The position numbers and the translations under genes were made by a program. This document shows positions 1 through 64,000 of a DNA stretch of 64,000 bases, in pieces. A model generated the notes under the pieces. The model worked only from the letters and a program-made list of their open reading frames with translations. It did no database searches and was not told where the DNA came from. Source of the DNA: Defluviimonas sp. SAOS-178_SWC (GTDB taxonomy: Bacteria; Pseudomonadota; Alphaproteobacteria; Rhodobacterales; Rhodobacteraceae); the NCBI RefSeq assembly GCF_039830135.1, contig NZ_CP156081.1:1226001-1290000 (forward strand), written 5' to 3'. Within the stretch, counting starts at the first letter, position 1, and each line of letters begins with the position of its first letter.

Positions 1-157
1 TTGCCTCAATTCACGACCTCTGGCGGGCCGCTTGCTTTGCTTCCGATTCTGCGACCGGATAGGCAGATATTACCGGGCATTGCGGCAGAGATTGGGCGGG
101 GTTATGGGAATTTTCGGGGCAGAGATAGCGGCGCGCTTCTGTCGCGCCACCGGGCCG
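1..157. other. Left-edge non-coding stretch
   Basis: These bases lie downstream of the reverse-strand pgeF gene, whose TGA stop is at 158-160. Open frames here on the plus strand only mirror pgeF. I see no terminator with a T-run and no recognisable end of another gene. Confidence 0.5.
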
Positions 158-913
158 TCAGAGCCGGATCGCCGAAATCAGCCGCCCGTAATCGGCCTCG
201 TGCCGCAGAACCGACCGGCGGTAGGAATAGAACCGCTCCGCATCGGTATAGGTGCAGTGGCGGATCCACTCGGCGTGCCGGACGCCCGCCTCGCGCAGCC
301 GGTAAAGACCGAAGCCGGGCAGGTCGAAATGCGCCCGGTCGCCATGACCGCCGGAGAAGAAGCGCGAATAGCCGGGATCGACGCCCATGAATTCGTCGAG
401 GAATTCGGGGCCGACCTCGTAGGCGCGCTGGCTGATCGCCGGGCCGATCACAGCGGCGATGTTCTCTCGCCGGGCGCCGAGCGCCTCCATCGCGGCGAGC
501 GTGGCTTCGAGCACGCCGAGAAGCGTGCCGCGCCAGCCGGCATGGGCGGCGCCGATCACGCCGGCCTCTGCGTCGGCGAAGAGAACCGGCTGGCAATCGG
601 CGGTCAGCACCGTCAGGGCGAGACCGGGCGTGGCGGTCACCAGGGCATCGGCGCGGATCGAGGTCGCCATCGGGCGGGTGACGGTAACAACATCGGCGGA
701 ATGGACCTGGTGCACGCCGATCATCGACGGTGGCTGAACCCCGAGCGCGGCGGCCACCCGTTCGCGGTTGATCGCGACCGCCTCGGTCTGGTCCGACGAG
801 CCGTGGCCACAGTTCAGACCCGAAAAGATCCCGGAAGAGGCGCCGCCCTTGCGGGTGAAGAACCCGTGGCGCAAGGGGGTGAGGGCGTCATGCGTAAGAA
901 TTTCGAGCGTCAT
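158..913 (-). CDS. pgeF: Peptidoglycan editing factor PgeF (YfiH, polyphenol oxidase family)
   Basis: 251 residues, the usual length for YfiH/PgeF. Known members are cytoplasmic metal-dependent proteins that remove wrongly incorporated L-serine-containing UDP-MurNAc precursors, and were earlier called laccase-domain polyphenol oxidases. The metal ligands are visible as HQVHS (His near 71), TADCQP (Cys near 107) and AAHAGWRG (His near 124). The ATG at 911-913 overlaps the stop of the upstream methyltransferase by 4 bp (ATGA), so the two are translationally coupled as the last genes of the lgt operon. The family assignment is firm; the physiological role comes from studied homologues. Confidence 0.93.
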   Translation of the reverse strand: MTLEILTHDALTPLRHGFFTRKGGASSGIFSGLNCGHGSSDQTEAVAINRERVAAALGVQPPSMIGVHQVHSADVVTVTRPMATSIRADALVTATPGLALTVLTADCQPVLFADAEAGVIGAAHAGWRGTLLGVLEATLAAMEALGARRENIAAVIGPAISQRAYEVGPEFLDEFMGVDPGYSRFFSGGHGDRAHFDLPGFGLYRLREAGVRHAEWIRHCTYTDAERFYSYRRSVLRHEADYGRLISAIRL

Positions 914-1986
914 GGCAAAGGGTCAAATCCGGGCGGTGGGGGGCCTCCCCGTGGATAACTCGCAATCACCTTGAACAACTGTCCCATTTCCGAGGGATGG
1001 GTCAAGCGCCGATGCGCGGCGATATGGGAGTCGAGCGCGGCGTCGCTGAGCTTGCGGGCAAGAACCTCGGCCCGCGCGGTGATCCCGAGCCGTTCGAGAA
1101 GCACGCCCTGCGGCGTCATCGCCGTCACGCCGGCACCGGCGCCGGCGAGCGCGGCGGCCAGGGCTTCGAAGTCGACATGGGCCGTCAGGTCGGCCTCGCC
1201 GGGGGTCGCGAAGGGATCGACGGGTTTGTGGGCCTTCAGCGCCTGAAAGGTGTCGCCGAGGGAGTGCCAGCCACCATAATCGACAATCAGCGCTACGCCG
1301 CCCAGCAGGGCGATACGGGCGCCGATCTCGGTGGCGACGGCGGGCAGGGCCGGGCAGGTCTCCACCACGTCGCCGGGCCGGGTGTCGTCGAGCCGGGCGG
1401 CTAGGGCAGGATAGCGCGTCACCGGACCGAGGCCCGGCGTGAGGCGCCCGTCGCTCAGCCCGACCTGGCGTTCGGCCCATCCCGCGCCCCGGCGTTCGAA
1501 CTGCCGGATCGGCAGGGCGTCGAAGAATTCGTTGGCGACGAGGAAGATCGGCAGGTCGGGCAGATCCTCCACCCGGTCGTGCCAGACCGGGCGATGCCCG
1601 GAAAGCGTTTCCGCCTGCCGGGCGCGGAGCACCGGCGACGCCTCGACCAGATGGATCTCGGCCGCTTCGGCCATGCCCTTCACGGCCCGGATCGCGCGAA
1701 GGATATCGGCAATGAGCGTGCCGCGCCCCGGCCCGATCTCGGCGAGCGCGAAGGGCGAGGGCCGGCCCTGGTCGAGCCACGCCTGCGCGAGACAGAGCCC
1801 GAGCATCTCGCCGAACATCTGGCTGATCTCGGGCGCCGTCGTGAAATCGCCGGCCGCGCCGAAGGGGTCGCGGGTCGCATAATAGCCGTGCGCGGGGTGG
1901 AGCAGGCATTCGGCCATGTAGTCGGCGATGCTCATCGGCCCCTCGGCCGCGATGCGCCGGGCGAGGATCTGCCCGAGCGGCGTCAC
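910..1986 (-). CDS. Class I SAM-dependent methyltransferase (COG1565, NDUFAF7/MidA-like)
   Basis: 358 residues. The start is a GTG at 1984-1986 that overlaps the lgt stop as GTGA. Upstream in-frame codons run antisense-like through lgt and are not part of the gene. N-terminal PMSIADYM and HGYYATRDPFG are typical of this family, followed by the SAM-binding loop LAEIGPGRGTL near residues 81-91 and a later DYGG motif. The eukaryotic relative NDUFAF7 methylates an arginine of a complex I subunit; the bacterial substrate is not established. It lies between lgt and pgeF with 4-bp overlaps on both sides, so it is cotranscribed with them. Confidence 0.9.
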   Translation of the reverse strand: MTPLGQILARRIAAEGPMSIADYMAECLLHPAHGYYATRDPFGAAGDFTTAPEISQMFGEMLGLCLAQAWLDQGRPSPFALAEIGPGRGTLIADILRAIRAVKGMAEAAEIHLVEASPVLRARQAETLSGHRPVWHDRVEDLPDLPIFLVANEFFDALPIRQFERRGAGWAERQVGLSDGRLTPGLGPVTRYPALAARLDDTRPGDVVETCPALPAVATEIGARIALLGGVALIVDYGGWHSLGDTFQALKAHKPVDPFATPGEADLTAHVDFEALAAALAGAGAGVTAMTPQGVLLERLGITARAEVLARKLSDAALDSHIAAHRRLTHPSEMGQLFKVIASYPRGGPPPPGFDPLP

Positions 1987-2861
1987 GCCCGCGCCCGCCG
2001 CCAGAACCAGAGCCCCGCCGCGATCATCGGCAGCGACAGGATCTGGCCCATCGAAAGACCCAACCCACCGGCATGGACCACATACCCCATCGGGTTGTCG
2101 GGCGTGATGAACTGGGCATCCGCCTGGCGCACGAATTCGACCGCGAAGCGCGACAGGCCGTAGCCGAGAAGGAAGATCCCGGTGATCCGCCCCGGCCGCT
2201 TCAGCGCGCCGGCGCGCAAAGCCGCGAGGAGGACGAGGCCGAGGAGGAGCCCTTCCAGACCCGCCTCGTAAAGCTGGCTCGGATGGCGGGCGCAGGTGCC
2301 CGGCAGGATGTCCGCGCAGACCTGCGCCGCCTCGCCCGGGAAGATCACGCCCCAGGGAAGGTCCGTCGGCCGGCCCCAAAGCTCGGCATTGACGAAGTTC
2401 GCCAGCCGCCCGAATAAAAGACCAACCGGCGCCACCAGCGCCATCGCGTCGGAAAGCTGCATCGGCGGCACCGCGTGGCGCCGGCAGAACCAGAGCCCCG
2501 CGACCACGGTGCCGAGAAAACCGCCGTGAAAGGACATGCCGCCTTCCCAGACCTTCAGGATCTCGGCCGGGTGCGACAGGTAATAGCCGGGTTGGTAGAA
2601 GAAGACGAAGCCGAGCCGCCCGCCGAGCACCACGCCGAGGATGATCGCGGTCAGAAGATCCTCGGTCCGCTCCGGCGCCATCGGGGCGCGGTCGCCGGGC
2701 CAGAGCACGGGGCGACGCATCAGCGCCCGGATGATGAAGAAACCCGCCAGAAGCCCGGCGAGATAGGCGAGCGCATACCACCTGAGCGCCAGATGGAAGC
2801 CGAAAAGGTCGATCGCGAAGATCTCGTTCGAGATGTCGGGAAAGTTGATGGCGGCGTGCAT
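1983..2861 (-). CDS. lgt: Phosphatidylglycerol--prolipoprotein diacylglyceryl transferase
   Basis: 292 residues, a polytopic inner-membrane enzyme that transfers diacylglycerol from phosphatidylglycerol to the lipobox cysteine of prolipoproteins, the first step of lipoprotein maturation. The Lgt signature GRLANFVNAELWGRP is at about 151-165, with the conserved GGMSFHGGFLG near 107-117. About seven hydrophobic segments are visible. I chose the ATG at 2859-2861 because GGAGA lies a few bases upstream and the protein then begins like known Lgt. An in-frame GTG further up would add 25 charged residues. It is the first gene of a three-gene operon and is divergent from ubiK. Confidence 0.96.
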   Translation of the reverse strand: MHAAINFPDISNEIFAIDLFGFHLALRWYALAYLAGLLAGFFIIRALMRRPVLWPGDRAPMAPERTEDLLTAIILGVVLGGRLGFVFFYQPGYYLSHPAEILKVWEGGMSFHGGFLGTVVAGLWFCRRHAVPPMQLSDAMALVAPVGLLFGRLANFVNAELWGRPTDLPWGVIFPGEAAQVCADILPGTCARHPSQLYEAGLEGLLLGLVLLAALRAGALKRPGRITGIFLLGYGLSRFAVEFVRQADAQFITPDNPMGYVVHAGGLGLSMGQILSLPMIAAGLWFWRRARA

Positions 2862-2975
2862 GCGGTCTCCTTGCCCCCTCTCTGAGCGCGGGGCCGCGGC
2901 GAAGTCAACCTTGAGCTTTCGGTCCCCCGCGCGCATATAGGCGGCAGATGTGATTTGCCCCGTGGGAGGCGCCCG

Positions 2976-3257
2976 ATGAGCGGACCGAACAAGTTCTTCG
3001 ACGACATGTCGAAGCTGATGACCAACGCGATGGGCGTGGCGCAGGGGGCAAAGACCGAGGCCGAGACGGCGATGAAGTCCTGGATGGACCGCTGGCTGGC
3101 CGACCGCGATTTCGTCACCCGCGAGGAGTTCGACGCCGTCCGCGCGATGGCGCAGAAGGCGCGCGAGGAGAACGAGGCGCTGAAGGCACGGATCGAGGCG
3201 CTGGAGGCGGTCGGCAACCCGCCGCGCGCGAACCGGGGCGGCAAGTCGAACGGCTGA
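2976..3257 (+). CDS. ubiK: UbiK/BMFP-family accessory protein
   Basis: 93 residues, small and helical. An N-terminal KFFDDMSKLMTNAMG amphipathic segment is followed by a coiled coil from about residue 50 (DFVTREEFDAVRAMAQKARE). This is the BMFP family (YqiC/UbiK), in which E. coli UbiK helps aerobic ubiquinone synthesis and binds membranes as a trimer. The ATG at 2976 has GGGAGG 7 bp upstream. It is divergent from lgt with a 114-bp gap that holds both promoters. Confidence 0.85.
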   Translation: MSGPNKFFDDMSKLMTNAMGVAQGAKTEAETAMKSWMDRWLADRDFVTREEFDAVRAMAQKAREENEALKARIEALEAVGNPPRANRGGKSNG

Positions 3258-3662
3258 GCTGTCCTCAGGACGTCAATAGGTCGGGATGCCCTTCGCGCCG
3301 AGCGCGGCGACGGGCTCGAAATCGGCGATCAGTCAGCGCTGATGTGCAGGCATGGGTGGCGCGCCTATGCTTGCGGTCGCGTCGCGGCCCGTGACTCCGG
3401 CGTTCCGATCACCGTCTCGCGGCCGTCAGGGCCAAGAGGCGGCCGTGATGCCCTGCCGGTGGCTTGCAGCCTGCGGCAGATCGTATGCCTGCACACCCTT
3501 TCCACAACATTTGGGAATTATCCCCAAAATATTGCTTTACAGACGCCTCTGCGGCCTACACCATATCTGGTAGGAGAAGCGGAATGTTCCGCCGATCCTA
3601 GAGCAGGCAACAATGCCTCGCCGGCTGCCTGAAACGCGAGGCAAGAACACGAGAGGCCGGGC
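3258..3662. other. Intergenic stretch with a decayed gene end and a palindrome
   Basis: About 405 bp with no convincing gene. On the reverse strand, immediately after ubiK, about 19 codons reading LIADFEPVAALGAKGIPTY end in a stop at 3270-3272, but a stop codon precedes them at once. This looks like the surviving C-terminal tail of a lost gene. Further right is a 17-bp palindrome (3511-3527), followed by AT-richer DNA that probably holds the ybjN promoter. Confidence 0.4.
3511..3527. promoter_or_regulatory. 17-bp palindrome upstream of ybjN
   Basis: TTGGG-N7-CCCAA, with an AT-rich centre, is an operator-like dyad about 135 bp upstream of the ybjN start codon. The regulator is unknown. It is too short and lacks the T-run needed for a terminator. 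Confidence 0.3.
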
Positions 3663-4166
3663 ATGTCAGTATCCGAATCCTATCTCAACACCGAAGACCT
3701 GCATCCGATCGACATCGTCGAGACGCTTGCCGAGCATCACGACTGGGACTTCGACCGGGTGACGGACGACCAGATCGCGATGGCGGTCGAAGGCCAGTGG
3801 CGGACCTATTCGATCACGCTCGCCTGGTCGAGCTATGACGAGACGCTGCGCCTCATCTGCACGTTCGAGATGGATCCGCCGGAAGAGACCCTGCCGGCGC
3901 TTTACGAGGCGCTGAATCGTGCCAATGACATGGTCTGGTCGGGGGCCTTCACGTTCTGGAAAGAGCAAAGGCTGATGGTCTGGCGCTACGGACTCTGCCT
4001 CGCCGGTAGCCAGATCGCCGGGCCGGAACAGATCGACCGGATGATCACCGATGCGGTAACGACGGCCGAGCGCTTCTATCCGGCCTTCCAGCTGACCTGC
4101 TGGGGCGACGAGTCACCGGAACGCGCGATGGATGTCGCGATGGCGCGGGCCTTCGGGCGGGCCTGA
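3663..4166 (+). CDS. YbjN domain-containing protein
   Basis: 167 residues, acidic and cytoplasmic. The sequence has the alpha/beta pattern of the YbjN sensory-transduction-like family (DWDFDRVTDDQIAMAVEG, then a TYSITLAW strand, with MVWRYGL near residue 103). The family resembles type III secretion chaperones in fold, and its role in alphaproteobacteria is unclear. The ATG at 3663 follows GAGAGG. It is the first of a collinear set with proC and the CsaA-like gene, and this neighbourhood is common in Rhodobacteraceae. Confidence 0.85.
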   Translation: MSVSESYLNTEDLHPIDIVETLAEHHDWDFDRVTDDQIAMAVEGQWRTYSITLAWSSYDETLRLICTFEMDPPEETLPALYEALNRANDMVWSGAFTFWKEQRLMVWRYGLCLAGSQIAGPEQIDRMITDAVTTAERFYPAFQLTCWGDESPERAMDVAMARAFGRA

Positions 4167-4237
4167 ATTGGGGCCGGTCGGGGCTTTCCCTCGGCCGCCG
4201 GATCGGTAATCTCTGCCTCCGGACGAAGGAGGCGATC

Positions 4238-5046
<809 letters not shown>

Positions 5047-5050
<4 letters not shown>

Positions 5051-5382
5051 CGATCACCTTCGACGATTTCCTCAAGGTCGATATCCGCGTCGGCCGGATC
5101 ACCCGCGCCGAGCCTTTCCCCGAGGCGCGCAAGCCCGCGTTCAAGCTCTGGGTCGATTTCGGCCCGGAGATCGGCGAAAAGAAATCCTCGGCCCAGATCA
5201 CCAGGCATTACCGGCCCGAAGAACTGATCGGCCGCGAGGTGCTGGCCGTCGTGAATTTCCCGCCGCGCCAGATCGGGCCGGTGAAGTCCGAGGTGCTGGT
5301 CCTCGGGGTGCCCGACGAGGCGGGCGAGGTGGTGCTGATCGGACCGGGGCACGACGTGCCCATCGGCGGACGGCTGTTCTGA
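5047..5382 (+). CDS. csaA: CsaA-type tRNA-binding protein
   Basis: 111 residues made of a single OB-fold tRNA-binding domain (VDIRVGRI at the start, VVNFPPRQIGPVKSEVLVLG in the middle). This matches the stand-alone CsaA/YgjH family, related to the C-terminal domain of methionyl-tRNA synthetase and described in Bacillus as a secretion-related chaperone. The start overlaps the proC stop by 4 bp, so it is translationally coupled. The function in this organism is inferred only from the family. Confidence 0.88.
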
Positions 5383-5409
5383 TTCCGGCGCGGGCGAGAG
5401 AAAAGTGAT

Positions 5410-5425
5410 GGCGCCACACGGCGCC
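5410..5425 (-). terminator. Terminator between csaA and tdk
   Basis: A 6-bp GGCGCC/GGCGCC stem with an ACAC loop is followed on the reverse strand by a T-rich run (CTTTTC). It lies between convergent genes and would end transcription of tdk. Confidence 0.5.
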
Positions 5426-5434
5426 TCCGCCGGA

Positions 5435-6034
5435 TCAGGCGGCGTCGCCGTCCGCCCGGTCGCCGATCTCGTCGCGCCAGTGACGCCTGCAGAGCGAGAC
5501 GTAGGTCTCGTTCCCGCCAATCTGAACCTGCGCCCCGTCGCGGAGCGCCTTGCCGTCCGGCCCGCGCCGCACCACCATGGTCGCCTTCTTGCCGCAGTGG
5601 CAGATGGTGCGCACTTCCCGCATCTCGTCGGCCAGCGCCAGAAGCGCGGCCGAGCCGGGGAAAAGTTCGCCCCGGAAATCGACGCGGAGACCGTAGGCCA
5701 TGATCGGCAGGCCGAGATCGTCGACCGCGCGGGCCAGTTGCCAGACCTGATCCGGGGTGAGGAACTGCGCCTCGTCGAGGAAGACGCAATCGACCGGTCC
5801 GTCCTCCAGCCGTGCGCGGAGCAGGGCGAAAAGATCCGTGCCGGCGTCATAGGTCTCGGCCGGCTCGCCGATGCCGATGCGGCTGGCGATGCGGCCCGCC
5901 CCGGCGCGGTCGTCGAGGCGCGCGGTGAGCAGATAGGTGACCATGCCGCGTTCCCGGTAATTGTGCGAAGCCTGAAGGAGCAGCGTCGACTTGCCGGCAT
6001 TCATGGTCGAATAATGGAAATAGAGCTTGGCCAT
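5435..6034 (-). CDS. tdk: Thymidine kinase (type II)
   Basis: 199 residues. It phosphorylates thymidine to dTMP in nucleoside salvage. The P-loop STMNAGKST is at about 9-17, the DEAQFL Walker B-type motif near 93-98, and the lasso region carries the zinc-type cysteines CHC near 150 and CRRH near 188. Length and motifs match bacterial TK1-like enzymes. It is monocistronic and convergent with csaA. Confidence 0.96.
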   Translation of the reverse strand: MAKLYFHYSTMNAGKSTLLLQASHNYRERGMVTYLLTARLDDRAGAGRIASRIGIGEPAETYDAGTDLFALLRARLEDGPVDCVFLDEAQFLTPDQVWQLARAVDDLGLPIMAYGLRVDFRGELFPGSAALLALADEMREVRTICHCGKKATMVVRRGPDGKALRDGAQVQIGGNETYVSLCRRHWRDEIGDRADGDAA

Positions 6035-6422
6035 GCGCCCAGATAGCGCCTCTGCGGTCCGGGGTTCAAGACGGGAGCCCCGGGGTTCCGGAGAAGTCCC
6101 CCAACGACCTTCCCCGGACCCCGGTTGCCTGGAACACCAACGCCCATCATCAGGGCCGACATCCCCGCGATGGTGCAGTCACTCGTACACGTTGAAAGGT
6201 CCGTCGCGCTTCTGCCGGCTGGACCGGCTTCGACTCTCCCACCCGTCAAAGGCGCGACGAACCCCTACTCGAACCGGCGTCGGGTCACCGGAACCTCTTA
6301 CCCATCCCCGAACACCGGAGACGGTTTAGAAATGACAAATCCGTTCCGAGCCATTAAGGGGAAAGGAGGTGGCGATTTCCCCCGGCCGCGCCGGCTGGGC
6401 TCCATTGCATGGGAGGATGTCC
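6035..6422. other. Intergenic stretch before the CII-like gene
   Basis: About 390 bp. An in-frame ATG at 6331-6333 opens a frame without a credible protein. Two GAAC repeats near 6260 have the wrong spacing for an SOS box. The right end (6411-6416) is the ribosome binding site of the next gene. Confidence 0.4.
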
Positions 6423-6881
6423 GTGGCGAAGCCGGTCGGCAACTATCTGAAAAAGCACAGCGAAGCGCTGGTGAAGGATGTCGGCATCGAGGCCTCTGCC
6501 GAGTTGTGCGGAAAGTCGAAGGCGACGCTCGGCAGGTACTACTCGGACGACCCCGACCATGCCGATCGCTTCATGCCGATCGACGTCGTGGCGGCGCTGG
6601 AAGGGGCGGCGCGGTTTCCGCATGTCACCGCCGCCCTCGCCGATCTTCGCGGCATCACGCTCAGCTACGATCACGATCGCAAGAATTCGACCGAGGGCGG
6701 GGTCAACTCGACCGTCGTTGCGCTGAGCCAGCGCTTTGCCCAGTTGATGGCCGAGTACAATCTTTCGATCCAGGACGGGAAGATCTCGATCAACGAGGCC
6801 AAGCGGCTTTTGAACGAGACGCTGGCGATCCAGAAGGTGCTGATCGAAATGAAGCTGCACCTTGAGGAAGAAGCGCTCTGA
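6423..6881 (+). CDS. CII-like helix-turn-helix protein
   Basis: 152 residues. The N-terminal half contains a helix-turn-helix-like stretch (AELCGKSKATLGRYYSDD) followed by DRFMPIDVVAALE. That pattern matches phage CII-type regulators, where the HTH is followed by a conserved (L/I)D motif. The C-terminal half (QRFAQLMAEYNLSIQDGKIS onward) is helical and probably oligomerises. I chose the GTG at 6423 because GGGAGG (6411-6416) is 6 bp upstream; the ATG at 6417 sits directly on that site. No other phage gene is nearby, so it may be a domesticated regulator. Function unproven. Confidence 0.6.
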   Translation: MAKPVGNYLKKHSEALVKDVGIEASAELCGKSKATLGRYYSDDPDHADRFMPIDVVAALEGAARFPHVTAALADLRGITLSYDHDRKNSTEGGVNSTVVALSQRFAQLMAEYNLSIQDGKISINEAKRLLNETLAIQKVLIEMKLHLEEEAL

Positions 6882-6907
6882 CCCGCGCGGGGCCCCGGCC
6901 GGTCGGA

Positions 6908-6930
6908 CCGGGGCGCGCGATGCGCCCCGG
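6908..6930. terminator. GC-rich hairpin between convergent genes
   Basis: A 9-bp stem CCGGGGCGC/GCGCCCCGG with a 5-nt loop lies between the CII-like gene and the helicase. It has no T-run, so any termination activity is uncertain. Confidence 0.4.
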
Positions 6931-6939
6931 TGCCCGCGA

Positions 6940-8208
6940 TCACGCCGCCTTGGCGCGCCGTGGCCGCCGCGAGGGGCGTTTCGCGGGCCGAGTCTTCTGC
7001 CCGTCATTGCGCGGCCCTTGCCGACCCTTGCCGCCGCGCGCCTTCGCATCCTTCGCCGCGGCATCGGCCTCGGCCCCCGACGGGGCGCTGCCGCCGATGA
7101 CCGGGATCGCGGCTTTCATCACCTTCTCGATCGCTTTCAGCTCGCCGAATTCCGCCGGGGCGCAGAAGGCCACGGCGCGCCCCGCCTTGCCGGCGCGGGC
7201 GGTGCGGCCGATGCGGTGCACGTAGTTCTCCGGCACGTTCGGCAGGTCGTAATTGTAGACGTGGCGGACATCGGGGATGTCGATGCCGCGCGCCGCGACA
7301 TCGGTCGCGACTAGGATCTTGAGATCGCCGTTGCGGAACGCCTGCAGCGTGCGCTCGCGCTGGCCCTGGCTCTTGTTGCCGTGGATGGCGCCGGCGCTGA
7401 AGCCCCAGGCGTCGAGCAGTTTCATCAACTTGTCCGACCCGTGCTTGGTGCGGCCGAAGACCAGCGCCAGTTCGCCGGGATGCTTTGCGATGTAATCAGC
7501 GAGGAGCTTCGCCTTGTCGCCCTGATTGACGAAATGCACACCCTGGTCGATCTTGTCGGCGACCTTGCCCGGAGGCGAGACCTGCACCCGGACCGGGTTG
7601 CTCAGGTAGGTCGCGGCGATCTCGTCCATCAGCTTCGGCATCGTCGCCGAGAAGAGCATCGTCTGCCGTTTCGCCGGCAGGAGCCGCGCGATCTGGCGCA
7701 GCGCATGGATGAAGCCGATGTCGAGCATCTGGTCGGCCTCGTCGAGGACGAGGAAGCGGACATCGGTCAGCTTCACCGCCTTGCGGTCGAGAAGGTCGAT
7801 CAGACGGCCCGGTGTGGCGACGAGGATGTCGATGCCGGAGGCGAGGCGCTGGGCTTGGGCGTTGAGGCTCGCCCCGCCGACGACGCGGAAGGTGCGGACC
7901 GGGGTCTTCAGCGCGAATTTCTGAAGGTTTTCCGTGATTTGTGTCGCGAGCTCCCGCGTCGGCGCAAGGATCAGCGCGCGGCAGGTCTTTGGCTCGGGCC
8001 GGCGGCCGATTTCCAGAAGCTTGGTCACCAGAGGCAGGCCGAAGGCGGCGGTCTTGCCGGTGCCGGTCTGGGCGAGGCCCATGACGTCGCGGCCGTCCAG
8101 CGCGGCCGGGATGGCGCGGGTCTGGATCGGTGTCGGCTCGGTCAGGCCGATCTCGGTGAGGTTGGCGACGACACGGGCGTCGATGCCGAGTTCTTCGAAG
8201 TAATTCAA
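6940..8208 (-). CDS. rhlE: DEAD-box RNA helicase (RhlE-like)
   Basis: 422 residues. All core motifs of an ATP-dependent RNA helicase are present: the Q motif with PTPIQ near 25-29, AQTGTGKT at 46-53, PTRELA, VLDEADQML (the DEAD box), SATMP, and in the second domain TDVAARGIDIPDV and HRIGRTARAG. A Lys/Arg-rich tail (about 375-422) is typical of RhlE and binds RNA. The start is a TTG at 8206-8208 with AGGAT 6 bp upstream. A promoter with five upstream repeats lies about 230 bp away, leaving a structured leader of about 200 nt, as is common for cold- or stress-regulated helicases. Confidence 0.93.
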   Translation of the reverse strand: MNYFEELGIDARVVANLTEIGLTEPTPIQTRAIPAALDGRDVMGLAQTGTGKTAAFGLPLVTKLLEIGRRPEPKTCRALILAPTRELATQITENLQKFALKTPVRTFRVVGGASLNAQAQRLASGIDILVATPGRLIDLLDRKAVKLTDVRFLVLDEADQMLDIGFIHALRQIARLLPAKRQTMLFSATMPKLMDEIAATYLSNPVRVQVSPPGKVADKIDQGVHFVNQGDKAKLLADYIAKHPGELALVFGRTKHGSDKLMKLLDAWGFSAGAIHGNKSQGQRERTLQAFRNGDLKILVATDVAARGIDIPDVRHVYNYDLPNVPENYVHRIGRTARAGKAGRAVAFCAPAEFGELKAIEKVMKAAIPVIGGSAPSGAEADAAAKDAKARGGKGRQGPRNDGQKTRPAKRPSRRPRRAKAA

Positions 8209-8438
8209 GGTGTTATCCTGTCGGTACGGCCCCTTTCAAAGGGCCGGAAAAGGTCAGTGCGCCGAGTCCCATCGGGACGCGTCGCGGTATCAGCGGGGCG
8301 CGGTCCAACGCGGACCGCAGGACCCCTGGCGTGACATGGGAACCGGTGTCCGGGCCTCTGCCCCCGTCATCGGGGAACGGCTGCTCACGCGGCAGCGGGC
8401 CAGTCGGACCTGCGGCAGATGGGGCTTTTCGACCGGGA

Positions 8439-8444
8439 AGTCAA
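8439..8444 (-). promoter_or_regulatory. -35 box of the helicase promoter
   Basis: On the reverse strand TTGACT (5 of 6 matches to TTGACA) is followed after 17 bp by CATCTG, a poor -10 at 8416-8421. The last 11-bp repeat touches the -35 box directly. A weak -10 with activator-type repeats against the -35 suggests a positively controlled promoter. Confidence 0.45.
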
Positions 8445-8499
8445 GCGTATGTATTGCGTAGGGAGCGCGTAGGCTTGGCGTAGTTTTTCCGTAGCTACA
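8445..8499. repeat. Five 11-bp direct repeats upstream of the helicase
   Basis: GCGTA cores begin at 8445, 8456, 8467, 8478 and (as CCGTA) 8489, exactly 11 bp apart. The middle three read GCGTAG and the first reads GCGTAT; the other bases of each unit vary. On the reverse strand, where the helicase is transcribed, the core is TACGC. An 11-bp step is one helical turn and is the arrangement known for OmpR/PhoB-family response regulators. The regulator is not known. Confidence 0.7.
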
Positions 8500-8735
8500 G
8501 CGAGGGGCCGGCGCGCCGACCCTGACCGGCAACGCAAGCGCTGTCGCCGGGGCCGTCTATGTGGCCGGTGTGGGGCGGCCGGGCCTTGGCGCACGAAGGA
8601 TCGTGAAAGCGGGCGTCCAGTGGACGGCCGCGCGATCCGATTGCCCGGAGGCGCGAGCCAGAGGGCAAGGGGCTATCGGTTCGCGCCGGACATTCGGAAA
8701 TCGGGGCGCGCCTGACTGGGCGGGCGCGGTAACGC

Positions 8736-8831
8736 GCCTGCCGGGGGCAGGCAGGCGTGGGCCGATTTGTCGCGGGACAAATCGGGCGGGGAGTTGGCTT
8801 GCCCAGAGAGCGGTGCGCTGAAGCGCGCTCT
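8736..8831 (+). other. Three successive hairpins, possible non-coding RNA
   Basis: GCCTGCC-GGG-GGCAGGC (8736-8752), CCGATTTGTC-GCGG-GACAAATCGG (8762-8785) and a bulged stem at 8807-8831 followed by TTCTGCTTGC. No protein frame explains them. They could be a small RNA ending in a terminator, or decayed repeat DNA at the edge of the AT-rich island. Confidence 0.25.
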
Positions 8832-8930
8832 TCTGCTTGCTGTGATTTTGCTTGTGGCCGCGAGCCAAATTGACTCTTTAACAAATGTGGTTATTCAATA
8901 TTGTAAGAAGTAATGGGGAAGATGTGATCG

Positions 8931-10079
8931 ATGTCATTTGAAATTATCGAACCGAGCGATGAGCCCCTTGGTCGTAGCTGGGAGGAGATATATTCTAAGG
9001 AAAGAACGCGCTTCTACGACTACACTAGAGAGATACATAGCATATTGGAAAAGGTATTGGCTCAAGAGCGTCTCGATGTAGTAAGTATCGAGGCGAGAAC
9101 GAAGTCTATCGACTCATTCCTTAACAAGTTGGATAGAGAGAGTGCAAAGTACAATGATCCCTTAAATGATATTACTGACCTCAGTGCCTGTCGCATTATA
9201 TGCTATTACTTTGAAGATATCGAGACGATTGACAGCCTGATTAGAGATAATTTTGCGATAGATGAGAGGAATAGTGTCAAGAAGGATCAGATAGAAAACC
9301 CAAAAGAATTTGGATACTTGTCTCGACATTTGGTGGTTGAGATGAATTCTGATAGGCTTAAGCTTTCCGAATTTAAAAGATTCAAGGGAATGAAATGCGA
9401 GATACAGGTTCGCACGGTGCTTCAACATGCGTGGGCCGCAATTGAGCATAAACTGCAGTACAAGGTCAATCAGGATGTCCCGCAGCCTCTTCAACGTAAG
9501 CTGTTTCAGATATCCGCAATGTTAGAGGTCGCGGACGGACAATTTTCGTTCATTCGTGATAGTTTGGCATCGATACGGCAGGGGTATAGAGATACCATTT
9601 CTCACGGTGGTGGTGTGGTGCCGCTGAACTTGGATTCCATCGAAATATATATATCAGATTCAAAGTATTTGGAGCAGCTCAAAGATGAGTTGCCTAGTAT
9701 TGGTTATAGCATTTCTCCGCCGCCTCCGAATGCACGAAATCCGCTAGCAAAGCTGAACGAAACGTTGAGGGGCGCAAAGATATCAGATGTTAAGTCTCTG
9801 GATGAGCGTGTCAAGGTGAAGAAAATTTCCGATTGGTTGAAGGATTTCCAGGGAATTATTGGAAAGTGGAAAGAATCGATGCCCGAAAGGCGGAATATTT
9901 TTGGCACGTCTTATGGCCCAAAGAAATTGGTTTTGGACGACACGGCTATTATCAGGATCATGGTCTTGTTGTCCTCGCCGCCGACAGTGTCGTCTAAGAT
10001 TCTTAGGGAAGTACCATTTGGCGGCAAGCTACAAATGGCATTGCATGACTTTATTGGAGGTCGGGCGACGACTAGTTAG
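8931..10079 (+). CDS. Stand-alone RelA/SpoT-domain alarmone synthetase
   Basis: 382 residues. The (p)ppGpp synthetase domain spans about 25-215: DITDLSACRIICYYF near 80-94, GYLSRHLVV near 128-136, and CEIQVRTVLQHAWAAIEH near 156-173, all expected for pyrophosphate transfer from ATP to GTP/GDP. There is no HD hydrolase domain and no TGS/ACT domains, so it is not the housekeeping Rel. Residues about 220-382 form an extra domain I do not recognise. The gene is markedly AT-rich, uses ATA and AGA codons unlike its neighbours, and ends 2 bp from the carB stop, all signs of transfer. It could be a regulatory small alarmone synthetase or a toxic one with an antiphage role. Confidence 0.85.
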   Translation: MSFEIIEPSDEPLGRSWEEIYSKERTRFYDYTREIHSILEKVLAQERLDVVSIEARTKSIDSFLNKLDRESAKYNDPLNDITDLSACRIICYYFEDIETIDSLIRDNFAIDERNSVKKDQIENPKEFGYLSRHLVVEMNSDRLKLSEFKRFKGMKCEIQVRTVLQHAWAAIEHKLQYKVNQDVPQPLQRKLFQISAMLEVADGQFSFIRDSLASIRQGYRDTISHGGGVVPLNLDSIEIYISDSKYLEQLKDELPSIGYSISPPPPNARNPLAKLNETLRGAKISDVKSLDERVKVKKISDWLKDFQGIIGKWKESMPERRNIFGTSYGPKKLVLDDTAIIRIMVLLSSPPTVSSKILREVPFGGKLQMALHDFIGGRATTS

Positions 10080-10081
10080 AT

Positions 10082-13423
<3,342 letters not shown>

Positions 13424-13498
13424 GACCCCGGACCCCTTTGCGCAAATTGAACGGGGTTATAGTCAAGACGGGCCGGGGCGCAAGGCCCGAAGGACCGG

Positions 13499-14788
13499 TC
13501 AGGACGCGCTTCGGCGGGCGGCCGCGACGAAAAGCCCGGCGAGGACCGCGAGCCAGCTTGCCGAGGCGAGCCAGACATAGGACGCGATGGGCCAGGGCGG
13601 GACGTGGATGTCCGCGAAGACCAGCGCGAGCGAGAGAAGGCTGACGGGGGCGATCACGGCGAGCGCCGCGCGGGGCGGCAAGAGGCCGAGAAGGCCGGGC
13701 AGGAGCAGCATCGGCATGAGGTAATAGTGCAGCCAGCCGAGCGGGCCAAAAAGAGCGACGATGATCGACAGCGCAAGAACCCCGACACCGCGCCGGAGCC
13801 GGCCGTCGAGGGGGGCAAGGATCCGCGCGAAGCCGAGGATGAGCGCGGCGGCGGCGATGGACAGGGCCGGCCCGATCCAGGCGGGCAGGTCTGTATAGAT
13901 GTGCTCGCTCGCCGCCGGATCGACGTGCGGCAGCAACCCCAGGCTGGAGCCCGCCGCGAAGAGGGCGGGTTTCAGCGACACGTTGATGGCGATGAGGTAG
14001 ACGACGCTGGCGACCTTGTGGAGGCTCGCAAGGAAGTCCGCATGGGCGGGCCAGCCGGCAAGAAGGATCGACATGAGCCCGAGCGCGCCGCCGACGATCG
14101 CGAAGGCGACCGCGGCCCGGACCTGCCGGTCGAGAAGGAAGATCAGGACGAAGGCCGCGGGCGTCAGCTTGATCGCGGCGGCGAGCGCGAGGGCAGCACC
14201 CGCGGTGATGGGCCGGCCGACGCCGAGCCTTTCGAACGCGAGCAGGATCAGGAAGCCGGTGGTGATCGTCGGCTGATTGTACCAGATCGCGACATGGGAC
14301 TGGATCGAGAGGTTGAGGATGACGAGGCCGATCGCCGTCCAGACCCACCAGGGCATCGCCTCGGGTTTCAGAAGCCGGCCGGCGAGGACGACCGAGACGG
14401 CAAGAAGCGGGATCTGCACCAGCGCGACCGCGTCGAGGAAGCCCTGCGGCGACAGAATGTTGGTCAGCGGTGCGGTCAGGGCCGCCCAGATCGGCGGGTA
14501 GACATAGGCGAAGCTCGTCTTGCCCGAGAGGCCGAGCGCCTCCATCGCCGGAAACCAGCTTTCCGCGACGCCGCCGAAGAAGGCGGGGGGCGTCGCGTAG
14601 ATGAGGTCCGGCTGCCCGTTCTGCCAGAGCCAGCCAGCGATATAGACGGCCGACAGATCCTCGGCCCAGAGGCCCCATTGCTGCCAGAGCGTGACGGCGG
14701 CCCAGAAGCCGAGCATGACCGTCGACAGGATGGCGTCGGCGCGGGGCGTGAACGCGGTCCGGGGCTCGGGGGCTGTCCTGTCGGGCAT
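13499..14788 (-). CDS. GT87-family membrane glycosyltransferase (DUF2029)
   Basis: 429 residues with about ten hydrophobic segments, beginning after a short cytoplasmic N-terminus (PRADAILSTVMLGFWAAVTLW). The pattern of an early Asp-rich loop (WAEDLSAVYIAGWLW) and later YNQPTI matches the polyprenol-phosphate-mannose-dependent GT87/DUF2029 transferases of the GT-C type. The acceptor is unknown. The ATG at 14786-14788 is clear. It lies between carB and aspS, probably as its own unit. Confidence 0.75.
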   Translation of the reverse strand: MPDRTAPEPRTAFTPRADAILSTVMLGFWAAVTLWQQWGLWAEDLSAVYIAGWLWQNGQPDLIYATPPAFFGGVAESWFPAMEALGLSGKTSFAYVYPPIWAALTAPLTNILSPQGFLDAVALVQIPLLAVSVVLAGRLLKPEAMPWWVWTAIGLVILNLSIQSHVAIWYNQPTITTGFLILLAFERLGVGRPITAGAALALAAAIKLTPAAFVLIFLLDRQVRAAVAFAIVGGALGLMSILLAGWPAHADFLASLHKVASVVYLIAINVSLKPALFAAGSSLGLLPHVDPAASEHIYTDLPAWIGPALSIAAAALILGFARILAPLDGRLRRGVGVLALSIIVALFGPLGWLHYYLMPMLLLPGLLGLLPPRAALAVIAPVSLLSLALVFADIHVPPWPIASYVWLASASWLAVLAGLFVAAARRSAS

Positions 14789-14927
14789 CTCGGTGTCCTT
14801 CGTCGTCGGGCGACGCTAGCGGCGCGGGGCGCGTTTGAAAAGACCGGCAGGCGCTTGCCCTTGACTTCGCCCGCGCCACGCTGTGTATCGGCGCGGACCG
14901 GAAATCGCCTCTCGAAAGGGGACGCCC

Positions 14928-16706
14928 ATGCACGCCTATCGCAGCCATACCTGCGCCGACCTGACCAAGTCCCATGCCGGCGAGAGCGTGCGGCTCTCGG
15001 GCTGGGTTCACCGGGTCCGCGACCACGGCGGGGTTCTCTTCATCGACCTGCGCGACCATTACGGGATGACCCAGGTGCTGGCCGACAGCGACAGCCCGGC
15101 GTTTTCTGCGATCGAGCGGCTCAAGGCCGAGACGGTGGTGCGGATCGACGGGCGGGTGAAGGCGCGCGATGCGTCGCTTGTGAATCCGAAGATTCCGACG
15201 GGCGAGATCGAGGTCTACGTGACCGCCCTTGAGGTTCTCGGCCCGGCAGAGGAACTGCCGCTGCCGGTCTTCGGAGAGCAGGACTACCCGGAAGAGACGC
15301 GCCTGACCTACCGCTTCCTCGACCTTCGTCGCGAGGGGCTGCACCGCAACATGATGCTCCGTTCGAACGTCGTGCGGTCGATCCGCAACCGCATGTGGGA
15401 GGCGGGCTTCACCGAGTTCCAAACGCCGATCATCACGGCCTCCAGCCCCGAGGGCGCGCGCGACTTCCTCGTGCCGAGCCGCCTGCATCCGGGCAAGTTC
15501 TACGCGCTGCCGCAGGCGCCGCAGCAGTTCAAGCAGCTGATCATGGTCGCGGGCTTCGACAAGTATTTCCAGATCGCGCCCTGTTTCCGCGACGAGGACC
15601 CGCGCGCCGACCGCTCGCCCACCGACTTCTACCAGCTCGATCTGGAGATGTCGTTCGTCGAGCAGGAGGATGTCTTCACCGCGATCCAGCCGGTGATCCA
15701 GGGCATCTTCGAGGAATTCGGCGGAGGCCATAAGGTCGATGCCGTCTGGCCGCGGATTTCCTATGCGGATTCGGCGCTCTGGTACGGGACCGACAAGCCG
15801 GACCTGAGGAATCCGATCAAGATGCAGCGGGTTTCGGAGCATTTCGCCGGGTCGGGCTTCGCGATCTTCGCGAAACTCCTCGAAAACGAGGGCACCGAGA
15901 TCCGCGCGATCCCGGCGCCGGGCGGCGGCAGCCGCAAGTTCTGCGACCGGATGAACGCCTTCGCGCAGAAGGAAGGTCTGCCGGGTATGGGCTATATCTT
16001 CTGGCGCGAGGCCGAGGATGGCTCGGGCATGGAAGCGGCGGGGCCGCTTGCGAAGAACATCGGGCCGGAGCGCACGGAGGCGATCCGCCACCAGCTGAAG
16101 CTCGGCAAGGGGGATGCCGCCTTCTTCCTCGGCGGCCGGCCGGATCAGTTCGAGGCGGTCGCTGGACGGGCGCGGAACGAGATTGGGCGCGAACTGGGCC
16201 TGACGGAAGAAAACGCCTTCCGCTTCGCCTGGATCGTCGATTTCCCGATGTACGAGAAGGACGACGAGGGCAAGATCGACTTCAGCCACAACCCGTTCTC
16301 GATGCCGCAGGGCGGGATGGAGGCGCTGTCGGGCGACCCCCTGAAGGTGCTCGGCTACCAGTACGACCTCGCCTGCAACGGCTATGAACTGGTGTCGGGC
16401 GCGATCCGGAACCACAAGCCGGAGATCATGTTCAAGGCCTTCGAACTTGCCGGCTACGGCAAGGACGAGGTCGAGAATCGCTTCGGCGGCATGGTCAAGG
16501 CGTTCAAGTACGGCGCCCCGCCGCACGGGGGCTGCGCCGCCGGGATCGACCGGATCGTGATGCTTCTCGCCGATGAACAGAACATCCGCGAGGTCATCAT
16601 GTTCCCGATGAACCAGCGCGCCGAGGACCTGATGATGGGCGCGCCGTCGGAGCCGATGAACGAGCAGCTGCGCGAGCTTCGTTTGCGGGTCATTCCGAAG
16701 GAGTGA
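14928..16706 (+). CDS. aspS: Aspartyl-tRNA synthetase
   Basis: 592 residues, the bacterial-type length with the GAD insertion. An N-terminal OB fold ([21 protein letters not shown]) precedes the class II core, with motif 2 [19 protein letters not shown] near 221-239 and motif 3 [14 protein letters not shown] near 544-557. The ATG at 14928 (MHAYRSHTC) is preceded by AAAGGGG; an upstream in-frame GTG would add 15 unsupported residues. Its last 17 bp overlap the end of the convergent LysR gene. Confidence 0.97.
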
Positions 16707-17649
16707 CGGGGCGGCCCGGTCCGGGGCTTTTCGTGTCGCGGATGTTCCAGCGCGTGCGCACGCGCTGATTGAGGTCGACGAGGAAATCCTCGAACACCTT
16801 CAGCCGCTTCGGCTTCCGCCGGTGGCGCGGGTGGACGATCTGCAGGGTCGGTCCTTCGGGGCGGTAATCGTCGAGGATGGGCACGAGGCTGCCCGCGCGG
16901 ATGTCGTCATAGACGAGGTAGCTGCCGATCTGGAGGATGCCGCCGCCGCGCCGCGCGGCCGCGACGGCCGCTTCGGGGGATTCGAAGGCGAGGGGGCCGG
17001 GGACGAGGATCCGCGTGTCCTTTCCGTTCTCACGAAAGCGCCAGATGACCGGGTTGCCGGTCGCGGTGGAGATCGTCCGGATGCAGCTGTGGTCTGCGAC
17101 ATCGGCGGGAACGCGCGGCATGCCCCGCCGTTCGAGATATGCGGGGGCCGCCACGGTCAGCGCCGGAAGATGGCCGAGCGACCGCGACACGACGTCAAGC
17201 TCCGGCAGCGGGCCGACGACGAGCGCCGCGTCGAGGCGCAGGCCGACGAAATCCGGCAGGTCGGAGCGCGACAGGATCTGGACCTCCATATCGGGATATT
17301 GCGCGATGAAGCCGGGCATCGCCGGCGCCACGACGATCCGGGTGAGGCCCGGTGGGATCTGGACGCGCAGAAGGCCGTGCGGGCGGCGTTCGGACTGTCC
17401 GACCTCGTCCTCAAGCTCGGCGATGTCGTCGAGTATGCCGCGCGCGCGTTCGATATAGCGGCTGCCTTCCTCGGTCAGCCGGATCTTCCGCGTCGTCCGT
17501 TCCAGAAGCTGCACGCCGAGATAACGTTCAAGCTCCGCCACGATCGCCGAGGCGGCGCCGCGGGTAAGCCCGAGGTCGAGGGAGGCGGCGGTCAGGCTGC
17601 CAAGTTCGGCGACCCTGACGAAGACGCGCATCGAGCGGATATGGTCCAT
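16690..17649 (-). CDS. LysR-family transcriptional regulator
   Basis: 319 residues. The N-terminal winged helix-turn-helix is at about 1-60 ([20 protein letters not shown], then [14 protein letters not shown]), followed by the substrate-binding domain of the LysR family. I chose the ATG at 17647-17649; the reverse frame stays open upstream only because it runs opposite the hemerythrin gene. It is divergent from that gene, and a perfect 12-bp inverted repeat fills the gap from 4 bp before its start codon. Autoregulation and control of the hemerythrin gene are inferred. Confidence 0.9.
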
Positions 17650-17652
17650 TGA

Positions 17653-17703
17653 TTGTCCGAAAATTCCAGAGAGTGAAACCAGTATGACTGCATTTTCGGA
17701 CAA
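17653..17703. promoter_or_regulatory. 12-bp inverted repeat between lysR and hemerythrin genes
   Basis: TTGTCCGAAAAT (17653-17664) and ATTTTCGGACAA (17692-17703) are perfect inverted copies separated by 27 bp. They lie between two divergent start codons (17649 and 17770). Spaced dyads of this kind are typical of LysR control regions with a recognition and an activation site. Confidence 0.6.
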
Positions 17704-17769
17704 AGCGAAGCCCTGTATCTGGGGGTCCATTAAAAACTTCGTTTGCACACGAATGAATGGAGCCAGAAA

Positions 17770-18456
17770 ATGAACGCCAAAACGAAATTTGAGCCGGTCG
17801 TCACGAAGGACCTGTATTACGCGGTCCACAAGGGCATCCGTCTGGCGAACGCGCGCATGCTGATCGCGCTCGGCCAGGCGGATGCCAGTGACGAGGCGAG
17901 CCTGATGAATGTGCTCGGCCAGCTTGCGGCACATCTCGAACTGAGCTTGTCGCACCTGACCCATGAGAACGACAGGATCCACAGCGTCGTGGAGGCGCGG
18001 ATTCCGGGCGGGTCCGACCATCAGGGCGAGGATCACGACCATCACCTCGAAGCCTTCGCGGAGCTTCGCCGGCTGACCGACGAGGTGGCGATGGCGGGCG
18101 CGGACCGCCCCGCAAAACTGCGCCGGCTGTACCAGCGATTCGCGCTGTTCGTCGCGGACGACCTGTCGCACATGCACGAAGAGGAAACCGAGCTGATGCC
18201 GCTCATCGCCGCCAACTTCTCGGGCGAGGAGATCGACGCGATCGAACACAGCATCGTCGCCAACATCCCGCCGGCGAAGATGGCGCATTTCGGCCGGTTC
18301 ATGCTCGGTGCGGCGTCGCGGCCGGAACGGATCGGTATGGTCGGCGGCATGCGGCAGGCGATGCCCGAGGAGGTCTTCGACGGGCTCTTCGCCGCGATCA
18401 TGGGCGAGCCCTGGCGCTACGGCGACTGGGACCGGATGGAGCAGGTGCTGTGCTGA
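17770..18456 (+). CDS. Hemerythrin HHE-domain protein
   Basis: 228 residues. A four-helix HHE cation-binding domain with the expected histidine and acidic ligands: AVHKGIRLAN near residue 17, HLTHENDRIH near 64, DHDHHLEAF near 86, and HMHEEETELMPL near 133. It probably binds a di-iron centre and senses or handles O2, NO or redox stress. The ATG at 17770 has GGAG 7 bp upstream; a TTG 27 bp earlier is less likely. Divergent from a LysR regulator that may control it. Confidence 0.85.
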   Translation: MNAKTKFEPVVTKDLYYAVHKGIRLANARMLIALGQADASDEASLMNVLGQLAAHLELSLSHLTHENDRIHSVVEARIPGGSDHQGEDHDHHLEAFAELRRLTDEVAMAGADRPAKLRRLYQRFALFVADDLSHMHEEETELMPLIAANFSGEEIDAIEHSIVANIPPAKMAHFGRFMLGAASRPERIGMVGGMRQAMPEEVFDGLFAAIMGEPWRYGDWDRMEQVLC

Positions 18457-18563
18457 GGTCGGCCGCATCCGGTTGCGCCGCCTGTCCGCGGCGTCAGGCC
18501 GGGCTGTGTCCGGCGGCGCCGGCCGAAAGGGGCGCGGGCCAAACGACGGAGGCCTGAAAAGAA

Positions 18564-18595
18564 AAGGCCGCGCGGAGCGATCTCCGCGCGGCCTT
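18564..18595. terminator. Strong hairpin terminator
   Basis: A perfect 14-bp stem AAGGCCGCGCGGAG/CTCCGCGCGGCCTT with a CGAT loop. On the reverse strand it is followed by TTTTCTTTTC, so it terminates the small membrane-protein gene. It may also stop hemerythrin transcripts from the other side (TTGTTCT). Confidence 0.8.
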
Positions 18596-18615
18596 GTTCT
18601 GATTCGGTCCGGCTT

Positions 18616-18744
18616 TCAGAGCGCGGAGGCGGCCGTCGCGGCGATTGAGAAGGTCAGCGACAGAAGACCGATGCTGAAGACCGTCCAGTGCGCGGCACGG
18701 GTCAGCTTTTCGTTCGTCGCGATGCGAATGATGTTCTTCGCCAT
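18616..18744 (-). CDS. Small single-pass membrane protein, 42 residues
   Basis: A short basic N-terminus (MAKNIIRIATNEKLTRAAHW) is followed by one hydrophobic segment (TVFSIGLLSLTFSIAATAA). The ATG at 18742-18744 has GGGATGAG upstream, and a strong terminator lies 20 bp past the stop, so the unit has a ribosome site, frame and terminator. Function unknown. Small proteins like this are often stress-induced or bind membrane complexes. It is not long enough for a confident family assignment. Confidence 0.65.
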   Translation of the reverse strand: MAKNIIRIATNEKLTRAAHWTVFSIGLLSLTFSIAATAASAL

Positions 18745-18931
18745 GATCTCATCCCCTTTGCAGCGGAAACTCTTGAAACTCTGTCGATGAATCTCGGCCC
18801 GGATTGAGGCAGGAATGCGGAAGGGCCGGGGCCCAACCACGGCATTTCCGGACCCATTTGACGACGCGTCGGGGCCTTGCCGCAGCGTGACCCTGTCCTA
18901 TGATGCCGGTGAAAGAGACAGGGAGGCCGGG

Positions 18932-19657
18932 GTGAGCGACGAGGATCAGAGGCTGGGCATGCCGGTTCCGGGCTGGACGCCGCCACGGCGACCGGACTGG
19001 GAGCGGATCGAGGGGCGCCATGTGCGGCTGGAGCGGTTCGATCCCGCCCGCCACGCCGCCGACCTTCACGCGGCGAACCGCGAGAGCGACGCGATCTGGG
19101 ACTTCCTGCCCTACGGGCCGTTCGCCAGCCTCGCCGACTACCGGGCCTGGGCCGACAGCATGGCCGGGCGCGACGATCCCTGGTTCGTGGCGCTGATCGA
19201 CCTTGAGACCGGGCATGCGGGCGGCATCGCAAGCTATCTGCGCGTCGACCCTGCCGCGGGGTCGATCGAGGTCGGCCACATCAACCTCGCCCCCCGGCTC
19301 CAGCGCAGCCGCGCGGCGACGGAGGCGATGTATCTGATGATGGGTTGGGTCTTCGACGCCGGGTACCGACGCTACGAATGGAAGTGCAACGCGCTCAATC
19401 TCGGGTCGCGCCGCGCCGCCGAGCGCTTCGGCTTCAGCCACGAGGGCACGTTCCGGCAGGCGACCGTTGTCAAGGGACGCAATCGCGACACGACCTGGTT
19501 CGCGGCGATCGACCGGGACTGGCCGGCGTTGAAGGCGGCCTACGAGACCTGGCTCGACCCGGCGAACTTCGACGCCGCCGGGCGGCAGCGGCAGAGCCTG
19601 TCGGATCTGACCCGTCCGCTCCTTGTCTCGCGCGATCCGGCGTTCGTGACGGGGTAG
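18932..19657 (+). CDS. GNAT-family N-acetyltransferase (RimJ/RimL-like)
   Basis: 241 residues. It starts at GTG 18932 with GGGAGG 5 bp upstream. The sequence has the RimJ/RimL layout: an N-terminal GRHVRLERFDPARHAADLHAAN, the acetyl-CoA binding strand with QRSRAATEAMYLMM, and KCNALNLGSRRAAERFGFSHEG near the end, as in N-terminal or small-molecule acetyltransferases. The substrate is unknown. Monocistronic between the small membrane gene and the response regulator. Confidence 0.88.
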   Translation: MSDEDQRLGMPVPGWTPPRRPDWERIEGRHVRLERFDPARHAADLHAANRESDAIWDFLPYGPFASLADYRAWADSMAGRDDPWFVALIDLETGHAGGIASYLRVDPAAGSIEVGHINLAPRLQRSRAATEAMYLMMGWVFDAGYRRYEWKCNALNLGSRRAAERFGFSHEGTFRQATVVKGRNRDTTWFAAIDRDWPALKAAYETWLDPANFDAAGRQRQSLSDLTRPLLVSRDPAFVTG

Positions 19658-19689
19658 CGCCTCCCGTGCCCCGCTCGGGCCGCCGGGCA

Positions 19690-20412
19690 TCAGAAGGCGG
19701 CCCCCGAAGCCAGGCGATGGCGCACCAGTCCGCTGATCCGCGACACGGGCGTTCCGGTGCCGCGCCCCGCCAGCCGTTCGCGCGCCAGCGCCTCCGCCGC
19801 CGCCTGCAACGGCGCGTCATGGGCGGACCGCGCCACGCCCGAGAGAAACTGCGCAAGATAGTCGAGGTCTTCTCCCGCAGGGCGGTGGTCGAGCATGTCC
19901 GCCGCATGGGCGAGGTCGTCGCGGAGCGCGAGCGGATCCGGTGTCACCCGGTCCTCGGCGTCCCTTCTGCCGGTCGAGATCGGATGCGGGGTTGCGGGCA
20001 ACGCCCCGAGCACCGCGCTCCGGAAGACCGAAAGGCTTTCGATCGGTTTCGGCAGGAAGGCGTCCGCCCCGGCGGCGAGCGCCGCCTTCTCGGCTCCGCC
20101 GTCGCCGCTTGTGGCGAGAAGGGCGGGCACCCGCGGGCTCCGCGCCGCGATCTCGCGGATGAGGTCGAGGCCGGAGCCGTCGGGCAGGCCGAGATCGACG
20201 ACCACCACCGTCGGCCGGTAGGCCATGAGATGCCGCCGCGCCGAGGCGAGGCAGTCGGCCCGCCTGATCCGGGCGCCGGAGCGCAGACAGAGAAGCCGCA
20301 TCGCCTCGCAGGCAAAGCGGCTGTCTTCCACGACGAGCACGGTCAGCCCCAGAAGCGGGCGCTGGGCGGTCGGTTCGCGGGCCGCGAGGAAATCGGTCAG
20401 GTCGTCGGCCAT
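19690..20412 (-). CDS. Response regulator receiver protein without output domain
   Basis: 240 residues. The receiver domain spans about 22-140: LTVLVVEDSRF (acidic pocket) near 21-31, the phosphoacceptor in VVVVDLGLPDGSG near 66-78, and the lysine in DAFLPKPIES near 115-124. The remaining about 100 residues carry no DNA-binding motif and are Ala-rich helices. This resembles CheY-like regulators with a helical tail seen in Rhodobacterales. No kinase gene is adjacent. The ATG at 20410-20412 follows AGGAG. Confidence 0.85.
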   Translation of the reverse strand: MADDLTDFLAAREPTAQRPLLGLTVLVVEDSRFACEAMRLLCLRSGARIRRADCLASARRHLMAYRPTVVVVDLGLPDGSGLDLIREIAARSPRVPALLATSGDGGAEKAALAAGADAFLPKPIESLSVFRSAVLGALPATPHPISTGRRDAEDRVTPDPLALRDDLAHAADMLDHRPAGEDLDYLAQFLSGVARSAHDAPLQAAAEALARERLAGRGTGTPVSRISGLVRHRLASGAAF

Positions 20413-20567
20413 CGAATCCACTCCTGTCGTTTCGGGCCAGATAGGTCGGAGCCGAGTAAGACAGGCTTTGCCTAACGGAGCGTAAAGCCGCCTGCGGCCA
20501 AGCGCGCGCTTGCGCGGGCGCCGTCGCCGCCGCATAACCGGGCCGAATGCCACAACCGGGGGAAGCC

Positions 20568-20971
<404 letters not shown>

Positions 20972-20972
<1 letters not shown>

Positions 20973-21262
20973 TGAACCTGACCGGCGGCATCGTCCTTTT
21001 CGCGGTGATCTGGTTCCTGGCCTTCTTCATCGCCCTGCAGATCCGGCCGAAGAGCCAGGCCGATGCGGGCGAGATCGTGCCCGGCACCCCGGCGGGCGCG
21101 CCCGCCGACATCAAGCTGAAGCGGAAGGTCGTGGCGACGACGATGGCAACGGTCGTCATCTGGTCGGTGATCGCGACCATCGTCTTGTCCGGCACCGTCA
21201 CATTGCGCGATATCGACTGGTTCGGCCGCCTGCCACCCGAAGAGGCGCCGGCAAGCCAGTAA
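20972..21262 (+). CDS. DUF1467 family small membrane protein
   Basis: 96 residues with two membrane segments (IVLFAVIWFLAFFIALQI near 7-24 and TTMATVVIWSVIATIVL near 56-72). This is the DUF1467 family, which follows mce in many Rhodobacterales. The ATG at 20972 overlaps the mce TGA as TGATG, so translation is coupled. No function is known. Confidence 0.85.
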
Positions 21263-21268
21263 CCCAAG

Positions 21269-23152
21269 TCAGGCAGAGGCGGCGGTGTCCTCAGCCTCCG
21301 GTTTGGCATCGGTCTTGGCCGGTGAGAACTGGCTGAGAAGGGCGGCCTCAAGCTCCCGGTTGAGAGCGCGGGCGCGGGCGATATAAGCGGCGTTCTTTTC
21401 GGTCGGGATGTCAGGGTTCCACAGATCGGCGAGATCGCGCACCGCCGCGCGGTCGAGCTTGAAGAAGGTCTTTTCAAGTCCCGCGGCCTCGTATTCGGAC
21501 AGACCGACGTTTTCGAGGACGTAGCGCGCCGCCCTGAGGCTCGAATCGAAATATTCGCGGACGATGTCGTCGGCGCCGGCGCGATAAAGCTCGAACACAT
21601 GCTCGCGGTCGCGCGCGCGGGCCACGATGTGGAGATCCTCGCGCTGGCGCCGCGCATAGGCGACCAGGCGCGTGGCCGCCGCCCTGTCGTCGAGGCAGAC
21701 GACGAGCACCCGCGCCTCGGAAAGCCCCGCCGCGCGCAGAAGCTCCGGCCGGGTCGGATCGCCGACATAGCCCTTGAAGCCGAACTTCCGCAGAAGCTGG
21801 ATCACCTTCAGGTCGTGGTCGAGAATCGTGGTGCGGAAGCCCGACATCGTCACCATCCGGTTCACGACCTGCCCGAAGCGGCCGACCCCGGCGATGATGA
21901 TCGGCTGCTGTTCGTCGATCTCGTCCGCCTCGGTGGCCTCTCCGTCCTCCTGCATCCGTTTCGCGAGGACGTCGTGAAGGATGAAGAAGAGTGGGGTGAG
22001 GAACATCGAAAGGGCGATCACCAGAAGCAGCGATTGCCCCAGCGCTTCCGGCAGGATGCGCTGTTTCAGCGAGAAGGCGGTCAGGACGAAACCGAATTCA
22101 CCGGCTTGGGCAAGGCCGAGGGTGAAAAGCCACTGGTTGCGCCCCCTGAGCTTGAAGAGGCGGCCGAGCGCGTAGAGGACGCCACCCTTGGCCACCATCA
22201 GCCCGAGCGTCAGGGCGAGAAGCGTGAAGGGCTGGCGCAGAAAGACCTCGACGTCGATTCCGGCGCCGACGGTGATGAAGAAGAGCCCGAGGAGGAGGCC
22301 CTTGAACGGGGCGATGTCGGATTCGATCTCGTGCTTGAACTCGGAGTTGGCGAGGACCACGCCGGCGAGGAAGGCGCCGAGCGCCGGTGAAAGGCCGACC
22401 ATCAGCATCAGCGTGGCGATGGTGACGACGATCATCAGCGCGAGGGCGGTGTTCACCTCGCGCAGGCGCGCCCGGTGGACAAAGGTATAGAGCGGCCGGA
22501 CGAGGTATTGCCCGGCCAGCGCCACCGCCGCGACCGCGCCGAGCGTGACGAGGGTCACGCCCCAGGGCGGCAGTTCCTGCAGGAAGTTCATCGCCAGATG
22601 GGCCTCCGCCGCCTGTGCCTTGGCGAGCGCCCGCGCGCCCGGCAGCGCGAGGAGCGGCAGGAAGGCAAGGATCGGGATGACCGCGATATCCTGCATCAGG
22701 AGGACGGAAAACGTGCTGCGCCCGCCCGCGGTCGGCATCAGTTGTTTTTCCGACAATGTCTGCAACACGATCGCCGTCGAGGAGAGCGACAGGATCACCC
22801 CGAGCGTCAGTGCAATGCGCCAGGAATAGCCGAGCGCGAGGGCGCCGAGCGTGATGACGAGGGCCGTCACCACGATTTGCAGCCCGCCGAGCCCCAGCAG
22901 CCGGTCGCGCATCGCCCAGAGCGCCTTCGGTTCCAGTTCCAGCCCGATGAGGAAAAGCATCATCACCACGCCGAATTCGGCGAAATGCTGTAGGTCCTGG
23001 GTCTCCGACCCGACGAGGCCGAGGACCGGGCCGATCACGATCCCCGCGACGAGATAGCCGAGAACCGATCCGAGGCCGAGCCGCGATGCGACCGGAACGG
23101 CGAGCACCACGGCGATGAGGTAGAGCGAGGCCTGAAAAAGGAAACTTTCCAT
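21269..23152 (-). CDS. CPA2-family K+/H+ antiporter with TrkA-N domain (KefB/KefC-like)
   Basis: 627 residues. About 12-13 membrane segments fill residues 1-390 (LYLIAVVLAVPVASRLGLG at the start; the NSEFKHEIESDIAPFKGLLL region is the typical antiporter motif). A cytosolic RCK domain follows with the Rossmann fold IIIAGVGRFGQVVNRM near 416-431. This matches Kef/YbaL-type potassium-efflux systems gated by ligands such as glutathione adducts or nucleotides. No KefF/G-type ancillary gene is next to it. Convergent with the DUF1467 gene 6 bp away. Confidence 0.92.
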   Translation of the reverse strand: MESFLFQASLYLIAVVLAVPVASRLGLGSVLGYLVAGIVIGPVLGLVGSETQDLQHFAEFGVVMMLFLIGLELEPKALWAMRDRLLGLGGLQIVVTALVITLGALALGYSWRIALTLGVILSLSSTAIVLQTLSEKQLMPTAGGRSTFSVLLMQDIAVIPILAFLPLLALPGARALAKAQAAEAHLAMNFLQELPPWGVTLVTLGAVAAVALAGQYLVRPLYTFVHRARLREVNTALALMIVVTIATLMLMVGLSPALGAFLAGVVLANSEFKHEIESDIAPFKGLLLGLFFITVGAGIDVEVFLRQPFTLLALTLGLMVAKGGVLYALGRLFKLRGRNQWLFTLGLAQAGEFGFVLTAFSLKQRILPEALGQSLLLVIALSMFLTPLFFILHDVLAKRMQEDGEATEADEIDEQQPIIIAGVGRFGQVVNRMVTMSGFRTTILDHDLKVIQLLRKFGFKGYVGDPTRPELLRAAGLSEARVLVVCLDDRAAATRLVAYARRQREDLHIVARARDREHVFELYRAGADDIVREYFDSSLRAARYVLENVGLSEYEAAGLEKTFFKLDRAAVRDLADLWNPDIPTEKNAAYIARARALNRELEAALLSQFSPAKTDAKPEAEDTAASA

Positions 23153-23468
23153 CTATGCCTTTACGTCGGTAACGGGGCGTCGGGCTTCGGTTGGGCTCTT
23201 GCGACGATCGCAAAGGCCAAGTTTGTCAGGTGGCGGATCGGTCCGCCACGCTTCAGAACGGTCGGTGTGGGCTCCGCGCTGCAATGCGGGGAAAGGCGGC
23301 GAGCCGGCTTCGTCAAAAGGGATGGGTGAATCGTGCATATATCATGAGGATAGGGCGCGAAACGCGCGGATGCATTTCAAATTCCCATTTCAGTTGCGCA
23401 ATATCCTCGCGACCTCGGTGAGACCATTCCCGTCCTGGCGCCGGGAGGCGGACCCGGTGAGGGCCACC
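23153..23468. other. Intergenic stretch upstream of the antiporter
   Basis: 316 bp without a gene. It contains an 8-bp stem GTGGCGGA/TCCGCCAC with a TCGG loop (23230-23249), which may be part of the antiporter leader RNA or a terminator of the large protein gene on the same strand. Nothing else is recognisable. Confidence 0.35.
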
Positions 23469-26174
23469 TCACCCCTTCTCGATCATCTTCAGCGTATAGG
23501 TGCGGCCGTTCTTCACATAGGTGAGTTCGCTGTCGCCGATCGCGGCGACCTTGCCGCCGTCGAGCCGGTCGCCGATCTTGACCTTGATCAGCCGCCCCGT
23601 CGGCATCCGGACCAGCGCGCGGCGGCTGGCGGAGGAGCCGTAGACGCCGATGAGGTTGATCTTGCCGAGGTCGATGGCGTTCTTCACTGTCGCCTGCTTG
23701 GCCACGGTCACCGTGGTCGGCATGTCCGGCACCGATTGCACCGGTTCGGGTTCGTCGATCTCCTCGGGCAGGGCGGCCGGCGCCGGCGCGGCGGCCGGGG
23801 CGGGGGCCGGGGCGCTGACCGCTTCGGTCACGGCGGCGGTGACAGCATCGGAGACGGCAGCCTCGACCGCCTTGGCAAGGCTCGACGGCCGCTCCTCCGG
23901 CCGGCGGGAGGAGGAAACCGCGGACGAGGTCGCGGAGGCGAGCGCTTCGGCCTCGGCCCGGGCGGCAGCCTCGGCGGCCGCCGCGATGGCGGCGGCCTGG
24001 GCGCGCGCGGCCACGGCACGCTGGACGACGGCGGCGGGACGCGCGCGCGGCTTTCGCGCCGCATGGGCCGGGTCGACCGGGTTGGGCAGGACCGTCATCG
24101 CCTCGGCCACTGCGTCTGCGGCGGCATCGGCGGCCAGACCGGCGGGGGCGTCGTCGGGGGCGGGCGTCGCGGCGCCGGATTGGTCCTCTGGCGTGGCTGC
24201 GGGCGTGGTGGCGGGTTCGGCCCCGGTGCGGGGGGCCGGTGCCGGGACGACCGGCGGGCGGCCGGAAATCAGCGTGAACCCGTCGGGGGTCACGACGCCG
24301 TCGGGCGTGGCGCGGATCAACCCGTCGGGGCCGAATTCGATCTCCGTCCCGTAGGGCGGGGGCAGCGGTTGCGGTTGTGGCTGATCGTCGGCGGCGAGTG
24401 CATCGGGCGCGGGCAGCGGTTTGACCTCGGTTTCGGGCGTCGCCGGGCCGGGAGCGGCCGCTGCGACCGCCGGGGCACCAGGCGCGTCGGCTTCCGGTCC
24501 CGTCGCGGCGGCGGGCGCGCCGTCCCAGAGCGTATCCTTGTCCGGCGCGGCGGGGCCGGGGTCGGGCAAGGGCTCTGCCTCTGCCGTGGCGGTGTCGGGT
24601 TGCGCGACCACGGCATCGGCGGCGGGCTCCGGCGCGGGATCGGCCGTGGCCGCAGCGGCGGCGGATATCTCGGTTTCGATCGCCACAGGGGCTGCGGCGG
24701 CAACGTCCTCCGGTGCCGGATCGGCGGCGAGCGTGGTCGGAGACGCCGTGGACGCCGGCACCTCGACGTTCCGGGCGGTGTCGACCGAGAACCAGACGGA
24801 CCAGAGCGCGACGGCGGCCATCACCAGCACCAGAACCGCCACGAGGATCAGTCCAAGGCGCATCCGGGCCGGGGGCGCGGTGCGGGCCTGTCGGGCCGCG
24901 CCGAAGACGCCGGGCTCGGTTGCCTCTGTCAGGGTGACGCGGCGCGCCTTCTGCTGGGCCTGGGTCCCGTGTTTCGCTTCCGGGGCCGGGGTCAGCAACG
25001 CGCGCCCAAGCCCGGATCTCGGGCGCCGTGTGGCGCTTGCCGGGGCGCTTTCCCCATGCTCGTCGCCCTGCGGGATCTTCAGGGTCGGGGCGGTGATCCC
25101 GGCCTCCTCGATCTCGACGGCCGCGCCGAGAGCCGGCGCGGCGAGCGGAGCGATCGGATCCGCGAGAAGGTGCAGCCGGCCTTCGGCGGGGCCGGGGACG
25201 TCATCGGTTTCGGCGGTCTCGGACGGGGCGCGCGCGTCCTGATCGACCTGCGATGGCCGGCGCGAGGAGAAGGACATCGCGGGGCCGGCCGGAATTTCGA
25301 CGTCCGCTTCCGGATCCGGAATGTCGTCGAGGGCGATGAAGGGGGCTTCGATGTCGTCCGGCGACGGGACGTCTGACCCGATAACCCCGCCCGTGTCGGA
25401 GGACGGCTGTTCCGCTTCCGCCGCTGCGGCGATTTCGGGCGCCGTTATGTTCGATTGCGTAAAGGTTTCGCCCGTATCGCGGTCAGGTTCCGCTTCCGGA
25501 TGTTCGGTTTTTGAAGGCTCGTCCGCAGGTGAATCCGCTTCCACCATCGCCGGTTCCGGTGCGTTCTCCTCGACTGGTTCGAAGGGCGCGGGCGCGGCTT
25601 CCGGGGCAGCTTCCGGGACCGGCGGCGGCGCGGCGACGACGCGGACGGGATCCTGATCGCGGGTCAGATGCGTGCCCGCCGGCAAGTGGCGGTCGGCATT
25701 GTGGGTCAGGCCGAAGAAGGGTTCGCCGGCGAACTGGCTGGCCTCGGGCAGGGCGACGAAGGAGACCGGGTTGAACCCGCGGCTTTCGGCAAATTCCTCG
25801 GCCTCGTCGAGTGTGAGCTGGGCCACGACCGCGACCCGGACGCCGTGGCCGTTGCCGCACCAGTCGAAGACGAGGTCGCTGACGGGATAGGGCGTGCGTC
25901 CCTCGAGCGCGGCGGCAATCTGCGCGCGCCGGCTCGCGCGGTCGGGGCCGGGGGCATCGACTTCGGAGTAGAGGATCTGCGACGCCGGCAGGATCAGCTT
26001 GGTCGTGAGACCATCCGGCGAGAGGCCGGCGGCCTCGGCCCGAAGCGCGTCGAGGCGCGTCTCAAACCCGGGGTCCTCGAACGCCGCATGCCCCAACTCC
26101 GCCCAGCCGTCGGCAAGGCGTTGCAGAAGGCTGATGCCGTTCTGTGAAAGGTTGAGCGCGAAGCCAGGTTTCAT
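23469..26174 (-). CDS. Large Ala/Pro-rich inner-membrane protein with secretion/pilus-assembly-like ends
   Basis: 901 residues, among the largest proteins here and very low in complexity in the middle. Residues 1-165 resemble the cytoplasmic part of GspL/PilM-type proteins (LILPASQILYSEVDAPG, RRAQIAAALEGRTPYPV, VRVAVVAQLTLDEAEEFAE). A single membrane segment (LGLILVAVLVLVMAAVALW) lies near 440-460. After a long Ala/Pro/Glu-rich periplasmic linker, the last about 85 residues resemble PilP/GspC domains (NLIGVYGSSASRRALV, VKIGDRLDGGKVAAIGD). It looks like pilus/secretion assembly functions on one chain. No pilus genes are adjacent. Function inferred, not known. Confidence 0.6.
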   Translation of the reverse strand: MKPGFALNLSQNGISLLQRLADGWAELGHAAFEDPGFETRLDALRAEAAGLSPDGLTTKLILPASQILYSEVDAPGPDRASRRAQIAAALEGRTPYPVSDLVFDWCGNGHGVRVAVVAQLTLDEAEEFAESRGFNPVSFVALPEASQFAGEPFFGLTHNADRHLPAGTHLTRDQDPVRVVAAPPPVPEAAPEAAPAPFEPVEENAPEPAMVEADSPADEPSKTEHPEAEPDRDTGETFTQSNITAPEIAAAAEAEQPSSDTGGVIGSDVPSPDDIEAPFIALDDIPDPEADVEIPAGPAMSFSSRRPSQVDQDARAPSETAETDDVPGPAEGRLHLLADPIAPLAAPALGAAVEIEEAGITAPTLKIPQGDEHGESAPASATRRPRSGLGRALLTPAPEAKHGTQAQQKARRVTLTEATEPGVFGAARQARTAPPARMRLGLILVAVLVLVMAAVALWSVWFSVDTARNVEVPASTASPTTLAADPAPEDVAAAAPVAIETEISAAAAATADPAPEPAADAVVAQPDTATAEAEPLPDPGPAAPDKDTLWDGAPAAATGPEADAPGAPAVAAAAPGPATPETEVKPLPAPDALAADDQPQPQPLPPPYGTEIEFGPDGLIRATPDGVVTPDGFTLISGRPPVVPAPAPRTGAEPATTPAATPEDQSGAATPAPDDAPAGLAADAAADAVAEAMTVLPNPVDPAHAARKPRARPAAVVQRAVAARAQAAAIAAAAEAAARAEAEALASATSSAVSSSRRPEERPSSLAKAVEAAVSDAVTAAVTEAVSAPAPAPAAAPAPAALPEEIDEPEPVQSVPDMPTTVTVAKQATVKNAIDLGKINLIGVYGSSASRRALVRMPTGRLIKVKIGDRLDGGKVAAIGDSELTYVKNGRTYTLKMIEKG

Positions 26175-26333
26175 TCCGGGGCAGGTAGCATGTCTGCGGC
26201 CCTCACCATAGCCGCCAAGGTGTCGCTGACCCTCCTAAAGCAGAATTTCGCGCATGGGAAGGCGCGGTGCCAAGGATTGGCTTGCGGGATGCGTCGAAGA
26301 TCCGATGATCGGCGCCACCAGATGGAGGTATTC

Positions 26334-27029
26334 ATGCGCGTTCTTAATCTTTTTGCGATTGTTCTTTTGCTTGCCGGGCCGGCCGTGGCGGCCGACATGC
26401 CCGCGACGATTTCCGTGACCGGCGAAGGCCGGGTGGAGGCCGCGCCCGACATGGCGACGATCTCGCTTGGCGTGACGAATGACGCCGGAACCGCCGCTGA
26501 GGCGATGGCGGCGAATTCCGACGCCGTGCGCGCGGTGATCGAGCGGCTGACGGCCGCCGGGGTCGAGGAGCGCGATATTCAGACTTCGGGCCTGTCGCTC
26601 GGCCCGCGCTACGATTACGGCCGTTCGGACGGCACCCCGCCGACGATTGTCGGCTACAGTGCGTCGAACATGGTGACGGTGCGGGTCCGGGCGCTCGACA
26701 CGCTCGGCGGGGTGCTCGATGCCGTTGTCGCCGGGGGCGCCAACACCCTGAACGGGCTGAGCTTCGGCATCGCCGAAGACCGCGAGGTGATGGACGAGGC
26801 GCGGACGCGGGCGGTCGCGGATGCGGCGCGCAAGGCCGGCCTCTATGCCAATGCGGCCGGCGTGCGTCTGGGCCGGGTTCTGTCGATCAGCGAGGCGGGC
26901 GCCTACCAGCCGCCCATGCCGATGGCGATGGCCGAGGCGGGCTTCGCCAAGAGCGCGGCCGTGCCGGTGGCGCCGGGCGAGGTGAACATCGTCGCCTCGG
27001 TGAGCGTCGTCTACGAGATCGCGGACTGA
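26334..27029 (+). CDS. SIMPL-domain periplasmic protein
   Basis: 231 residues. An N-terminal signal peptide (LNLFAIVLLLAGPAVAA) is followed by the SIMPL/DUF541 domain (ISVTGEGRVEAAPDMATISLGV near 25-46, then LSFGIAEDREVMDEARTRAV). E. coli YggE is a related protein linked to oxidative stress. The ATG at 26334 has GGAGG upstream. Monocistronic; a hairpin terminator follows at 27041-27070. Confidence 0.88.
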   Translation: MRVLNLFAIVLLLAGPAVAADMPATISVTGEGRVEAAPDMATISLGVTNDAGTAAEAMAANSDAVRAVIERLTAAGVEERDIQTSGLSLGPRYDYGRSDGTPPTIVGYSASNMVTVRVRALDTLGGVLDAVVAGGANTLNGLSFGIAEDREVMDEARTRAVADAARKAGLYANAAGVRLGRVLSISEAGAYQPPMPMAMAEAGFAKSAAVPVAPGEVNIVASVSVVYEIAD

Positions 27030-27040
27030 TCCCCGCAGCA

Positions 27041-27070
27041 GGGCAAGGCGGGCCGGGGCCGGCCTTGCCC
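27041..27070. terminator. Hairpin between SIMPL and metZ genes
   Basis: GGGCAAGGC/GCCTTGCCC (9 bp) encloses a 12-nt GC loop that can pair further. It lies between convergent genes and can serve both. No T-run is present. Confidence 0.5.
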
Positions 27071-27078
27071 GCGCAATG

Positions 27079-28365
27079 TCAGGCGGTGGCCTTCGCCAGT
27101 GCCTGATCGAGATCGGCGATGATGTCGTCGGCATCCTCGATCCCGATCGACACCCGCACCATGTTCGGCGCGGCCCCCGCCGCCTTCTGCTGTTCGGGCG
27201 AAAGCTGGCGGTGCGTGGTCGAGGCCGAATGGATGATCAGCGACCGCGTGTCGCCGAGATTGGCCACATGGCTGAAGAGTTCGAGCGAGTCGACGAGCTT
27301 CACGCAGGCCTCGTACCCACCCTTGACCGCGAAGGTGAAAAGCGCGCCGGCGCCCTTCGGATAGACCCGCTTCGCCCGGTCCGCGTAAGGCGAGGACGGT
27401 AGGCCGGCATAGGTCACGGAGTCGACCCGCGGATCGGCCTCGAGCCAGGCGGCCACCTTCTGCGCATTGGCGACGTGACGCTCCATCCGCAGGGAAAGGG
27501 TTTCGATCCCCATCAGCGTGTAATGCGCGCCTTGCGGGTTCATCGTCATGCCGAGGTCGCGAAGCCCGATGGCGATGGAGTGGAAGGTGTAGGCGAGGGG
27601 GCCGAAGGTCTCGTGGAATTTCAGCCCGTGGTAGGCGGGCTCGGGATCGCTGAGCGAGGGAAACTTGCCCGAGGCCGACCAGTCGAACTTGCCGGAATCG
27701 ACGATGGCGCCGCCGGTCACGGTGCCGTTGCCGGTCAGGTATTTCGTGGTCGAGTGGACGACGATCGTCGCGCCCATCTCGATCGGCCGGCAGAGGTAGG
27801 GTGTCGCGGATGTGTTGTCGACGATGAGCGGCAGGCCGACCTTGTCGGCGACGGCCGCGACGGCGGGCAGGTCGGTGACGTAGCCGCCGGGATTGGCGAT
27901 CGATTCGCAGAAGATCGCGCGGGTGTCGTCGTCAACCGCCGCCTCGAGCGCCGCGAGATCGTCGAAATCGACGAACTTCGCCGACCAGCCGAAGCGCTTG
28001 ATCGTGTGGCTGAACTGCGTCACGGTCCCGCCGTAAAGCCTTGTCGAGACGACGATATTCCGGCCCGGACCCATCAGCGGGAACAGCGCCATGATCTGCG
28101 CCGCATGCCCGGAAGAGCAGCAGATGCCACCAGCGCCGCCTTCGAGCGTGGCGATGCGTTCGCCAAGCGCGGCCACGGTCGGGTTTGTCAGACGGGAATA
28201 GATGTAGCCGACTTCCTGAAGGTTGAAGAGGGCGGCGGCGTGATCCGCGTCGCGGAAGACATAGGCCGTCGTCTGATAGATCGGCACCTGCCGTGCGCCC
28301 GTCGCCGGGTCGGGCCGGGCGCCTGCGTGGATCTGAAGCGTGTCGAAACCGTATGTCCTGGCCAT
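27079..28365 (-). CDS. metZ: O-acetylhomoserine sulfhydrylase-type PLP enzyme
   Basis: 428 residues of the Cys/Met-metabolism PLP family. It probably makes homocysteine from O-acetylhomoserine and sulfide. The N-terminus FDTLQIHAGARPDPATGARQ and the PLP-lysine region VHSTTKYLTGNGTVTGG near 205-221 fit O-acetylhomoserine aminocarboxypropyltransferases (MetY/MetZ); the YSRLTNPT motif is also present. The ATG at 28363-28365 follows GAGGGAG; a longer start adds 18 unsupported residues. I saw no SAM riboswitch in the 99-bp leader. MetY versus MetZ specificity cannot be told by eye. Confidence 0.9.
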   Translation of the reverse strand: MARTYGFDTLQIHAGARPDPATGARQVPIYQTTAYVFRDADHAAALFNLQEVGYIYSRLTNPTVAALGERIATLEGGAGGICCSSGHAAQIMALFPLMGPGRNIVVSTRLYGGTVTQFSHTIKRFGWSAKFVDFDDLAALEAAVDDDTRAIFCESIANPGGYVTDLPAVAAVADKVGLPLIVDNTSATPYLCRPIEMGATIVVHSTTKYLTGNGTVTGGAIVDSGKFDWSASGKFPSLSDPEPAYHGLKFHETFGPLAYTFHSIAIGLRDLGMTMNPQGAHYTLMGIETLSLRMERHVANAQKVAAWLEADPRVDSVTYAGLPSSPYADRAKRVYPKGAGALFTFAVKGGYEACVKLVDSLELFSHVANLGDTRSLIIHSASTTHRQLSPEQQKAAGAAPNMVRVSIGIEDADDIIADLDQALAKATA

Positions 28366-28464
28366 CTGCAACTCCCTCGGCTGGTCCGGGCGTGACGTTA
28401 GGACAAGCCGGCGCGGCATACAACGGGCAGCGGCGTGCAGATCGGGCGGAACGCTCGCGGCGCC

Positions 28465-29856
28465 TCAGCCGCCCGACAGCCGCAGCCTTACCCGCTGACC
28501 GCCCCGGATGAACTCGACCGTCCAGGTCCGGCCGCCGCCGCGCGTCGCGGCATCGAAATCGGCCAGATCGCGGATTGCGGTGCCGTTGATGCCGACGACG
28601 ATATCGCCGGGCCGGAGGTTGGTGGCGCGTGCCGGGCCGGCGACGCCGGTGACGACAACGCCGGTGGCCGAGAGCGGCAAGCCCAGCTGGTCGATGAGCC
28701 CGGGGCCGAGCGCCGCGACCGTCAGCCCCGAGAGCCGCGATCCGGGGCCGACCGTCAGGTTCCCGCCGGTCTCCGGAGCAGCCGCCAAGGCGACGTCGGC
28801 GATCTCCTCCCGGCCACCGCGCCGGTACTGGACCGTCGCCGTCCCGTCGGGGCCGAGGACCGCGAGCCGGTAGTCGAGTTCGGCAGGGCCATTCACCGCG
28901 TGGCCGCCGATCCCGGTCACGACATCGCCGGTCCGGAACCCGGCGCGCGCGAACGGGCTATCGGGGTGGAGGTGGCTGATGACTGCACCCTCCGGCGTGT
29001 CGAGGTCGAGGGCTTCGGCCATGTCGGCATCGACGCGCTGCACCTCGATCCCCGACCACGGCCGGGCGAACCGGGCGGCGCCGGCCTCGGCCTGGGCCAC
29101 GTATTGCCCGACGAGGTTCGACGGGATCGCGAAGCCGATGCCGTTGGAGCCGCCCGAGCGGCTGAGAATCAGCGTGTTGATGCCGAGGAGCCGCCCTTCG
29201 GTGTCGACGAGCGCGCCGCCGGAATTGCCCGGATTGATCGGCGCGTCGGTCTGGATGAAATAGCCCTGACCGCGCGCCGGATCGCCGCCCGCGCGCGCCA
29301 GCGCCGAGACGATGCCCGAAGTCACCGTCTGGCCGACGCCGAACGGGTTGCCGATGGCGAGCACGAGATCGCCGACCTCGGCCAGATCGGCATCGGCGAG
29401 GGGAAGGGCGGGCAGGTCCTCGGCGCCATCGAGCCGGATCACCGCAAGGTCGGTGCCGGCGTCGGAAAGGATCACGTTCCCTGCAAATTCCCGCCCGTCG
29501 GCCAGCACGACGCGGATATCCTCTGCCCCGTCGATGACGTGGTTGTTGGTCACGACGATGCCGTCGCCACGCAGGATCACGCCCGAGCCGAGCGCATTTT
29601 CGACGCGCGGCTTGGTGCCGAAACCGGGGCCGAAATCGAAGAACTGGGAAAAGAACGGATCGTTGGCGAAGGGGCTGATCCGTTCGGCGACGACGCGGCT
29701 CGCGAAGATCGAGACGACGGCCGGGGCGGCGGCTTTCACGACCGGGGCGAAGCTGAGCGTGATCTCGGCCGGCGAGGCCGGCACCTTCGCGGCCATCGGC
29801 AAAGGCAGGGGCAGGGCGAGAAGGACCAGAAGGCAGAGGCGTCCGGCGGCGCGCAT
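28465..29856 (-). CDS. degQ: DegP/DegQ-type periplasmic serine protease
   Basis: 463 residues. A signal peptide (LCLLVLLALPLPLPMA) precedes a trypsin-like S1C domain with the triad visible as NNHVIDG (His), TDLAVIRLD (Asp) and INPGNSGGALVD (Ser). Two PDZ domains follow (SHLHPDSPFARAGFRTGDVV and TGVAGPARATNLRPGDIVVGI). This is the HtrA/Deg quality-control protease layout. The ATG at 29854-29856 has AGGA upstream. Same strand as metZ, 99 bp apart. Confidence 0.93.
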   Translation of the reverse strand: MRAAGRLCLLVLLALPLPLPMAAKVPASPAEITLSFAPVVKAAAPAVVSIFASRVVAERISPFANDPFFSQFFDFGPGFGTKPRVENALGSGVILRGDGIVVTNNHVIDGAEDIRVVLADGREFAGNVILSDAGTDLAVIRLDGAEDLPALPLADADLAEVGDLVLAIGNPFGVGQTVTSGIVSALARAGGDPARGQGYFIQTDAPINPGNSGGALVDTEGRLLGINTLILSRSGGSNGIGFAIPSNLVGQYVAQAEAGAARFARPWSGIEVQRVDADMAEALDLDTPEGAVISHLHPDSPFARAGFRTGDVVTGIGGHAVNGPAELDYRLAVLGPDGTATVQYRRGGREEIADVALAAAPETGGNLTVGPGSRLSGLTVAALGPGLIDQLGLPLSATGVVVTGVAGPARATNLRPGDIVVGINGTAIRDLADFDAATRGGGRTWTVEFIRGGQRVRLRLSGG

Positions 29857-30165
29857 GTCGGCATCCTTTCGGCTCGGGTCGTCGCGTCTTACCTCGCGTC
29901 TGGGCGGGGGCATTTCAAGGCCCTGGGGTGCGACGGGTTGATCTGCCGCGACGCCAGGACCGGTCGAAAGCGACGAGCGACGGGTGGGCCGGACGGGAGA
30001 GAGGCGGCCCGATGGATTGTCCCCGTCGCGGCTTGACCTCTCGGCGGCTTCCGCGTGGGCGCGAGGCGCCGTATTCGGGGTTGTTCGGGAAGTTCGGTTG
30101 AGTAGCCATCGGAAGAAATTTTTTTACCTTATCATATGTTTGCGATGTGCTTCTCACGCAACGCC
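29857..30165. other. Intergenic stretch with a possible 64-codon frame
   Basis: 309 bp. On the reverse strand a frame from ATG 30107-30109 to 29915 reads MATQPNFPNNPEYGAS and then becomes Arg/Pro-rich. It has a weak ribosome site and no recognisable domain, so I do not call it a gene. An A/T-run near 30117-30124 could mark a promoter or the end of the glycosyltransferase transcript. Confidence 0.3.
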
Positions 30166-31167
30166 TCAACGCAGCCAGAGATTGGCGCGCTTGATCGTGT
30201 TGCGGATCACCTGTTCGCGTCGCGGCAGGTCGTCGCGGTCGAACATCGCGCGAATCTTGGCGCCCTTCCGCTGATAGACGATCTTCTTGATCGGCTCGTA
30301 TTCTTTGAGGACCTTCTTGACCGGATTGGGCGCGATCGCCTCTTCCAGCACCGCCACCGCCCGGTCGCTTTCGCGGGCGTAGAGGAGCGGGAAGAGCCGG
30401 TAGTGGCAGGTCACGTCGCCGTCGAGGCCGGCAAGCTCCGGCCCCGGCCGGCCGCCGCCGAAGGAATGGATGACGAGTGGCAGCGCGACCTGATCGAGCC
30501 AGGGGTCGAGCGATTGGCAGATCAGCGTTTCCGGCCCGTCATCGCGGATGGCGATTGCGTAATCGAGGAGCCGCCGGCCGAATGCGCGAGGGCAGCGGTA
30601 GAAGAACCATCCGGCGTTGAAATAGAGATACCTCTCCCAGTGCTCGTCGGGCTGGGTCAGGTCGAGCGTCGAGGCGTAGTCGAGCCCGAACCTGTCGTAG
30701 AGCGACTTCCAGATCTCGCCGTAGCCCGGCCCGTAAAGCTCGATCACCGGCCAGGTGCCTTCGCGCCGCATCGAGGCGGAGGGGCGGTCGAAGTCGAAGG
30801 CGATCGAGGCGAGGGGGCCGGTGACGAGCGTGTCGGTGTCGAGAAAGAGGAAAGGCTCGCCCTCGGGCGCGGCCAGAAGCCCCTCGATCTTGTTGCCATA
30901 GGGATAGCTTTCCCCGAACGCGTGGTTCTCGAAGGGCAGGATCTCGGCGCCAAAGCTCTCCAGCAACCCACGAACCGGTGCGGCAAGGCGCGGGTCGCCC
31001 GTCCAGCGTGGCCCCGGCTGCGGTTCGAGCACGATGAGCCGGCCGGGGAAATCGGGGTTGGTGGCGCGCAGGGTGGCGGCAAGCACGACCGCCTCATAGC
31101 CAAGCCGCCCCGCCTGACCGATGCAGAGGAGGTTGAAGACCTGTTGGGTGGCGTTCGTTGCGGTCAT
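30166..31167 (-). CDS. GT-A fold glycosyltransferase-like protein
   Basis: 333 residues. The order LLCIGQAGRLGYEAVVLAAT, then EPFLFLDTDTLVTG with a DxD-type motif (DTD near 108-110), then YLYFNAGWFFYRCP looks like GT-A sugar-nucleotide transferases of the GT8 kind. The C-terminal 60 residues are basic. Donor and acceptor are unknown. The clear ATG is at 31165-31167. It is alone between the protease and the GntR operon, which ends 76 bp upstream of it on the same strand. Confidence 0.65.
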   Translation of the reverse strand: MTATNATQQVFNLLCIGQAGRLGYEAVVLAATLRATNPDFPGRLIVLEPQPGPRWTGDPRLAAPVRGLLESFGAEILPFENHAFGESYPYGNKIEGLLAAPEGEPFLFLDTDTLVTGPLASIAFDFDRPSASMRREGTWPVIELYGPGYGEIWKSLYDRFGLDYASTLDLTQPDEHWERYLYFNAGWFFYRCPRAFGRRLLDYAIAIRDDGPETLICQSLDPWLDQVALPLVIHSFGGGRPGPELAGLDGDVTCHYRLFPLLYARESDRAVAVLEEAIAPNPVKKVLKEYEPIKKIVYQRKGAKIRAMFDRDDLPRREQVIRNTIKRANLWLR

Positions 31168-31242
31168 GCCCGATCTGCCGCTGGTTCCGGTCGCGACGCT
31201 ATTGCGGCGACTATAGGCGCGGCGAATGGCGGGGGAAAGCCG

Positions 31243-31926
31243 TCAGGCCCGCGAAGCCGGGGGTCGCCCGCCCGCTTTCAGCCGCTCGAAGCTCATGGAG
31301 ATATGCGCGCGTTGAATCAGCGCGGCGGCGTGAAGGTCGCCGATGGTGAGGGCGGAAAGGACATCCTCGATCTCGCGCCGGAAGGTCTCGGCCTCTTCGC
31401 GCAAATCGACGCGGCTCGCGAAGACCGATTTCATCCAGATCCGCGCGGTGCGGATATAGAGCCGCTCGGCGATCTCGCGCAGGGGTTCGTTGGCGGTCAG
31501 CCGAAGACGGGCCAGAAAGAAGTCCATGTTGAGCTGGGCGAAGGCGCGGGGGTCGGGGTCTTGCGTCAGCGCCTTCGCACGGTCGGCAACGGTGTGGAAT
31601 TCGGCCATGAGCGCGGCATCGGGTGGCTGGGGCGAGAGCCGGCCCGCGAGTTCGGCAAGCTCCAGCCGGAGCTGGTAGGTCTGGGCCAGTTCCTCGATCT
31701 CGACATCGGTGACGAAGGTGCCGACGCCGTGGACGGACTGCACCAGCCCCTCGCCCTCAAGCCGTCCGAGGACACGGCGGAGGGGTGTGCGGCTGACCCC
31801 GAATTCGGCCGCCAGCGCCTCTTCCGAAAGCCGCGTGCCGGGCGCGTAGTCGAGAAGGCATATACGGTCGCGAAGCTCCGCATGGAGCCGTTCGAAGCGG
31901 TCGCGGGCGCTGGGCGTGTCGGTCAT
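31243..31926 (-). CDS. GntR-family regulator (FadR/FCD type)
   Basis: 227 residues. The N-terminal winged HTH is at about 20-70 (APGTRLSEEALAAEFGVSRT, LEGEGLVQSVHGVGTFV), and the all-helical FCD effector domain follows. It is the last gene of the doeA - M20 deacetylase - eamA - gntR operon, starting inside the eamA stop (ATGA). It probably controls this operon: palindromes of TTGT-N2-ACAA type lie at the doeA and doeD promoters. It lacks the aminotransferase domain of the usual ectoine regulator EnuR. Confidence 0.88.
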   Translation of the reverse strand: MTDTPSARDRFERLHAELRDRICLLDYAPGTRLSEEALAAEFGVSRTPLRRVLGRLEGEGLVQSVHGVGTFVTDVEIEELAQTYQLRLELAELAGRLSPQPPDAALMAEFHTVADRAKALTQDPDPRAFAQLNMDFFLARLRLTANEPLREIAERLYIRTARIWMKSVFASRVDLREEAETFRREIEDVLSALTIGDLHAAALIQRAHISMSFERLKAGGRPPASRA

Positions 31927-32819
31927 GCGGTTTGCCTGCTGACGAGCCAGACGCCGGCCACCGAAAGCGCGAAGCCGAGAAGCGTGAAGGCGGTGATTGG
32001 TTCGCCAAGGATCGCCCAGGCGAAGAGGAGCGCGAGCGGCGGGACGAGATACATCAGTGCGGAGATGCGCGTGGCATCGCCGCGCTGGAGGAGAGCGATG
32101 TAAAGCCCGACGGAGATGATGGAATTCGCGATCACGAGATAGGCGATGGCGACGATGAACTCCCCCGTCCAGTCGATGTGCATCGTTTCCGTCAGGTAGG
32201 CGGCGGGGGCGAGGATGGTGAAGCCGACGAGGTATTGCATGACGCCGCCGACCGCCGGATCGGTCTTCAGCCCGTGCAGTTTCTCGAAGAGCGTTGCGAG
32301 CGTGATGCCGAGAAGTGCCGCGCATGCCAGAAGCGCTGCGCCCCAGGGGCTGGGGCCAAGGCTGTCGCCGGAAAGGACAACGGTCAGCACACCGGCAAAC
32401 CCGAGCGCGAGGCCGAGCCAGAGGAGCGTTCCGCCGCCGGACCTGCCGGTCGCGACAGGCGAAAGGGCCGCGACGAGGATCGGTTGCAACGCCATGACGA
32501 TGGCGGTGGTGCCGGCGTTCATGCCGAGTTTCATCGCCTGATAGGCAAGGCCGAAATAGACGCACTGGATGAGGAACCCGGTCAGCGCCATCGCCGCCCA
32601 GTGCCGCGCGGTCCTTGGCAAGCGGGCCGCCTTGCGCAGGAGGAAGGGCGAGAGAAGAAGCGCGGCCAGCCCATAGCGCAGGGTCAGCATGGTCAGGGGT
32701 TCGGCATGCGGCAGGCCGAGCTTGGCGAAGGTGTAACCGCCCGACCAGAAGAGCACGAAGACGAAGGGCGCCACCCGCCAGAAAAGCCTTGTGGCCGGGG
32801 GGGCGAGCGTCGCGTCCAT
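31923..32819 (-). CDS. EamA/DMT-family transporter
   Basis: 298 residues with ten membrane segments in two EamA repeats (FVFVLFWSGGYTFAKLGL at the start, VIANSIISVGLYIALLQRGD in the second). A drug/metabolite transporter. Within the ectoine-type operon it may export or import an intermediate, but the substrate is unknown. The ATG at 32817-32819 is 4 bp beyond the M20 gene's stop; an upstream TTG would add four residues. Confidence 0.88.
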   Translation of the reverse strand: MDATLAPPATRLFWRVAPFVFVLFWSGGYTFAKLGLPHAEPLTMLTLRYGLAALLLSPFLLRKAARLPRTARHWAAMALTGFLIQCVYFGLAYQAMKLGMNAGTTAIVMALQPILVAALSPVATGRSGGGTLLWLGLALGFAGVLTVVLSGDSLGPSPWGAALLACAALLGITLATLFEKLHGLKTDPAVGGVMQYLVGFTILAPAAYLTETMHIDWTGEFIVAIAYLVIANSIISVGLYIALLQRGDATRISALMYLVPPLALLFAWAILGEPITAFTLLGFALSVAGVWLVSRQTA

Positions 32820-32823
32820 CGCC

Positions 32824-33987
32824 CTAGCCAAGTTTTGCGGTCAGCCGCTCCAGCATGCCGAGGCAATCGGCAAGCTGGTCGAGGGCAAGATATTCGTCGG
32901 GCTTGTGCGCCTGCTCGATCGAACCCGGCCCGCATACGACCGCCGACATGCCGAGCGCCTGGAAGATCCCCGCCTCGGTGCCGAAGGGCACGGTGTCGGC
33001 CCCGTTGGCCCCGGTCAGTTCCATCACTATGGCTTTCGCCTCGTTCTCGTCGGCCGGGATCAGCCCGTCGACTTCGCCGATCACCTCGGTGACGATGTCG
33101 GCATCGGGCGAGACCGCGCGCATCGCGGGGAGGAGCGTGTGGGTGCAGTAGGTGTGAAGCTCCCGCTTGACGAAATCGGCGTCGGAATGCTGGACGGGGC
33201 GCATTTCCCAATCGACGCGCGCCTTGCCGGGGATCACGTTGTGCGCCACCCCGCCGACGAGCGCGCCGGTGTTGATCGTGGTCCAGGAGGGCTCGAACCG
33301 GCTGCTGGCGGGGGTGCGGGCCTTCAACTGCTCCTTCAGGTCAAGAAGCCGCGCGACGTACCGCACCGCGTATTCCACCGCGTTCACCCCACGGTCGGGA
33401 CCGGAGCCGTGGCCTTCGAGGCCGGTGAAATGGGTCGTGTATTCGTAACAGCCCTTGTGACCCTCGATGATCCGCATCGAGGTCGGTTCCCCGATGATCG
33501 CGACGGCGGGGCGGATGCCTTGCGCCTTCAGGACCCCGGCCAGGGCCTGAGCGCCGAGGCAGCCGGTCTCTTCGTCATAGGTGAAGGCGAAGTGCAGGGG
33601 GCGCCGCGTTGCGCGGGCGGCGAAATGGGGCGCCAGCGCCACGGCGGCGGCGATGAAGCCCTTCATGTCGCAGGTGCCGCGGCCGTAAAGCCGGCCGTCG
33701 CGTTCCACCATCTTGAACGGGTCGCTCGACCAGTCCTGATCTGCGACCGGCACGACATCGGAATGGCCCGACAGCACGATGCCGCCGTCGCCCTCGGGGC
33801 CGAGCGTGGCGAAGAGGTTGGCCTTCTGCCCGGTCGCATCTCGGTGGATGTCGACCCGCGCCCCGGCCGTTTCCAGCCGGTCGGCCAGAAACTCGATCAT
33901 CGCGAGATTGCTGTCGGTCGAGACCGTCGGAAAGGCGATGAGATCGCGCAGGAGCGCCTTGGTGTCGTCGAGCGCCTGCACGGTCAC
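32824..33987 (-). CDS. argE: M20 peptidase, acetylornithine deacetylase-like
   Basis: 387 residues. The M20 metal motifs are present: LSGHSDVVPV near 69-78, GRGTCDMKGF near 103-112 and TYDEETGCLGA near 136-146. It fits ArgE, which removes acetate from N2-acetylornithine. Directly downstream of doeA with a GTGA overlap, it more likely deacetylates N-acetyl-2,4-diaminobutyrate, which differs from acetylornithine by one methylene. That would replace the AstE-type DoeB of studied ectoine pathways. Function inferred from context. Confidence 0.8.
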   Translation of the reverse strand: MTVQALDDTKALLRDLIAFPTVSTDSNLAMIEFLADRLETAGARVDIHRDATGQKANLFATLGPEGDGGIVLSGHSDVVPVADQDWSSDPFKMVERDGRLYGRGTCDMKGFIAAAVALAPHFAARATRRPLHFAFTYDEETGCLGAQALAGVLKAQGIRPAVAIIGEPTSMRIIEGHKGCYEYTTHFTGLEGHGSGPDRGVNAVEYAVRYVARLLDLKEQLKARTPASSRFEPSWTTINTGALVGGVAHNVIPGKARVDWEMRPVQHSDADFVKRELHTYCTHTLLPAMRAVSPDADIVTEVIGEVDGLIPADENEAKAIVMELTGANGADTVPFGTEAGIFQALGMSAVVCGPGSIEQAHKPDEYLALDQLADCLGMLERLTAKLG

Positions 33988-35168
33988 GGCTTCACGAAAA
34001 GCTTGCGTTCGACGTTGCAGAACGCTTCCGCCGGGCCGCTCTCGGTGATCAGGATCGTCTCCGTCGTCTCGAGCCCCCAGCTTTCCATCCAGAGCGCCGG
34101 CATGAAGTGAAAGACCATGCCGGGTTCCAGCACGGTCTCGTCCTCGGTGCGGATCGAGGCGGTGCGCTCGCCCCAGTCGGGCGGGTAGGAGAGGCCGATC
34201 GGATAGCCCATGCGGCCTTCGCGCTTGATGCCGTGCTTCCTGAGGACCGCCATGAACGCGTTGGCGATATCGCAGGTCCCGTTGCCGGCGCGGGCGGCGG
34301 CGAGCCCGGCTTCGATCCCTTCGATCTGTGCCTTCTCGGCCTCCAGCATCTCGGCGGGTGGGGTGCCGAGATAGACGGTACGGCAGAGCGGTGCGTGGTA
34401 GCGGCGGTAGCAGCCCGAAAGTTCGAAGAACGTCGCCTCGCCCGCGCGCATCGGCGCGCCGTTCCACGTGAGGTGCGCGGCCGTCGCGTCGAGCCCCGAG
34501 GGGGTCAGCGGAACGATGGCCGGGTAGTCGCCCCAGACGTCGCCGACGCCGGTGATCGCGGCGTGGTAGATCTCGGCCACGAGGTCGTTCTTCCTCAGGC
34601 CCGGCTCGGCCTTGTCGATGGCGGTGCGGATTACCTTTTCGGAGATCTTCGCGGCGTTGCGGATGAAGGCGATTTCCTCGCCGGATTTCACCAGCCGCTG
34701 CCAGTTCACCAGCGCCGTCGCGTCGCTGATCCGTGCATCGGGAAGCTCGGTCTTCAGAACCTCGTGCGCCTTGGCGGAGTAGTAGTAATTCTCCATCTCC
34801 ACCCCGATCCGCGCCTTGGCGAGGCCAAGCGCGCGCATGTGGCCGGCGAGGTCCTGCATCGGGTGGCGGACGGTCGACTGGACATAGTTGTCGGCGTAGC
34901 CGTGGATCGATTCCGCGCCCATCCAGCAGGTGCGCCCGGCGCCGACGCTGTCCATGTGGCGCCCCCACCAGACCGGATCGCCCGTCATCGTCAGGATTAC
35001 GCCCTGATGGACGTAGAACGACCAGCCGTCATAGCCGGTGAGCCAGGCCTGGTTCGAGGGGTCGGTGACGAAGATCGCGTCGAGTCCGGCCTTCTCCATC
35101 GCCGCGCGGGTCTTGGCGATGCGGCGGGCATATTCGGCGGCACTGAACGGGGCATTGCTTTGTCCCAT
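33984..35168 (-). CDS. doeA: Ectoine hydrolase (M24 family)
   Basis: 394 residues, close to known DoeA/EutD. It opens the ectoine ring to N-acetyl-2,4-diaminobutyrate, the first step of ectoine use as carbon and nitrogen source. The N-terminal SNQAWLTGYDGWSFYVHQG stretch is characteristic of DoeA, and the C-terminal part is the creatinase-like M24 fold (MGYPIGLSYPPDWGER). It is the first gene of the operon; a promoter and a palindrome lie 28-65 bp upstream. Divergent from the doeD-like gene. Family recall, not a search, supports the name. Confidence 0.82.
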   Translation of the reverse strand: MGQSNAPFSAAEYARRIAKTRAAMEKAGLDAIFVTDPSNQAWLTGYDGWSFYVHQGVILTMTGDPVWWGRHMDSVGAGRTCWMGAESIHGYADNYVQSTVRHPMQDLAGHMRALGLAKARIGVEMENYYYSAKAHEVLKTELPDARISDATALVNWQRLVKSGEEIAFIRNAAKISEKVIRTAIDKAEPGLRKNDLVAEIYHAAITGVGDVWGDYPAIVPLTPSGLDATAAHLTWNGAPMRAGEATFFELSGCYRRYHAPLCRTVYLGTPPAEMLEAEKAQIEGIEAGLAAARAGNGTCDIANAFMAVLRKHGIKREGRMGYPIGLSYPPDWGERTASIRTEDETVLEPGMVFHFMPALWMESWGLETTETILITESGPAEAFCNVERKLFVKP

Positions 35169-35195
35169 CGGGAACCCTTTCGTGAGTCGGCCTAT

Positions 35196-35205
35196 TTGTA
35201 CACAA
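35196..35205. promoter_or_regulatory. Candidate GntR operator at the doeA promoter
   Basis: TTGTACACAA has TTGT/ACAA half-sites. It sits directly after the reverse-strand -10 box (35205-35210), where a repressor would block transcription. The match to FadR-type GntR sites (GT-N-AC core) is by family knowledge. Confidence 0.5.
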
Positions 35206-35285
35206 CGCTAAGGCGACGTTCGGGTTCTGGCAAGAATATCCTGCCTCTGCGTGGGAGAATATGGCAATTTCGGTTTGAGTTTGGG

Positions 35286-35321
35286 TTGACGAGGCGCGTT
35301 CTGCCGCCATGATGTGCACAA
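35286..35321 (+). promoter_or_regulatory. Promoter and operator of the doeD-like gene
   Basis: -35 TTGACG, 16-bp spacer, -10 CATGAT (4 of 6), overlapped by ATGTGCACAA (35312-35321), which matches the doeA-side palindrome at 8 of 10 positions. The two palindromes are 116 bp apart. Confidence 0.5.
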
Positions 35322-35545
35322 CAATTGAGTCCAAGGGAATCTCCATGTCCGCCCGTGCCCCGTTCTCCTGCACCAATATGCCCGCCGCGCGGGCGACGAT
35401 GCACGGTGCCCCGAGCGCGGTAGCAAGGCTGGCCGACGGAGGGATTCAATCCGGCCCCCGGCCCAATGGCCGCGCCGGGGCATGAAGGACACCTGTGAAA
35501 TCAACGGCCTTTGCCGCGACCGGGCATGAGAGGAAGGACAGACCG

Positions 35546-36919
35546 ATGCTGAAGAACGATCGACTCGACACCTGGGACCGCGAGACCTTTTTCCATCCCT
35601 CGACCCATCTCGCCCAGCATGCGCGTGGCGAAAGCCCGAACCGGGTGATCCGAACCGCGAGCGGCGTCCATATCGAGGACCGCGACGGCAACAAGCTCCT
35701 CGACGCGTTTGCCGGCCTCTACTGCGTCAACGTGGGCTACGGACGGCAGGAGATTGCCGAGGCCATCGCCGCGCAGGCGCGGGAACTGGCCTATTACCAT
35801 GCCTATGTCGGCCACGGGACCGAAGCCTCGATCACGCTCGCCAGGATGATCCTCGACCGGGCGCCGAAGAACATGTCGAAGGTCTATTTCGGCCTTGGCG
35901 GGTCGGACGCGAACGAAACCAATGTGAAATTGGTCTGGTATTACAACAATATCCGCGGGCTTCCGGAGAAGAAGAAGATCATCTCGCGCTGGCGTGGCTA
36001 CCACGGATCGGGCTTGATGACCGGCTCGCTGACCGGGCTGGAGCTGTTCCACAGGAAGTTCGACCTGCCGCTCGCGCAGGTGATCCATACCGAGGCGCCC
36101 TATTACTATGGCCGCAAGGATCTTTCACAGTCCGAGGCAGAGTTCACCGCGCATTGCGTGGCCGAGCTCGAGGCGCTGATCGAACGCGAGGGCGCGGACA
36201 CCATCGCCGCCTTCATCGGCGAGCCGGTGCTGGGCACGGGCGGCATCGTGCCGCCGCCGGCCGGGTATTGGGAGGCGATCCAGACGGTCCTGAAGAAGCA
36301 CGACATACTTTTGATCGCGGATGAGGTCGTCACCGGCTTCGGGCGCTTGGGCACCATGTTCGGCTCCGATCACTACGGGATCGAGGCCGACATCATCACC
36401 ATCGCCAAGGGCTTGACCTCGGCCTATGCGCCGCTTTCGGGCTCCATCGTCTCGGACAAGGTCTGGAAGGTGCTGGAGCAGGGGACGGACGAGAACGGAC
36501 CCATCGGCCACGGCTGGACCTATTCCGCGCATCCGATCGGCGCGGCGGCGGGGGTGGCGAACCTCAAGCTCATCGACGATCTGGGGCTGGTGAAGAACGC
36601 GGGCGAGGTCGGCGCCTATTTGAAGGCGGCGCTGACCGAGGCGCTCGGCGGGCACCCGAATGTCGGCGATGTCCGGGGCGAGGGCATGCTTTGCGCGGTC
36701 GAGTTCGTCGAGGACAAGGACAACCGCCGCTTCTTCGATCCGGCGAAGAAGGTCGGCCCGCAGGTCTCGGCCGCGCTTCTGGCGCAGGACAAGGTCATTG
36801 CCCGCGCGATGCCGCAAGGCGACATCCTCGGCTTCGCGCCGCCCTTCTGCCTGACGAGGGCCGAGGCGGATCAGGTCGTCGCCGCCACGGCGCGGGCGGT
36901 CAGGACGGTGCTCGGATGA
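35546..36919 (+). CDS. doeD: Class III PLP aminotransferase, diaminobutyrate-type (DoeD-like)
   Basis: 457 residues. Omega-aminotransferase fold with LLDAFAGLYCVNVGYG near 51-66, GSDANETNVKL near 119-129, LIADEVVTGFGRLGTMF near 256-272 and the PLP lysine in TIAKGLTSAYAPL near 289-301. In the context of doeA it would transaminate 2,4-diaminobutyrate to aspartate semialdehyde (DoeD). An alternative is a beta-alanine/pyruvate or polyamine aminotransferase. The ATG at 35546 follows AGGAAGG. No DoeC-type semialdehyde dehydrogenase gene is in the window. Confidence 0.8.
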   Translation: MLKNDRLDTWDRETFFHPSTHLAQHARGESPNRVIRTASGVHIEDRDGNKLLDAFAGLYCVNVGYGRQEIAEAIAAQARELAYYHAYVGHGTEASITLARMILDRAPKNMSKVYFGLGGSDANETNVKLVWYYNNIRGLPEKKKIISRWRGYHGSGLMTGSLTGLELFHRKFDLPLAQVIHTEAPYYYGRKDLSQSEAEFTAHCVAELEALIEREGADTIAAFIGEPVLGTGGIVPPPAGYWEAIQTVLKKHDILLIADEVVTGFGRLGTMFGSDHYGIEADIITIAKGLTSAYAPLSGSIVSDKVWKVLEQGTDENGPIGHGWTYSAHPIGAAAGVANLKLIDDLGLVKNAGEVGAYLKAALTEALGGHPNVGDVRGEGMLCAVEFVEDKDNRRFFDPAKKVGPQVSAALLAQDKVIARAMPQGDILGFAPPFCLTRAEADQVVAATARAVRTVLG

Positions 36920-37207
36920 ATGCGGATTCCGCGTAGGGAATCAACCTGAACGCAAGGACGGTTCGCGGTTGGGCGTGGCAGGATTTCGGCGCGGAACGGG
37001 CGGGATTCCGTCCTTTGTTTGGGCGATTTGCATGGGAAATTTGGTCAATTGATGCAACCCGCAGCGATTGTCCGCGAACAACGCGTCGGACTTGTCTAAC
37101 TAGACAGGTTCCACCGAAAGGCGAGCGGAGGCATACTTGGGACAGTTGTTTTGAGGCGTGTACCGAGTGCCCCAAGTTCGTAAGAGTGCAAATGTATTTC
37201 CAGAGTT

Positions 37208-37240
37208 GGCTCCGCCCGGTGATCTGAACCGGGCGGAGCC
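37208..37240. repeat. 13-bp perfect hairpin
   Basis: GGCTCCGCCCGGT and ACCGGGCGGAGCC around a 7-nt loop. It is very stable, but no T-run follows on either strand. It may be a leader structure for the small frame just downstream or part of a transcript end of the aminotransferase gene. Confidence 0.5.
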
Positions 37241-37259
37241 GAGTTCCTTCAAGGATCGG

Positions 37260-37346
37260 TTGCTGGACATCGAGCTTCTTCCGGCTCTGATCTGCGTGAT
37301 CGGCATGGCGCTTTGGGTTGTCGTGCTGGCTTTCGGCCTCGGCTGA
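37260..37346 (+). CDS. Possible 28-residue membrane peptide
   Basis: A frame from TTG 37260 reads LDIELLPALICVIGMALWVV and ends FGLG, almost entirely one hydrophobic segment. AAGGA lies 4 bp upstream and a strong hairpin precedes it. Size and layout recall tiny subunit-like peptides such as CydX, but no partner is nearby. It could be chance; support is weak. Confidence 0.25.
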   Translation: MLDIELLPALICVIGMALWVVVLAFGLG

Positions 37347-37491
37347 CGCCGGGCGGCACTCCCGTTCCCCCCAATCGTCCGGCCTCGAAGTGCACCGCAA
37401 GGATGCGCGTTGCAGTGCCCGCTTCGGCACGCGCACAAGGATCGCCCGAAGGGCAATCGGGATGGGCGCAACCCCACCGACGACGGCCTGC

Positions 37492-37578
37492 AGCGTTTCG
37501 GGTTTGCAATGAATCAGAATTCGCCTCTTTTCCGTTTGAATTCTGATACTTGTTGTCTCAACAGAAACCCGAAACGCT
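37492..37578. repeat. Nested inverted repeat at the end of the aldolase gene
   Basis: The outer arms AGCGTTTCGGGTTT (37492-37505) and AAACCCGAAACGCT (37565-37578) are perfect 14-bp inverts. Inside, ATCAGAATTC (37513-37522) and GAATTCTGAT (37538-37547) form a second perfect 10-bp pair. The element touches the aldolase TAA. It could be a long-loop terminator or a small palindromic repeat element. Confidence 0.55.
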
Positions 37579-38331
37579 TTAGCCTTTGGCGGAACTCATC
37601 ATCTGCGCCGCGGATTTCCGCAGAAGGGCCTGATCCGAACCGCAGACGAAGAGGCTTACGCCCTTCGCGTGCCATGCGGGGATGGCGGATGCGTCCCCGA
37701 CGAAGAGGCCAATCGCCCTGCCGGCTTTCCGCCCCGCCTCGACGATGCGCTCGATCGCGGCATCGAGGTTGGGCGAGGGGAATCCGACGCCCATCGATTG
37801 CGACAGATCCGCCGGACCGACGAAGAGGAGGTCGGCATCTTCTATCGCGGCGATATCGTCGAGATGGGCGAGGGCGCTTTCATCCTCGATCTGGAGCATG
37901 ATCACACTGCTCTCGTCGGAAGCCTTGCGATAGTCCGGAATGCTCATCCCGCCGTAGTTCCCGGCGCGCGGGGAGGGGGACAGCCCGCGCTTCCGGCGCG
38001 CGAAGCGCACCGCGTCGCAGACCGCTTCTGCCCCTGCCGGGTCGAGCACGTGCGGCACCATCACGCCGGTCAGCCCCAGATCAAGCAGCGGCGCGATCCA
38101 GTCGGTTTGTGCGCCCCAACGGCGTGACAGGAGCGGCAGACCGACGGCGCGGCCGGCCAAAGCCAACATGTCCATCTGCCCGAGGTCGATGGGCGCGTGT
38201 TCCTGGTCGATCACCGCGAAATCCAGCCCGGCATGGCCAAGGATCTCCACCACATGTGGCGCGGGTGTCTTGATGAAGGTGCCGACCAGCAGGTCGCCGG
38301 CGCGGATGCGGGCCCTGAATTCCCGTGTCAT
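37579..38331 (-). CDS. HpcH/HpaI-family aldolase
   Basis: 250 residues, a TIM-barrel class II aldolase of the HpcH type, which cleaves 2-keto-3-deoxy or 4-hydroxy-2-oxo acids to pyruvate and an aldehyde. AGLDFAVIDQEHAPIDLGQM near 34-53, MLQIEDESALAHLDDI near 145-160 and LLFVGPADLSQSMG near 168-181 carry the expected Glu/Asp metal ligands. GGAGG precedes the ATG at 38331. Second gene of an operon with the DUF6282-type gene (18-bp gap). The substrate is unknown. Confidence 0.9.
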   Translation of the reverse strand: MTREFRARIRAGDLLVGTFIKTPAPHVVEILGHAGLDFAVIDQEHAPIDLGQMDMLALAGRAVGLPLLSRRWGAQTDWIAPLLDLGLTGVMVPHVLDPAGAEAVCDAVRFARRKRGLSPSPRAGNYGGMSIPDYRKASDESSVIMLQIEDESALAHLDDIAAIEDADLLFVGPADLSQSMGVGFPSPNLDAAIERIVEAGRKAGRAIGLFVGDASAIPAWHAKGVSLFVCGSDQALLRKSAAQMMSSAKG

Positions 38332-38349
38332 GTCAAACCTCCGCGGCGC

Positions 38350-39270
38350 CTAGTCGTCGAGCCCGATCACGGTCGCCGCGTTGGTCGCGACCATCGCGTG
38401 GATCTCTGCGTCCGAATAGCCGAACGAAAGACAGGTCGCGACCCCGCGCCGCATGCCTTCCAGAGGGCTCAGCGTGCCGACCTGCCCGAGATCGGAACAC
38501 AGGATCGTGCGTTCGGCCCCGACAAGATCGACGAAGGCTTTCAACTCTTCATTCGTCCGGGTGCGGAACTTCGAGCCCTCGATGAAGAACGCCAGCGAAT
38601 GCTCCACATAGGCGCCCATGGCGGCGATCTCCCTGGTGTCGTCGAGCGTGGCGCCGACGATGTCCTCGGGATGGGTGAAGATCAGCCGCTCGACGCCGCG
38701 CTTGCGCGCCTCGGCAAAGACCACCTTGGTCTCGGAGACGTGGATATGCCCGCTCGCCAGCGCGATTCCGGTCGCGGCGCAAACGTCAAGGAGGTCGAGC
38801 ACCTCCGGCATGAGCTTGCCGTCCGTGAAGAGCGGCACCCCCCCGGCGGGCCGGATCTTCTGCGTCGAGGCGGGGTGCACCCAGCCGGAGGTCTTTTCCC
38901 ATTGCAGGTGATTCTCGGCGGCGAGCGTCGGCAGCCAGACGATCCGCCCGTCCATCGCCGCCGTGTGTTCGACTGCGTAGGGGTTGATCCCGCCCACGAC
39001 GTTGTTCAGCACGATGCCGGAAAAGACCCTGGTCTTCAGGTCCGGGTAGTGGTCGCGGATCATCCTTGCGCACATGACGCCCGAATAATCATGGTCCTTG
39101 GTGACCATCGCCGCGAAACCGGCACCGGAATAGACCCGTGCGAGGTCGAGATGGTCGATTGCCCGCGGCGCGATGGAGGGGCCGCTATGCACATGCGGGT
39201 CGACGGCGCCCTGCAGGATCGCATCGATTCGGGCCGTCTCCTCCCGCTCGATCGCTTCGACGGATGTCAT
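38350..39270 (-). CDS. Amidohydrolase-like protein (DUF6282 type)
   Basis: 306 residues. DPHVHSGPSIAPR near 24-36 supplies the N-terminal metal-binding HxH motif of the amidohydrolase superfamily; ASGHIHVSETKVV, FTHPEDIVGATLDD and CSDLGQVGTLSPLEG hold further His and Asp residues expected in the barrel. DUF6282 proteins have no proven reaction. GGAGG precedes the ATG at 39270. A GTTC-N9-GAAC motif lies 61 bp upstream, shared with the cupin/TRAP operon. Confidence 0.8.
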   Translation of the reverse strand: MTSVEAIEREETARIDAILQGAVDPHVHSGPSIAPRAIDHLDLARVYSGAGFAAMVTKDHDYSGVMCARMIRDHYPDLKTRVFSGIVLNNVVGGINPYAVEHTAAMDGRIVWLPTLAAENHLQWEKTSGWVHPASTQKIRPAGGVPLFTDGKLMPEVLDLLDVCAATGIALASGHIHVSETKVVFAEARKRGVERLIFTHPEDIVGATLDDTREIAAMGAYVEHSLAFFIEGSKFRTRTNEELKAFVDLVGAERTILCSDLGQVGTLSPLEGMRRGVATCLSFGYSDAEIHAMVATNAATVIGLDD

Positions 39271-39330
39271 GGCGCAACCTCCCGGTTTCCTTGCCCCCTT
39301 GGGCAAGCGCGTTACGTTCTGCGGATCATC

Positions 39331-39347
39331 GTTCCGCTCAGTAGAAC
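39331..39347. promoter_or_regulatory. Candidate IclR operator, hydrolase/aldolase operon
   Basis: GTTCCG-N6-AGAAC; reading the other strand it is GTTCT-N6-CGGAAC. The same 17-bp arrangement is found at 40367-40383 before the cupin/TRAP operon, and the IclR gene lies between. Confidence 0.5.
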
Positions 39348-39493
39348 GGTGTTCTGATTATTTGCCCGCCGCCGCGATGTCAAGCCGAACCGAAGCGGAC
39401 GTGGCACACGGATCGCTGGCGATCAGCGTGTCGGGGGCAAGTTGAGGATGGAGTACGGTAACGGCGGCCAGCGCGGCGCGGCGCTGTTCGGGC

Positions 39494-40273
39494 TCAGGGC
39501 GTGTAGCCGAGATCGGCCGAAACCCGCCCGGCGGCGTCCTGTACGGCGGCGATCTGGTCGGGTCGGGGCGGGGTCCCGATATACTGCGTCAGGCTGACGA
39601 TGGCGATCGTCGCGACCGGCTCGCGGTCGGCGTTGAAGATCGGACAGGCCAGCGCGTTGAGCCCCAGCATCGTCTCGTTCGGCGCCGTGGCCCAGCCGCT
39701 ATTGGCGATCTCGTCGATATGGGCCGCGAGGATCTCGGGGTCGGTGATGGTGAAATCCGTCGCGGCCGGAATGTGTGCCGGGATCAACTCCCTGCGACGC
39801 GTTTCCGACATGGACGCCAGCGCGACCTTGCCCTGCGCCGAGTTGCAGAAGCCCAGAAGCGAGCCGGGTTTGACGCCGACCTCGATCTGCATCTTGCCGG
39901 GCAGCGTGGTCAGGATTCGGATGCCGGTCGCCTCCACCTGGCCGAGGCTGACCGCCTGTCCGGTCAGGTCGCGCAGCAGGCGCATGTGCGGCTGCGCCAC
40001 CGAGGTGAGGTCGGCGGACCCCGAAGCCGCCGTCCCGAGCGCGATCAGCCGCGCCCCGATCCGATACCGCTCGGTCTCTTCGGACTGCGAGATGTAGCCG
40101 AGCGACACGAGGGTCCGAAGGTGGCGATGGATGCGGCTCTTGGTCATGCCGAGAGCGGAGGCCAGTTCGGTCACGCCCATGTCGCCCTTGGCATGGGCCA
40201 GGGTCTCCAGCACGTGCAGCGCAAGCGCCACGCTCTGGATCGGATCGGTCTTGTTCGCGTTGTCGGCGGTCAT
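39494..40273 (-). CDS. IclR-family regulator
   Basis: 259 residues. The winged HTH is at about 12-70 (VLETLAHAKGDMGVTELASA, GMTKSRIHRHLRTL), then the GAF-like effector domain (GQVEATGIRILTTLPG, SAQGKVALASM). Divergent from the cupin/TRAP operon and followed at a distance by the hydrolase/aldolase operon. It probably controls both, since they share an operator-like motif. Confidence 0.9.
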   Translation of the reverse strand: MTADNANKTDPIQSVALALHVLETLAHAKGDMGVTELASALGMTKSRIHRHLRTLVSLGYISQSEETERYRIGARLIALGTAASGSADLTSVAQPHMRLLRDLTGQAVSLGQVEATGIRILTTLPGKMQIEVGVKPGSLLGFCNSAQGKVALASMSETRRRELIPAHIPAATDFTITDPEILAAHIDEIANSGWATAPNETMLGLNALACPIFNADREPVATIAIVSLTQYIGTPPRPDQIAAVQDAAGRVSADLGYTP

Positions 40274-40366
40274 GACGAGTACTTTCCTGATGTTACGGGC
40301 CGGCGCAAGGGGCCGCGCGCGATCGCCGGCGCGACCGGATCGAGATCTGGATCATTGCGCAATTAC

Positions 40367-40383
40367 GTTCCGTTGAAAAGAAC
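40367..40383. promoter_or_regulatory. Candidate IclR operator, cupin/TRAP operon
   Basis: GTTCCG-N6-AGAAC, matching 39331-39347 in both half-sites and in total length. It lies 94 bp from the IclR start and 107 bp from the cupin start, so it can serve both directions. Confidence 0.55.
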
Positions 40384-40410
40384 ATTGTATCGCAGAGCAG
40401 AACATTGTAT
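40379..40410. repeat. 12-bp direct repeat before the cupin gene
   Basis: AGAACATTGTAT occurs at 40379-40390 and again at 40399-40410, a 20-bp step (two helical turns). The first copy overlaps the operator-like palindrome. Probably additional regulator binding sites. Confidence 0.5.
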
Positions 40411-40489
40411 GAAGCCACTGGGAGGAGACCACGGCCGATTCTGGCATCGGGTCTCATGCCCTCGCTGCGATGAACGAGAAAGGCTGGCC

Positions 40490-41392
40490 ATGTACGACAA
40501 ATCCGATCCCCGCGCCTCGCTGGCCGCTGCCGTCTCCGGCAGCGTCCTGTCGCAAACGGGGCTGGTGGCCGAGCCGCAAGCCGCGCGCTTCTACGAAACC
40601 CGGCCGCAGATCGACGACGCGAGCGGGAAAAGCTGGCTGGTGCGCGGACACAACTTCCTCGTCGCCTACGGCCTCGCCGAAGCCGGGGGCATATTCGCCC
40701 GCGACGGTCAGGTTGACGAATACTGCGTGCTGCTTCCCAAGGGCGGCGCCGAGATCGCCTGGAATGGCAAGACGGTCGCCGTGCCGGGCTTCTCCATCGC
40801 CTTCGTGCCCCCCGGCGACAGCACCGTGACCTTGCCCGGTGGCGGGGAGGTCGTGCGGATCTTCTCTACTCAGAATGCCGATCTGGCCGAGGCTTGCAGC
40901 AATGCGCGAGGCTACGACGCGCCGCGCAGCCACATTCCGGCCTTCCAGCCCTGGCCCGAACCGAAGGGCGGCTGGAAGATCCGCGCCTATTCGCTGGACG
41001 TGCCGCAGGAGGCCGGCCGTTTCGGCCGGATCTTCCGCTGCACGACGCTGATGGTGAACGTTCTCGACCCGTTCGAGGGGCCGCGCGATCCGTCGAAGAT
41101 GTCGCCCCATCATCACGATGATTTCGAGCAGGGCTCGCTGGCCCTTTCGGGAGAGTTCACCCACTACCTTCGCTGGACATGGACCAGCGACATGGCCGAC
41201 TGGCGCGAGGACCAGGCGCTGGAGGTGGGTTCGCCCTCGATGCTGGTGATCCCGCCGCCGGTCATCCACACGACGCGCGCGACCGGGCCGGGCAGCAACC
41301 TGCTGGTCGATATCTTCAGCCCCCCGCGCGAGGATTTCTCGGCAAAACCGGGCTGGGTGCTGAACGCCGAAGATTACCCGATGCCCGTCTGA
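40490..41392 (+). CDS. Cupin-domain protein
   Basis: 300 residues with two cupin-like halves: GGIFARDGQVDEYCVLLPKG near 67-86 and MSPHHHDDFEQGSLALSGEF near 203-222, the second with the His-rich metal site. Bicupins of this kind are isomerases, hydrolases or dioxygenases acting on small organic acids. It heads the operon with TRAP dctPQM, so it probably acts on the imported compound. The ATG is at 40490; the GAAAGG upstream is only a fair ribosome site. Confidence 0.78.
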   Translation: MYDKSDPRASLAAAVSGSVLSQTGLVAEPQAARFYETRPQIDDASGKSWLVRGHNFLVAYGLAEAGGIFARDGQVDEYCVLLPKGGAEIAWNGKTVAVPGFSIAFVPPGDSTVTLPGGGEVVRIFSTQNADLAEACSNARGYDAPRSHIPAFQPWPEPKGGWKIRAYSLDVPQEAGRFGRIFRCTTLMVNVLDPFEGPRDPSKMSPHHHDDFEQGSLALSGEFTHYLRWTWTSDMADWREDQALEVGSPSMLVIPPPVIHTTRATGPGSNLLVDIFSPPREDFSAKPGWVLNAEDYPMPV

Positions 41393-41473
41393 GGGTGGGT
41401 TTTGACCCGACAACAGCAATGCCCTGCCGGTCCGGGATCGGCACCTGGCAATCACATCAAGGAGGAGATGCCA

Positions 41474-42472
41474 ATGATCACCAGAAGAACCCTGCTGCAG
41501 TCCAGCGCCGCCTTTGGCGCGGTGCTGGCCATGCCCCATGTCGCGCGCGCCGCGGGCAAGACGCTGCGCATCGCCCATGCGGCGAACGAGGTCCATCCGG
41601 GCCACATCCTCGCCACCAGCTTCGCAGACTCACTGGAAGAGTTGATGCCGGGCGCCTTCAACATCCAGATCTTCCCGAACCGGCAGCTGGGTGACGACAA
41701 GCAGCTTCTGGAAGGCACCGTCGCGGGCACGCTCGACGTGACCGCCGTTTCCGGCGTTCTGATCCCGCTGGTCACGGGCCGCCCGGCGATGAACGCATGG
41801 CAGCTTCCGTTCCTCGTAAAGGACTACGATCATTTCGGCCAGCTTGCGCTCGGCGAGGTGGGCCAGAAGATCCAGGACGACTTGCGCGAAGCCGGTCTGA
41901 TCGGTCTCGCCACCGCCGATACCGGCCAGCGAAACTTCCTGTCGGCCAAGGGCGCGGTCACGACGCTCGAGGATTTCGCCGGGCTCAAGACCCGGATCGT
42001 GCCGGTGCCGCTGCACCAGCAGATCTGGGAAACCGTCGGCACCGCGCCGGTCGGCCTGCCTTATGGCGAGGTTTACGGCGCGCTGGAGACCGGCGTGATC
42101 GACGCGGTCGAGATCAACGTCTCCTCCATGCTGGGCGAGAATCTCTGGGAGGTGGGCAAGCACTTCACCCTGACCGGCCACTACCCCTGGCACATGGCCA
42201 CGATCATGTCGCAGGTCTACTGGGACGGGCTCGGCGACGAGGAGAAGGCCGCGGTCGCCGAGGCCGGCCGCCGCTCGATCACCAAGACGCTCGACTACGC
42301 CAAGACCCAGGATCTCGAAGGCCGCGAGGAACTGAAGGCCAAGGGAGTCGAGATCGTCGAATTGACCGACCTCGGCGCCATGCGCGAGCGGGTGGCGGGC
42401 CTGACTGCGGAATGGGCGACCAAGGATCCGCTGATCGCCGAACTGGTCGCCGCCGCAGGCCAGCCCGCCTGA
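41474..42472 (+). CDS. dctP: TRAP transporter substrate-binding protein (DctP family)
   Basis: 332 residues. A Tat/Sec-like signal peptide with twin Arg (ITRRTLLQSSAAFGAVLAM) is followed by the DctP fold: IAHAANEVHPGH near 33-44, QIFPNRQLGDDKQLLEGT near 66-83 and PVGLPYGEVYGALETGVIDA near 193-212. It binds a carboxylate in the periplasm and hands it to DctQM. The ATG at 41474 follows GGAGGAG. A hairpin separates it from dctQ. Confidence 0.93.
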   Translation: MITRRTLLQSSAAFGAVLAMPHVARAAGKTLRIAHAANEVHPGHILATSFADSLEELMPGAFNIQIFPNRQLGDDKQLLEGTVAGTLDVTAVSGVLIPLVTGRPAMNAWQLPFLVKDYDHFGQLALGEVGQKIQDDLREAGLIGLATADTGQRNFLSAKGAVTTLEDFAGLKTRIVPVPLHQQIWETVGTAPVGLPYGEVYGALETGVIDAVEINVSSMLGENLWEVGKHFTLTGHYPWHMATIMSQVYWDGLGDEEKAAVAEAGRRSITKTLDYAKTQDLEGREELKAKGVEIVELTDLGAMRERVAGLTAEWATKDPLIAELVAAAGQPA

Positions 42473-42481
42473 CGACGAAAT

Positions 42482-42507
42482 CGGGCGGGGCCGACCGGCT
42501 CCGCCCG
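42482..42507. other. Stem-loop between dctP and dctQ
   Basis: CGGGCGGGGCC-GACC-GGCTCCGCCCG pairs over 11 positions with one G-U. It lies 10 bp after the dctP stop. Such hairpins commonly let the binding protein be made in excess over the membrane subunits. Confidence 0.5.
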
Positions 42508-42534
42508 CGACCTATCCACCGACAGGAGAGCGCG

Positions 42535-43107
42535 ATGCCGAACCAGACCGGAGCCCTTGCCCATATCGTCAGCGGCTATCTGCGCGTGATCCGCTTTCTC
42601 GCGGGCGTCTGCATGGCCTTGATCGTGGCGATCATGATCACACAGGTTTTCTATCGCTACGTGCTGGGCGGCAGCCTCATCTGGGCCGAGGAGCTGTGCC
42701 GCTACCTGCTGATCTGGCAGACCTTCCTTGTGCTCGGTCTCGCCTATTCGCGGGGAGAATTCGTGTCGCTGGACTTCCTGCCCGGCGCCCTGTCCCCGCG
42801 CTGGGCCTGGGTGTTGCGCGCCGTGATGGCGGTGCCGATCCTCGCCTTCCTCGTCGTCCTGGCATGGTACGGCTATGATTTCGCCTCGCGCTTCGACCGC
42901 CAGACCATTCCCGCGCTCGACTTCATCTGGACCTCGCTCACCGGGGAGGCATTGGGGCTCTCGATCCGCTGGGTCTATGTCTCGGTCACTGTCGGGCTGT
43001 TGCTGATGGCGCTGCATGTGATCGCCGATCTCGTCGTGACCTTCGGATCCCAGTTCCGCGACAACCTCGCCCCGGCAGATGCCGGCAAATTGGAGGCCGG
43101 CGCCTGA
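42535..43107 (+). CDS. dctQ: TRAP transporter small permease (DctQ)
   Basis: 190 residues with four membrane segments (FLAGVCMALIVAIMITQVFY, then RYVLGGSLIWAEELCRYLL, the DctQ signature). It forms the membrane complex with DctM. Its stop overlaps the dctM ATG (TGATG). The ribosome site ACAGGAGAG precedes the ATG at 42535. Confidence 0.93.
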   Translation: MPNQTGALAHIVSGYLRVIRFLAGVCMALIVAIMITQVFYRYVLGGSLIWAEELCRYLLIWQTFLVLGLAYSRGEFVSLDFLPGALSPRWAWVLRAVMAVPILAFLVVLAWYGYDFASRFDRQTIPALDFIWTSLTGEALGLSIRWVYVSVTVGLLLMALHVIADLVVTFGSQFRDNLAPADAGKLEAGA

Positions 43108-44378
43108 TGGCAAGCTTCTTCATCCTTTTCGCGGGGTTCCTCGCCTCTGGCATCCCGATCGCGCTGGCGCTTGGCATCGCCGGGACCGCCTATCTCTACC
43201 TTTCCGGCAACGGCATGATGATGCTGATGCTGCCACAGCGGATGATCGCGGGGATCGACCAGTTCGTTCTGCTCACGATTCCACTCTTCCTGCTGGCGGG
43301 CGCCCTGATGAATGTCGGCGGCGTGACCGAGCGGATCGTGACCTTCGCCCGCGCGATGGTCGGTCATCGGCGGGGCGGCATGTCCTCGGTCTCGATCCTT
43401 TCATCCGGCTTCTTCGCCGGCATTTCGGGCAGCGCGACCGCCGAGGCTTCTGCGCTGGGCGCGATCCTGATCCCGTCGATGTCCAAACAGGGGATGCCGC
43501 CGGCCTATGCCGCGGCGCTGATCGCGGTCAGTTCGGTGATGGGGCCGATCATTCCGCCCTCGATCACGATGATCATCTACGGCGTGCTCTCCGGCGCCTC
43601 CATCGGGCAGCTCTTTCTCGCCGGCGTCGTTCCCGGCATCGCCATCGCCGTCGGTCTCCTGATCTACGCGACCTGGCGGGCCAAGCGCGACGGCTTTCCG
43701 ATCACCCCGCGGATGAACGGGCGGGAGCGGCTGGCGGCGACCAAGCGAACGCTGCCGGCGCTGATCCTGCCGCTGATCATCCTCGTCGGGATCAAGGCCG
43801 GGATCTTCACCCCGACCGAGGCCGCCGCCGTCGCCGTGGCCTATGCGCTGGTGATCGGCTTCGCCTACCGGGACCTCACCCTGAAGGGCGTCTGGGAGGC
43901 GCTGATCGCCACCGCGCTGGTCTCGGCCTCGATCCTCTTCATCACCTCGATGGCGAGCATCGTCTCCTTCGTCTTCACGCTGGAACAGGTGCCGACGCTG
44001 ATCGCCGACGCGATGCTCTCGCTGACCGAGAACCCGTGGATGATCCTGCTCCTGCTGAACATCTTCCTCCTGATCCTCGGCATGTTCCTCGAACCGATCT
44101 CGATCCTGATCCTGACCATGCCGATCCTGCTGAAGTTCCAGGCGCTGATCGGCATGGACCCGGTGCAGTTCGGAACGGTCGTGGTGCTGAATGTGGTCAT
44201 CGGCATGGCGACGCCGCCCGTCGGGATCCTCCTGTTCATCGCCTCGGCGATCTCGGGCGAGCCGGTGACGCGGGTCATCCGCGAGGCGCTGCCACTGATT
44301 GGGATCTGCCTTCTGGTGTTGGCGCTGATCGCCCTCATCCCGGCCCTGACGCTCTTCATCCCGAGTTTCCTGTTTTGA
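43107..44378 (+). CDS. dctM: TRAP transporter large permease (DctM)
   Basis: 423 residues with about twelve membrane segments. DctM hallmarks are GFFAGISGSATAEASALGA near 104-122, SSVMGPIIPPSITMIIYG near 142-159 and FTPTEAAAVAVAYAL. It provides the ion-driven transport channel of the system. Coupled to dctQ by overlap, and its own stop overlaps a TTG start of the flavodoxin-fold gene. Confidence 0.95.
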   Translation: MASFFILFAGFLASGIPIALALGIAGTAYLYLSGNGMMMLMLPQRMIAGIDQFVLLTIPLFLLAGALMNVGGVTERIVTFARAMVGHRRGGMSSVSILSSGFFAGISGSATAEASALGAILIPSMSKQGMPPAYAAALIAVSSVMGPIIPPSITMIIYGVLSGASIGQLFLAGVVPGIAIAVGLLIYATWRAKRDGFPITPRMNGRERLAATKRTLPALILPLIILVGIKAGIFTPTEAAAVAVAYALVIGFAYRDLTLKGVWEALIATALVSASILFITSMASIVSFVFTLEQVPTLIADAMLSLTENPWMILLLLNIFLLILGMFLEPISILILTMPILLKFQALIGMDPVQFGTVVVLNVVIGMATPPVGILLFIASAISGEPVTRVIREALPLIGICLLVLALIALIPALTLFIPSFLF

Positions 44379-45118
44379 GCGGGCAAGAGACATCCGGCGG
44401 GCGCAACGTGCTGATCGTCGTGGCCCATCCCGAGCCGGGTTCGTTCAACCACGCGCTGGCCGAGGGCGCCGCAGAGGTGCTGCGGCGGGCCGGGCACGAT
44501 GTCGTCATCTCGGACCTCGCACGGCAGGGGTTCCGTGCCGATGCCGGGCCGGCGGATGTTCTGGACCGGGCGGACGCGACCCGGTTCCATCTGCAATCCG
44601 AACAGGCGCACGCGACGCGGCATGGCACCTTCGCTCCGGATATCTTGCGTGAACAGGAACGCGTGGCCTCGGCCGACATCCTGATCCTGCAATTCCCGCT
44701 CTGGTGGGGCGGTCCGCCCGCGCTTCTGAAGGGCTGGATTGACCGGGTGATGAGCTACGGTTTCGCTTATGTGGACGGACGGCGGTTCGAAACGGGCCTG
44801 TTCAAAGGCCGACGGGCGCTGATGAGCGTCACGACAGGTGGCACGCCACAACGGTTTTCGGAAGGCGGCGTCTTCGGTCCGATCGGTCCGATACTGATGC
44901 CGATCCGCCGGCTCGCGCTCGAATATATGGGTTATAAGGTGGCCGAGCCAGTCGTGGCCTATGGCGTGCCGAGAAAGAACGCCGAGGACCGGCAGGCCGA
45001 CCTGGATGCACTGGCGGACGCGGCGTTGTCGCTCGCGAACCTACCTGTGACGCGGTCCGGCGATTGGCAGAACGCGCTTGATGCCGTGCCGGAAGGTGCC
45101 TGGAGCCGGAGAGGCTGA
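44375..45118 (+). CDS. NAD(P)H dehydrogenase (quinone), flavodoxin-like fold
   Basis: 247 residues. The NQO1/MdaB/KefF fold is shown by NVLIVVAHPEPGSFNHALA near 12-30 and LILQFPLWWGGPPALLKGWI near 106-125, the FMN/FAD-binding loop. It reduces quinones by two electrons. The start is uncertain: TTG 44375 overlaps the dctM stop, and GTG 44408 would give a protein 11 residues shorter. It is the last gene of the cupin/TRAP operon. Alternatively it belongs functionally with the quinone-stress genes that converge on it. Confidence 0.82.
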   Translation: MSGQETSGGRNVLIVVAHPEPGSFNHALAEGAAEVLRRAGHDVVISDLARQGFRADAGPADVLDRADATRFHLQSEQAHATRHGTFAPDILREQERVASADILILQFPLWWGGPPALLKGWIDRVMSYGFAYVDGRRFETGLFKGRRALMSVTTGGTPQRFSEGGVFGPIGPILMPIRRLALEYMGYKVAEPVVAYGVPRKNAEDRQADLDALADAALSLANLPVTRSGDWQNALDAVPEGAWSRRG

Positions 45119-45130
45119 GGTCGGTCCTTT

Positions 45131-45159
45131 AAAAGGCGCGTCACCCATGCGCGCCGTTT
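45131..45159. terminator. Bidirectional terminator
   Basis: GGCGCG/CGCGCC around a 9-nt loop with AAAA on the left and GTTT on the right, placed between convergent genes. It can act on both strands, though the T-runs are short. Confidence 0.55.
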
Positions 45160-45184
45160 GCACGATATAGATCGTCGCCCGCTC

Positions 45185-46144
45185 TCAGGACTGCAAGAGA
45201 CGGGCGATGTGATCCGGGCCGACGGGCCGGATGCCCCGTGGGTTCAAGGCCTTGATCGAATAATAGCCCCGCGTGATATGGTCCATGTTCACCGTCTCCC
45301 GCACACCCGGCAGGTTCAGGATACGCTCCATATAGGCAGAGAGACGCGGGTAGTCCGAGATCTGCCGTCGGTTGGTCTTGAACAGGCCGTGATAGGCCGC
45401 ATCGAAGCGGATGACGGTGACGAAGGTGCGGATATCGGTTTCGGTCAGCCTGTCGCCAAAGAGGAAATCGCCGAAAAGCCGGTCCTCCAGCATGTCGAGG
45501 GTCTCGAACACTCCTGTAACTGCCTCGTCATAGGCCTCTTGCGAACCGGCGAAACCGGCCTTGTAGACGCCGTTGTTGAGCTTGTCGTAGATCAGCGGGT
45601 TCAGCGCGTCGATCTCCGGGGCCAGATCCTCGGGATACAGCCGCAATGCGGAGGGCGCCAGATCCTCGAACGCGGTGTCGAACATGCGCAGGATGTCGGC
45701 GCTTTCGTTGTTGACCATCACGCCGCGCCGCGTATCCCACAGCACCGGGACCGTGGCGCGCCCGGAAAAATGCGGGTCGGCGCGGGTGTAGATCTCGTGC
45801 AGGTAGCGGGCATCGAAAAGCGGGTCCGCATCGGTGCCGGGATAGCCGCCGAATTCCCAGCCCTGGCTGGACAAAACCGGGTTGACGACCGTGACGGGGA
45901 TTAACGCGTCCAGCCCCTTGAGCTTGCGGGCGATGAGCGTGCGCGACGCCCACGGACAGATCAGCGCCACATAAAGCCGGTAACGCCCGGCTTCGGCCTT
46001 GAAGCCGCCCCCGCCCGTCGGCCCGGCGCTGCCGTCGGCGGTGATCCAGTTCCGGAAGCTCGACACCTGCCGGACGAACCGGCCCCTTTCATCGGCCTTC
46101 TGTACCGGCTGCCAGTCCGCGACCCATTTCCCTTCAACAAGCAT
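45185..46144 (-). CDS. yqjG: Glutathionyl-hydroquinone reductase (Xi-class GST)
   Basis: 319 residues, the length of Xi-class enzymes. The catalytic cysteine is in ALICPWASRTLIARKLKG near 60-77 (CPWA motif), and NNESADILRMFDTAFE near 144-159 is typical. It reduces glutathionyl-hydroquinones with glutathione. Last gene of a four-gene operon with the dioxygenase, DoxX and reductase genes, consistent with handling quinone or aromatic damage. Confidence 0.93.
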   Translation of the reverse strand: MLVEGKWVADWQPVQKADERGRFVRQVSSFRNWITADGSAGPTGGGGFKAEAGRYRLYVALICPWASRTLIARKLKGLDALIPVTVVNPVLSSQGWEFGGYPGTDADPLFDARYLHEIYTRADPHFSGRATVPVLWDTRRGVMVNNESADILRMFDTAFEDLAPSALRLYPEDLAPEIDALNPLIYDKLNNGVYKAGFAGSQEAYDEAVTGVFETLDMLEDRLFGDFLFGDRLTETDIRTFVTVIRFDAAYHGLFKTNRRQISDYPRLSAYMERILNLPGVRETVNMDHITRGYYSIKALNPRGIRPVGPDHIARLLQS

Positions 46145-46155
46145 CGAACTGGTCC

Positions 46156-46989
46156 TTACCGGGCGTGGAACACGAAAGAGCGCATCGAGATCGACGCAAG
46201 GTCGATGGTGTCGGTCATGTAGGTCAGGTCGTCGCCGGCATCGGACGCGCCCGCGATGGTGAGGGCCGGCATGTAGTGATCGACCGACGGATGCGCCATG
46301 CGGAGGAGGTTGCCCAACCCCTCGCGGTCCGCGAGCGCGGCGAAGTCGCGGTCTGTCAGCTTGTCGGCAAACAGCCGGTCGAACTCCAGCGCGAAATCAT
46401 GCGGTTTGCTGTTCTGGCCCCATTGGACCGCGCGAAGATTGTGCACGACGTTGCCCGAACCAAGGATGAGGACGCCGCGATCGCGGAGCGCCGAAAGCGC
46501 CCTGCCGATCTCAAGCTGGTAGTCGAGTCCGCGGGTCATGTCGATCGAGACCTGGAAGACCGGCACGTCGGCTCCGGGATAAAGAAACTTCAGGACGGTC
46601 CATGCCCCATGATCGAGACCCCAGGTATCGTCCTCCTCCGCATGGTGGCTGGCCAGCAGGGTGACCACCTCGCGCGCGAGGTCAGGATCGCCCGGGGCAG
46701 GGTAGCTCTCCTTGTAGAGCGCTTCGGGGAATCCGTAGAAGTCGTGGATCGTCCGCGGCATGGCCGAGACGTCGACGAGCGTGGTGCCCTTCGTCATCCA
46801 ATGGGCGGAGACGACGAGGATCGCGCTCGGACGCGGCAGGGTGCGGCCAAGCTCGGACCAGGAGCGGCTATATTCGGTGTCCTCGATGGCGTTCATCGGG
46901 CTGCCGTGGCCGAGGAAAACGAGCGGCATCCGTTCGCTGGGCGCGAGCCTGTCGCGGAGCGAGGCGAGGGCTTGGGGCGTACTCATCAT
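46156..46989 (-). CDS. ygiD: 4,5-DOPA extradiol dioxygenase family protein
   Basis: 277 residues of the LigB/class III extradiol family. FLGHGSPMNAIED near 23-35, ILVVSAHWMTKG near 56-67 and GLDHGAWTVLKFLYPGADVP near 121-140 supply the histidines of the metal site. Members open catechol rings or act on related aldehydes. The start is the first of two adjacent ATGs (46989, 46986), with AAGGAG upstream. Third gene of the quinone-stress operon. Confidence 0.9.
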   Translation of the reverse strand: MMSTPQALASLRDRLAPSERMPLVFLGHGSPMNAIEDTEYSRSWSELGRTLPRPSAILVVSAHWMTKGTTLVDVSAMPRTIHDFYGFPEALYKESYPAPGDPDLAREVVTLLASHHAEEDDTWGLDHGAWTVLKFLYPGADVPVFQVSIDMTRGLDYQLEIGRALSALRDRGVLILGSGNVVHNLRAVQWGQNSKPHDFALEFDRLFADKLTDRDFAALADREGLGNLLRMAHPSVDHYMPALTIAGASDAGDDLTYMTDTIDLASISMRSFVFHAR

Positions 46990-47035
46990 GTGTCTCCTTC
47001 GGGTTGACGGGCCGCCTTCCGGCGGCCCGCATGGA

Positions 47036-47458
47036 TTATGCGAACTGTCCGAGCATTCTGTCGAGCGGCGGTATCCTGACCGCATAGGCGCCGCGGCCCA
47101 GAAGCGCGGTCGCGGCGAGGGCGATGGTCCAGAAGACCGGGAATTCCCAGCCGCCGCCTTCGCCCGAGAAGAGCCAGCCATTGCCTGAATGAACCCAGGT
47201 GGCACCGAGCATCACGGGGATCAGCGCCAGCGCGGCGAACCGTGTCCCCACGCCGAGGATCAGCGCGATGCCGCCGGCGAGTTCCGCCGCGATGGTGAGG
47301 TAGGCGAGGGTGCCGGGAAGTCCGAGGCTTTCGAAATAGCCGACAGTACCTGCGACGGTGAAGACGTTCACCTTCAAGAGCCCGTGGGCGAGGAAGAGCG
47401 CACCGCTCGATACCCGAAGGAGGGTGGCGGCGTAGTCGGCGTTGGTATGCTTGCTCAT
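47036..47458 (-). CDS. DoxX-family membrane protein
   Basis: 140 residues with four membrane segments (LLRVSSGALFLAHGLLKVNV, LPGTLAYLTIAAELAGGIAL, FAALALIPVMLGATWV, FWTIALAATALLG). DoxX/DoxD-like proteins are associated with quinones and oxidative stress in several bacteria. Second gene of the operon. The function here is inferred from the neighbouring quinone and dioxygenase genes. Confidence 0.88.
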   Translation of the reverse strand: MSKHTNADYAATLLRVSSGALFLAHGLLKVNVFTVAGTVGYFESLGLPGTLAYLTIAAELAGGIALILGVGTRFAALALIPVMLGATWVHSGNGWLFSGEGGGWEFPVFWTIALAATALLGRGAYAVRIPPLDRMLGQFA

Positions 47459-47479
47459 GTCATGTCTCCTTTTCGGGGC

Positions 47480-48055
47480 TCAAGCGGCCAGCCATTGCGG
47501 CGCGATCCCGACGCCTTTGCCCAGCACGTAGCCGAACTGGATGTTCATGAAGCCCAACGGCTCCAGGTAGCGGGCGTTCTTCAGCGGACCGGCATCGACG
47601 GGGACGAGGCCGATCTCGGCGGCAAGGTCCTTGACGCGCGCTCGCGCGTCCTCGTCATCCGAGGCAACGAAGGTCTGAAGCGGGCGGCCGTCGATCTTGA
47701 GGCCGCTGGCGTAATGCTGCGCGAAGATCGTGTTGAACGCCTTGACGACCGTCGCGTCCGGGATCAGCGACGCGATCTCTTCGGCGGCGGACGTGTCGTG
47801 GCCGACCTCGAGGCCAGAGAAATCCGCTTTGACCGGGTTTGACACGTCGATCACCGTCTTGCCCGCGAATTCGGCCTTGCCGGCCAGATCGGCGGCGGCG
47901 CCGTAGGGCGTGGCGAGGATCACGACTTCTGCATCCGCGACGGCTGCGGCCAGATCGTCGCCCTGGCCATAGGTCTTCACGTCGTGCTCGGTCTTTGCCA
48001 GGGCCGACGAGAGGCCCGAGCCGATGTTTCCGTTCCCGATGACTGCGATCTTCAT
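47480..48055 (-). CDS. NADP oxidoreductase, coenzyme F420-dependent-like
   Basis: 191 residues. A Rossmann fold starts at MKIAVIGNGNIGSGLSSALA, and the rest (DAEVVILATPYGAA, FNTIFAQHYASG) fits the NADPH-F420 reductase-like family, which in proteobacteria serves unknown reductions. The ATG at 48053-48055 has GGAGAGAG just upstream. First gene of the operon, divergent from a LysR gene; an 8-bp inverted repeat lies 41 bp upstream. Confidence 0.87.
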   Translation of the reverse strand: MKIAVIGNGNIGSGLSSALAKTEHDVKTYGQGDDLAAAVADAEVVILATPYGAAADLAGKAEFAGKTVIDVSNPVKADFSGLEVGHDTSAAEEIASLIPDATVVKAFNTIFAQHYASGLKIDGRPLQTFVASDDEDARARVKDLAAEIGLVPVDAGPLKNARYLEPLGFMNIQFGYVLGKGVGIAPQWLAA

Positions 48056-48095
48056 CTCTCTCTCCATTTCATTGCCGCAACATCGCGGCCTGATG

Positions 48096-48123
48096 TTCTG
48101 CAATCCATTTAGGGCTTGCAGAA
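48096..48123. promoter_or_regulatory. Candidate LysR operator, quinone-stress operon
   Basis: TTCTGCAA (48096-48103) and TTGCAGAA (48116-48123), perfect inverts 20 bp centre to centre, between the divergent operon and lysR gene. Typical of a LysR recognition site. Confidence 0.6.
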
Positions 48124-48183
48124 ATTCAACGAAATGGCGACTTTATGGAATGACTATCTTCAATTTGTTCCGAATGACGGCCA

Positions 48184-49080
48184 ATGGACATTACCGACGA
48201 ACTCCGGGCCTTCGTGGCCACCGCGCAGACCGGCTCCTTCACGGCCGCTGCGGACCAGCTAGGTGTCTCCAACCGGCTGACGTCCAAATACGTGGCCGAG
48301 CTGGAATCGCATCTCGGGGTGCGGCTCTTTCAGCGGACGACCCGCAAGGTCGGGCTGACCCCTGCCGGCGAAGATCTCCTGGCCCGCGCCCCGGCACTAC
48401 TCGACGAACTCGACGACCTTCTGGCCGAAGTCGCCGAGGGGTCGCGCGGGTTCACCGGCGTCATCCGTATCTCCGCCCCGGTGACCTTTGGCGAGACCTA
48501 TGTCGGGGCGATGCTCGGGCGGTTCGCGCGGGAAAACCCCGGGCTCACCTTCGATCTGCGGCTCAGCGACCGCTATGCCGATCTTGCCAGCGAGGGGATA
48601 GACCTGGCATTCCGGATCGGGCGCTCCGAGATGCTGTCGCTCAAGGCGCGCAAGATGGGGGAACTCCGCTCCATCCTGGTGGCGAGCGCCGATTACATCG
48701 CGGCGCATGGCGCGCCGGACAAGCCGGAGGACCTGGAGCGGCACAGCTGCATCCTCGACACAAACCGCCGGGCGCCGCGCCGCTGGGTGTTCCGCCGGGG
48801 CGAGGCGGAACAGGACGCTATCGTCCAGGGACGCTTCCATGTGAATTCGGCCCGGGCGGCCGCCGAACTGGCCACCGCAGGGCTGGGGATCGCCTATGCG
48901 CCACGTTTCGCGATCCGCGACGCAATCGAAGGCGGCAGCCTCGTGCCGGTGATGCAGGCTTATACCGGAGAGACCGTCGCAGTCAGCGCCGTCTATCTGG
49001 AAGGACGGGCGCTGCCCCGGAAGATCCGCGCCCTCATTGATTTCGCGACGGAGGATATCCGTTCGGCCGATATCCTGTGA
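48184..49080 (+). CDS. LysR-family regulator of the quinone-stress operon
   Basis: 298 residues. The winged HTH is at about 1-60 (AFVATAQTGSFTAAADQLGV, FQRTTRKVGLTPAGEDLL), then the effector domain (GFTGVIRISAPVTFGETYVG). Divergently placed to the operon and probably autoregulated. The effector may be a quinone or aromatic; this is an inference from the regulated genes. Confidence 0.9.
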   Translation: MDITDELRAFVATAQTGSFTAAADQLGVSNRLTSKYVAELESHLGVRLFQRTTRKVGLTPAGEDLLARAPALLDELDDLLAEVAEGSRGFTGVIRISAPVTFGETYVGAMLGRFARENPGLTFDLRLSDRYADLASEGIDLAFRIGRSEMLSLKARKMGELRSILVASADYIAAHGAPDKPEDLERHSCILDTNRRAPRRWVFRRGEAEQDAIVQGRFHVNSARAAAELATAGLGIAYAPRFAIRDAIEGGSLVPVMQAYTGETVAVSAVYLEGRALPRKIRALIDFATEDIRSADIL

Positions 49081-49315
49081 GGCGCTGTATTTCGAATATC
49101 TCGCTAATGGGAATTGCAGAGAGAGGTGGGCCGGTTCGATTGAACGGTTTTGAGCCGTTTCGCAGGTGGACTTTCCGCTCGGTTACTTTGCGACCGCGAT
49201 CAGTCGCGACTGGGTGAGGTATCGATGATCAGGCATCAGCCCGTCGAGCGGCCGAGACGCTGTCATGGGCCCGGAGGGAGACCTCCTCATATTCGATCGT
49301 CTGGCAGCGCCATGA

Positions 49316-51193
49316 TTAGTGCTTCGGAATGCCGGCGGGATGTGCACTGCGGCGCTGGGCGGCGATACGGAACGGGGCGTTGGGCGCCCCGTAGCCTTGA
49401 TAGCCGCGGACGCGCTGAACGATCTCAAAGAAGAATCCGTTCTGCTGGGTGGCGGAGTAGAGCTGGAAGAACTGCCCCGTCTCGTCTTCGTCATAAAGAA
49501 TGTTCGCGGCCTTCATCCGGTCGATGAGCTTGGCGTCCGGGCCGAACCGGGCCTCGATGTCATCATAGTAGTTGCTTCCGATCCGCAGGGCCTGAAATCC
49601 TCGTTCCGACAGCGCCGCGGCCGTGGCGAATATGTCGGCGGTCGAAAGGGCAAGATGTTGCACGGATGAGCCAAAGCTTTCCTCGATGAAACGCCAAGCG
49701 AGGGTGCGCCGGGTTTCCGCGCCATTCAGTGTGACACGCAGGCCACCCGACGAAACGGCCTGCGACCTGACCAGGCCGTCCGGGTCCGCGACATCGACCA
49801 TCGGCGCTTTTTCCGCGTCGAAGATCGAGGTGTAGAACAACGCCCAGCTCAGCATCTCCTCGTATCGCATGGTCTGGGCGATATGGTCGACCGTCATCAA
49901 TCCCGCACCATGAGAACCGGGCTTGGTCTTGAAGTCGATGTCCCAGATGCGTTGCAGATCGGAGTTCTGGTCAAGAAAGCGGATCATCGACCCTCCCACA
50001 CCGCGAATGCCCGGGATGAACAACTCGCCTTCGCGTGTTGGCTGGTCATGTCGTTTTGCGATCAGCGCGGTTGCGCGCTCGAACGCGGCCTGAGCGTCGG
50101 GTACGACCACCCCGATTTCAGAAACCGTCGTCCCGTGGGTGACATATGAACTGTGTGCGAAGCCCTCAGAGTCCGTATTCACCAGGATATTCACGTTTCC
50201 CTGGCGCCAGAGCGTCACAGGCTTCGAAACATGACTTCCAGCCGCCTCGAACCCCATGCTCAGCAAAAGTGCCTCGAGAGCGGGTGAATCCGCGTCCGAG
50301 GTTGCGAACTCGACAAACTCCACGTTCGCCACCTTGGCCGGTGGCGGGAAGGCGGGAAGATCGACCTTGAGGGCTGGCTCTTCCCGTCGGACCCGATCCA
50401 TTTGGGCGATCAGGCTGCGGCGACCGTCGATCGCGACCAGCCTTGGCAGGCCCGACCGGAATTGATCGTTGAAGATCTCGAGGCTCAACGGGCCAGCATA
50501 ACCGGTTGCCGTGACTGCCCGCATGAACCCGGTGACATCGAGATCGCCTTCGCCCGGAAGGTTGCGGAAGTGACGCGACCAGTAGAGCAGGTCCATGTCG
50601 ATCGCCGGTGCATCGGCGAGTTGGACGAAGAATATGCGGTCGCCGGGAATGCTTCGGATCGTCGCCGGGTCGATCCGGCGGGCCAGGGTGTGAAAGCTGT
50701 CGAGGATAAGGCCGACATTTGGATGTTCGGCGCGCCGAACGACCTCCCAGGCGTCGCGGTGGTCGTTGACATGGCGTCCCCAGCAGAGTGCCTCGAAACC
50801 CACGCGAACGCCGTGAGATCTGGCCAGATCGCCGAGTTCGGCAAAATCCGCGGCCATCCGGTCGATACCCCCCATGGCGGCGGGGTGAACGGAGGAGCAA
50901 ACCAGTATGAGGTCCGTCCCCAGCTGGTTCATCAGGTCGAACTTGCGGGCCGCCCGCGCGAAGGCGCGGCTGCGATAGGGCTCTGGCAGTCCCTCGAAGT
51001 CGCGGAACGGCTGAAAGAGCGTGATCTCGAGGCCCGCGTCGCGGACCATGCGGCCGACATCCAGCGGAGCGTAATCGGATGAAATGAAATCCTGTTCGAA
51101 GATCTCGATACCGTCGAAACCGGCGGCGGCGATCGCCTCGAGCTTTTCTTCGAAGCTGCCGGAAATCGAGACGGTCGCGATCGAGGTTTTCAT
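49316..51193 (-). CDS. quiC: 3-Dehydroshikimate dehydratase fused to an HPPD-like domain (QuiC type)
   Basis: 625 residues in two parts. Residues 1-280 are a TIM-barrel of the AP endonuclease/xylose isomerase superfamily (AAGFDGIEIFEQDF near 23-36, VRVGFEALCWGRHVNDH near 127-143). Residues about 290-600 are a VOC 4-hydroxyphenylpyruvate dioxygenase-like part (VEFVEFATSD, MTVDHIAQTMRYEEML, SVQHLALSTADIF, FFFEIVQRVRGYQGYG). This is the layout of Pseudomonas QuiC1, which dehydrates 3-dehydroshikimate to protocatechuate. Its ATG overlaps the aroE-like stop. Last gene of the tctCBA-aroE-quiC operon. Confidence 0.9.
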   Translation of the reverse strand: MKTSIATVSISGSFEEKLEAIAAAGFDGIEIFEQDFISSDYAPLDVGRMVRDAGLEITLFQPFRDFEGLPEPYRSRAFARAARKFDLMNQLGTDLILVCSSVHPAAMGGIDRMAADFAELGDLARSHGVRVGFEALCWGRHVNDHRDAWEVVRRAEHPNVGLILDSFHTLARRIDPATIRSIPGDRIFFVQLADAPAIDMDLLYWSRHFRNLPGEGDLDVTGFMRAVTATGYAGPLSLEIFNDQFRSGLPRLVAIDGRRSLIAQMDRVRREEPALKVDLPAFPPPAKVANVEFVEFATSDADSPALEALLLSMGFEAAGSHVSKPVTLWRQGNVNILVNTDSEGFAHSSYVTHGTTVSEIGVVVPDAQAAFERATALIAKRHDQPTREGELFIPGIRGVGGSMIRFLDQNSDLQRIWDIDFKTKPGSHGAGLMTVDHIAQTMRYEEMLSWALFYTSIFDAEKAPMVDVADPDGLVRSQAVSSGGLRVTLNGAETRRTLAWRFIEESFGSSVQHLALSTADIFATAAALSERGFQALRIGSNYYDDIEARFGPDAKLIDRMKAANILYDEDETGQFFQLYSATQQNGFFFEIVQRVRGYQGYGAPNAPFRIAAQRRSAHPAGIPKH

Positions 51194-52047
51194 GCCGCTT
51201 CCTCCGGTTTCAGAAGGTCCGCCCGCAAGAGACGCAGATCCACATCTTTACCCGAAAAGAGACGCCAGGCGTGGACTCCCTGAAAGAAGAAAAGCTCCCA
51301 CCCCGAAACGATTGTCAGCCCCTTCTCCGCAGCATCGGTCAGGAACTGCGTGTCGGGCGGAGTGTACACGGCGTCAAAGGCCCACCCGGCCCCGGCAAGC
51401 GCCTCGGCAGCGACGGGCGTGCCGTCATATCCGACCATGCCGACCGGTGTGCAGTTGATGATGCCCGATGCGCCCTTGGCCGCGGCCTCGGCGGTGTCGT
51501 GCGTCGTGATGCTGAGAGCCGGGGCCGCCTTGCGCAGGTCGTCCGCCAGAGCTTCCGCCTTGGCGCGGTCGCGGTCGACTAGCCGGATTTCGGACGCACC
51601 CAGAGCGATCAGGCCGAACGCGACGGCGCGTCCGACGCCACCGGTGCCGATCATCAGGGTCGGCCCCGGCGGGACATTGCCACGAACACGCTGGTAGGCG
51701 GCGACAAATCCGGAATAGTCGGTGTTGTGACCCTTCGGGCCGTCAGTCCCGAAGATCACGGTGTTCACGGCACCTATGGCGCGAACGAGGGGATCGTCGA
51801 TGCTGACCTTGGCCGCGGCGCGCTCCTTATAGGGGTAGGTCACGTTGATTCCGCGATACCCGGCCGAGGCGCAGGTCGCGAAGACCGCGTCAAAATCCTG
51901 GCCCAGATCGCGCGGAATGAGGCTGTCATAGGTGACTGCCATTCCGTTCTGCGCCCCCGCGAGGCGGTGCAGGAGCGGCGAGCGCGAGCGCGCGATATTG
52001 TCCCCGATCAGGCCCAGCCGCAGGTCAGGCGTTCCGGCGCTGCTCAT
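51190..52047 (-). CDS. aroE: Shikimate/quinate dehydrogenase family protein (AroE/QuiB type)
   Basis: 285 residues. RLGLIGDNIARSRSPLLHRL near 10-29, GINVTYPYKERA near 71-82 and the Rossmann motif MIGTGGVGRAVAFGLIALGA near 131-150 are standard for AroE. Linked here to QuiC and a TTT transporter, it probably oxidises shikimate or quinate to the dehydro form for catabolism. It starts inside the tctA stop and ends inside the quiC start. A biosynthetic role cannot be excluded from sequence alone. Confidence 0.9.
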   Translation of the reverse strand: MSSAGTPDLRLGLIGDNIARSRSPLLHRLAGAQNGMAVTYDSLIPRDLGQDFDAVFATCASAGYRGINVTYPYKERAAAKVSIDDPLVRAIGAVNTVIFGTDGPKGHNTDYSGFVAAYQRVRGNVPPGPTLMIGTGGVGRAVAFGLIALGASEIRLVDRDRAKAEALADDLRKAAPALSITTHDTAEAAAKGASGIINCTPVGMVGYDGTPVAAEALAGAGWAFDAVYTPPDTQFLTDAAEKGLTIVSGWELFFFQGVHAWRLFSGKDVDLRLLRADLLKPEEAA

Positions 52048-53570
52048 TGTTCTGCCTCCTCGGCCGTGCGGTCGCGCAGCAGGCGCGCCTTGAGTTTGTG
52101 CCAGAGCGGCGTCTGGCTGAAGAATATGAAGAGGACCGTGAGAAACAGCACCAGCGAAAGAGGGCTGGTCAGGATGCCGTGGAAGAAACGTCCCAGATCC
52201 TCGCGCTCCGATATGATCGCGCGCCGCCAGTTGTCGTCAAGCAGGCGCGACAGGATCACGCCCAGAATGACGGGACCGAGCGGATATCCGTAGTGCCGCA
52301 TGAAGTAGCCGAACACCCCGAAGCCCAGCATCCAGTAGACGTCGGTCAGCGAGTTGTTCACCGCGTAGGCGCCGACGATCGACAGAAGCAGGATCAGCGG
52401 AATGAGGACCGAGCGCGGCATCTCGACGATCTTCGTGAAGATCCGGATGCCCGTCAGGCCGAAGAGCAGCATGAAGAAGTTCGCCGTGACCAGCGCGCCG
52501 ACGATGAACCAGAACATGTCCGGCTTGTCGATCATCAGCATCGGGCCGGGGTTCAGCCCGTGGATGAAGAGGGCGCCGATCATGATGGCCGTGACAGCAT
52601 CGCCGGGGATGCCGAGCGTCATCATCGGGATGAAGGCGCCGCCGACGGCTGCGTTGTTCGCCGTTTCGGGCGCCACAAGGCCCTCCATCGCCCCCTGGCC
52701 AAACGGGCGCGCCGGCTTTTTCGTCACGCGCTTGGCGTGATCGTAAGCCATCAGGGCCGCGATGTCGCCGCCGGTGCCGGGCAGGGCGCCGATGATCACC
52801 CCGATGCTCGAAGTTTGGAGCGCCAAAGGCAGGTATTTGCGGACGGTGCCGAACGAGGGAACGATTCTGGTGATCTTCTGGCGCACCGCCGGCAGGCCGA
52901 CGTGATGCAGTTGGAGCAGCGCCTCGGACACGCCGAACATGCCGATCATCACGGCGATGAAGGAAATCCCGCCCTGCATGACCGGAAGATCGAACGTGAA
53001 ACGCTCCGTGAAGGTCAGCGGGTCACGCCCGACCGCCCCGATGGCGATCCCGAGCGCACCGGCGAAGATGCCCTTCACGAGGCTGCCTTGCGACAGCGAG
53101 CCGACCAGCAGGATGCCCAGCACGGCGAGCAGCATGTAGTCGCGCGGCTGGAAGCTGAGCGCGAAATCCGACACGAAGGGCGCGGCGAGGGCCAGGACGA
53201 GGATGCCGATGAACCCGCCGAAGAACGACATGACGGTCGTCACTCCGATGGCCTGCCCGGCCTCGCCCCTGAGCGCCATCGGATAGCCGTCGAGTGCCGT
53301 CGCGATCGCGGACGGGGCGCCGGGAATATTGAGCAGGATCGCCGTGCGCGAGCCGCCATAGACCCCGCCCATGTAGATGCCGACCATCAGCGAGATTGCC
53401 GGGTAGACATCCCACGAGAAGGTGAAAGAGATCAGGATCGACACCGCCATGGTGACCGAGAGGCCCGGAATGGCGCCGATATAGACCCCGGCGAAGGTGC
53501 CGACACCGACCAGAAGCAGCAGTTCCGGCTGTGTGAAGATGGTGAAGAATGCGAGAAAGGCGTCCATCAT
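52044..53570 (-). CDS. tctA: Tripartite tricarboxylate transporter permease TctA
   Basis: 508 residues with about twelve membrane segments. YIGAIPGLSVTMAVSILI near 30-47 and the mid-protein IGALPGTGGDIAALMAYDHA are the conserved TctA motifs. It is the large membrane subunit of the binding-protein-dependent transporter. The ATG at 53568-53570 overlaps the tctB stop, and its stop overlaps aroE. Probable substrate: shikimate, quinate or dehydroshikimate, from context. Confidence 0.95.
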   Translation of the reverse strand: MMDAFLAFFTIFTQPELLLLVGVGTFAGVYIGAIPGLSVTMAVSILISFTFSWDVYPAISLMVGIYMGGVYGGSRTAILLNIPGAPSAIATALDGYPMALRGEAGQAIGVTTVMSFFGGFIGILVLALAAPFVSDFALSFQPRDYMLLAVLGILLVGSLSQGSLVKGIFAGALGIAIGAVGRDPLTFTERFTFDLPVMQGGISFIAVMIGMFGVSEALLQLHHVGLPAVRQKITRIVPSFGTVRKYLPLALQTSSIGVIIGALPGTGGDIAALMAYDHAKRVTKKPARPFGQGAMEGLVAPETANNAAVGGAFIPMMTLGIPGDAVTAIMIGALFIHGLNPGPMLMIDKPDMFWFIVGALVTANFFMLLFGLTGIRIFTKIVEMPRSVLIPLILLLSIVGAYAVNNSLTDVYWMLGFGVFGYFMRHYGYPLGPVILGVILSRLLDDNWRRAIISEREDLGRFFHGILTSPLSLVLFLTVLFIFFSQTPLWHKLKARLLRDRTAEEAEQ

Positions 53571-54139
53571 TTCGCTCCGCCAAAAAGGTCACGCAGGGCC
53601 TGCACCATCTCCGCCTCGGGCACGATTCCGGCCGGCATCAGGACCGTGAAGATGATCCGGAAGACGAACCAGACGAGGATCAGCGAGAAGAGGGCGACCG
53701 CCGTCGCGAAGAGCCAGCTTCGCGGATCGAGGAACTTGATCGCGAGGATCAGGAAGATGGCCGACGTCGGCAGGAAGCCGACCGGCTTGAGCAGCAATCC
53801 ATACGACACGATCAGGACGACAAAGACGATGACCCGCAGCGGCAGGATGTCCTTGGCGATGGTTTCCGTCGTGAGAAGCGGACGCCGCCAGGTGGTCAGG
53901 ACCGCAATCAGGGCAGTGATCAGCATGACCGCGGTTGTGCCCATCGGCACGACACCCGGACCGGACAAGGCCTCGAACCCCGAGATTCCATAAGCCTCTT
54001 TCAGAAGGTAGCCGCTGGCCAGCAGCAGAAAGATCGCGAAGGCCAGCTCTCCGGGGCGGCGGCTGTCTTCGTATCCGCCCGGCGTCGCGTCGGAGGATCC
54101 GTCGTGATGCTCGCCGTGCCCGTGAAATTCTTCGTCCAT
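53567..54139 (-). CDS. tctB: Tripartite tricarboxylate transporter small subunit TctB
   Basis: 190 residues with four membrane segments after a His/Asp-rich cytosolic N-terminus (EFHGHGEHHDGSSD). The later PRSWLFATAVALFSLILVWF is typical of TctB. It works with TctA. A hairpin attenuator lies between tctC and this gene. Confidence 0.9.
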   Translation of the reverse strand: MDEEFHGHGEHHDGSSDATPGGYEDSRRPGELAFAIFLLLASGYLLKEAYGISGFEALSGPGVVPMGTTAVMLITALIAVLTTWRRPLLTTETIAKDILPLRVIVFVVLIVSYGLLLKPVGFLPTSAIFLILAIKFLDPRSWLFATAVALFSLILVWFVFRIIFTVLMPAGIVPEAEMVQALRDLFGGAK

Positions 54140-54179
54140 CCGATGGCCCTCCTCGGCATCAGTCGTCTGAAAAACGAAA

Positions 54180-54210
54180 GGCGCCGCCCGCTGTCGTCAC
54201 GGGCGGCGCC
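54180..54210 (-). terminator. Intercistronic terminator/attenuator after tctC
   Basis: A perfect 11-bp stem GGCGCCGCCCG/CGGGCGGCGCC with a 9-nt loop. On the reverse strand CTTTCGTTTTT follows, a T-rich tail. It lies between tctC and tctB and would reduce, not abolish, read-through, so the periplasmic subunit is made in excess. Confidence 0.7.
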
Positions 54211-54248
54211 GACCGAGACCCTGCGGTCCCTTCAACCCCGTCCGTGGC

Positions 54249-55253
54249 TTATTTGGCCGGGCGCGCGATGCCGAAATCCTCGGGCGAGGCTTTCGTCAGG
54301 CCGGCATCCTGCATCAGCCAGGCGGTGGTTTCCTGCCATTTGGTCAGGAACGCGCGCGCCTCGTCGCCGCTGATGTTCATCAGGGTGAAGCCACGGTTCT
54401 TCATCAGGTCGAGGAAGTCGGGCTGTTCGGCGGCTTCCTTGTAGGCCGCAGTCAGCTTGGCGACCGCGTCATCGGGTGTGCCGTTCTTGACGAAGACGCC
54501 GAAGAAGGGACCCCAGGGCAGGTAGGTGTTGTAGCCGTCGTTGAACGACGCGACGGTCGGCACGTCGGGCAGCGCCTCGGCGGCGGTCAGGTCGAACACG
54601 GCAAGCGGCTTCATCGTGCCGGCCCGGATGCCTTCGATCGAGGCACCGAGCACGGCGGGCATGACGTCGATCGCGCCCCCCTGCAGCGCGGTCAGCGCCG
54701 GGCCATCCCCGTCATAGGGGACAAAGATCACGTCGAGGTCGCCTTCGACCGCCTTGATCATCGCGGTCACGACCGACGGCAGACCGCCCGGGCCGGTCGA
54801 GCCGAAGCGGACCTCGCCGGGGTGATCCTTGATATAGGCCATCAGGCCCGCATAGTCGTCGAAGGGCGCGTCCTTGCCGGCCACCAGGATCGGGGTGCCG
54901 CGCGCCAGGATGTTGATCGGGGTGAAGTCGCCGTAGTCCTTGTCGCCCAAGCCCATGACCTTGTAGAGCAATGGGTTCTCCGCGCCCATCAGCAGCGTGT
55001 AGCCATCGGCGTCACCTTCGGCGACCTGGTTCAGCGCGATGGCGCCGACGCCGCCGGTCACGTTCTGCAACACGACCGTTCCGTTCAGGACCTTTTCGGC
55101 ATGCGGTGTGACCGCGCGCATCACGGTGTCGGTCGAGCCGCCTGCGCCCCATTGGATGATGCCGGCAATTTCCTTCGTCGGGTAGTCCTGCGCGAGCGCG
55201 CCGGTGACCGTCATGGCGAGTGCCGAAACGGCGCCGAGAATGATGTGCTTCAT
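54249..55253 (-). CDS. tctC: TTT transporter substrate-binding protein (TctC/Bug family)
   Basis: 334 residues. A signal peptide (LGAVSALAMTVTGALA) is followed by the Bug fold: IIQWGAGGSTDTVMRAVTPH near 33-52 and FVPYDGDGPALTALQGGAID. It binds the solute in the periplasm. The ATG at 55251-55253 follows GGAGG. The promoter upstream carries a LysR operator. First gene of the tctCBA-aroE-quiC operon. Confidence 0.94.
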   Translation of the reverse strand: MKHIILGAVSALAMTVTGALAQDYPTKEIAGIIQWGAGGSTDTVMRAVTPHAEKVLNGTVVLQNVTGGVGAIALNQVAEGDADGYTLLMGAENPLLYKVMGLGDKDYGDFTPINILARGTPILVAGKDAPFDDYAGLMAYIKDHPGEVRFGSTGPGGLPSVVTAMIKAVEGDLDVIFVPYDGDGPALTALQGGAIDVMPAVLGASIEGIRAGTMKPLAVFDLTAAEALPDVPTVASFNDGYNTYLPWGPFFGVFVKNGTPDDAVAKLTAAYKEAAEQPDFLDLMKNRGFTLMNISGDEARAFLTKWQETTAWLMQDAGLTKASPEDFGIARPAK

Positions 55254-55308
55254 GTGATCCTCCCTGGATGCTGTGGAAGACGGGTTTGCTCCCATACCCG
55301 TTGAAACC

Positions 55309-55372
55309 ATCATCGCTGAAACCAGATCATAACGTCAAATATCCATGAATGCCTTATATTAACCTGATGTTA
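55309..55372 (-). promoter_or_regulatory. tctC promoter with bipartite LysR operator
   Basis: On the reverse strand: TAACAT-CAG-GTTA (plus 55360-55372), 16 bp, GATATTTGACGTTA (55330-55343) containing the -35 TTGACG, and after 18 bp the -10 GATGAT (55309-55314). The first site centres near -64 to the expected start point, the usual position of a LysR recognition site. The same arrangement stands before the flavoprotein gene. Confidence 0.7.
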
Positions 55373-56293
55373 AGATCTCGACGTGCCGTAGGTGCCCTTG
55401 GCCGCCGCGGCGAGTTCCTTGCGGAATCTCTGTATCGCGAATTCCGCAAACCCAGACAGAACGCGCCCCTTCTTCCGCACGACGTAGATATTGACCGAGC
55501 TTTGTTCGGCCAGCGGAACGCGGACGAGACCCGGCATGTAGACTTCCGCAACCGAAAACGCGTCGATGAGGGCGACACCCAGCCCGTGACGCACCAGACT
55601 GACGACGGTCTGGGCGAAGCGGCCCCGGATGGCGTGCCGCAGCTCGACCCCTGCCGTGCGAAATGGCTGCGCGAGCTTGGCGCCGTAAGGGTCATCGGGA
55701 TCGACGCCGATGATTGGCTCGTCGGCGAGCTCGTGAACGGAAATGACGGTTTGATCCGAAAGTCGATGCCCCTCGGGCAGGATGACCAGCAACTGCCCCC
55801 GGGCCAGTTCTTCGTTCTCGATGCCGGGGTTGTCGACGCTCGAACTCATGATCACGAACTCGCCGCGCTCAAGCAACAGGTAGTCGACCGTCTCTTCGAT
55901 CTTCAGGATGTTGAGATCGATGAACAGGTCGGGGTAACGGAGGCGGATCGAGCGCATGGCGCGCGCCGCGATGAACTGTGCGACTGACGGAGCCGAGGCG
56001 AATGCCAGTTGAACGTTCTCGCCCTTTTCGAGCGATTCAATCGCGACCTGAAGGTTCTCGACGCCTTTATAGACGGCGGTGATCTGATCGAAGACGGGTC
56101 CGGCCTCGACCGAAGGAAGAAAGCGCCCGGCCCGCCGCTCGAACAGGCGGATGCCGAGCGACGCTTCGGTGTGTTTGATCAGGCGGCTGATGCCCGGCGC
56201 CGAGACGTTCAACTGATCCGCCGCGCCGCTGATCGTGCCGCGCATCATGACCGCACGGATAACCTCGACCTGTCTGAGCGTGATTTCTCGCAT
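55370..56293 (-). CDS. LysR-family regulator of the shikimate-type cluster
   Basis: 307 residues. The winged HTH is at about 1-60 (VEVIRAVMMRGTISGAADQL, LFERRAGRFLPSVEAG), then a LysR effector domain. I chose the ATG at 56291-56293 with GGGGA upstream, over a TTG 12 bp earlier. It lies between the tct operon (same strand) and the divergent flavoprotein operon. Both promoters carry the same bipartite operator; one copy is 29 bp before this gene, so it is probably autoregulated. Confidence 0.9.
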   Translation of the reverse strand: MREITLRQVEVIRAVMMRGTISGAADQLNVSAPGISRLIKHTEASLGIRLFERRAGRFLPSVEAGPVFDQITAVYKGVENLQVAIESLEKGENVQLAFASAPSVAQFIAARAMRSIRLRYPDLFIDLNILKIEETVDYLLLERGEFVIMSSSVDNPGIENEELARGQLLVILPEGHRLSDQTVISVHELADEPIIGVDPDDPYGAKLAQPFRTAGVELRHAIRGRFAQTVVSLVRHGLGVALIDAFSVAEVYMPGLVRVPLAEQSSVNIYVVRKKGRVLSGFAEFAIQRFRKELAAAAKGTYGTSRS

Positions 56294-56321
56294 CGAGTCC
56301 CCCAAGCGCCCGTCGGCAGAA

Positions 56322-56364
56322 TAACATGATGTTACTCAAGATGCCGAGTGGATATTTGACGTTA
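56322..56364 (+). promoter_or_regulatory. Flavoprotein operon promoter with bipartite LysR operator
   Basis: TAACATGATGTTA (56322-56334), 16 bp, GATATTTGACGTTA (56351-56364) with -35 TTGACG at 56356-56361. Sequence and spacing match the tctC promoter. No good -10 is seen 17 bp on, as expected for an activator-dependent promoter. Confidence 0.7.
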
Positions 56365-56421
56365 CCCTTAGGGCGGTGAACCCTAGGGGCAGCGGTCATT
56401 GGTTGGGCTAAGAGGCATTTC

Positions 56422-58089
56422 GTGGCAGGCAACTTCGACCTGATTGTCATCGGTTCCGGCGCGGCTGGCCTCGCGGCCGCCGTAACGGCGGCGCATCACG
56501 GTCTGAGTGTCGCCGTGCTGGAAAAGGCCGACGTGATCGGCGGGACGACCGCGTTGTCCGGCGGCTGGATCTGGGCACCGGGCAACCCCGTGGCCGTCCG
56601 GGCCGGGATCATCGAGGATGCCGACGCGCCGAGACGCTATCTCCAAGGTGTACTGGGCAATGCATTCGATGCCGCGCGCGTTGATGCGTTCCTTCGTGCC
56701 GCGCCCGAGATGGTTTCATTCTTCGAAACCCACACCGCCTTGCAGTTCGATGGGGGGGTGCATATCCCCGACACCTACGGTGACGTGCCGGGCGCTGGCC
56801 TGGGTGGACGATCGGTGATCGCGAAGCCCTATGACGCGCGCCGTTTGGGGGCGGCGCTGAAGCTCTTGCGCGAACCGCTCGCCGAGACCACGCTGAAGGG
56901 CCTGTCGATTCAGGCAGGGGCCGACTTGAAGGCCTTCATGACGGCGACCCGGTCCGTGCGCTCCTTCGTCTACGTCGCGGGGCGTGTGTCGCGCCATATT
57001 GCCGACCTCGCCGTGCATGGCCGCGCCATGCAGCTCAGGAACGGAAGCACACTGGTTGCCCGCCTTCTGCGCAGCGCTCTGGACCTTGGTGTCGACTTCT
57101 GCCCGTCGACCCCGGCACTCCGTCTGGTCACCGAGGGCGACCGCGTTAGTGGTGTCCTGACGAAAAACGGCGTTTTGAACGCGCGGAAAGGCGTGGTCCT
57201 GGCGGCTGGCGGGTTCCCCAACGACACCGAACGCCGCGCCGCGATGGTTCCACGCGACGACGAGCATCTGACCCTGGCCGTATCCACGGCGACAGGCGAT
57301 GGCGCGCGCCTGGCCGAAGCCCTGGGCGCGGCGTTCGCAGCCGATACCGCGACAACCGCCGCCTATTGCCCGGTGTCGAATGTCGCATGGCCATCGGGCG
57401 CCAAGGGGCGTTTCCCGCACATCATCGACCGTGGCAAGCCGGGCGTGATCGGGGTTCTGGAGAGCGGGAAAAGGTTCTGCAACGAGGGGCTCGGCTACCA
57501 CGACTATGTCCGCGCGCTCCTGGCCGCGGTGCCATCCGGGCAGAAGGCCCGGTCGTGGCTGGTTTGCGATCACCGGTTCATCCGGCGCTACGGCCTGGGC
57601 ATCGTGCGACCCGCGCCGCTGCCGCTGGGCGGCTGGATCCGGTCCGGATATCTCAAGCGGGGCGCCACCGTCGCGGAACTCGCGCAGGCAGCGGGTATCG
57701 ACGGTCCTGCCCTTGAGACGACCATCCGGGAATTCACCGTCAACGCGCGTCAAGGCCGCGATCCGGAATTCGGACGGGGAACGACCCCCTACATGCGGCT
57801 TCAGGGCGACCCGGCGCGCGGGCCCAATCCCTGCCTCGCGCCGATCGAACAAGGGCCGTTTTATGCCGTGGAGGTCGTTCCGGGCAGCTTCGGAACCTTT
57901 GCGGGTCTCGCCACCGACGGATGCGCGCGTGTCTTGCGGGCGGATGGGGCGCCGATAACGGGCCTTTATGCCGCCGGTTCGGACAGTGTCAGCGTGTTCG
58001 GCGGGCATTATCCGGCTGGCGGCATCAACCTCGGGCCCGCCCTGACCTTCGGCTTCGTCGCGGGCCGACATGCCGCAACGGGGGCTTGA
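56422..58089 (+). CDS. FAD-dependent dehydrogenase (flavocytochrome c/3-oxosteroid dehydrogenase-like)
   Basis: 555 residues. The FAD-binding motif FDLIVIGSGAAGLAAAVTAA is at about 5-24, GGTTALSGGWIWAPGN near 41-56, and the C-terminal FAD contact GGHYPAGGINLGPALTFGF near 526-544. The family covers fumarate reductase, 3-ketosteroid 1-dehydrogenase and TcuA-like proteins. In this operon it may desaturate or oxidise a cyclic hydroxyacid related to shikimate. The GTG at 56422 follows AAGAGG. The reaction is inferred from context only. Confidence 0.82.
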   Translation: MAGNFDLIVIGSGAAGLAAAVTAAHHGLSVAVLEKADVIGGTTALSGGWIWAPGNPVAVRAGIIEDADAPRRYLQGVLGNAFDAARVDAFLRAAPEMVSFFETHTALQFDGGVHIPDTYGDVPGAGLGGRSVIAKPYDARRLGAALKLLREPLAETTLKGLSIQAGADLKAFMTATRSVRSFVYVAGRVSRHIADLAVHGRAMQLRNGSTLVARLLRSALDLGVDFCPSTPALRLVTEGDRVSGVLTKNGVLNARKGVVLAAGGFPNDTERRAAMVPRDDEHLTLAVSTATGDGARLAEALGAAFAADTATTAAYCPVSNVAWPSGAKGRFPHIIDRGKPGVIGVLESGKRFCNEGLGYHDYVRALLAAVPSGQKARSWLVCDHRFIRRYGLGIVRPAPLPLGGWIRSGYLKRGATVAELAQAAGIDGPALETTIREFTVNARQGRDPEFGRGTTPYMRLQGDPARGPNPCLAPIEQGPFYAVEVVPGSFGTFAGLATDGCARVLRADGAPITGLYAAGSDSVSVFGGHYPAGGINLGPALTFGFVAGRHAATGA

Positions 58090-58091
58090 GC

Positions 58092-58973
58092 ATGACACAC
58101 GGGCTTTCCGTTGCACATCTGACGGCGATCACGCTGCCGCCAGCCGACCTGATCGAAGCCGCCGGCGCGGCCGGATTCGACGGTGTCGGACTGCGCCTCG
58201 TGCGTGTGACCGAGACCACCCCCGGCTATCCGCTCATGGAGGACCGGGCGGCACTTCGCGCGGCATTGGCCGCAATGCGCGCGACCGGGGTGGCCGTTCG
58301 CGATATCGAGTTCGTCAAGATCACGCCCGAAACCGACCTGGCCGCACTCGAGCCGCTGCTGGACGTCGGCGCGGAACTTGGGGCAGGGCAGCTGATCACC
58401 GCGCCCTACGACCCGGATCATGCCCGGCTCGCGGCCAAGCTGGGGGCTCTTTCCGAGCGCGCACGCTCGCGGGGGATCGACATCGTCCTGGAATTCTTCC
58501 CGTGGACCTCCGTTCCGGACCTGACAACGTGCTGGAACGTCGTTCAGGAGGCGGGCCCGGCCGTTGGAATCCTGGCGGACGCGCTGCATTTCGACCGGTC
58601 GAACTCGTCTTGCAGCCTGCTTGCCGCCTTGCCGTCCGGGAGATTGCCCTTCGCCCACCTTTGCGATGCGCCGCGGCTTTCAAGCTACGACACCGACGAA
58701 CTTTTGCGCACGGCCCGCGAGGCGCGCCTGCCCCCGGGCGAGGGCGAGATCGATCTTGGCAGTTTTCTCGACGGGCTTCACCCGGATACTGACCTTGCAC
58801 TGGAGGTTCCGACGGGGCGCGTGCTGGACCGTGAGGATGCAGTCGACGTATTGCGTTCGCTTTACCGGACGACTGCGGACTTCCTCTCCGACCATCGCCG
58901 CAAGGCGGTACGAACGTCGGAGAACGACGCAACGGAGGGCGGAGGTTTGAAATCCGGTCGATCAATGGTGTGA
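58092..58973 (+). CDS. TIM-barrel sugar isomerase/epimerase-like enzyme
   Basis: 293 residues, AP endonuclease family 2/xylose isomerase-like barrel: AAGAAGFDGVGLRLVRVTET near 25-44, VRDIEFVKITPETDLAALEP near 64-83, IDIVLEFFPWTS near 131-142. This superfamily includes AsbF-type dehydroshikimate dehydratases, so it may be a second enzyme of the same pathway. It starts 2 bp after the flavoprotein stop, so it is cotranscribed. Substrate unknown. Confidence 0.8.
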   Translation: MTHGLSVAHLTAITLPPADLIEAAGAAGFDGVGLRLVRVTETTPGYPLMEDRAALRAALAAMRATGVAVRDIEFVKITPETDLAALEPLLDVGAELGAGQLITAPYDPDHARLAAKLGALSERARSRGIDIVLEFFPWTSVPDLTTCWNVVQEAGPAVGILADALHFDRSNSSCSLLAALPSGRLPFAHLCDAPRLSSYDTDELLRTAREARLPPGEGEIDLGSFLDGLHPDTDLALEVPTGRVLDREDAVDVLRSLYRTTADFLSDHRRKAVRTSENDATEGGGLKSGRSMV

Positions 58974-59375
58974 TGAGCGCCCGCATCGGCACAGGGTAAC
59001 CTGCCCGAAGCGGCCCGGCCCGGCGCCGGCGTCGCGGGGGGGCGCAACGCTACGGGAACGCCCGGCGCGCTCTGCCGCTGGCGTGAGGGAGAGGCCGCGG
59101 ATCGCAATGACTGCCGTTCGCTCGCGCCTACAATCCGCAAGGGTCGACGCCTCTGCCTGCCGGACGATCTGCCGCGCGAGAACCATGCCGCCAGTTGCGG
59201 CACCTTGGCGGATCACGGTGAAGTGTGACTGATCCGTTGGCTTTCTGTGCTCTGCGAGGACTTTGGCTCCGATTGGGCTATTTCGTATAATGACATTTAT
59301 TCCGATATATATTGTGATTTTCGGAATTATCGCTATATTACAGTTGACAAGTGGCGACGCCACGGCAGGTACGAT
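58974..59375. other. Intergenic stretch before the second IclR gene
   Basis: 402 bp. The left part is GC-rich without a clear terminator. The right part is AT-rich and holds the inverted repeat ATTCCGA/TCGGAAT (59299-59327), a perfect TTGACA box (59344-59349) and a GTGGCG-A-CGCCAC dyad (59351-59363). It is the IclR promoter region. Confidence 0.45.
59299..59327. promoter_or_regulatory. Inverted repeat upstream of the second iclR gene
   Basis: ATTCCGA-N15-TCGGAAT, 49 bp before the gene and just before TTGACA (59344-59349). Probably an autoregulatory site. Confidence 0.45.
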
Positions 59376-60209
59376 ATGCGCAACACGACCGAGACTTCAA
59401 ACATGAACCAGAGCCAACCTCCCAGCTTTGTTGATCACGAGGGGCACGACGACACCAAGGGCATGTCCAGCACGTTGATCCGTGGGCTGGATGTGTTGTC
59501 GGCGTTCAGGGGAATACAGGAAACGCTGTCCAACAGCGAACTCGCCGATCGTCTGGGCTTGCCAAGACCAACGATCACCCGGCTATGCAATACGCTGGCA
59601 CATGCCGGCTATCTCAGCAAGGTCAAGGCCGGGAATTTCCGGCTGGGGTTGAGAGTGCTTGAACTGGCCTATCCGGTATTGTCCTCGATGACCTTTCGGC
59701 AGCGTGCGATTTCGGTGATGCGGGAATTCGCGGAATTTACCGGCGGGGCTGTGTCGCTGGCGACGATCCACGGGCCGAACCTGATATTCGTGCAGACCGT
59801 CCATCTGTCGGAGACGATGCGGCATAGCCCCGAGATCGGCTCGACCGGTCCGCTTTACAAATCCGCGATGGGGCGGGCGCTGTTGTCCATGCTTGATGCG
59901 GACTCGCTCCGCGCCAAAGAAGCGGAGATCGCGGCGGCGTATCCCGAAGAGTGGGAAGTATTCCGGCCGAGAGTGCAGGACGGAATTTCGCATTGCCGCG
60001 AACACGGCTTCGTGGTCGCGCTTGGTGACTGGCGGCCAGGATTCTACGGGGCCGCCGCCCCGATCAAGAAGCTGAAGAGCGGGCTCTACGTTGCCATCAA
60101 CTGTGGCGTGCCCGAACACAAGATCGCGGCCGAAGAGTTCACCCGCGTCATGGGCAGCAAGGTCGCCGCCTCGGCCAAGATCCTTCGTGGGACCTTCGCC
60201 GATCTCTGA
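59376..60209 (+). CDS. IclR-family regulator
   Basis: 277 residues. The winged HTH is near 30-90 (LIRGLDVLSAFRGIQETLSN, LADRLGLPRPTITRLCNTLA), then the effector domain (GAVSLATIHGPNLIFVQTVH, GPLYKSAMGRALLSM). ATG 59376 or 59403 are both possible; if TTGACA at 59344 is the -35, the later start fits better. It converges on the AEC transporter operon and may control the CoA-transferase/TctA operon. Confidence 0.88.
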   Translation: MRNTTETSNMNQSQPPSFVDHEGHDDTKGMSSTLIRGLDVLSAFRGIQETLSNSELADRLGLPRPTITRLCNTLAHAGYLSKVKAGNFRLGLRVLELAYPVLSSMTFRQRAISVMREFAEFTGGAVSLATIHGPNLIFVQTVHLSETMRHSPEIGSTGPLYKSAMGRALLSMLDADSLRAKEAEIAAAYPEEWEVFRPRVQDGISHCREHGFVVALGDWRPGFYGAAAPIKKLKSGLYVAINCGVPEHKIAAEEFTRVMGSKVAASAKILRGTFADL

Positions 60210-60310
60210 CGGGCCGCTGGAACCGTCACTCGCCTGCGACCGTCTTCCGAAATCTGCGTTTGTTCGAACGGCGATCAGCCGGCCATGTGCCGCCTTGACG
60301 GCCGTCGGTA

Positions 60311-61258
60311 TCAAAATTGGGGCGGCAAGGGAAACCAGCCTTCCGCCAATAAGAGCGTGAGCGGCAATGTCAGGAACGACAAGGCGGTCTGCAACGTCAC
60401 GACATTTACCATCAACGGAACGTCACCGCCCAATTCCCTGGCCAGGGCTTGCGACGATGCGGCGGTGGGAACCGCGGCAAAGATCACGAGCACCAGCGCC
60501 TGCACACCGGACAGTCCCGCGATGGATGCCAGCGCGATAACGGCCAGTGGAAAAACGATCAGCTTCGAGACGGTAGCCAGCATCAGAGGGCCAGGCGAAA
60601 GCCGGAAGGTTTCGAACCGCAGGCTTGCCCCGACGCAGAGCAACATGAGCGGAAGGGCCGCGCTGCCCAGCAGCCGTGTCAGGTCGAAGGCAAGCGCAAA
60701 GGGCGGCGCGGGCAGCGCATTGACGGCGAGTCCGGAAAAAACCGCGATCAGGATAGGGTTTCTGTAGAGGTCGCGCAGTATCGCACGCCCAATGTTCATA
60801 TCGCGATCCGAGCGGGAGAGCTCGACCATCATGGGCGTAATCGACATGTTTGTAACCAGCACGAGGATCGCCGCAGCAAGTGAGGCCAGCGCGAGGCCGG
60901 CTTGACCGAAGATCCGTTCGGCGATCGCCAACGCGATAAAGGTATTGTGACGCGCGGCCCCCTGCAAAACGGAACTTGTCACCGGACGCGGCAAAGACAG
61001 GGCCGCGCCGGCCATCCGCACTCCCGCGACCACCAGAACGAACGCACCCGCCAGCGCCGCGGCATAAGGCAGGATAAGTTCGCCTTCGAACCGCGCCGAT
61101 CCAAGTTTCCAGAAGAGCAGGGACGGCATCAGCACCCAATAGACCAGCCGGGCCGACTGCTGCCAGAACTCGTCCGAAAAGATGTGCACGCGGAACAGGA
61201 TCTGCCCGACAACGAGGAGACCAAAAACCGGCGCCACGGCCGATAAAACGCCGATCAT
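60311..61258 (-). CDS. AEC-family transporter
   Basis: 315 residues with ten membrane segments (LSAVAPVFGLLVVGQILF at the start; ARHNTFIALAIAERIFGQAG near 104-123 is the family's central motif). Members are auxin-efflux-carrier-like permeases that move organic acids such as malate or malonate. The start is ATG 61258, in the family position, or GTG 61270; neither has a clear ribosome site. It lies 52 bp after the CoA-transferase gene and is probably the last gene of its operon. Confidence 0.87.
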   Translation of the reverse strand: MIGVLSAVAPVFGLLVVGQILFRVHIFSDEFWQQSARLVYWVLMPSLLFWKLGSARFEGELILPYAAALAGAFVLVVAGVRMAGAALSLPRPVTSSVLQGAARHNTFIALAIAERIFGQAGLALASLAAAILVLVTNMSITPMMVELSRSDRDMNIGRAILRDLYRNPILIAVFSGLAVNALPAPPFALAFDLTRLLGSAALPLMLLCVGASLRFETFRLSPGPLMLATVSKLIVFPLAVIALASIAGLSGVQALVLVIFAAVPTAASSQALARELGGDVPLMVNVVTLQTALSFLTLPLTLLLAEGWFPLPPQF

Positions 61259-61310
61259 TTCTGGGAACACCCGTAGGAATTAACGGTATAACAAGGTTCC
61301 GCCGCCGCGG

Positions 61311-62516
61311 TCATTCAGACATTCCGGCCTGCGCCTCGGGGTTCAGACCTGGCAGAGCGGGATCGGAATATGCGCCAAGAACCTCTTCGTTGTCGCGCCC
61401 AAGCCTTCCGGCGCTACCGCGCACCGCGCAGGGCGATCGACTGAAGCGCGGCACGACGCCTTGCATTCTTACCTCGCCGAAGGTGTCGTCGGGAACCGAT
61501 ACTATGGCCTTGCGGGCCTGGTACTGCACATCTTCGAAGATCATGTCGATGGAGTAGATTGGCGCCAAAGTGCCCCCCTCACGTCCGAAAACGGCGACGA
61601 TATCGGCCAGATCGTGCTCGGCAAACCACTGGCGGAACACCGCATCAATATCCCGCGAGTTCTCGACCCGCAGCTTGTTCGTCGCATAGCGCGGCTCATC
61701 GAGAAGATCCGTCCGCCCGATGGATCGGAGATTGGCGGCAAAGGTGTTGTTCGTGCTGCCCGAGAGCGAGACATACTTGCCGTCGAGGGTCGGATAGACA
61801 TCCGAAGGCGCGGAATACTGGTTCCAGTTGCCATTTCGGGTGAACACCTGACCGAGCTGATCGTAAGCGATGGTCTGGAAATCGAGAAGCCGGAATACCG
61901 CCTCGGTCAGTGACAGGTCGACAACCTGCCCGCGCCGCGCCGGATCGCTTCGTACCGAATGCAGGGCCGTCATGATTGATAGCGCCCCGAACAGTCCACC
62001 GATGGCGTCCCCCATCGGGTATGAGGGGTGGATCGGCGGGCCATCCGCCTCGCCAGTCAGGTGGGCCAGACCGGACATCGCTTCGAAAAGCCTGGCGAAA
62101 CCCGGGCTCTTCGCACGGGGGCCGTCCTGACCGAAACCTGTCACGCGCAGAATGACCAGCGACGGGTTTATGGCGTGCAGAACATCGGGGCCCAAGCCCC
62201 AGCGTTCGAGCGTGCCGGGTCGGAAATTCTCCACCACGACATCGAAATCGCGCACCATCCGCCGGAAGACCTCGGCACCTTCTTCGGTTCGAAGATCCAG
62301 CTCTATGAAGCGCTTGCCGCGGTTGGTCACCTTCCACCACAGCGACTCCCCGTTCTTGAAGGGGGGGAAGTTGCGCATCCCGTCGCCCTGACCGGGCATT
62401 TCCACCTTCACCACATCGGCTCCGTAATCCGCCATCAGCGTGGCCGCGAAGGGTGCGGCAATGATGGTCGAGATGTCGAGCACGCGAAGGTCGCTGAGTG
62501 GCCCGTTCGTCGTCAT
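61311..62516 (-). CDS. Class III (CaiB/BaiF) CoA-transferase
   Basis: 401 residues. LRVLDISTIIAAPFAATLMA near 10-29, LGADVVKVEMPG-like DYGADVVKVEMPG near 30-42, DLRTEEGAEVFRRMVRDFDV near 73-92 and YPMGDAIGGLFGALSIMTAL near 171-190 follow the family, with the catalytic Asp near position 170-175. It transfers CoA between carboxylic acids, activating the imported acid. Its ATG overlaps the TctA stop. The substrate is unknown. Confidence 0.92.
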   Translation of the reverse strand: MTTNGPLSDLRVLDISTIIAAPFAATLMADYGADVVKVEMPGQGDGMRNFPPFKNGESLWWKVTNRGKRFIELDLRTEEGAEVFRRMVRDFDVVVENFRPGTLERWGLGPDVLHAINPSLVILRVTGFGQDGPRAKSPGFARLFEAMSGLAHLTGEADGPPIHPSYPMGDAIGGLFGALSIMTALHSVRSDPARRGQVVDLSLTEAVFRLLDFQTIAYDQLGQVFTRNGNWNQYSAPSDVYPTLDGKYVSLSGSTNNTFAANLRSIGRTDLLDEPRYATNKLRVENSRDIDAVFRQWFAEHDLADIVAVFGREGGTLAPIYSIDMIFEDVQYQARKAIVSVPDDTFGEVRMQGVVPRFSRSPCAVRGSAGRLGRDNEEVLGAYSDPALPGLNPEAQAGMSE

Positions 62517-64000
62517 ATTGAATCTCCCTTCCGGCGTGCCGCACGTCTGTCCAGCCCCCAGCGCACGACCGGCCAGGCGAGGAACACCAATGTCAGTGCG
62601 AACAGCACCAGCGCGATCGGCGAGGTGAAAAAGGCCAGGAAACTGTCGTTGGTCAGGATCAGTCCCCGGCGCAGGCTGCTTTCGATCATCGGGCTGAGAA
62701 CAAAGCCGATCACCACCGGCGCCAGCGGGATCTCGAGCCAGCGGAAGGCAAATCCGATCAGCCCCGCGACAAACAGCACGACCAGATCGAACCCGCTGAG
62801 ATTGACCGAATAGGTTCCCACCACGATGAGCCCGATAACACAGGCCATCAGCACGGGTTCCGGGATGCGCAAGACGCGGCTGAACAGCGGTGCAAGGGAA
62901 ATGCCCATTACGAACATCACCACGTTGACCGCGAACAACGCCATGAAGAGGTAGATCACCAGGTCCGGCTGATTGACGAACAGCGACGGCCCCGGAACCA
63001 CGTTCTGGATCGTCATCGCGCCCAGCATTACCGCCGTCACCGGGTCCCCGGGCACGCCAAGGGCCAGGGTCGGCACCAGCGCGCCGGCGGTCACCGCATT
63101 GTTGGCCGCCTCTGAGGCGATGATGCCGTCGGGCGTGCCGGTGCCGAACTTGTCGCGTTCGGGTGAACTGCGCTTGGCCTCGGCATAGCTGACCAGAGAG
63201 GCCGCGGTGGCGCCCACGCCCGGCAGGCTTCCGATCCAGGTGCCGATAAGCGACGATTTCAGCAACACCTTCCAGCGCCTGGCAACCTCGGCCAGCGGCG
63301 GCACGGCGATGCCGACCTTGTGCTGGATCGGCGTCTCTTCTCCATGCGGCCCGGCGACGCGCCACATCACCTCGGAGAGGGCGAACAACCCGACCAGCAC
63401 CGGGATCAGGGCCAGCCCGGCCGACAGCTCGTAGATGCCAAAATCGTAGCGCGTGACACCCGATATGGGATCCTGCCCGATCAGTGCCAGGAAGAGCCCG
63501 GAGGCCGTGCCGAAGATCCCCTTGATCGCGCTTTCGCGGGCCACCGAAACGATGCAGGTCAGCGCGAAGATGCCAAGCGCGAAATACTCGATTGGTCCGA
63601 AACGCAGTCCGAACCGTGCCAGCATCGGCGCGGCAACCACCAGGATGACGCAGGCGATGATGCCGCCCACGGCCGAACTGAGGGTTGCCCAGCCGAGTGC
63701 CAGGCCCGGCTGGCCGCCGCGCGCCATCGGATAGCCGTCGAACAGCGTCGCCGCCGATTGGGGCGTGCCCGGCGTGTTCAGAAGGATCGCCGGGATCGAC
63801 CCGCCGTAGACCGATCCGCAATAGGTGCCCAGAAGCAGCGCGATGCTGGCCGTCTGGTCCAGAACGAACGTGAATGGGAGGATCACTGTGATGCCCAGCA
63901 CCGAGCCAAGCCCGGGAATGGCACCGATCAGAATGCCGTAGAGCGTGCCGAGAGCGATCGCCAGAATGGCGTCGAACGAGGCCAGCATCCCCAGCGCGTC
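62513..64000 (-). CDS. tctA: TctA-family permease, 5' end cut by the window
   Basis: At least 495 codons, ending at 62513. ILIGAIPGLGSVLGITVILP near 19-38 of the visible part and SSLIGTWIGSLPGVGATAAS further on are TctA motifs. There is a Met at 63986-63988, but the frame stays open to the window edge (DALG before it) and TctA proteins usually start some residues earlier, so the true start is probably outside. It forms an operon with the CoA-transferase and AEC genes. A tctB/tctC pair is presumably upstream. Confidence 0.92.
   Translation of the reverse strand, partial: DALGMLASFDAILAIALGTLYGILIGAIPGLGSVLGITVILPFTFVLDQTASIALLLGTYCGSVYGGSIPAILLNTPGTPQSAATLFDGYPMARGGQPGLALGWATLSSAVGGIIACVILVVAAPMLARFGLRFGPIEYFALGIFALTCIVSVARESAIKGIFGTASGLFLALIGQDPISGVTRYDFGIYELSAGLALIPVLVGLFALSEVMWRVAGPHGEETPIQHKVGIAVPPLAEVARRWKVLLKSSLIGTWIGSLPGVGATAASLVSYAEAKRSSPERDKFGTGTPDGIIASEAANNAVTAGALVPTLALGVPGDPVTAVMLGAMTIQNVVPGPSLFVNQPDLVIYLFMALFAVNVVMFVMGISLAPLFSRVLRIPEPVLMACVIGLIVVGTYSVNLSGFDLVVLFVAGLIGFAFRWLEIPLAPVVIGFVLSPMIESSLRRGLILTNDSFLAFFTSPIALVLFALTLVFLAWPVVRWGLDRRAARRKGDSI

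Follow-up and report, generated by a model that had tools for sequence, protein, structure and literature searches.

The window, i.e., the whole stretch of 64,000 nucleotides from Defluviimonas sp. SAOS-178_SWC that was analysed, harbors a lysR gene between two oppositely directed gene groups (Table 1). The deduced regulator revealed an N-terminal HTH_1 domain (PF00126, 49.4 bits) and a LysR_substrate domain (PF03466, 104.2 bits), both above the Pfam cut-off, and fell short of the NCBIfam model for PcaQ (TIGR02424, 49.8 bits vs. a cut-off of 303.8). On one side, genes for a tripartite tricarboxylate-type importer are followed by an aroE-type gene, whose product has 2nlo (shikimate dehydrogenase) and 3jyo (quinate/shikimate dehydrogenase) as nearest solved chains, and by quiC. 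The deduced QuiC revealed the two-domain layout over its full length, aligning with NF042435 over residues 1–615 (629.6 bits, under the curated cut-off of 1200) and with 5hmq, the QuiC1 dehydroshikimate dehydratase, over residues 1–617. On the other side lie the genes for a flavoprotein of the 3-ketosteroid dehydrogenase (KstD) type and a TIM-barrel enzyme. The barrel gene is followed by an IclR-type regulator gene, whose nearest model is that for PcaR/PcaU/PobR (107.5 bits vs. a cut-off of 284.75). Further on, a second TctA-type gene beside a frame which we take to be CaiB-type CoA-transferase-like suggests another acid-uptake cluster. Two PF00775 matches outside the cluster were identified in the genome as intradiol dioxygenases, as needed for protocatechuate cleavage, and a LigB-domain protein (94.5 bits), also in the window, was the only PF02900 match of the genome at E ≤ 0.001.

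Table 1. Features of the lysR locus, in window coordinates.
Feature	Position	Strand	Basis or remark
LigB-domain protein	about 46240..46875	-	PF02900
quiC, two-domain 3-dehydroshikimate dehydratase (TIM barrel plus HPPD-like)	49316..51193	-	NF042435; 5hmq
aroE-type shikimate/quinate dehydrogenase	51190..52047	-	domain models; nearest solved chains
tctA	52044..53570	-	PF01970
tctB	53567..54139	-	PF07331
tctC, solute-binding protein of tripartite tricarboxylate-type importer	54249..55253	-	PF03401
possible -10 GATGAT, 18 bp past -35, tctC side	55309..55314	-	weak, predicted
tctC-side operator, in operon direction TAACATCAGGTTA-N16-GATATTTGACGTTA	55372 down to 55330	-	window sequence
proposed activation half, tctC-side operator (GATATTTGACGTTA); holds -35 TTGACG at 55333-55338	55330..55343	-	
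proposed recognition half, tctC-side operator (T-N11-A box TAACATCAGGTTA)	55360..55372	-	window sequence, genome scan; kept in relatives
lysR, LysR-type regulator, proposed binder of both operators	55370..56293	-	Pfam; co-occurrence with motif
flavoprotein-side operator, in operon direction TAACATGATGTTA-N16-GATATTTGACGTTA	56322..56364	+	window sequence
proposed recognition half, flavoprotein-side operator (TAACATGATGTTA)	56322..56334	+	
proposed activation half, flavoprotein-side operator (GATATTTGACGTTA); holds -35 at 56356-56361	56351..56364	+	
imperfect palindrome CCCTTAGGG...CCCTAGGGG	56365..56389	+	between -35 and flavoprotein gene start
possible -10 AACCCT, N17 past -35, flavoprotein side	56379..56384	+	weak, predicted
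KstD-type flavoprotein (FAD_binding_2), predicted ring-ketone desaturase	56422..58089	+	Pfam, NCBIfam, structure matches
TIM-barrel enzyme resembling QuiC dehydratase domain	58092..58973	+	domain and structure matches
IclR-type regulator	59298..60209	+	PcaR/PcaU/PobR model
second TctA-type gene	within 61311..63988	-	beside CoA-transferase-like frame

Read in the direction of its operon, each promoter carries TAACATNNNGTTA-N16-GATATTTGACGTTA. The GTTA half-sites of the two operator parts are 30 bp apart. The lysR stop codon forms the first three bases of the tctC-side operator, and the recognition half on the flavoprotein side is at the same time 28 bp upstream of where lysR starts. An earlier note on this DNA had described TAACAT-N2-3-GTTA at both promoters, followed after exactly 16 bp by an identical 14-mer that contains the -35. 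The first motif was indeed found at both, but its gap is exactly N3 in each case rather than N2-3; the spacing of 16 bp held at both sites, the identical run even extends to 16 bases (TG plus the 14-mer), and TTGACG lies inside the second half of both. A T-N11-A box with a second site near the -35 is thus seen at both window promoters, at a position relative to the start site that is predicted.

The genome of the window (4,339,523 bases, i.e., 4.34 Mb, in two contigs) was searched for the two-part pattern with 16-bp spacing, as the earlier note had suggested. The 20-position composite was found at these two places only, even with up to three mismatches allowed, so that no third composite site indicating a wider regulon was detected at that threshold. 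The 14-mer alone occurs in exactly two copies, and the reversed controls of both searches gave none. Within the window, three places matched the 14-mer at up to three mismatches compared to a mean of 1.11 in shuffles, which is not rare by number. A 12-mer with one mismatch at C2:2162563, considered as a further site, was rejected, as it is not a composite at up to three mismatches.

For comparison, relatives were fetched by the LysR protein alone, and the best 80 of 123 loci encoding a relative were used, mostly from Rhodobacteraceae and including Roseibium, Pannonibacter, and one Rhizobium; these relatives do not represent independent samples, and there is overlap between the loci and the genome samples described below. 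Loss of the pattern in relatives with the cluster had been named beforehand as what would refute the idea; instead, 76 of the 80 best loci matched at 19–24 of 24 positions. Four (L067, L072, L074, and L083) revealed no convincing site in the fetched DNA, with best values of 14 or 15 of 24. When the half-sites were sought separately in the 80 loci and the window, 125 of 128 pairs showed one offset and three showed others, compared to no pairs in three shuffled sets. Among 81 sequences (the 80 loci plus the final 18 kb of the window), 136 sites were detected at 15 or more of 20 positions, 118 of which precede a pathway gene (62 tctC, 46 flavoprotein, five aroE-like, four quiC, and one barrel), and 18 were unassigned at first. 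Sites in L065 (6395), L073, and L094 (11453) lie before an MFS transporter gene, that in L070 (18656) before a tctC-like start, and those in L090, L091, and L094 (8933) precede an AroE-like frame (29–32% identity); two matches at 15 of 20, in L068 (8894) and L088 (16139), probably arose by chance. Over the 118 assigned sites, information amounted to 1.43 bits a position in the first half, 1.57 in the second, 0.27 in the spacer, and 0.10–0.11 in the flanks, values that lean upward because the pattern's fixed positions had served to select the sites. Positions left free by the pattern were conserved, too, namely T6 (0.89/0.74) and A8 (0.94/0.89 in the two promoter classes). Some Paracoccus sites end in GTAA, GGAA, CCAA, or GGCA instead of GTTA. 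In L068, L075, L078, and L093 (L180 being the same contig as L093), a full first part with a second part ending in CCAA or GGAA was observed about 7 kb from lysR; the one at 16405 (-) in L075 stands before an ABC-transporter permease gene (Pfam, L075 alone). These four sites stay without an assignment.

The relatives also gave hints on the position of the halves within the promoter. The nearest -10-like hexamer of the tctC-side promoter in the window lies at N18. In the alignment of the relatives, A59 carried 0.44 bits in the tctC class, which is weak, and 0.95 bits in the flavoprotein class, in which T63 carried 0.61 bits. Since A59 and T63 fall where a -10 at N17 past TTGACG would, the two halves would be located near -63 and -33. 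The value of about -64 given by the earlier note for the centre of the first site would thus become about -63, provided that A59 and T63 belong to such a -10, the start site itself being predicted. The imperfect palindrome behind the flavoprotein-side -35 had no visible counterpart at the tctC-side promoter.

Presence of the site was found to follow the pathway genes. At a threshold of 17 of 20, and omitting in each comparison two of the 80 best loci that were too short on the relevant side, a site upstream of lysR was present in all 43 loci where a divergent flavoprotein gene adjoins lysR and in 11 of 35 where none does; downstream of lysR, it was present in 63 of 63 loci with tctC, aroE, or quiC next and in none of the other 15. 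Nine of the 11 upstream sites without a flavoprotein have another gene there, i.e., barrel (L054), quiC (L065 and L070), a transporter (L073), or an AroE-like gene (L082, L088, L090, L091, and L094). In the other two, L029 (8297–8339 (-), 19 of 20) and L064 (8935–8977 (-), 18 of 20), the site points away from lysR, and no pathway gene was detected next to it; these operators are perhaps relics or serve lysR autoregulation.

Where clusters are split, quiC, tctCBA, aroE, the flavoprotein–barrel pair, or a ShiA-like transporter gene carry their own site. In L018, the flavoprotein–barrel pair is inverted and has its own, correctly oriented site, and in L117, quiC, tctCBA-aroE, and barrel each have one (19, 19, and 16 of 20). 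In L151, from the genome of L062 and unlinked from lysR, two sites stand back to back between flavoprotein–barrel and tctCBA-aroE. Away from lysR, own sites were also identified for tctCBA (L152), quiC (L154, L150, and L148), and a second aroE (L116, 65%). In L148, L149, L153, and L155, a site precedes a transporter frame of like beginning, which looks broken near its start in L153. The transporters of L149, L153, L155, and L073 scored 345–376 bits with TIGR00883 (cut-off 443) and 241–274 bits with the shikimate transporter model (cut-off 538). In L085 and L086, the flavoprotein and barrel genes are divergent from lysR at a distance of about 0.9 kb and lack a site; translation revealed an IclR-like frame directly before the flavoprotein gene (8120–8908 (-) and 8118–8903 (-), respectively), and this pair is perhaps now under another regulator. 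L067, L072, and L074 harbor more distant flavoproteins (52–54%) with no site nearby. The genomes of L067 and L072 do have sites, which lie on lysR-free stretches and precede quiC and a transporter frame; the genome of L074 had none at up to two mismatches. The fetched DNA of L083 ends at lysR.

Motif and LysR were further compared across two genome sets, which overlap each other and the loci; the LysR search scored the best 15 or best 7 first-look candidates per genome. Among 149 genomes of the family, 12 encode the LysR (E ≤ 1e-60), and the motif was present at up to two mismatches in 10 of these compared to 0 of the 137 others; the two LysR-positive genomes without the motif have LysR relatives of 44–49%. 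Among 292 genomes of the order, 19 are LysR-positive (E ≤ 1e-90), with the motif at up to one mismatch in 15 vs. 0 of 273, and the remaining four have copies at 16 or 18 of 20, including G365 (LysR 76%) with a 16-of-20 copy before tctC. From the genomes of named loci, tried for 38 of the 80, 34 matched at up to two mismatches; G171, G175, G176, and G185 had no site at this threshold. Reversed-pattern controls gave no matches in the own genome, both genome samples, or the 38 locus genomes. No LysR match was obtained in two genomes of the same genus as the window (G010 and G275), and therefore the cluster seems to be accessory. The claim that the regulon can be defined from sequence was borne out, since site presence follows the pathway genes and the genomes with the motif were all LysR-positive.

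Calculation showed that the sites exist, that they are unique in the genome, conserved, and of fixed geometry, and that they move along with the pathway genes. On this basis, the two 43-bp sites are very probably the operators of the LysR encoded between them, forming a classical recognition/activation pair that would drive both gene halves; binding by this LysR, activation, the inducer, and the substrates are proposed on the grounds of sequence. One dimer of a LysR tetramer would sit on the T-N11-A palindrome (centre about -63) and the other on the half-palindrome over the -35 (about -33). Upon inducer binding, RNA polymerase would use the near-consensus TTGACG -35 together with a weak -10. 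The tctCBA-aroE-quiC genes would thus be switched on for uptake of a shikimate- or quinate-like acid, its oxidation to dehydroshikimate, and dehydration to protocatechuate, and the flavoprotein and TIM-barrel genes would be switched on in the opposite direction. The flavoprotein-side site, just upstream of lysR, may in addition give autorepression. Because the operator stands before both cluster halves and usually moves with them, it appears to mark genes working together.

It is unlikely that the second part is only a strong sigma-70 -35 and that the LysR site is the palindrome alone, with a promoter placed at a constant spacing from it. TTGACG does come close to the -35 consensus, and A59 (in both classes) and T63 (in the flavoprotein class) fall where a -10 at N17 is expected; however, the -10 is hardly kept, and the GTTA half-site recurs 30 bp past that of the palindrome. 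Conservation also goes beyond the hexamer: TTA behind it (positions 41–43) is kept at 0.97–1.00 (tctC class) and 0.98–1.00 (flavoprotein class), and the preceding A33 reaches 0.97 and 0.91, respectively; all of these values are for pattern-held positions and lean upward.

The sites might also belong to another regulator, either the nearby IclR type or an unlinked LysR paralogue, with the adjacent LysR controlling something else. The IclR gene behind barrel is of the PcaR/PcaU kind, and IclR-like frames precede the flavoprotein gene in L085 and L086, yet there the site is missing. The IclR of the window matched just three of the 80 best loci, at 26%, and genomes lacking a match to this LysR gave no copy of the motif (0 of 137 and 0 of 273). 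T-N11-A is moreover a known LysR-type box, as described in PMC8407307, and we regard control by another regulator as very improbable. Likewise, there is little reason to expect that the flavoprotein-side site serves lysR autoregulation only, which would place flavoprotein and barrel outside the shikimate regulon. It does lie a short way upstream of lysR and persists in L029 and L064, where the flavoprotein gene is absent. At 17 or more of 20, however, a site is missing from 24 of the 35 loci in which no divergent flavoprotein gene adjoins lysR (L021, L068, and L077 have 15–16), and at nine of the 11 flavoprotein-less sites the place is taken by a gene for a barrel, QuiC, an AroE-like protein, or a transporter. 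The moved flavoprotein–barrel pairs of L018 and L151 took a correctly oriented site with them, and the barrel gene of L117 has a weaker one.

As to what flavoprotein and barrel may do under the proposed LysR operator, the former resembles, by its sequence, ring-ketone desaturases such as 3-ketosteroid delta1-dehydrogenase and cyclohexanone dehydrogenase (7p18, 4c3x, and 8am3; 34% identity to 7p18), though its substrate probably differs from theirs. Among 25 NCBIfam matches listed, only the general PRK06134 passed its cut-off (771.7 vs. 747 bits), and the ChcC2 model NF053677 stayed below (499.2 vs. 900). In KstD1, the relevant residues are numbered, as we assume, Tyr119, Tyr318, Tyr487, and Gly491. 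The last three align to Y359, Y530, and G534 of the flavoprotein, kept in 46 of 46 orthologues, and Tyr119 aligns to T118, with Y119 one place off. The barrel resembles the dehydratase domain of QuiC as well as Lmo2234 (2g0w) of Listeria monocytogenes. The earlier note had tied both enzymes to dehydroshikimate metabolism. That they belong to the regulon here has good support, whereas action on dehydroshikimate itself can only be inferred, because the tctC-side site occurs in several relatives that lack both enzymes, and L085 and L086 have them without a site.

As a tentative and rather doubtful reading, flavoprotein and barrel might form an unknown oxidative entry into dehydroshikimate, starting from an imported saturated cyclohexane-polyol acid of the dihydroshikimate type, a product of quinate-fermenting bacteria. 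The AroE-type enzyme would oxidise a ring alcohol, the flavoprotein would desaturate the 3-keto ring as KstD does, handing the resulting dehydroshikimate to QuiC, and the barrel would epimerise or dehydrate a side intermediate. If so, the regulon would serve quinate and shikimate together with their reduced fermentation products. A route to gallate, in which a ChcC2-like flavoprotein would aromatise dehydroshikimate, was also considered; it is not favoured, because the sole LigB-domain match lies in the window and both PF00775 matches are intradiol. In any case, an exact and searchable operator was obtained from sequence, which defines a regulon across dozens of Rhodobacteraceae as well as a few alphaproteobacteria outside this family; its copies move with the genes when clusters split. 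Through it, two uncharacterised enzymes, the flavoprotein of KstD type and the barrel resembling QuiC, are linked to the breakdown of shikimate/quinate, and their function thereby becomes directly testable.

No paper on this operator or cluster in Rhodobacteraceae was found among the open-access titles and beginnings of abstracts listed. Regarding related regulators, QuiR of Listeria monocytogenes (5TED) is, according to PMC11602165, a shikimate-induced LysR-type activator of protocatechuate-forming genes. A LysR-type regulator over shikimate-to-protocatechuate genes is thus common to both systems, while tctCBA and the KstD-type flavoprotein gene set the cluster described here apart; 5TED was not among the 26 PDB matches of our LysR at E ≤ 1e-3. 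ShiR of Corynebacterium glutamicum, shikimate-responsive and LysR-type as well, represents the same kind of regulator and effector class, a likeness drawn from its description in PMC7042172 and PMC9332510. With classical LysR regulators, as portrayed in PMC8407307 and PMC11602165, our system shares the box, the two-part layout, its position relative to the inferred promoter (recognition T-N11-A near -65, activation near -35), and a regulator gene beside and divergent from its target. In contrast, the promoters on both sides of lysR here each carry a copy of the operator, whose activation half is no less conserved than its recognition half and whose spacing is nearly constant. Altogether, the operator adds a new and well-preserved case to a familiar type of switch, and its many copies offer a natural data set for the two-site geometry of LysR.
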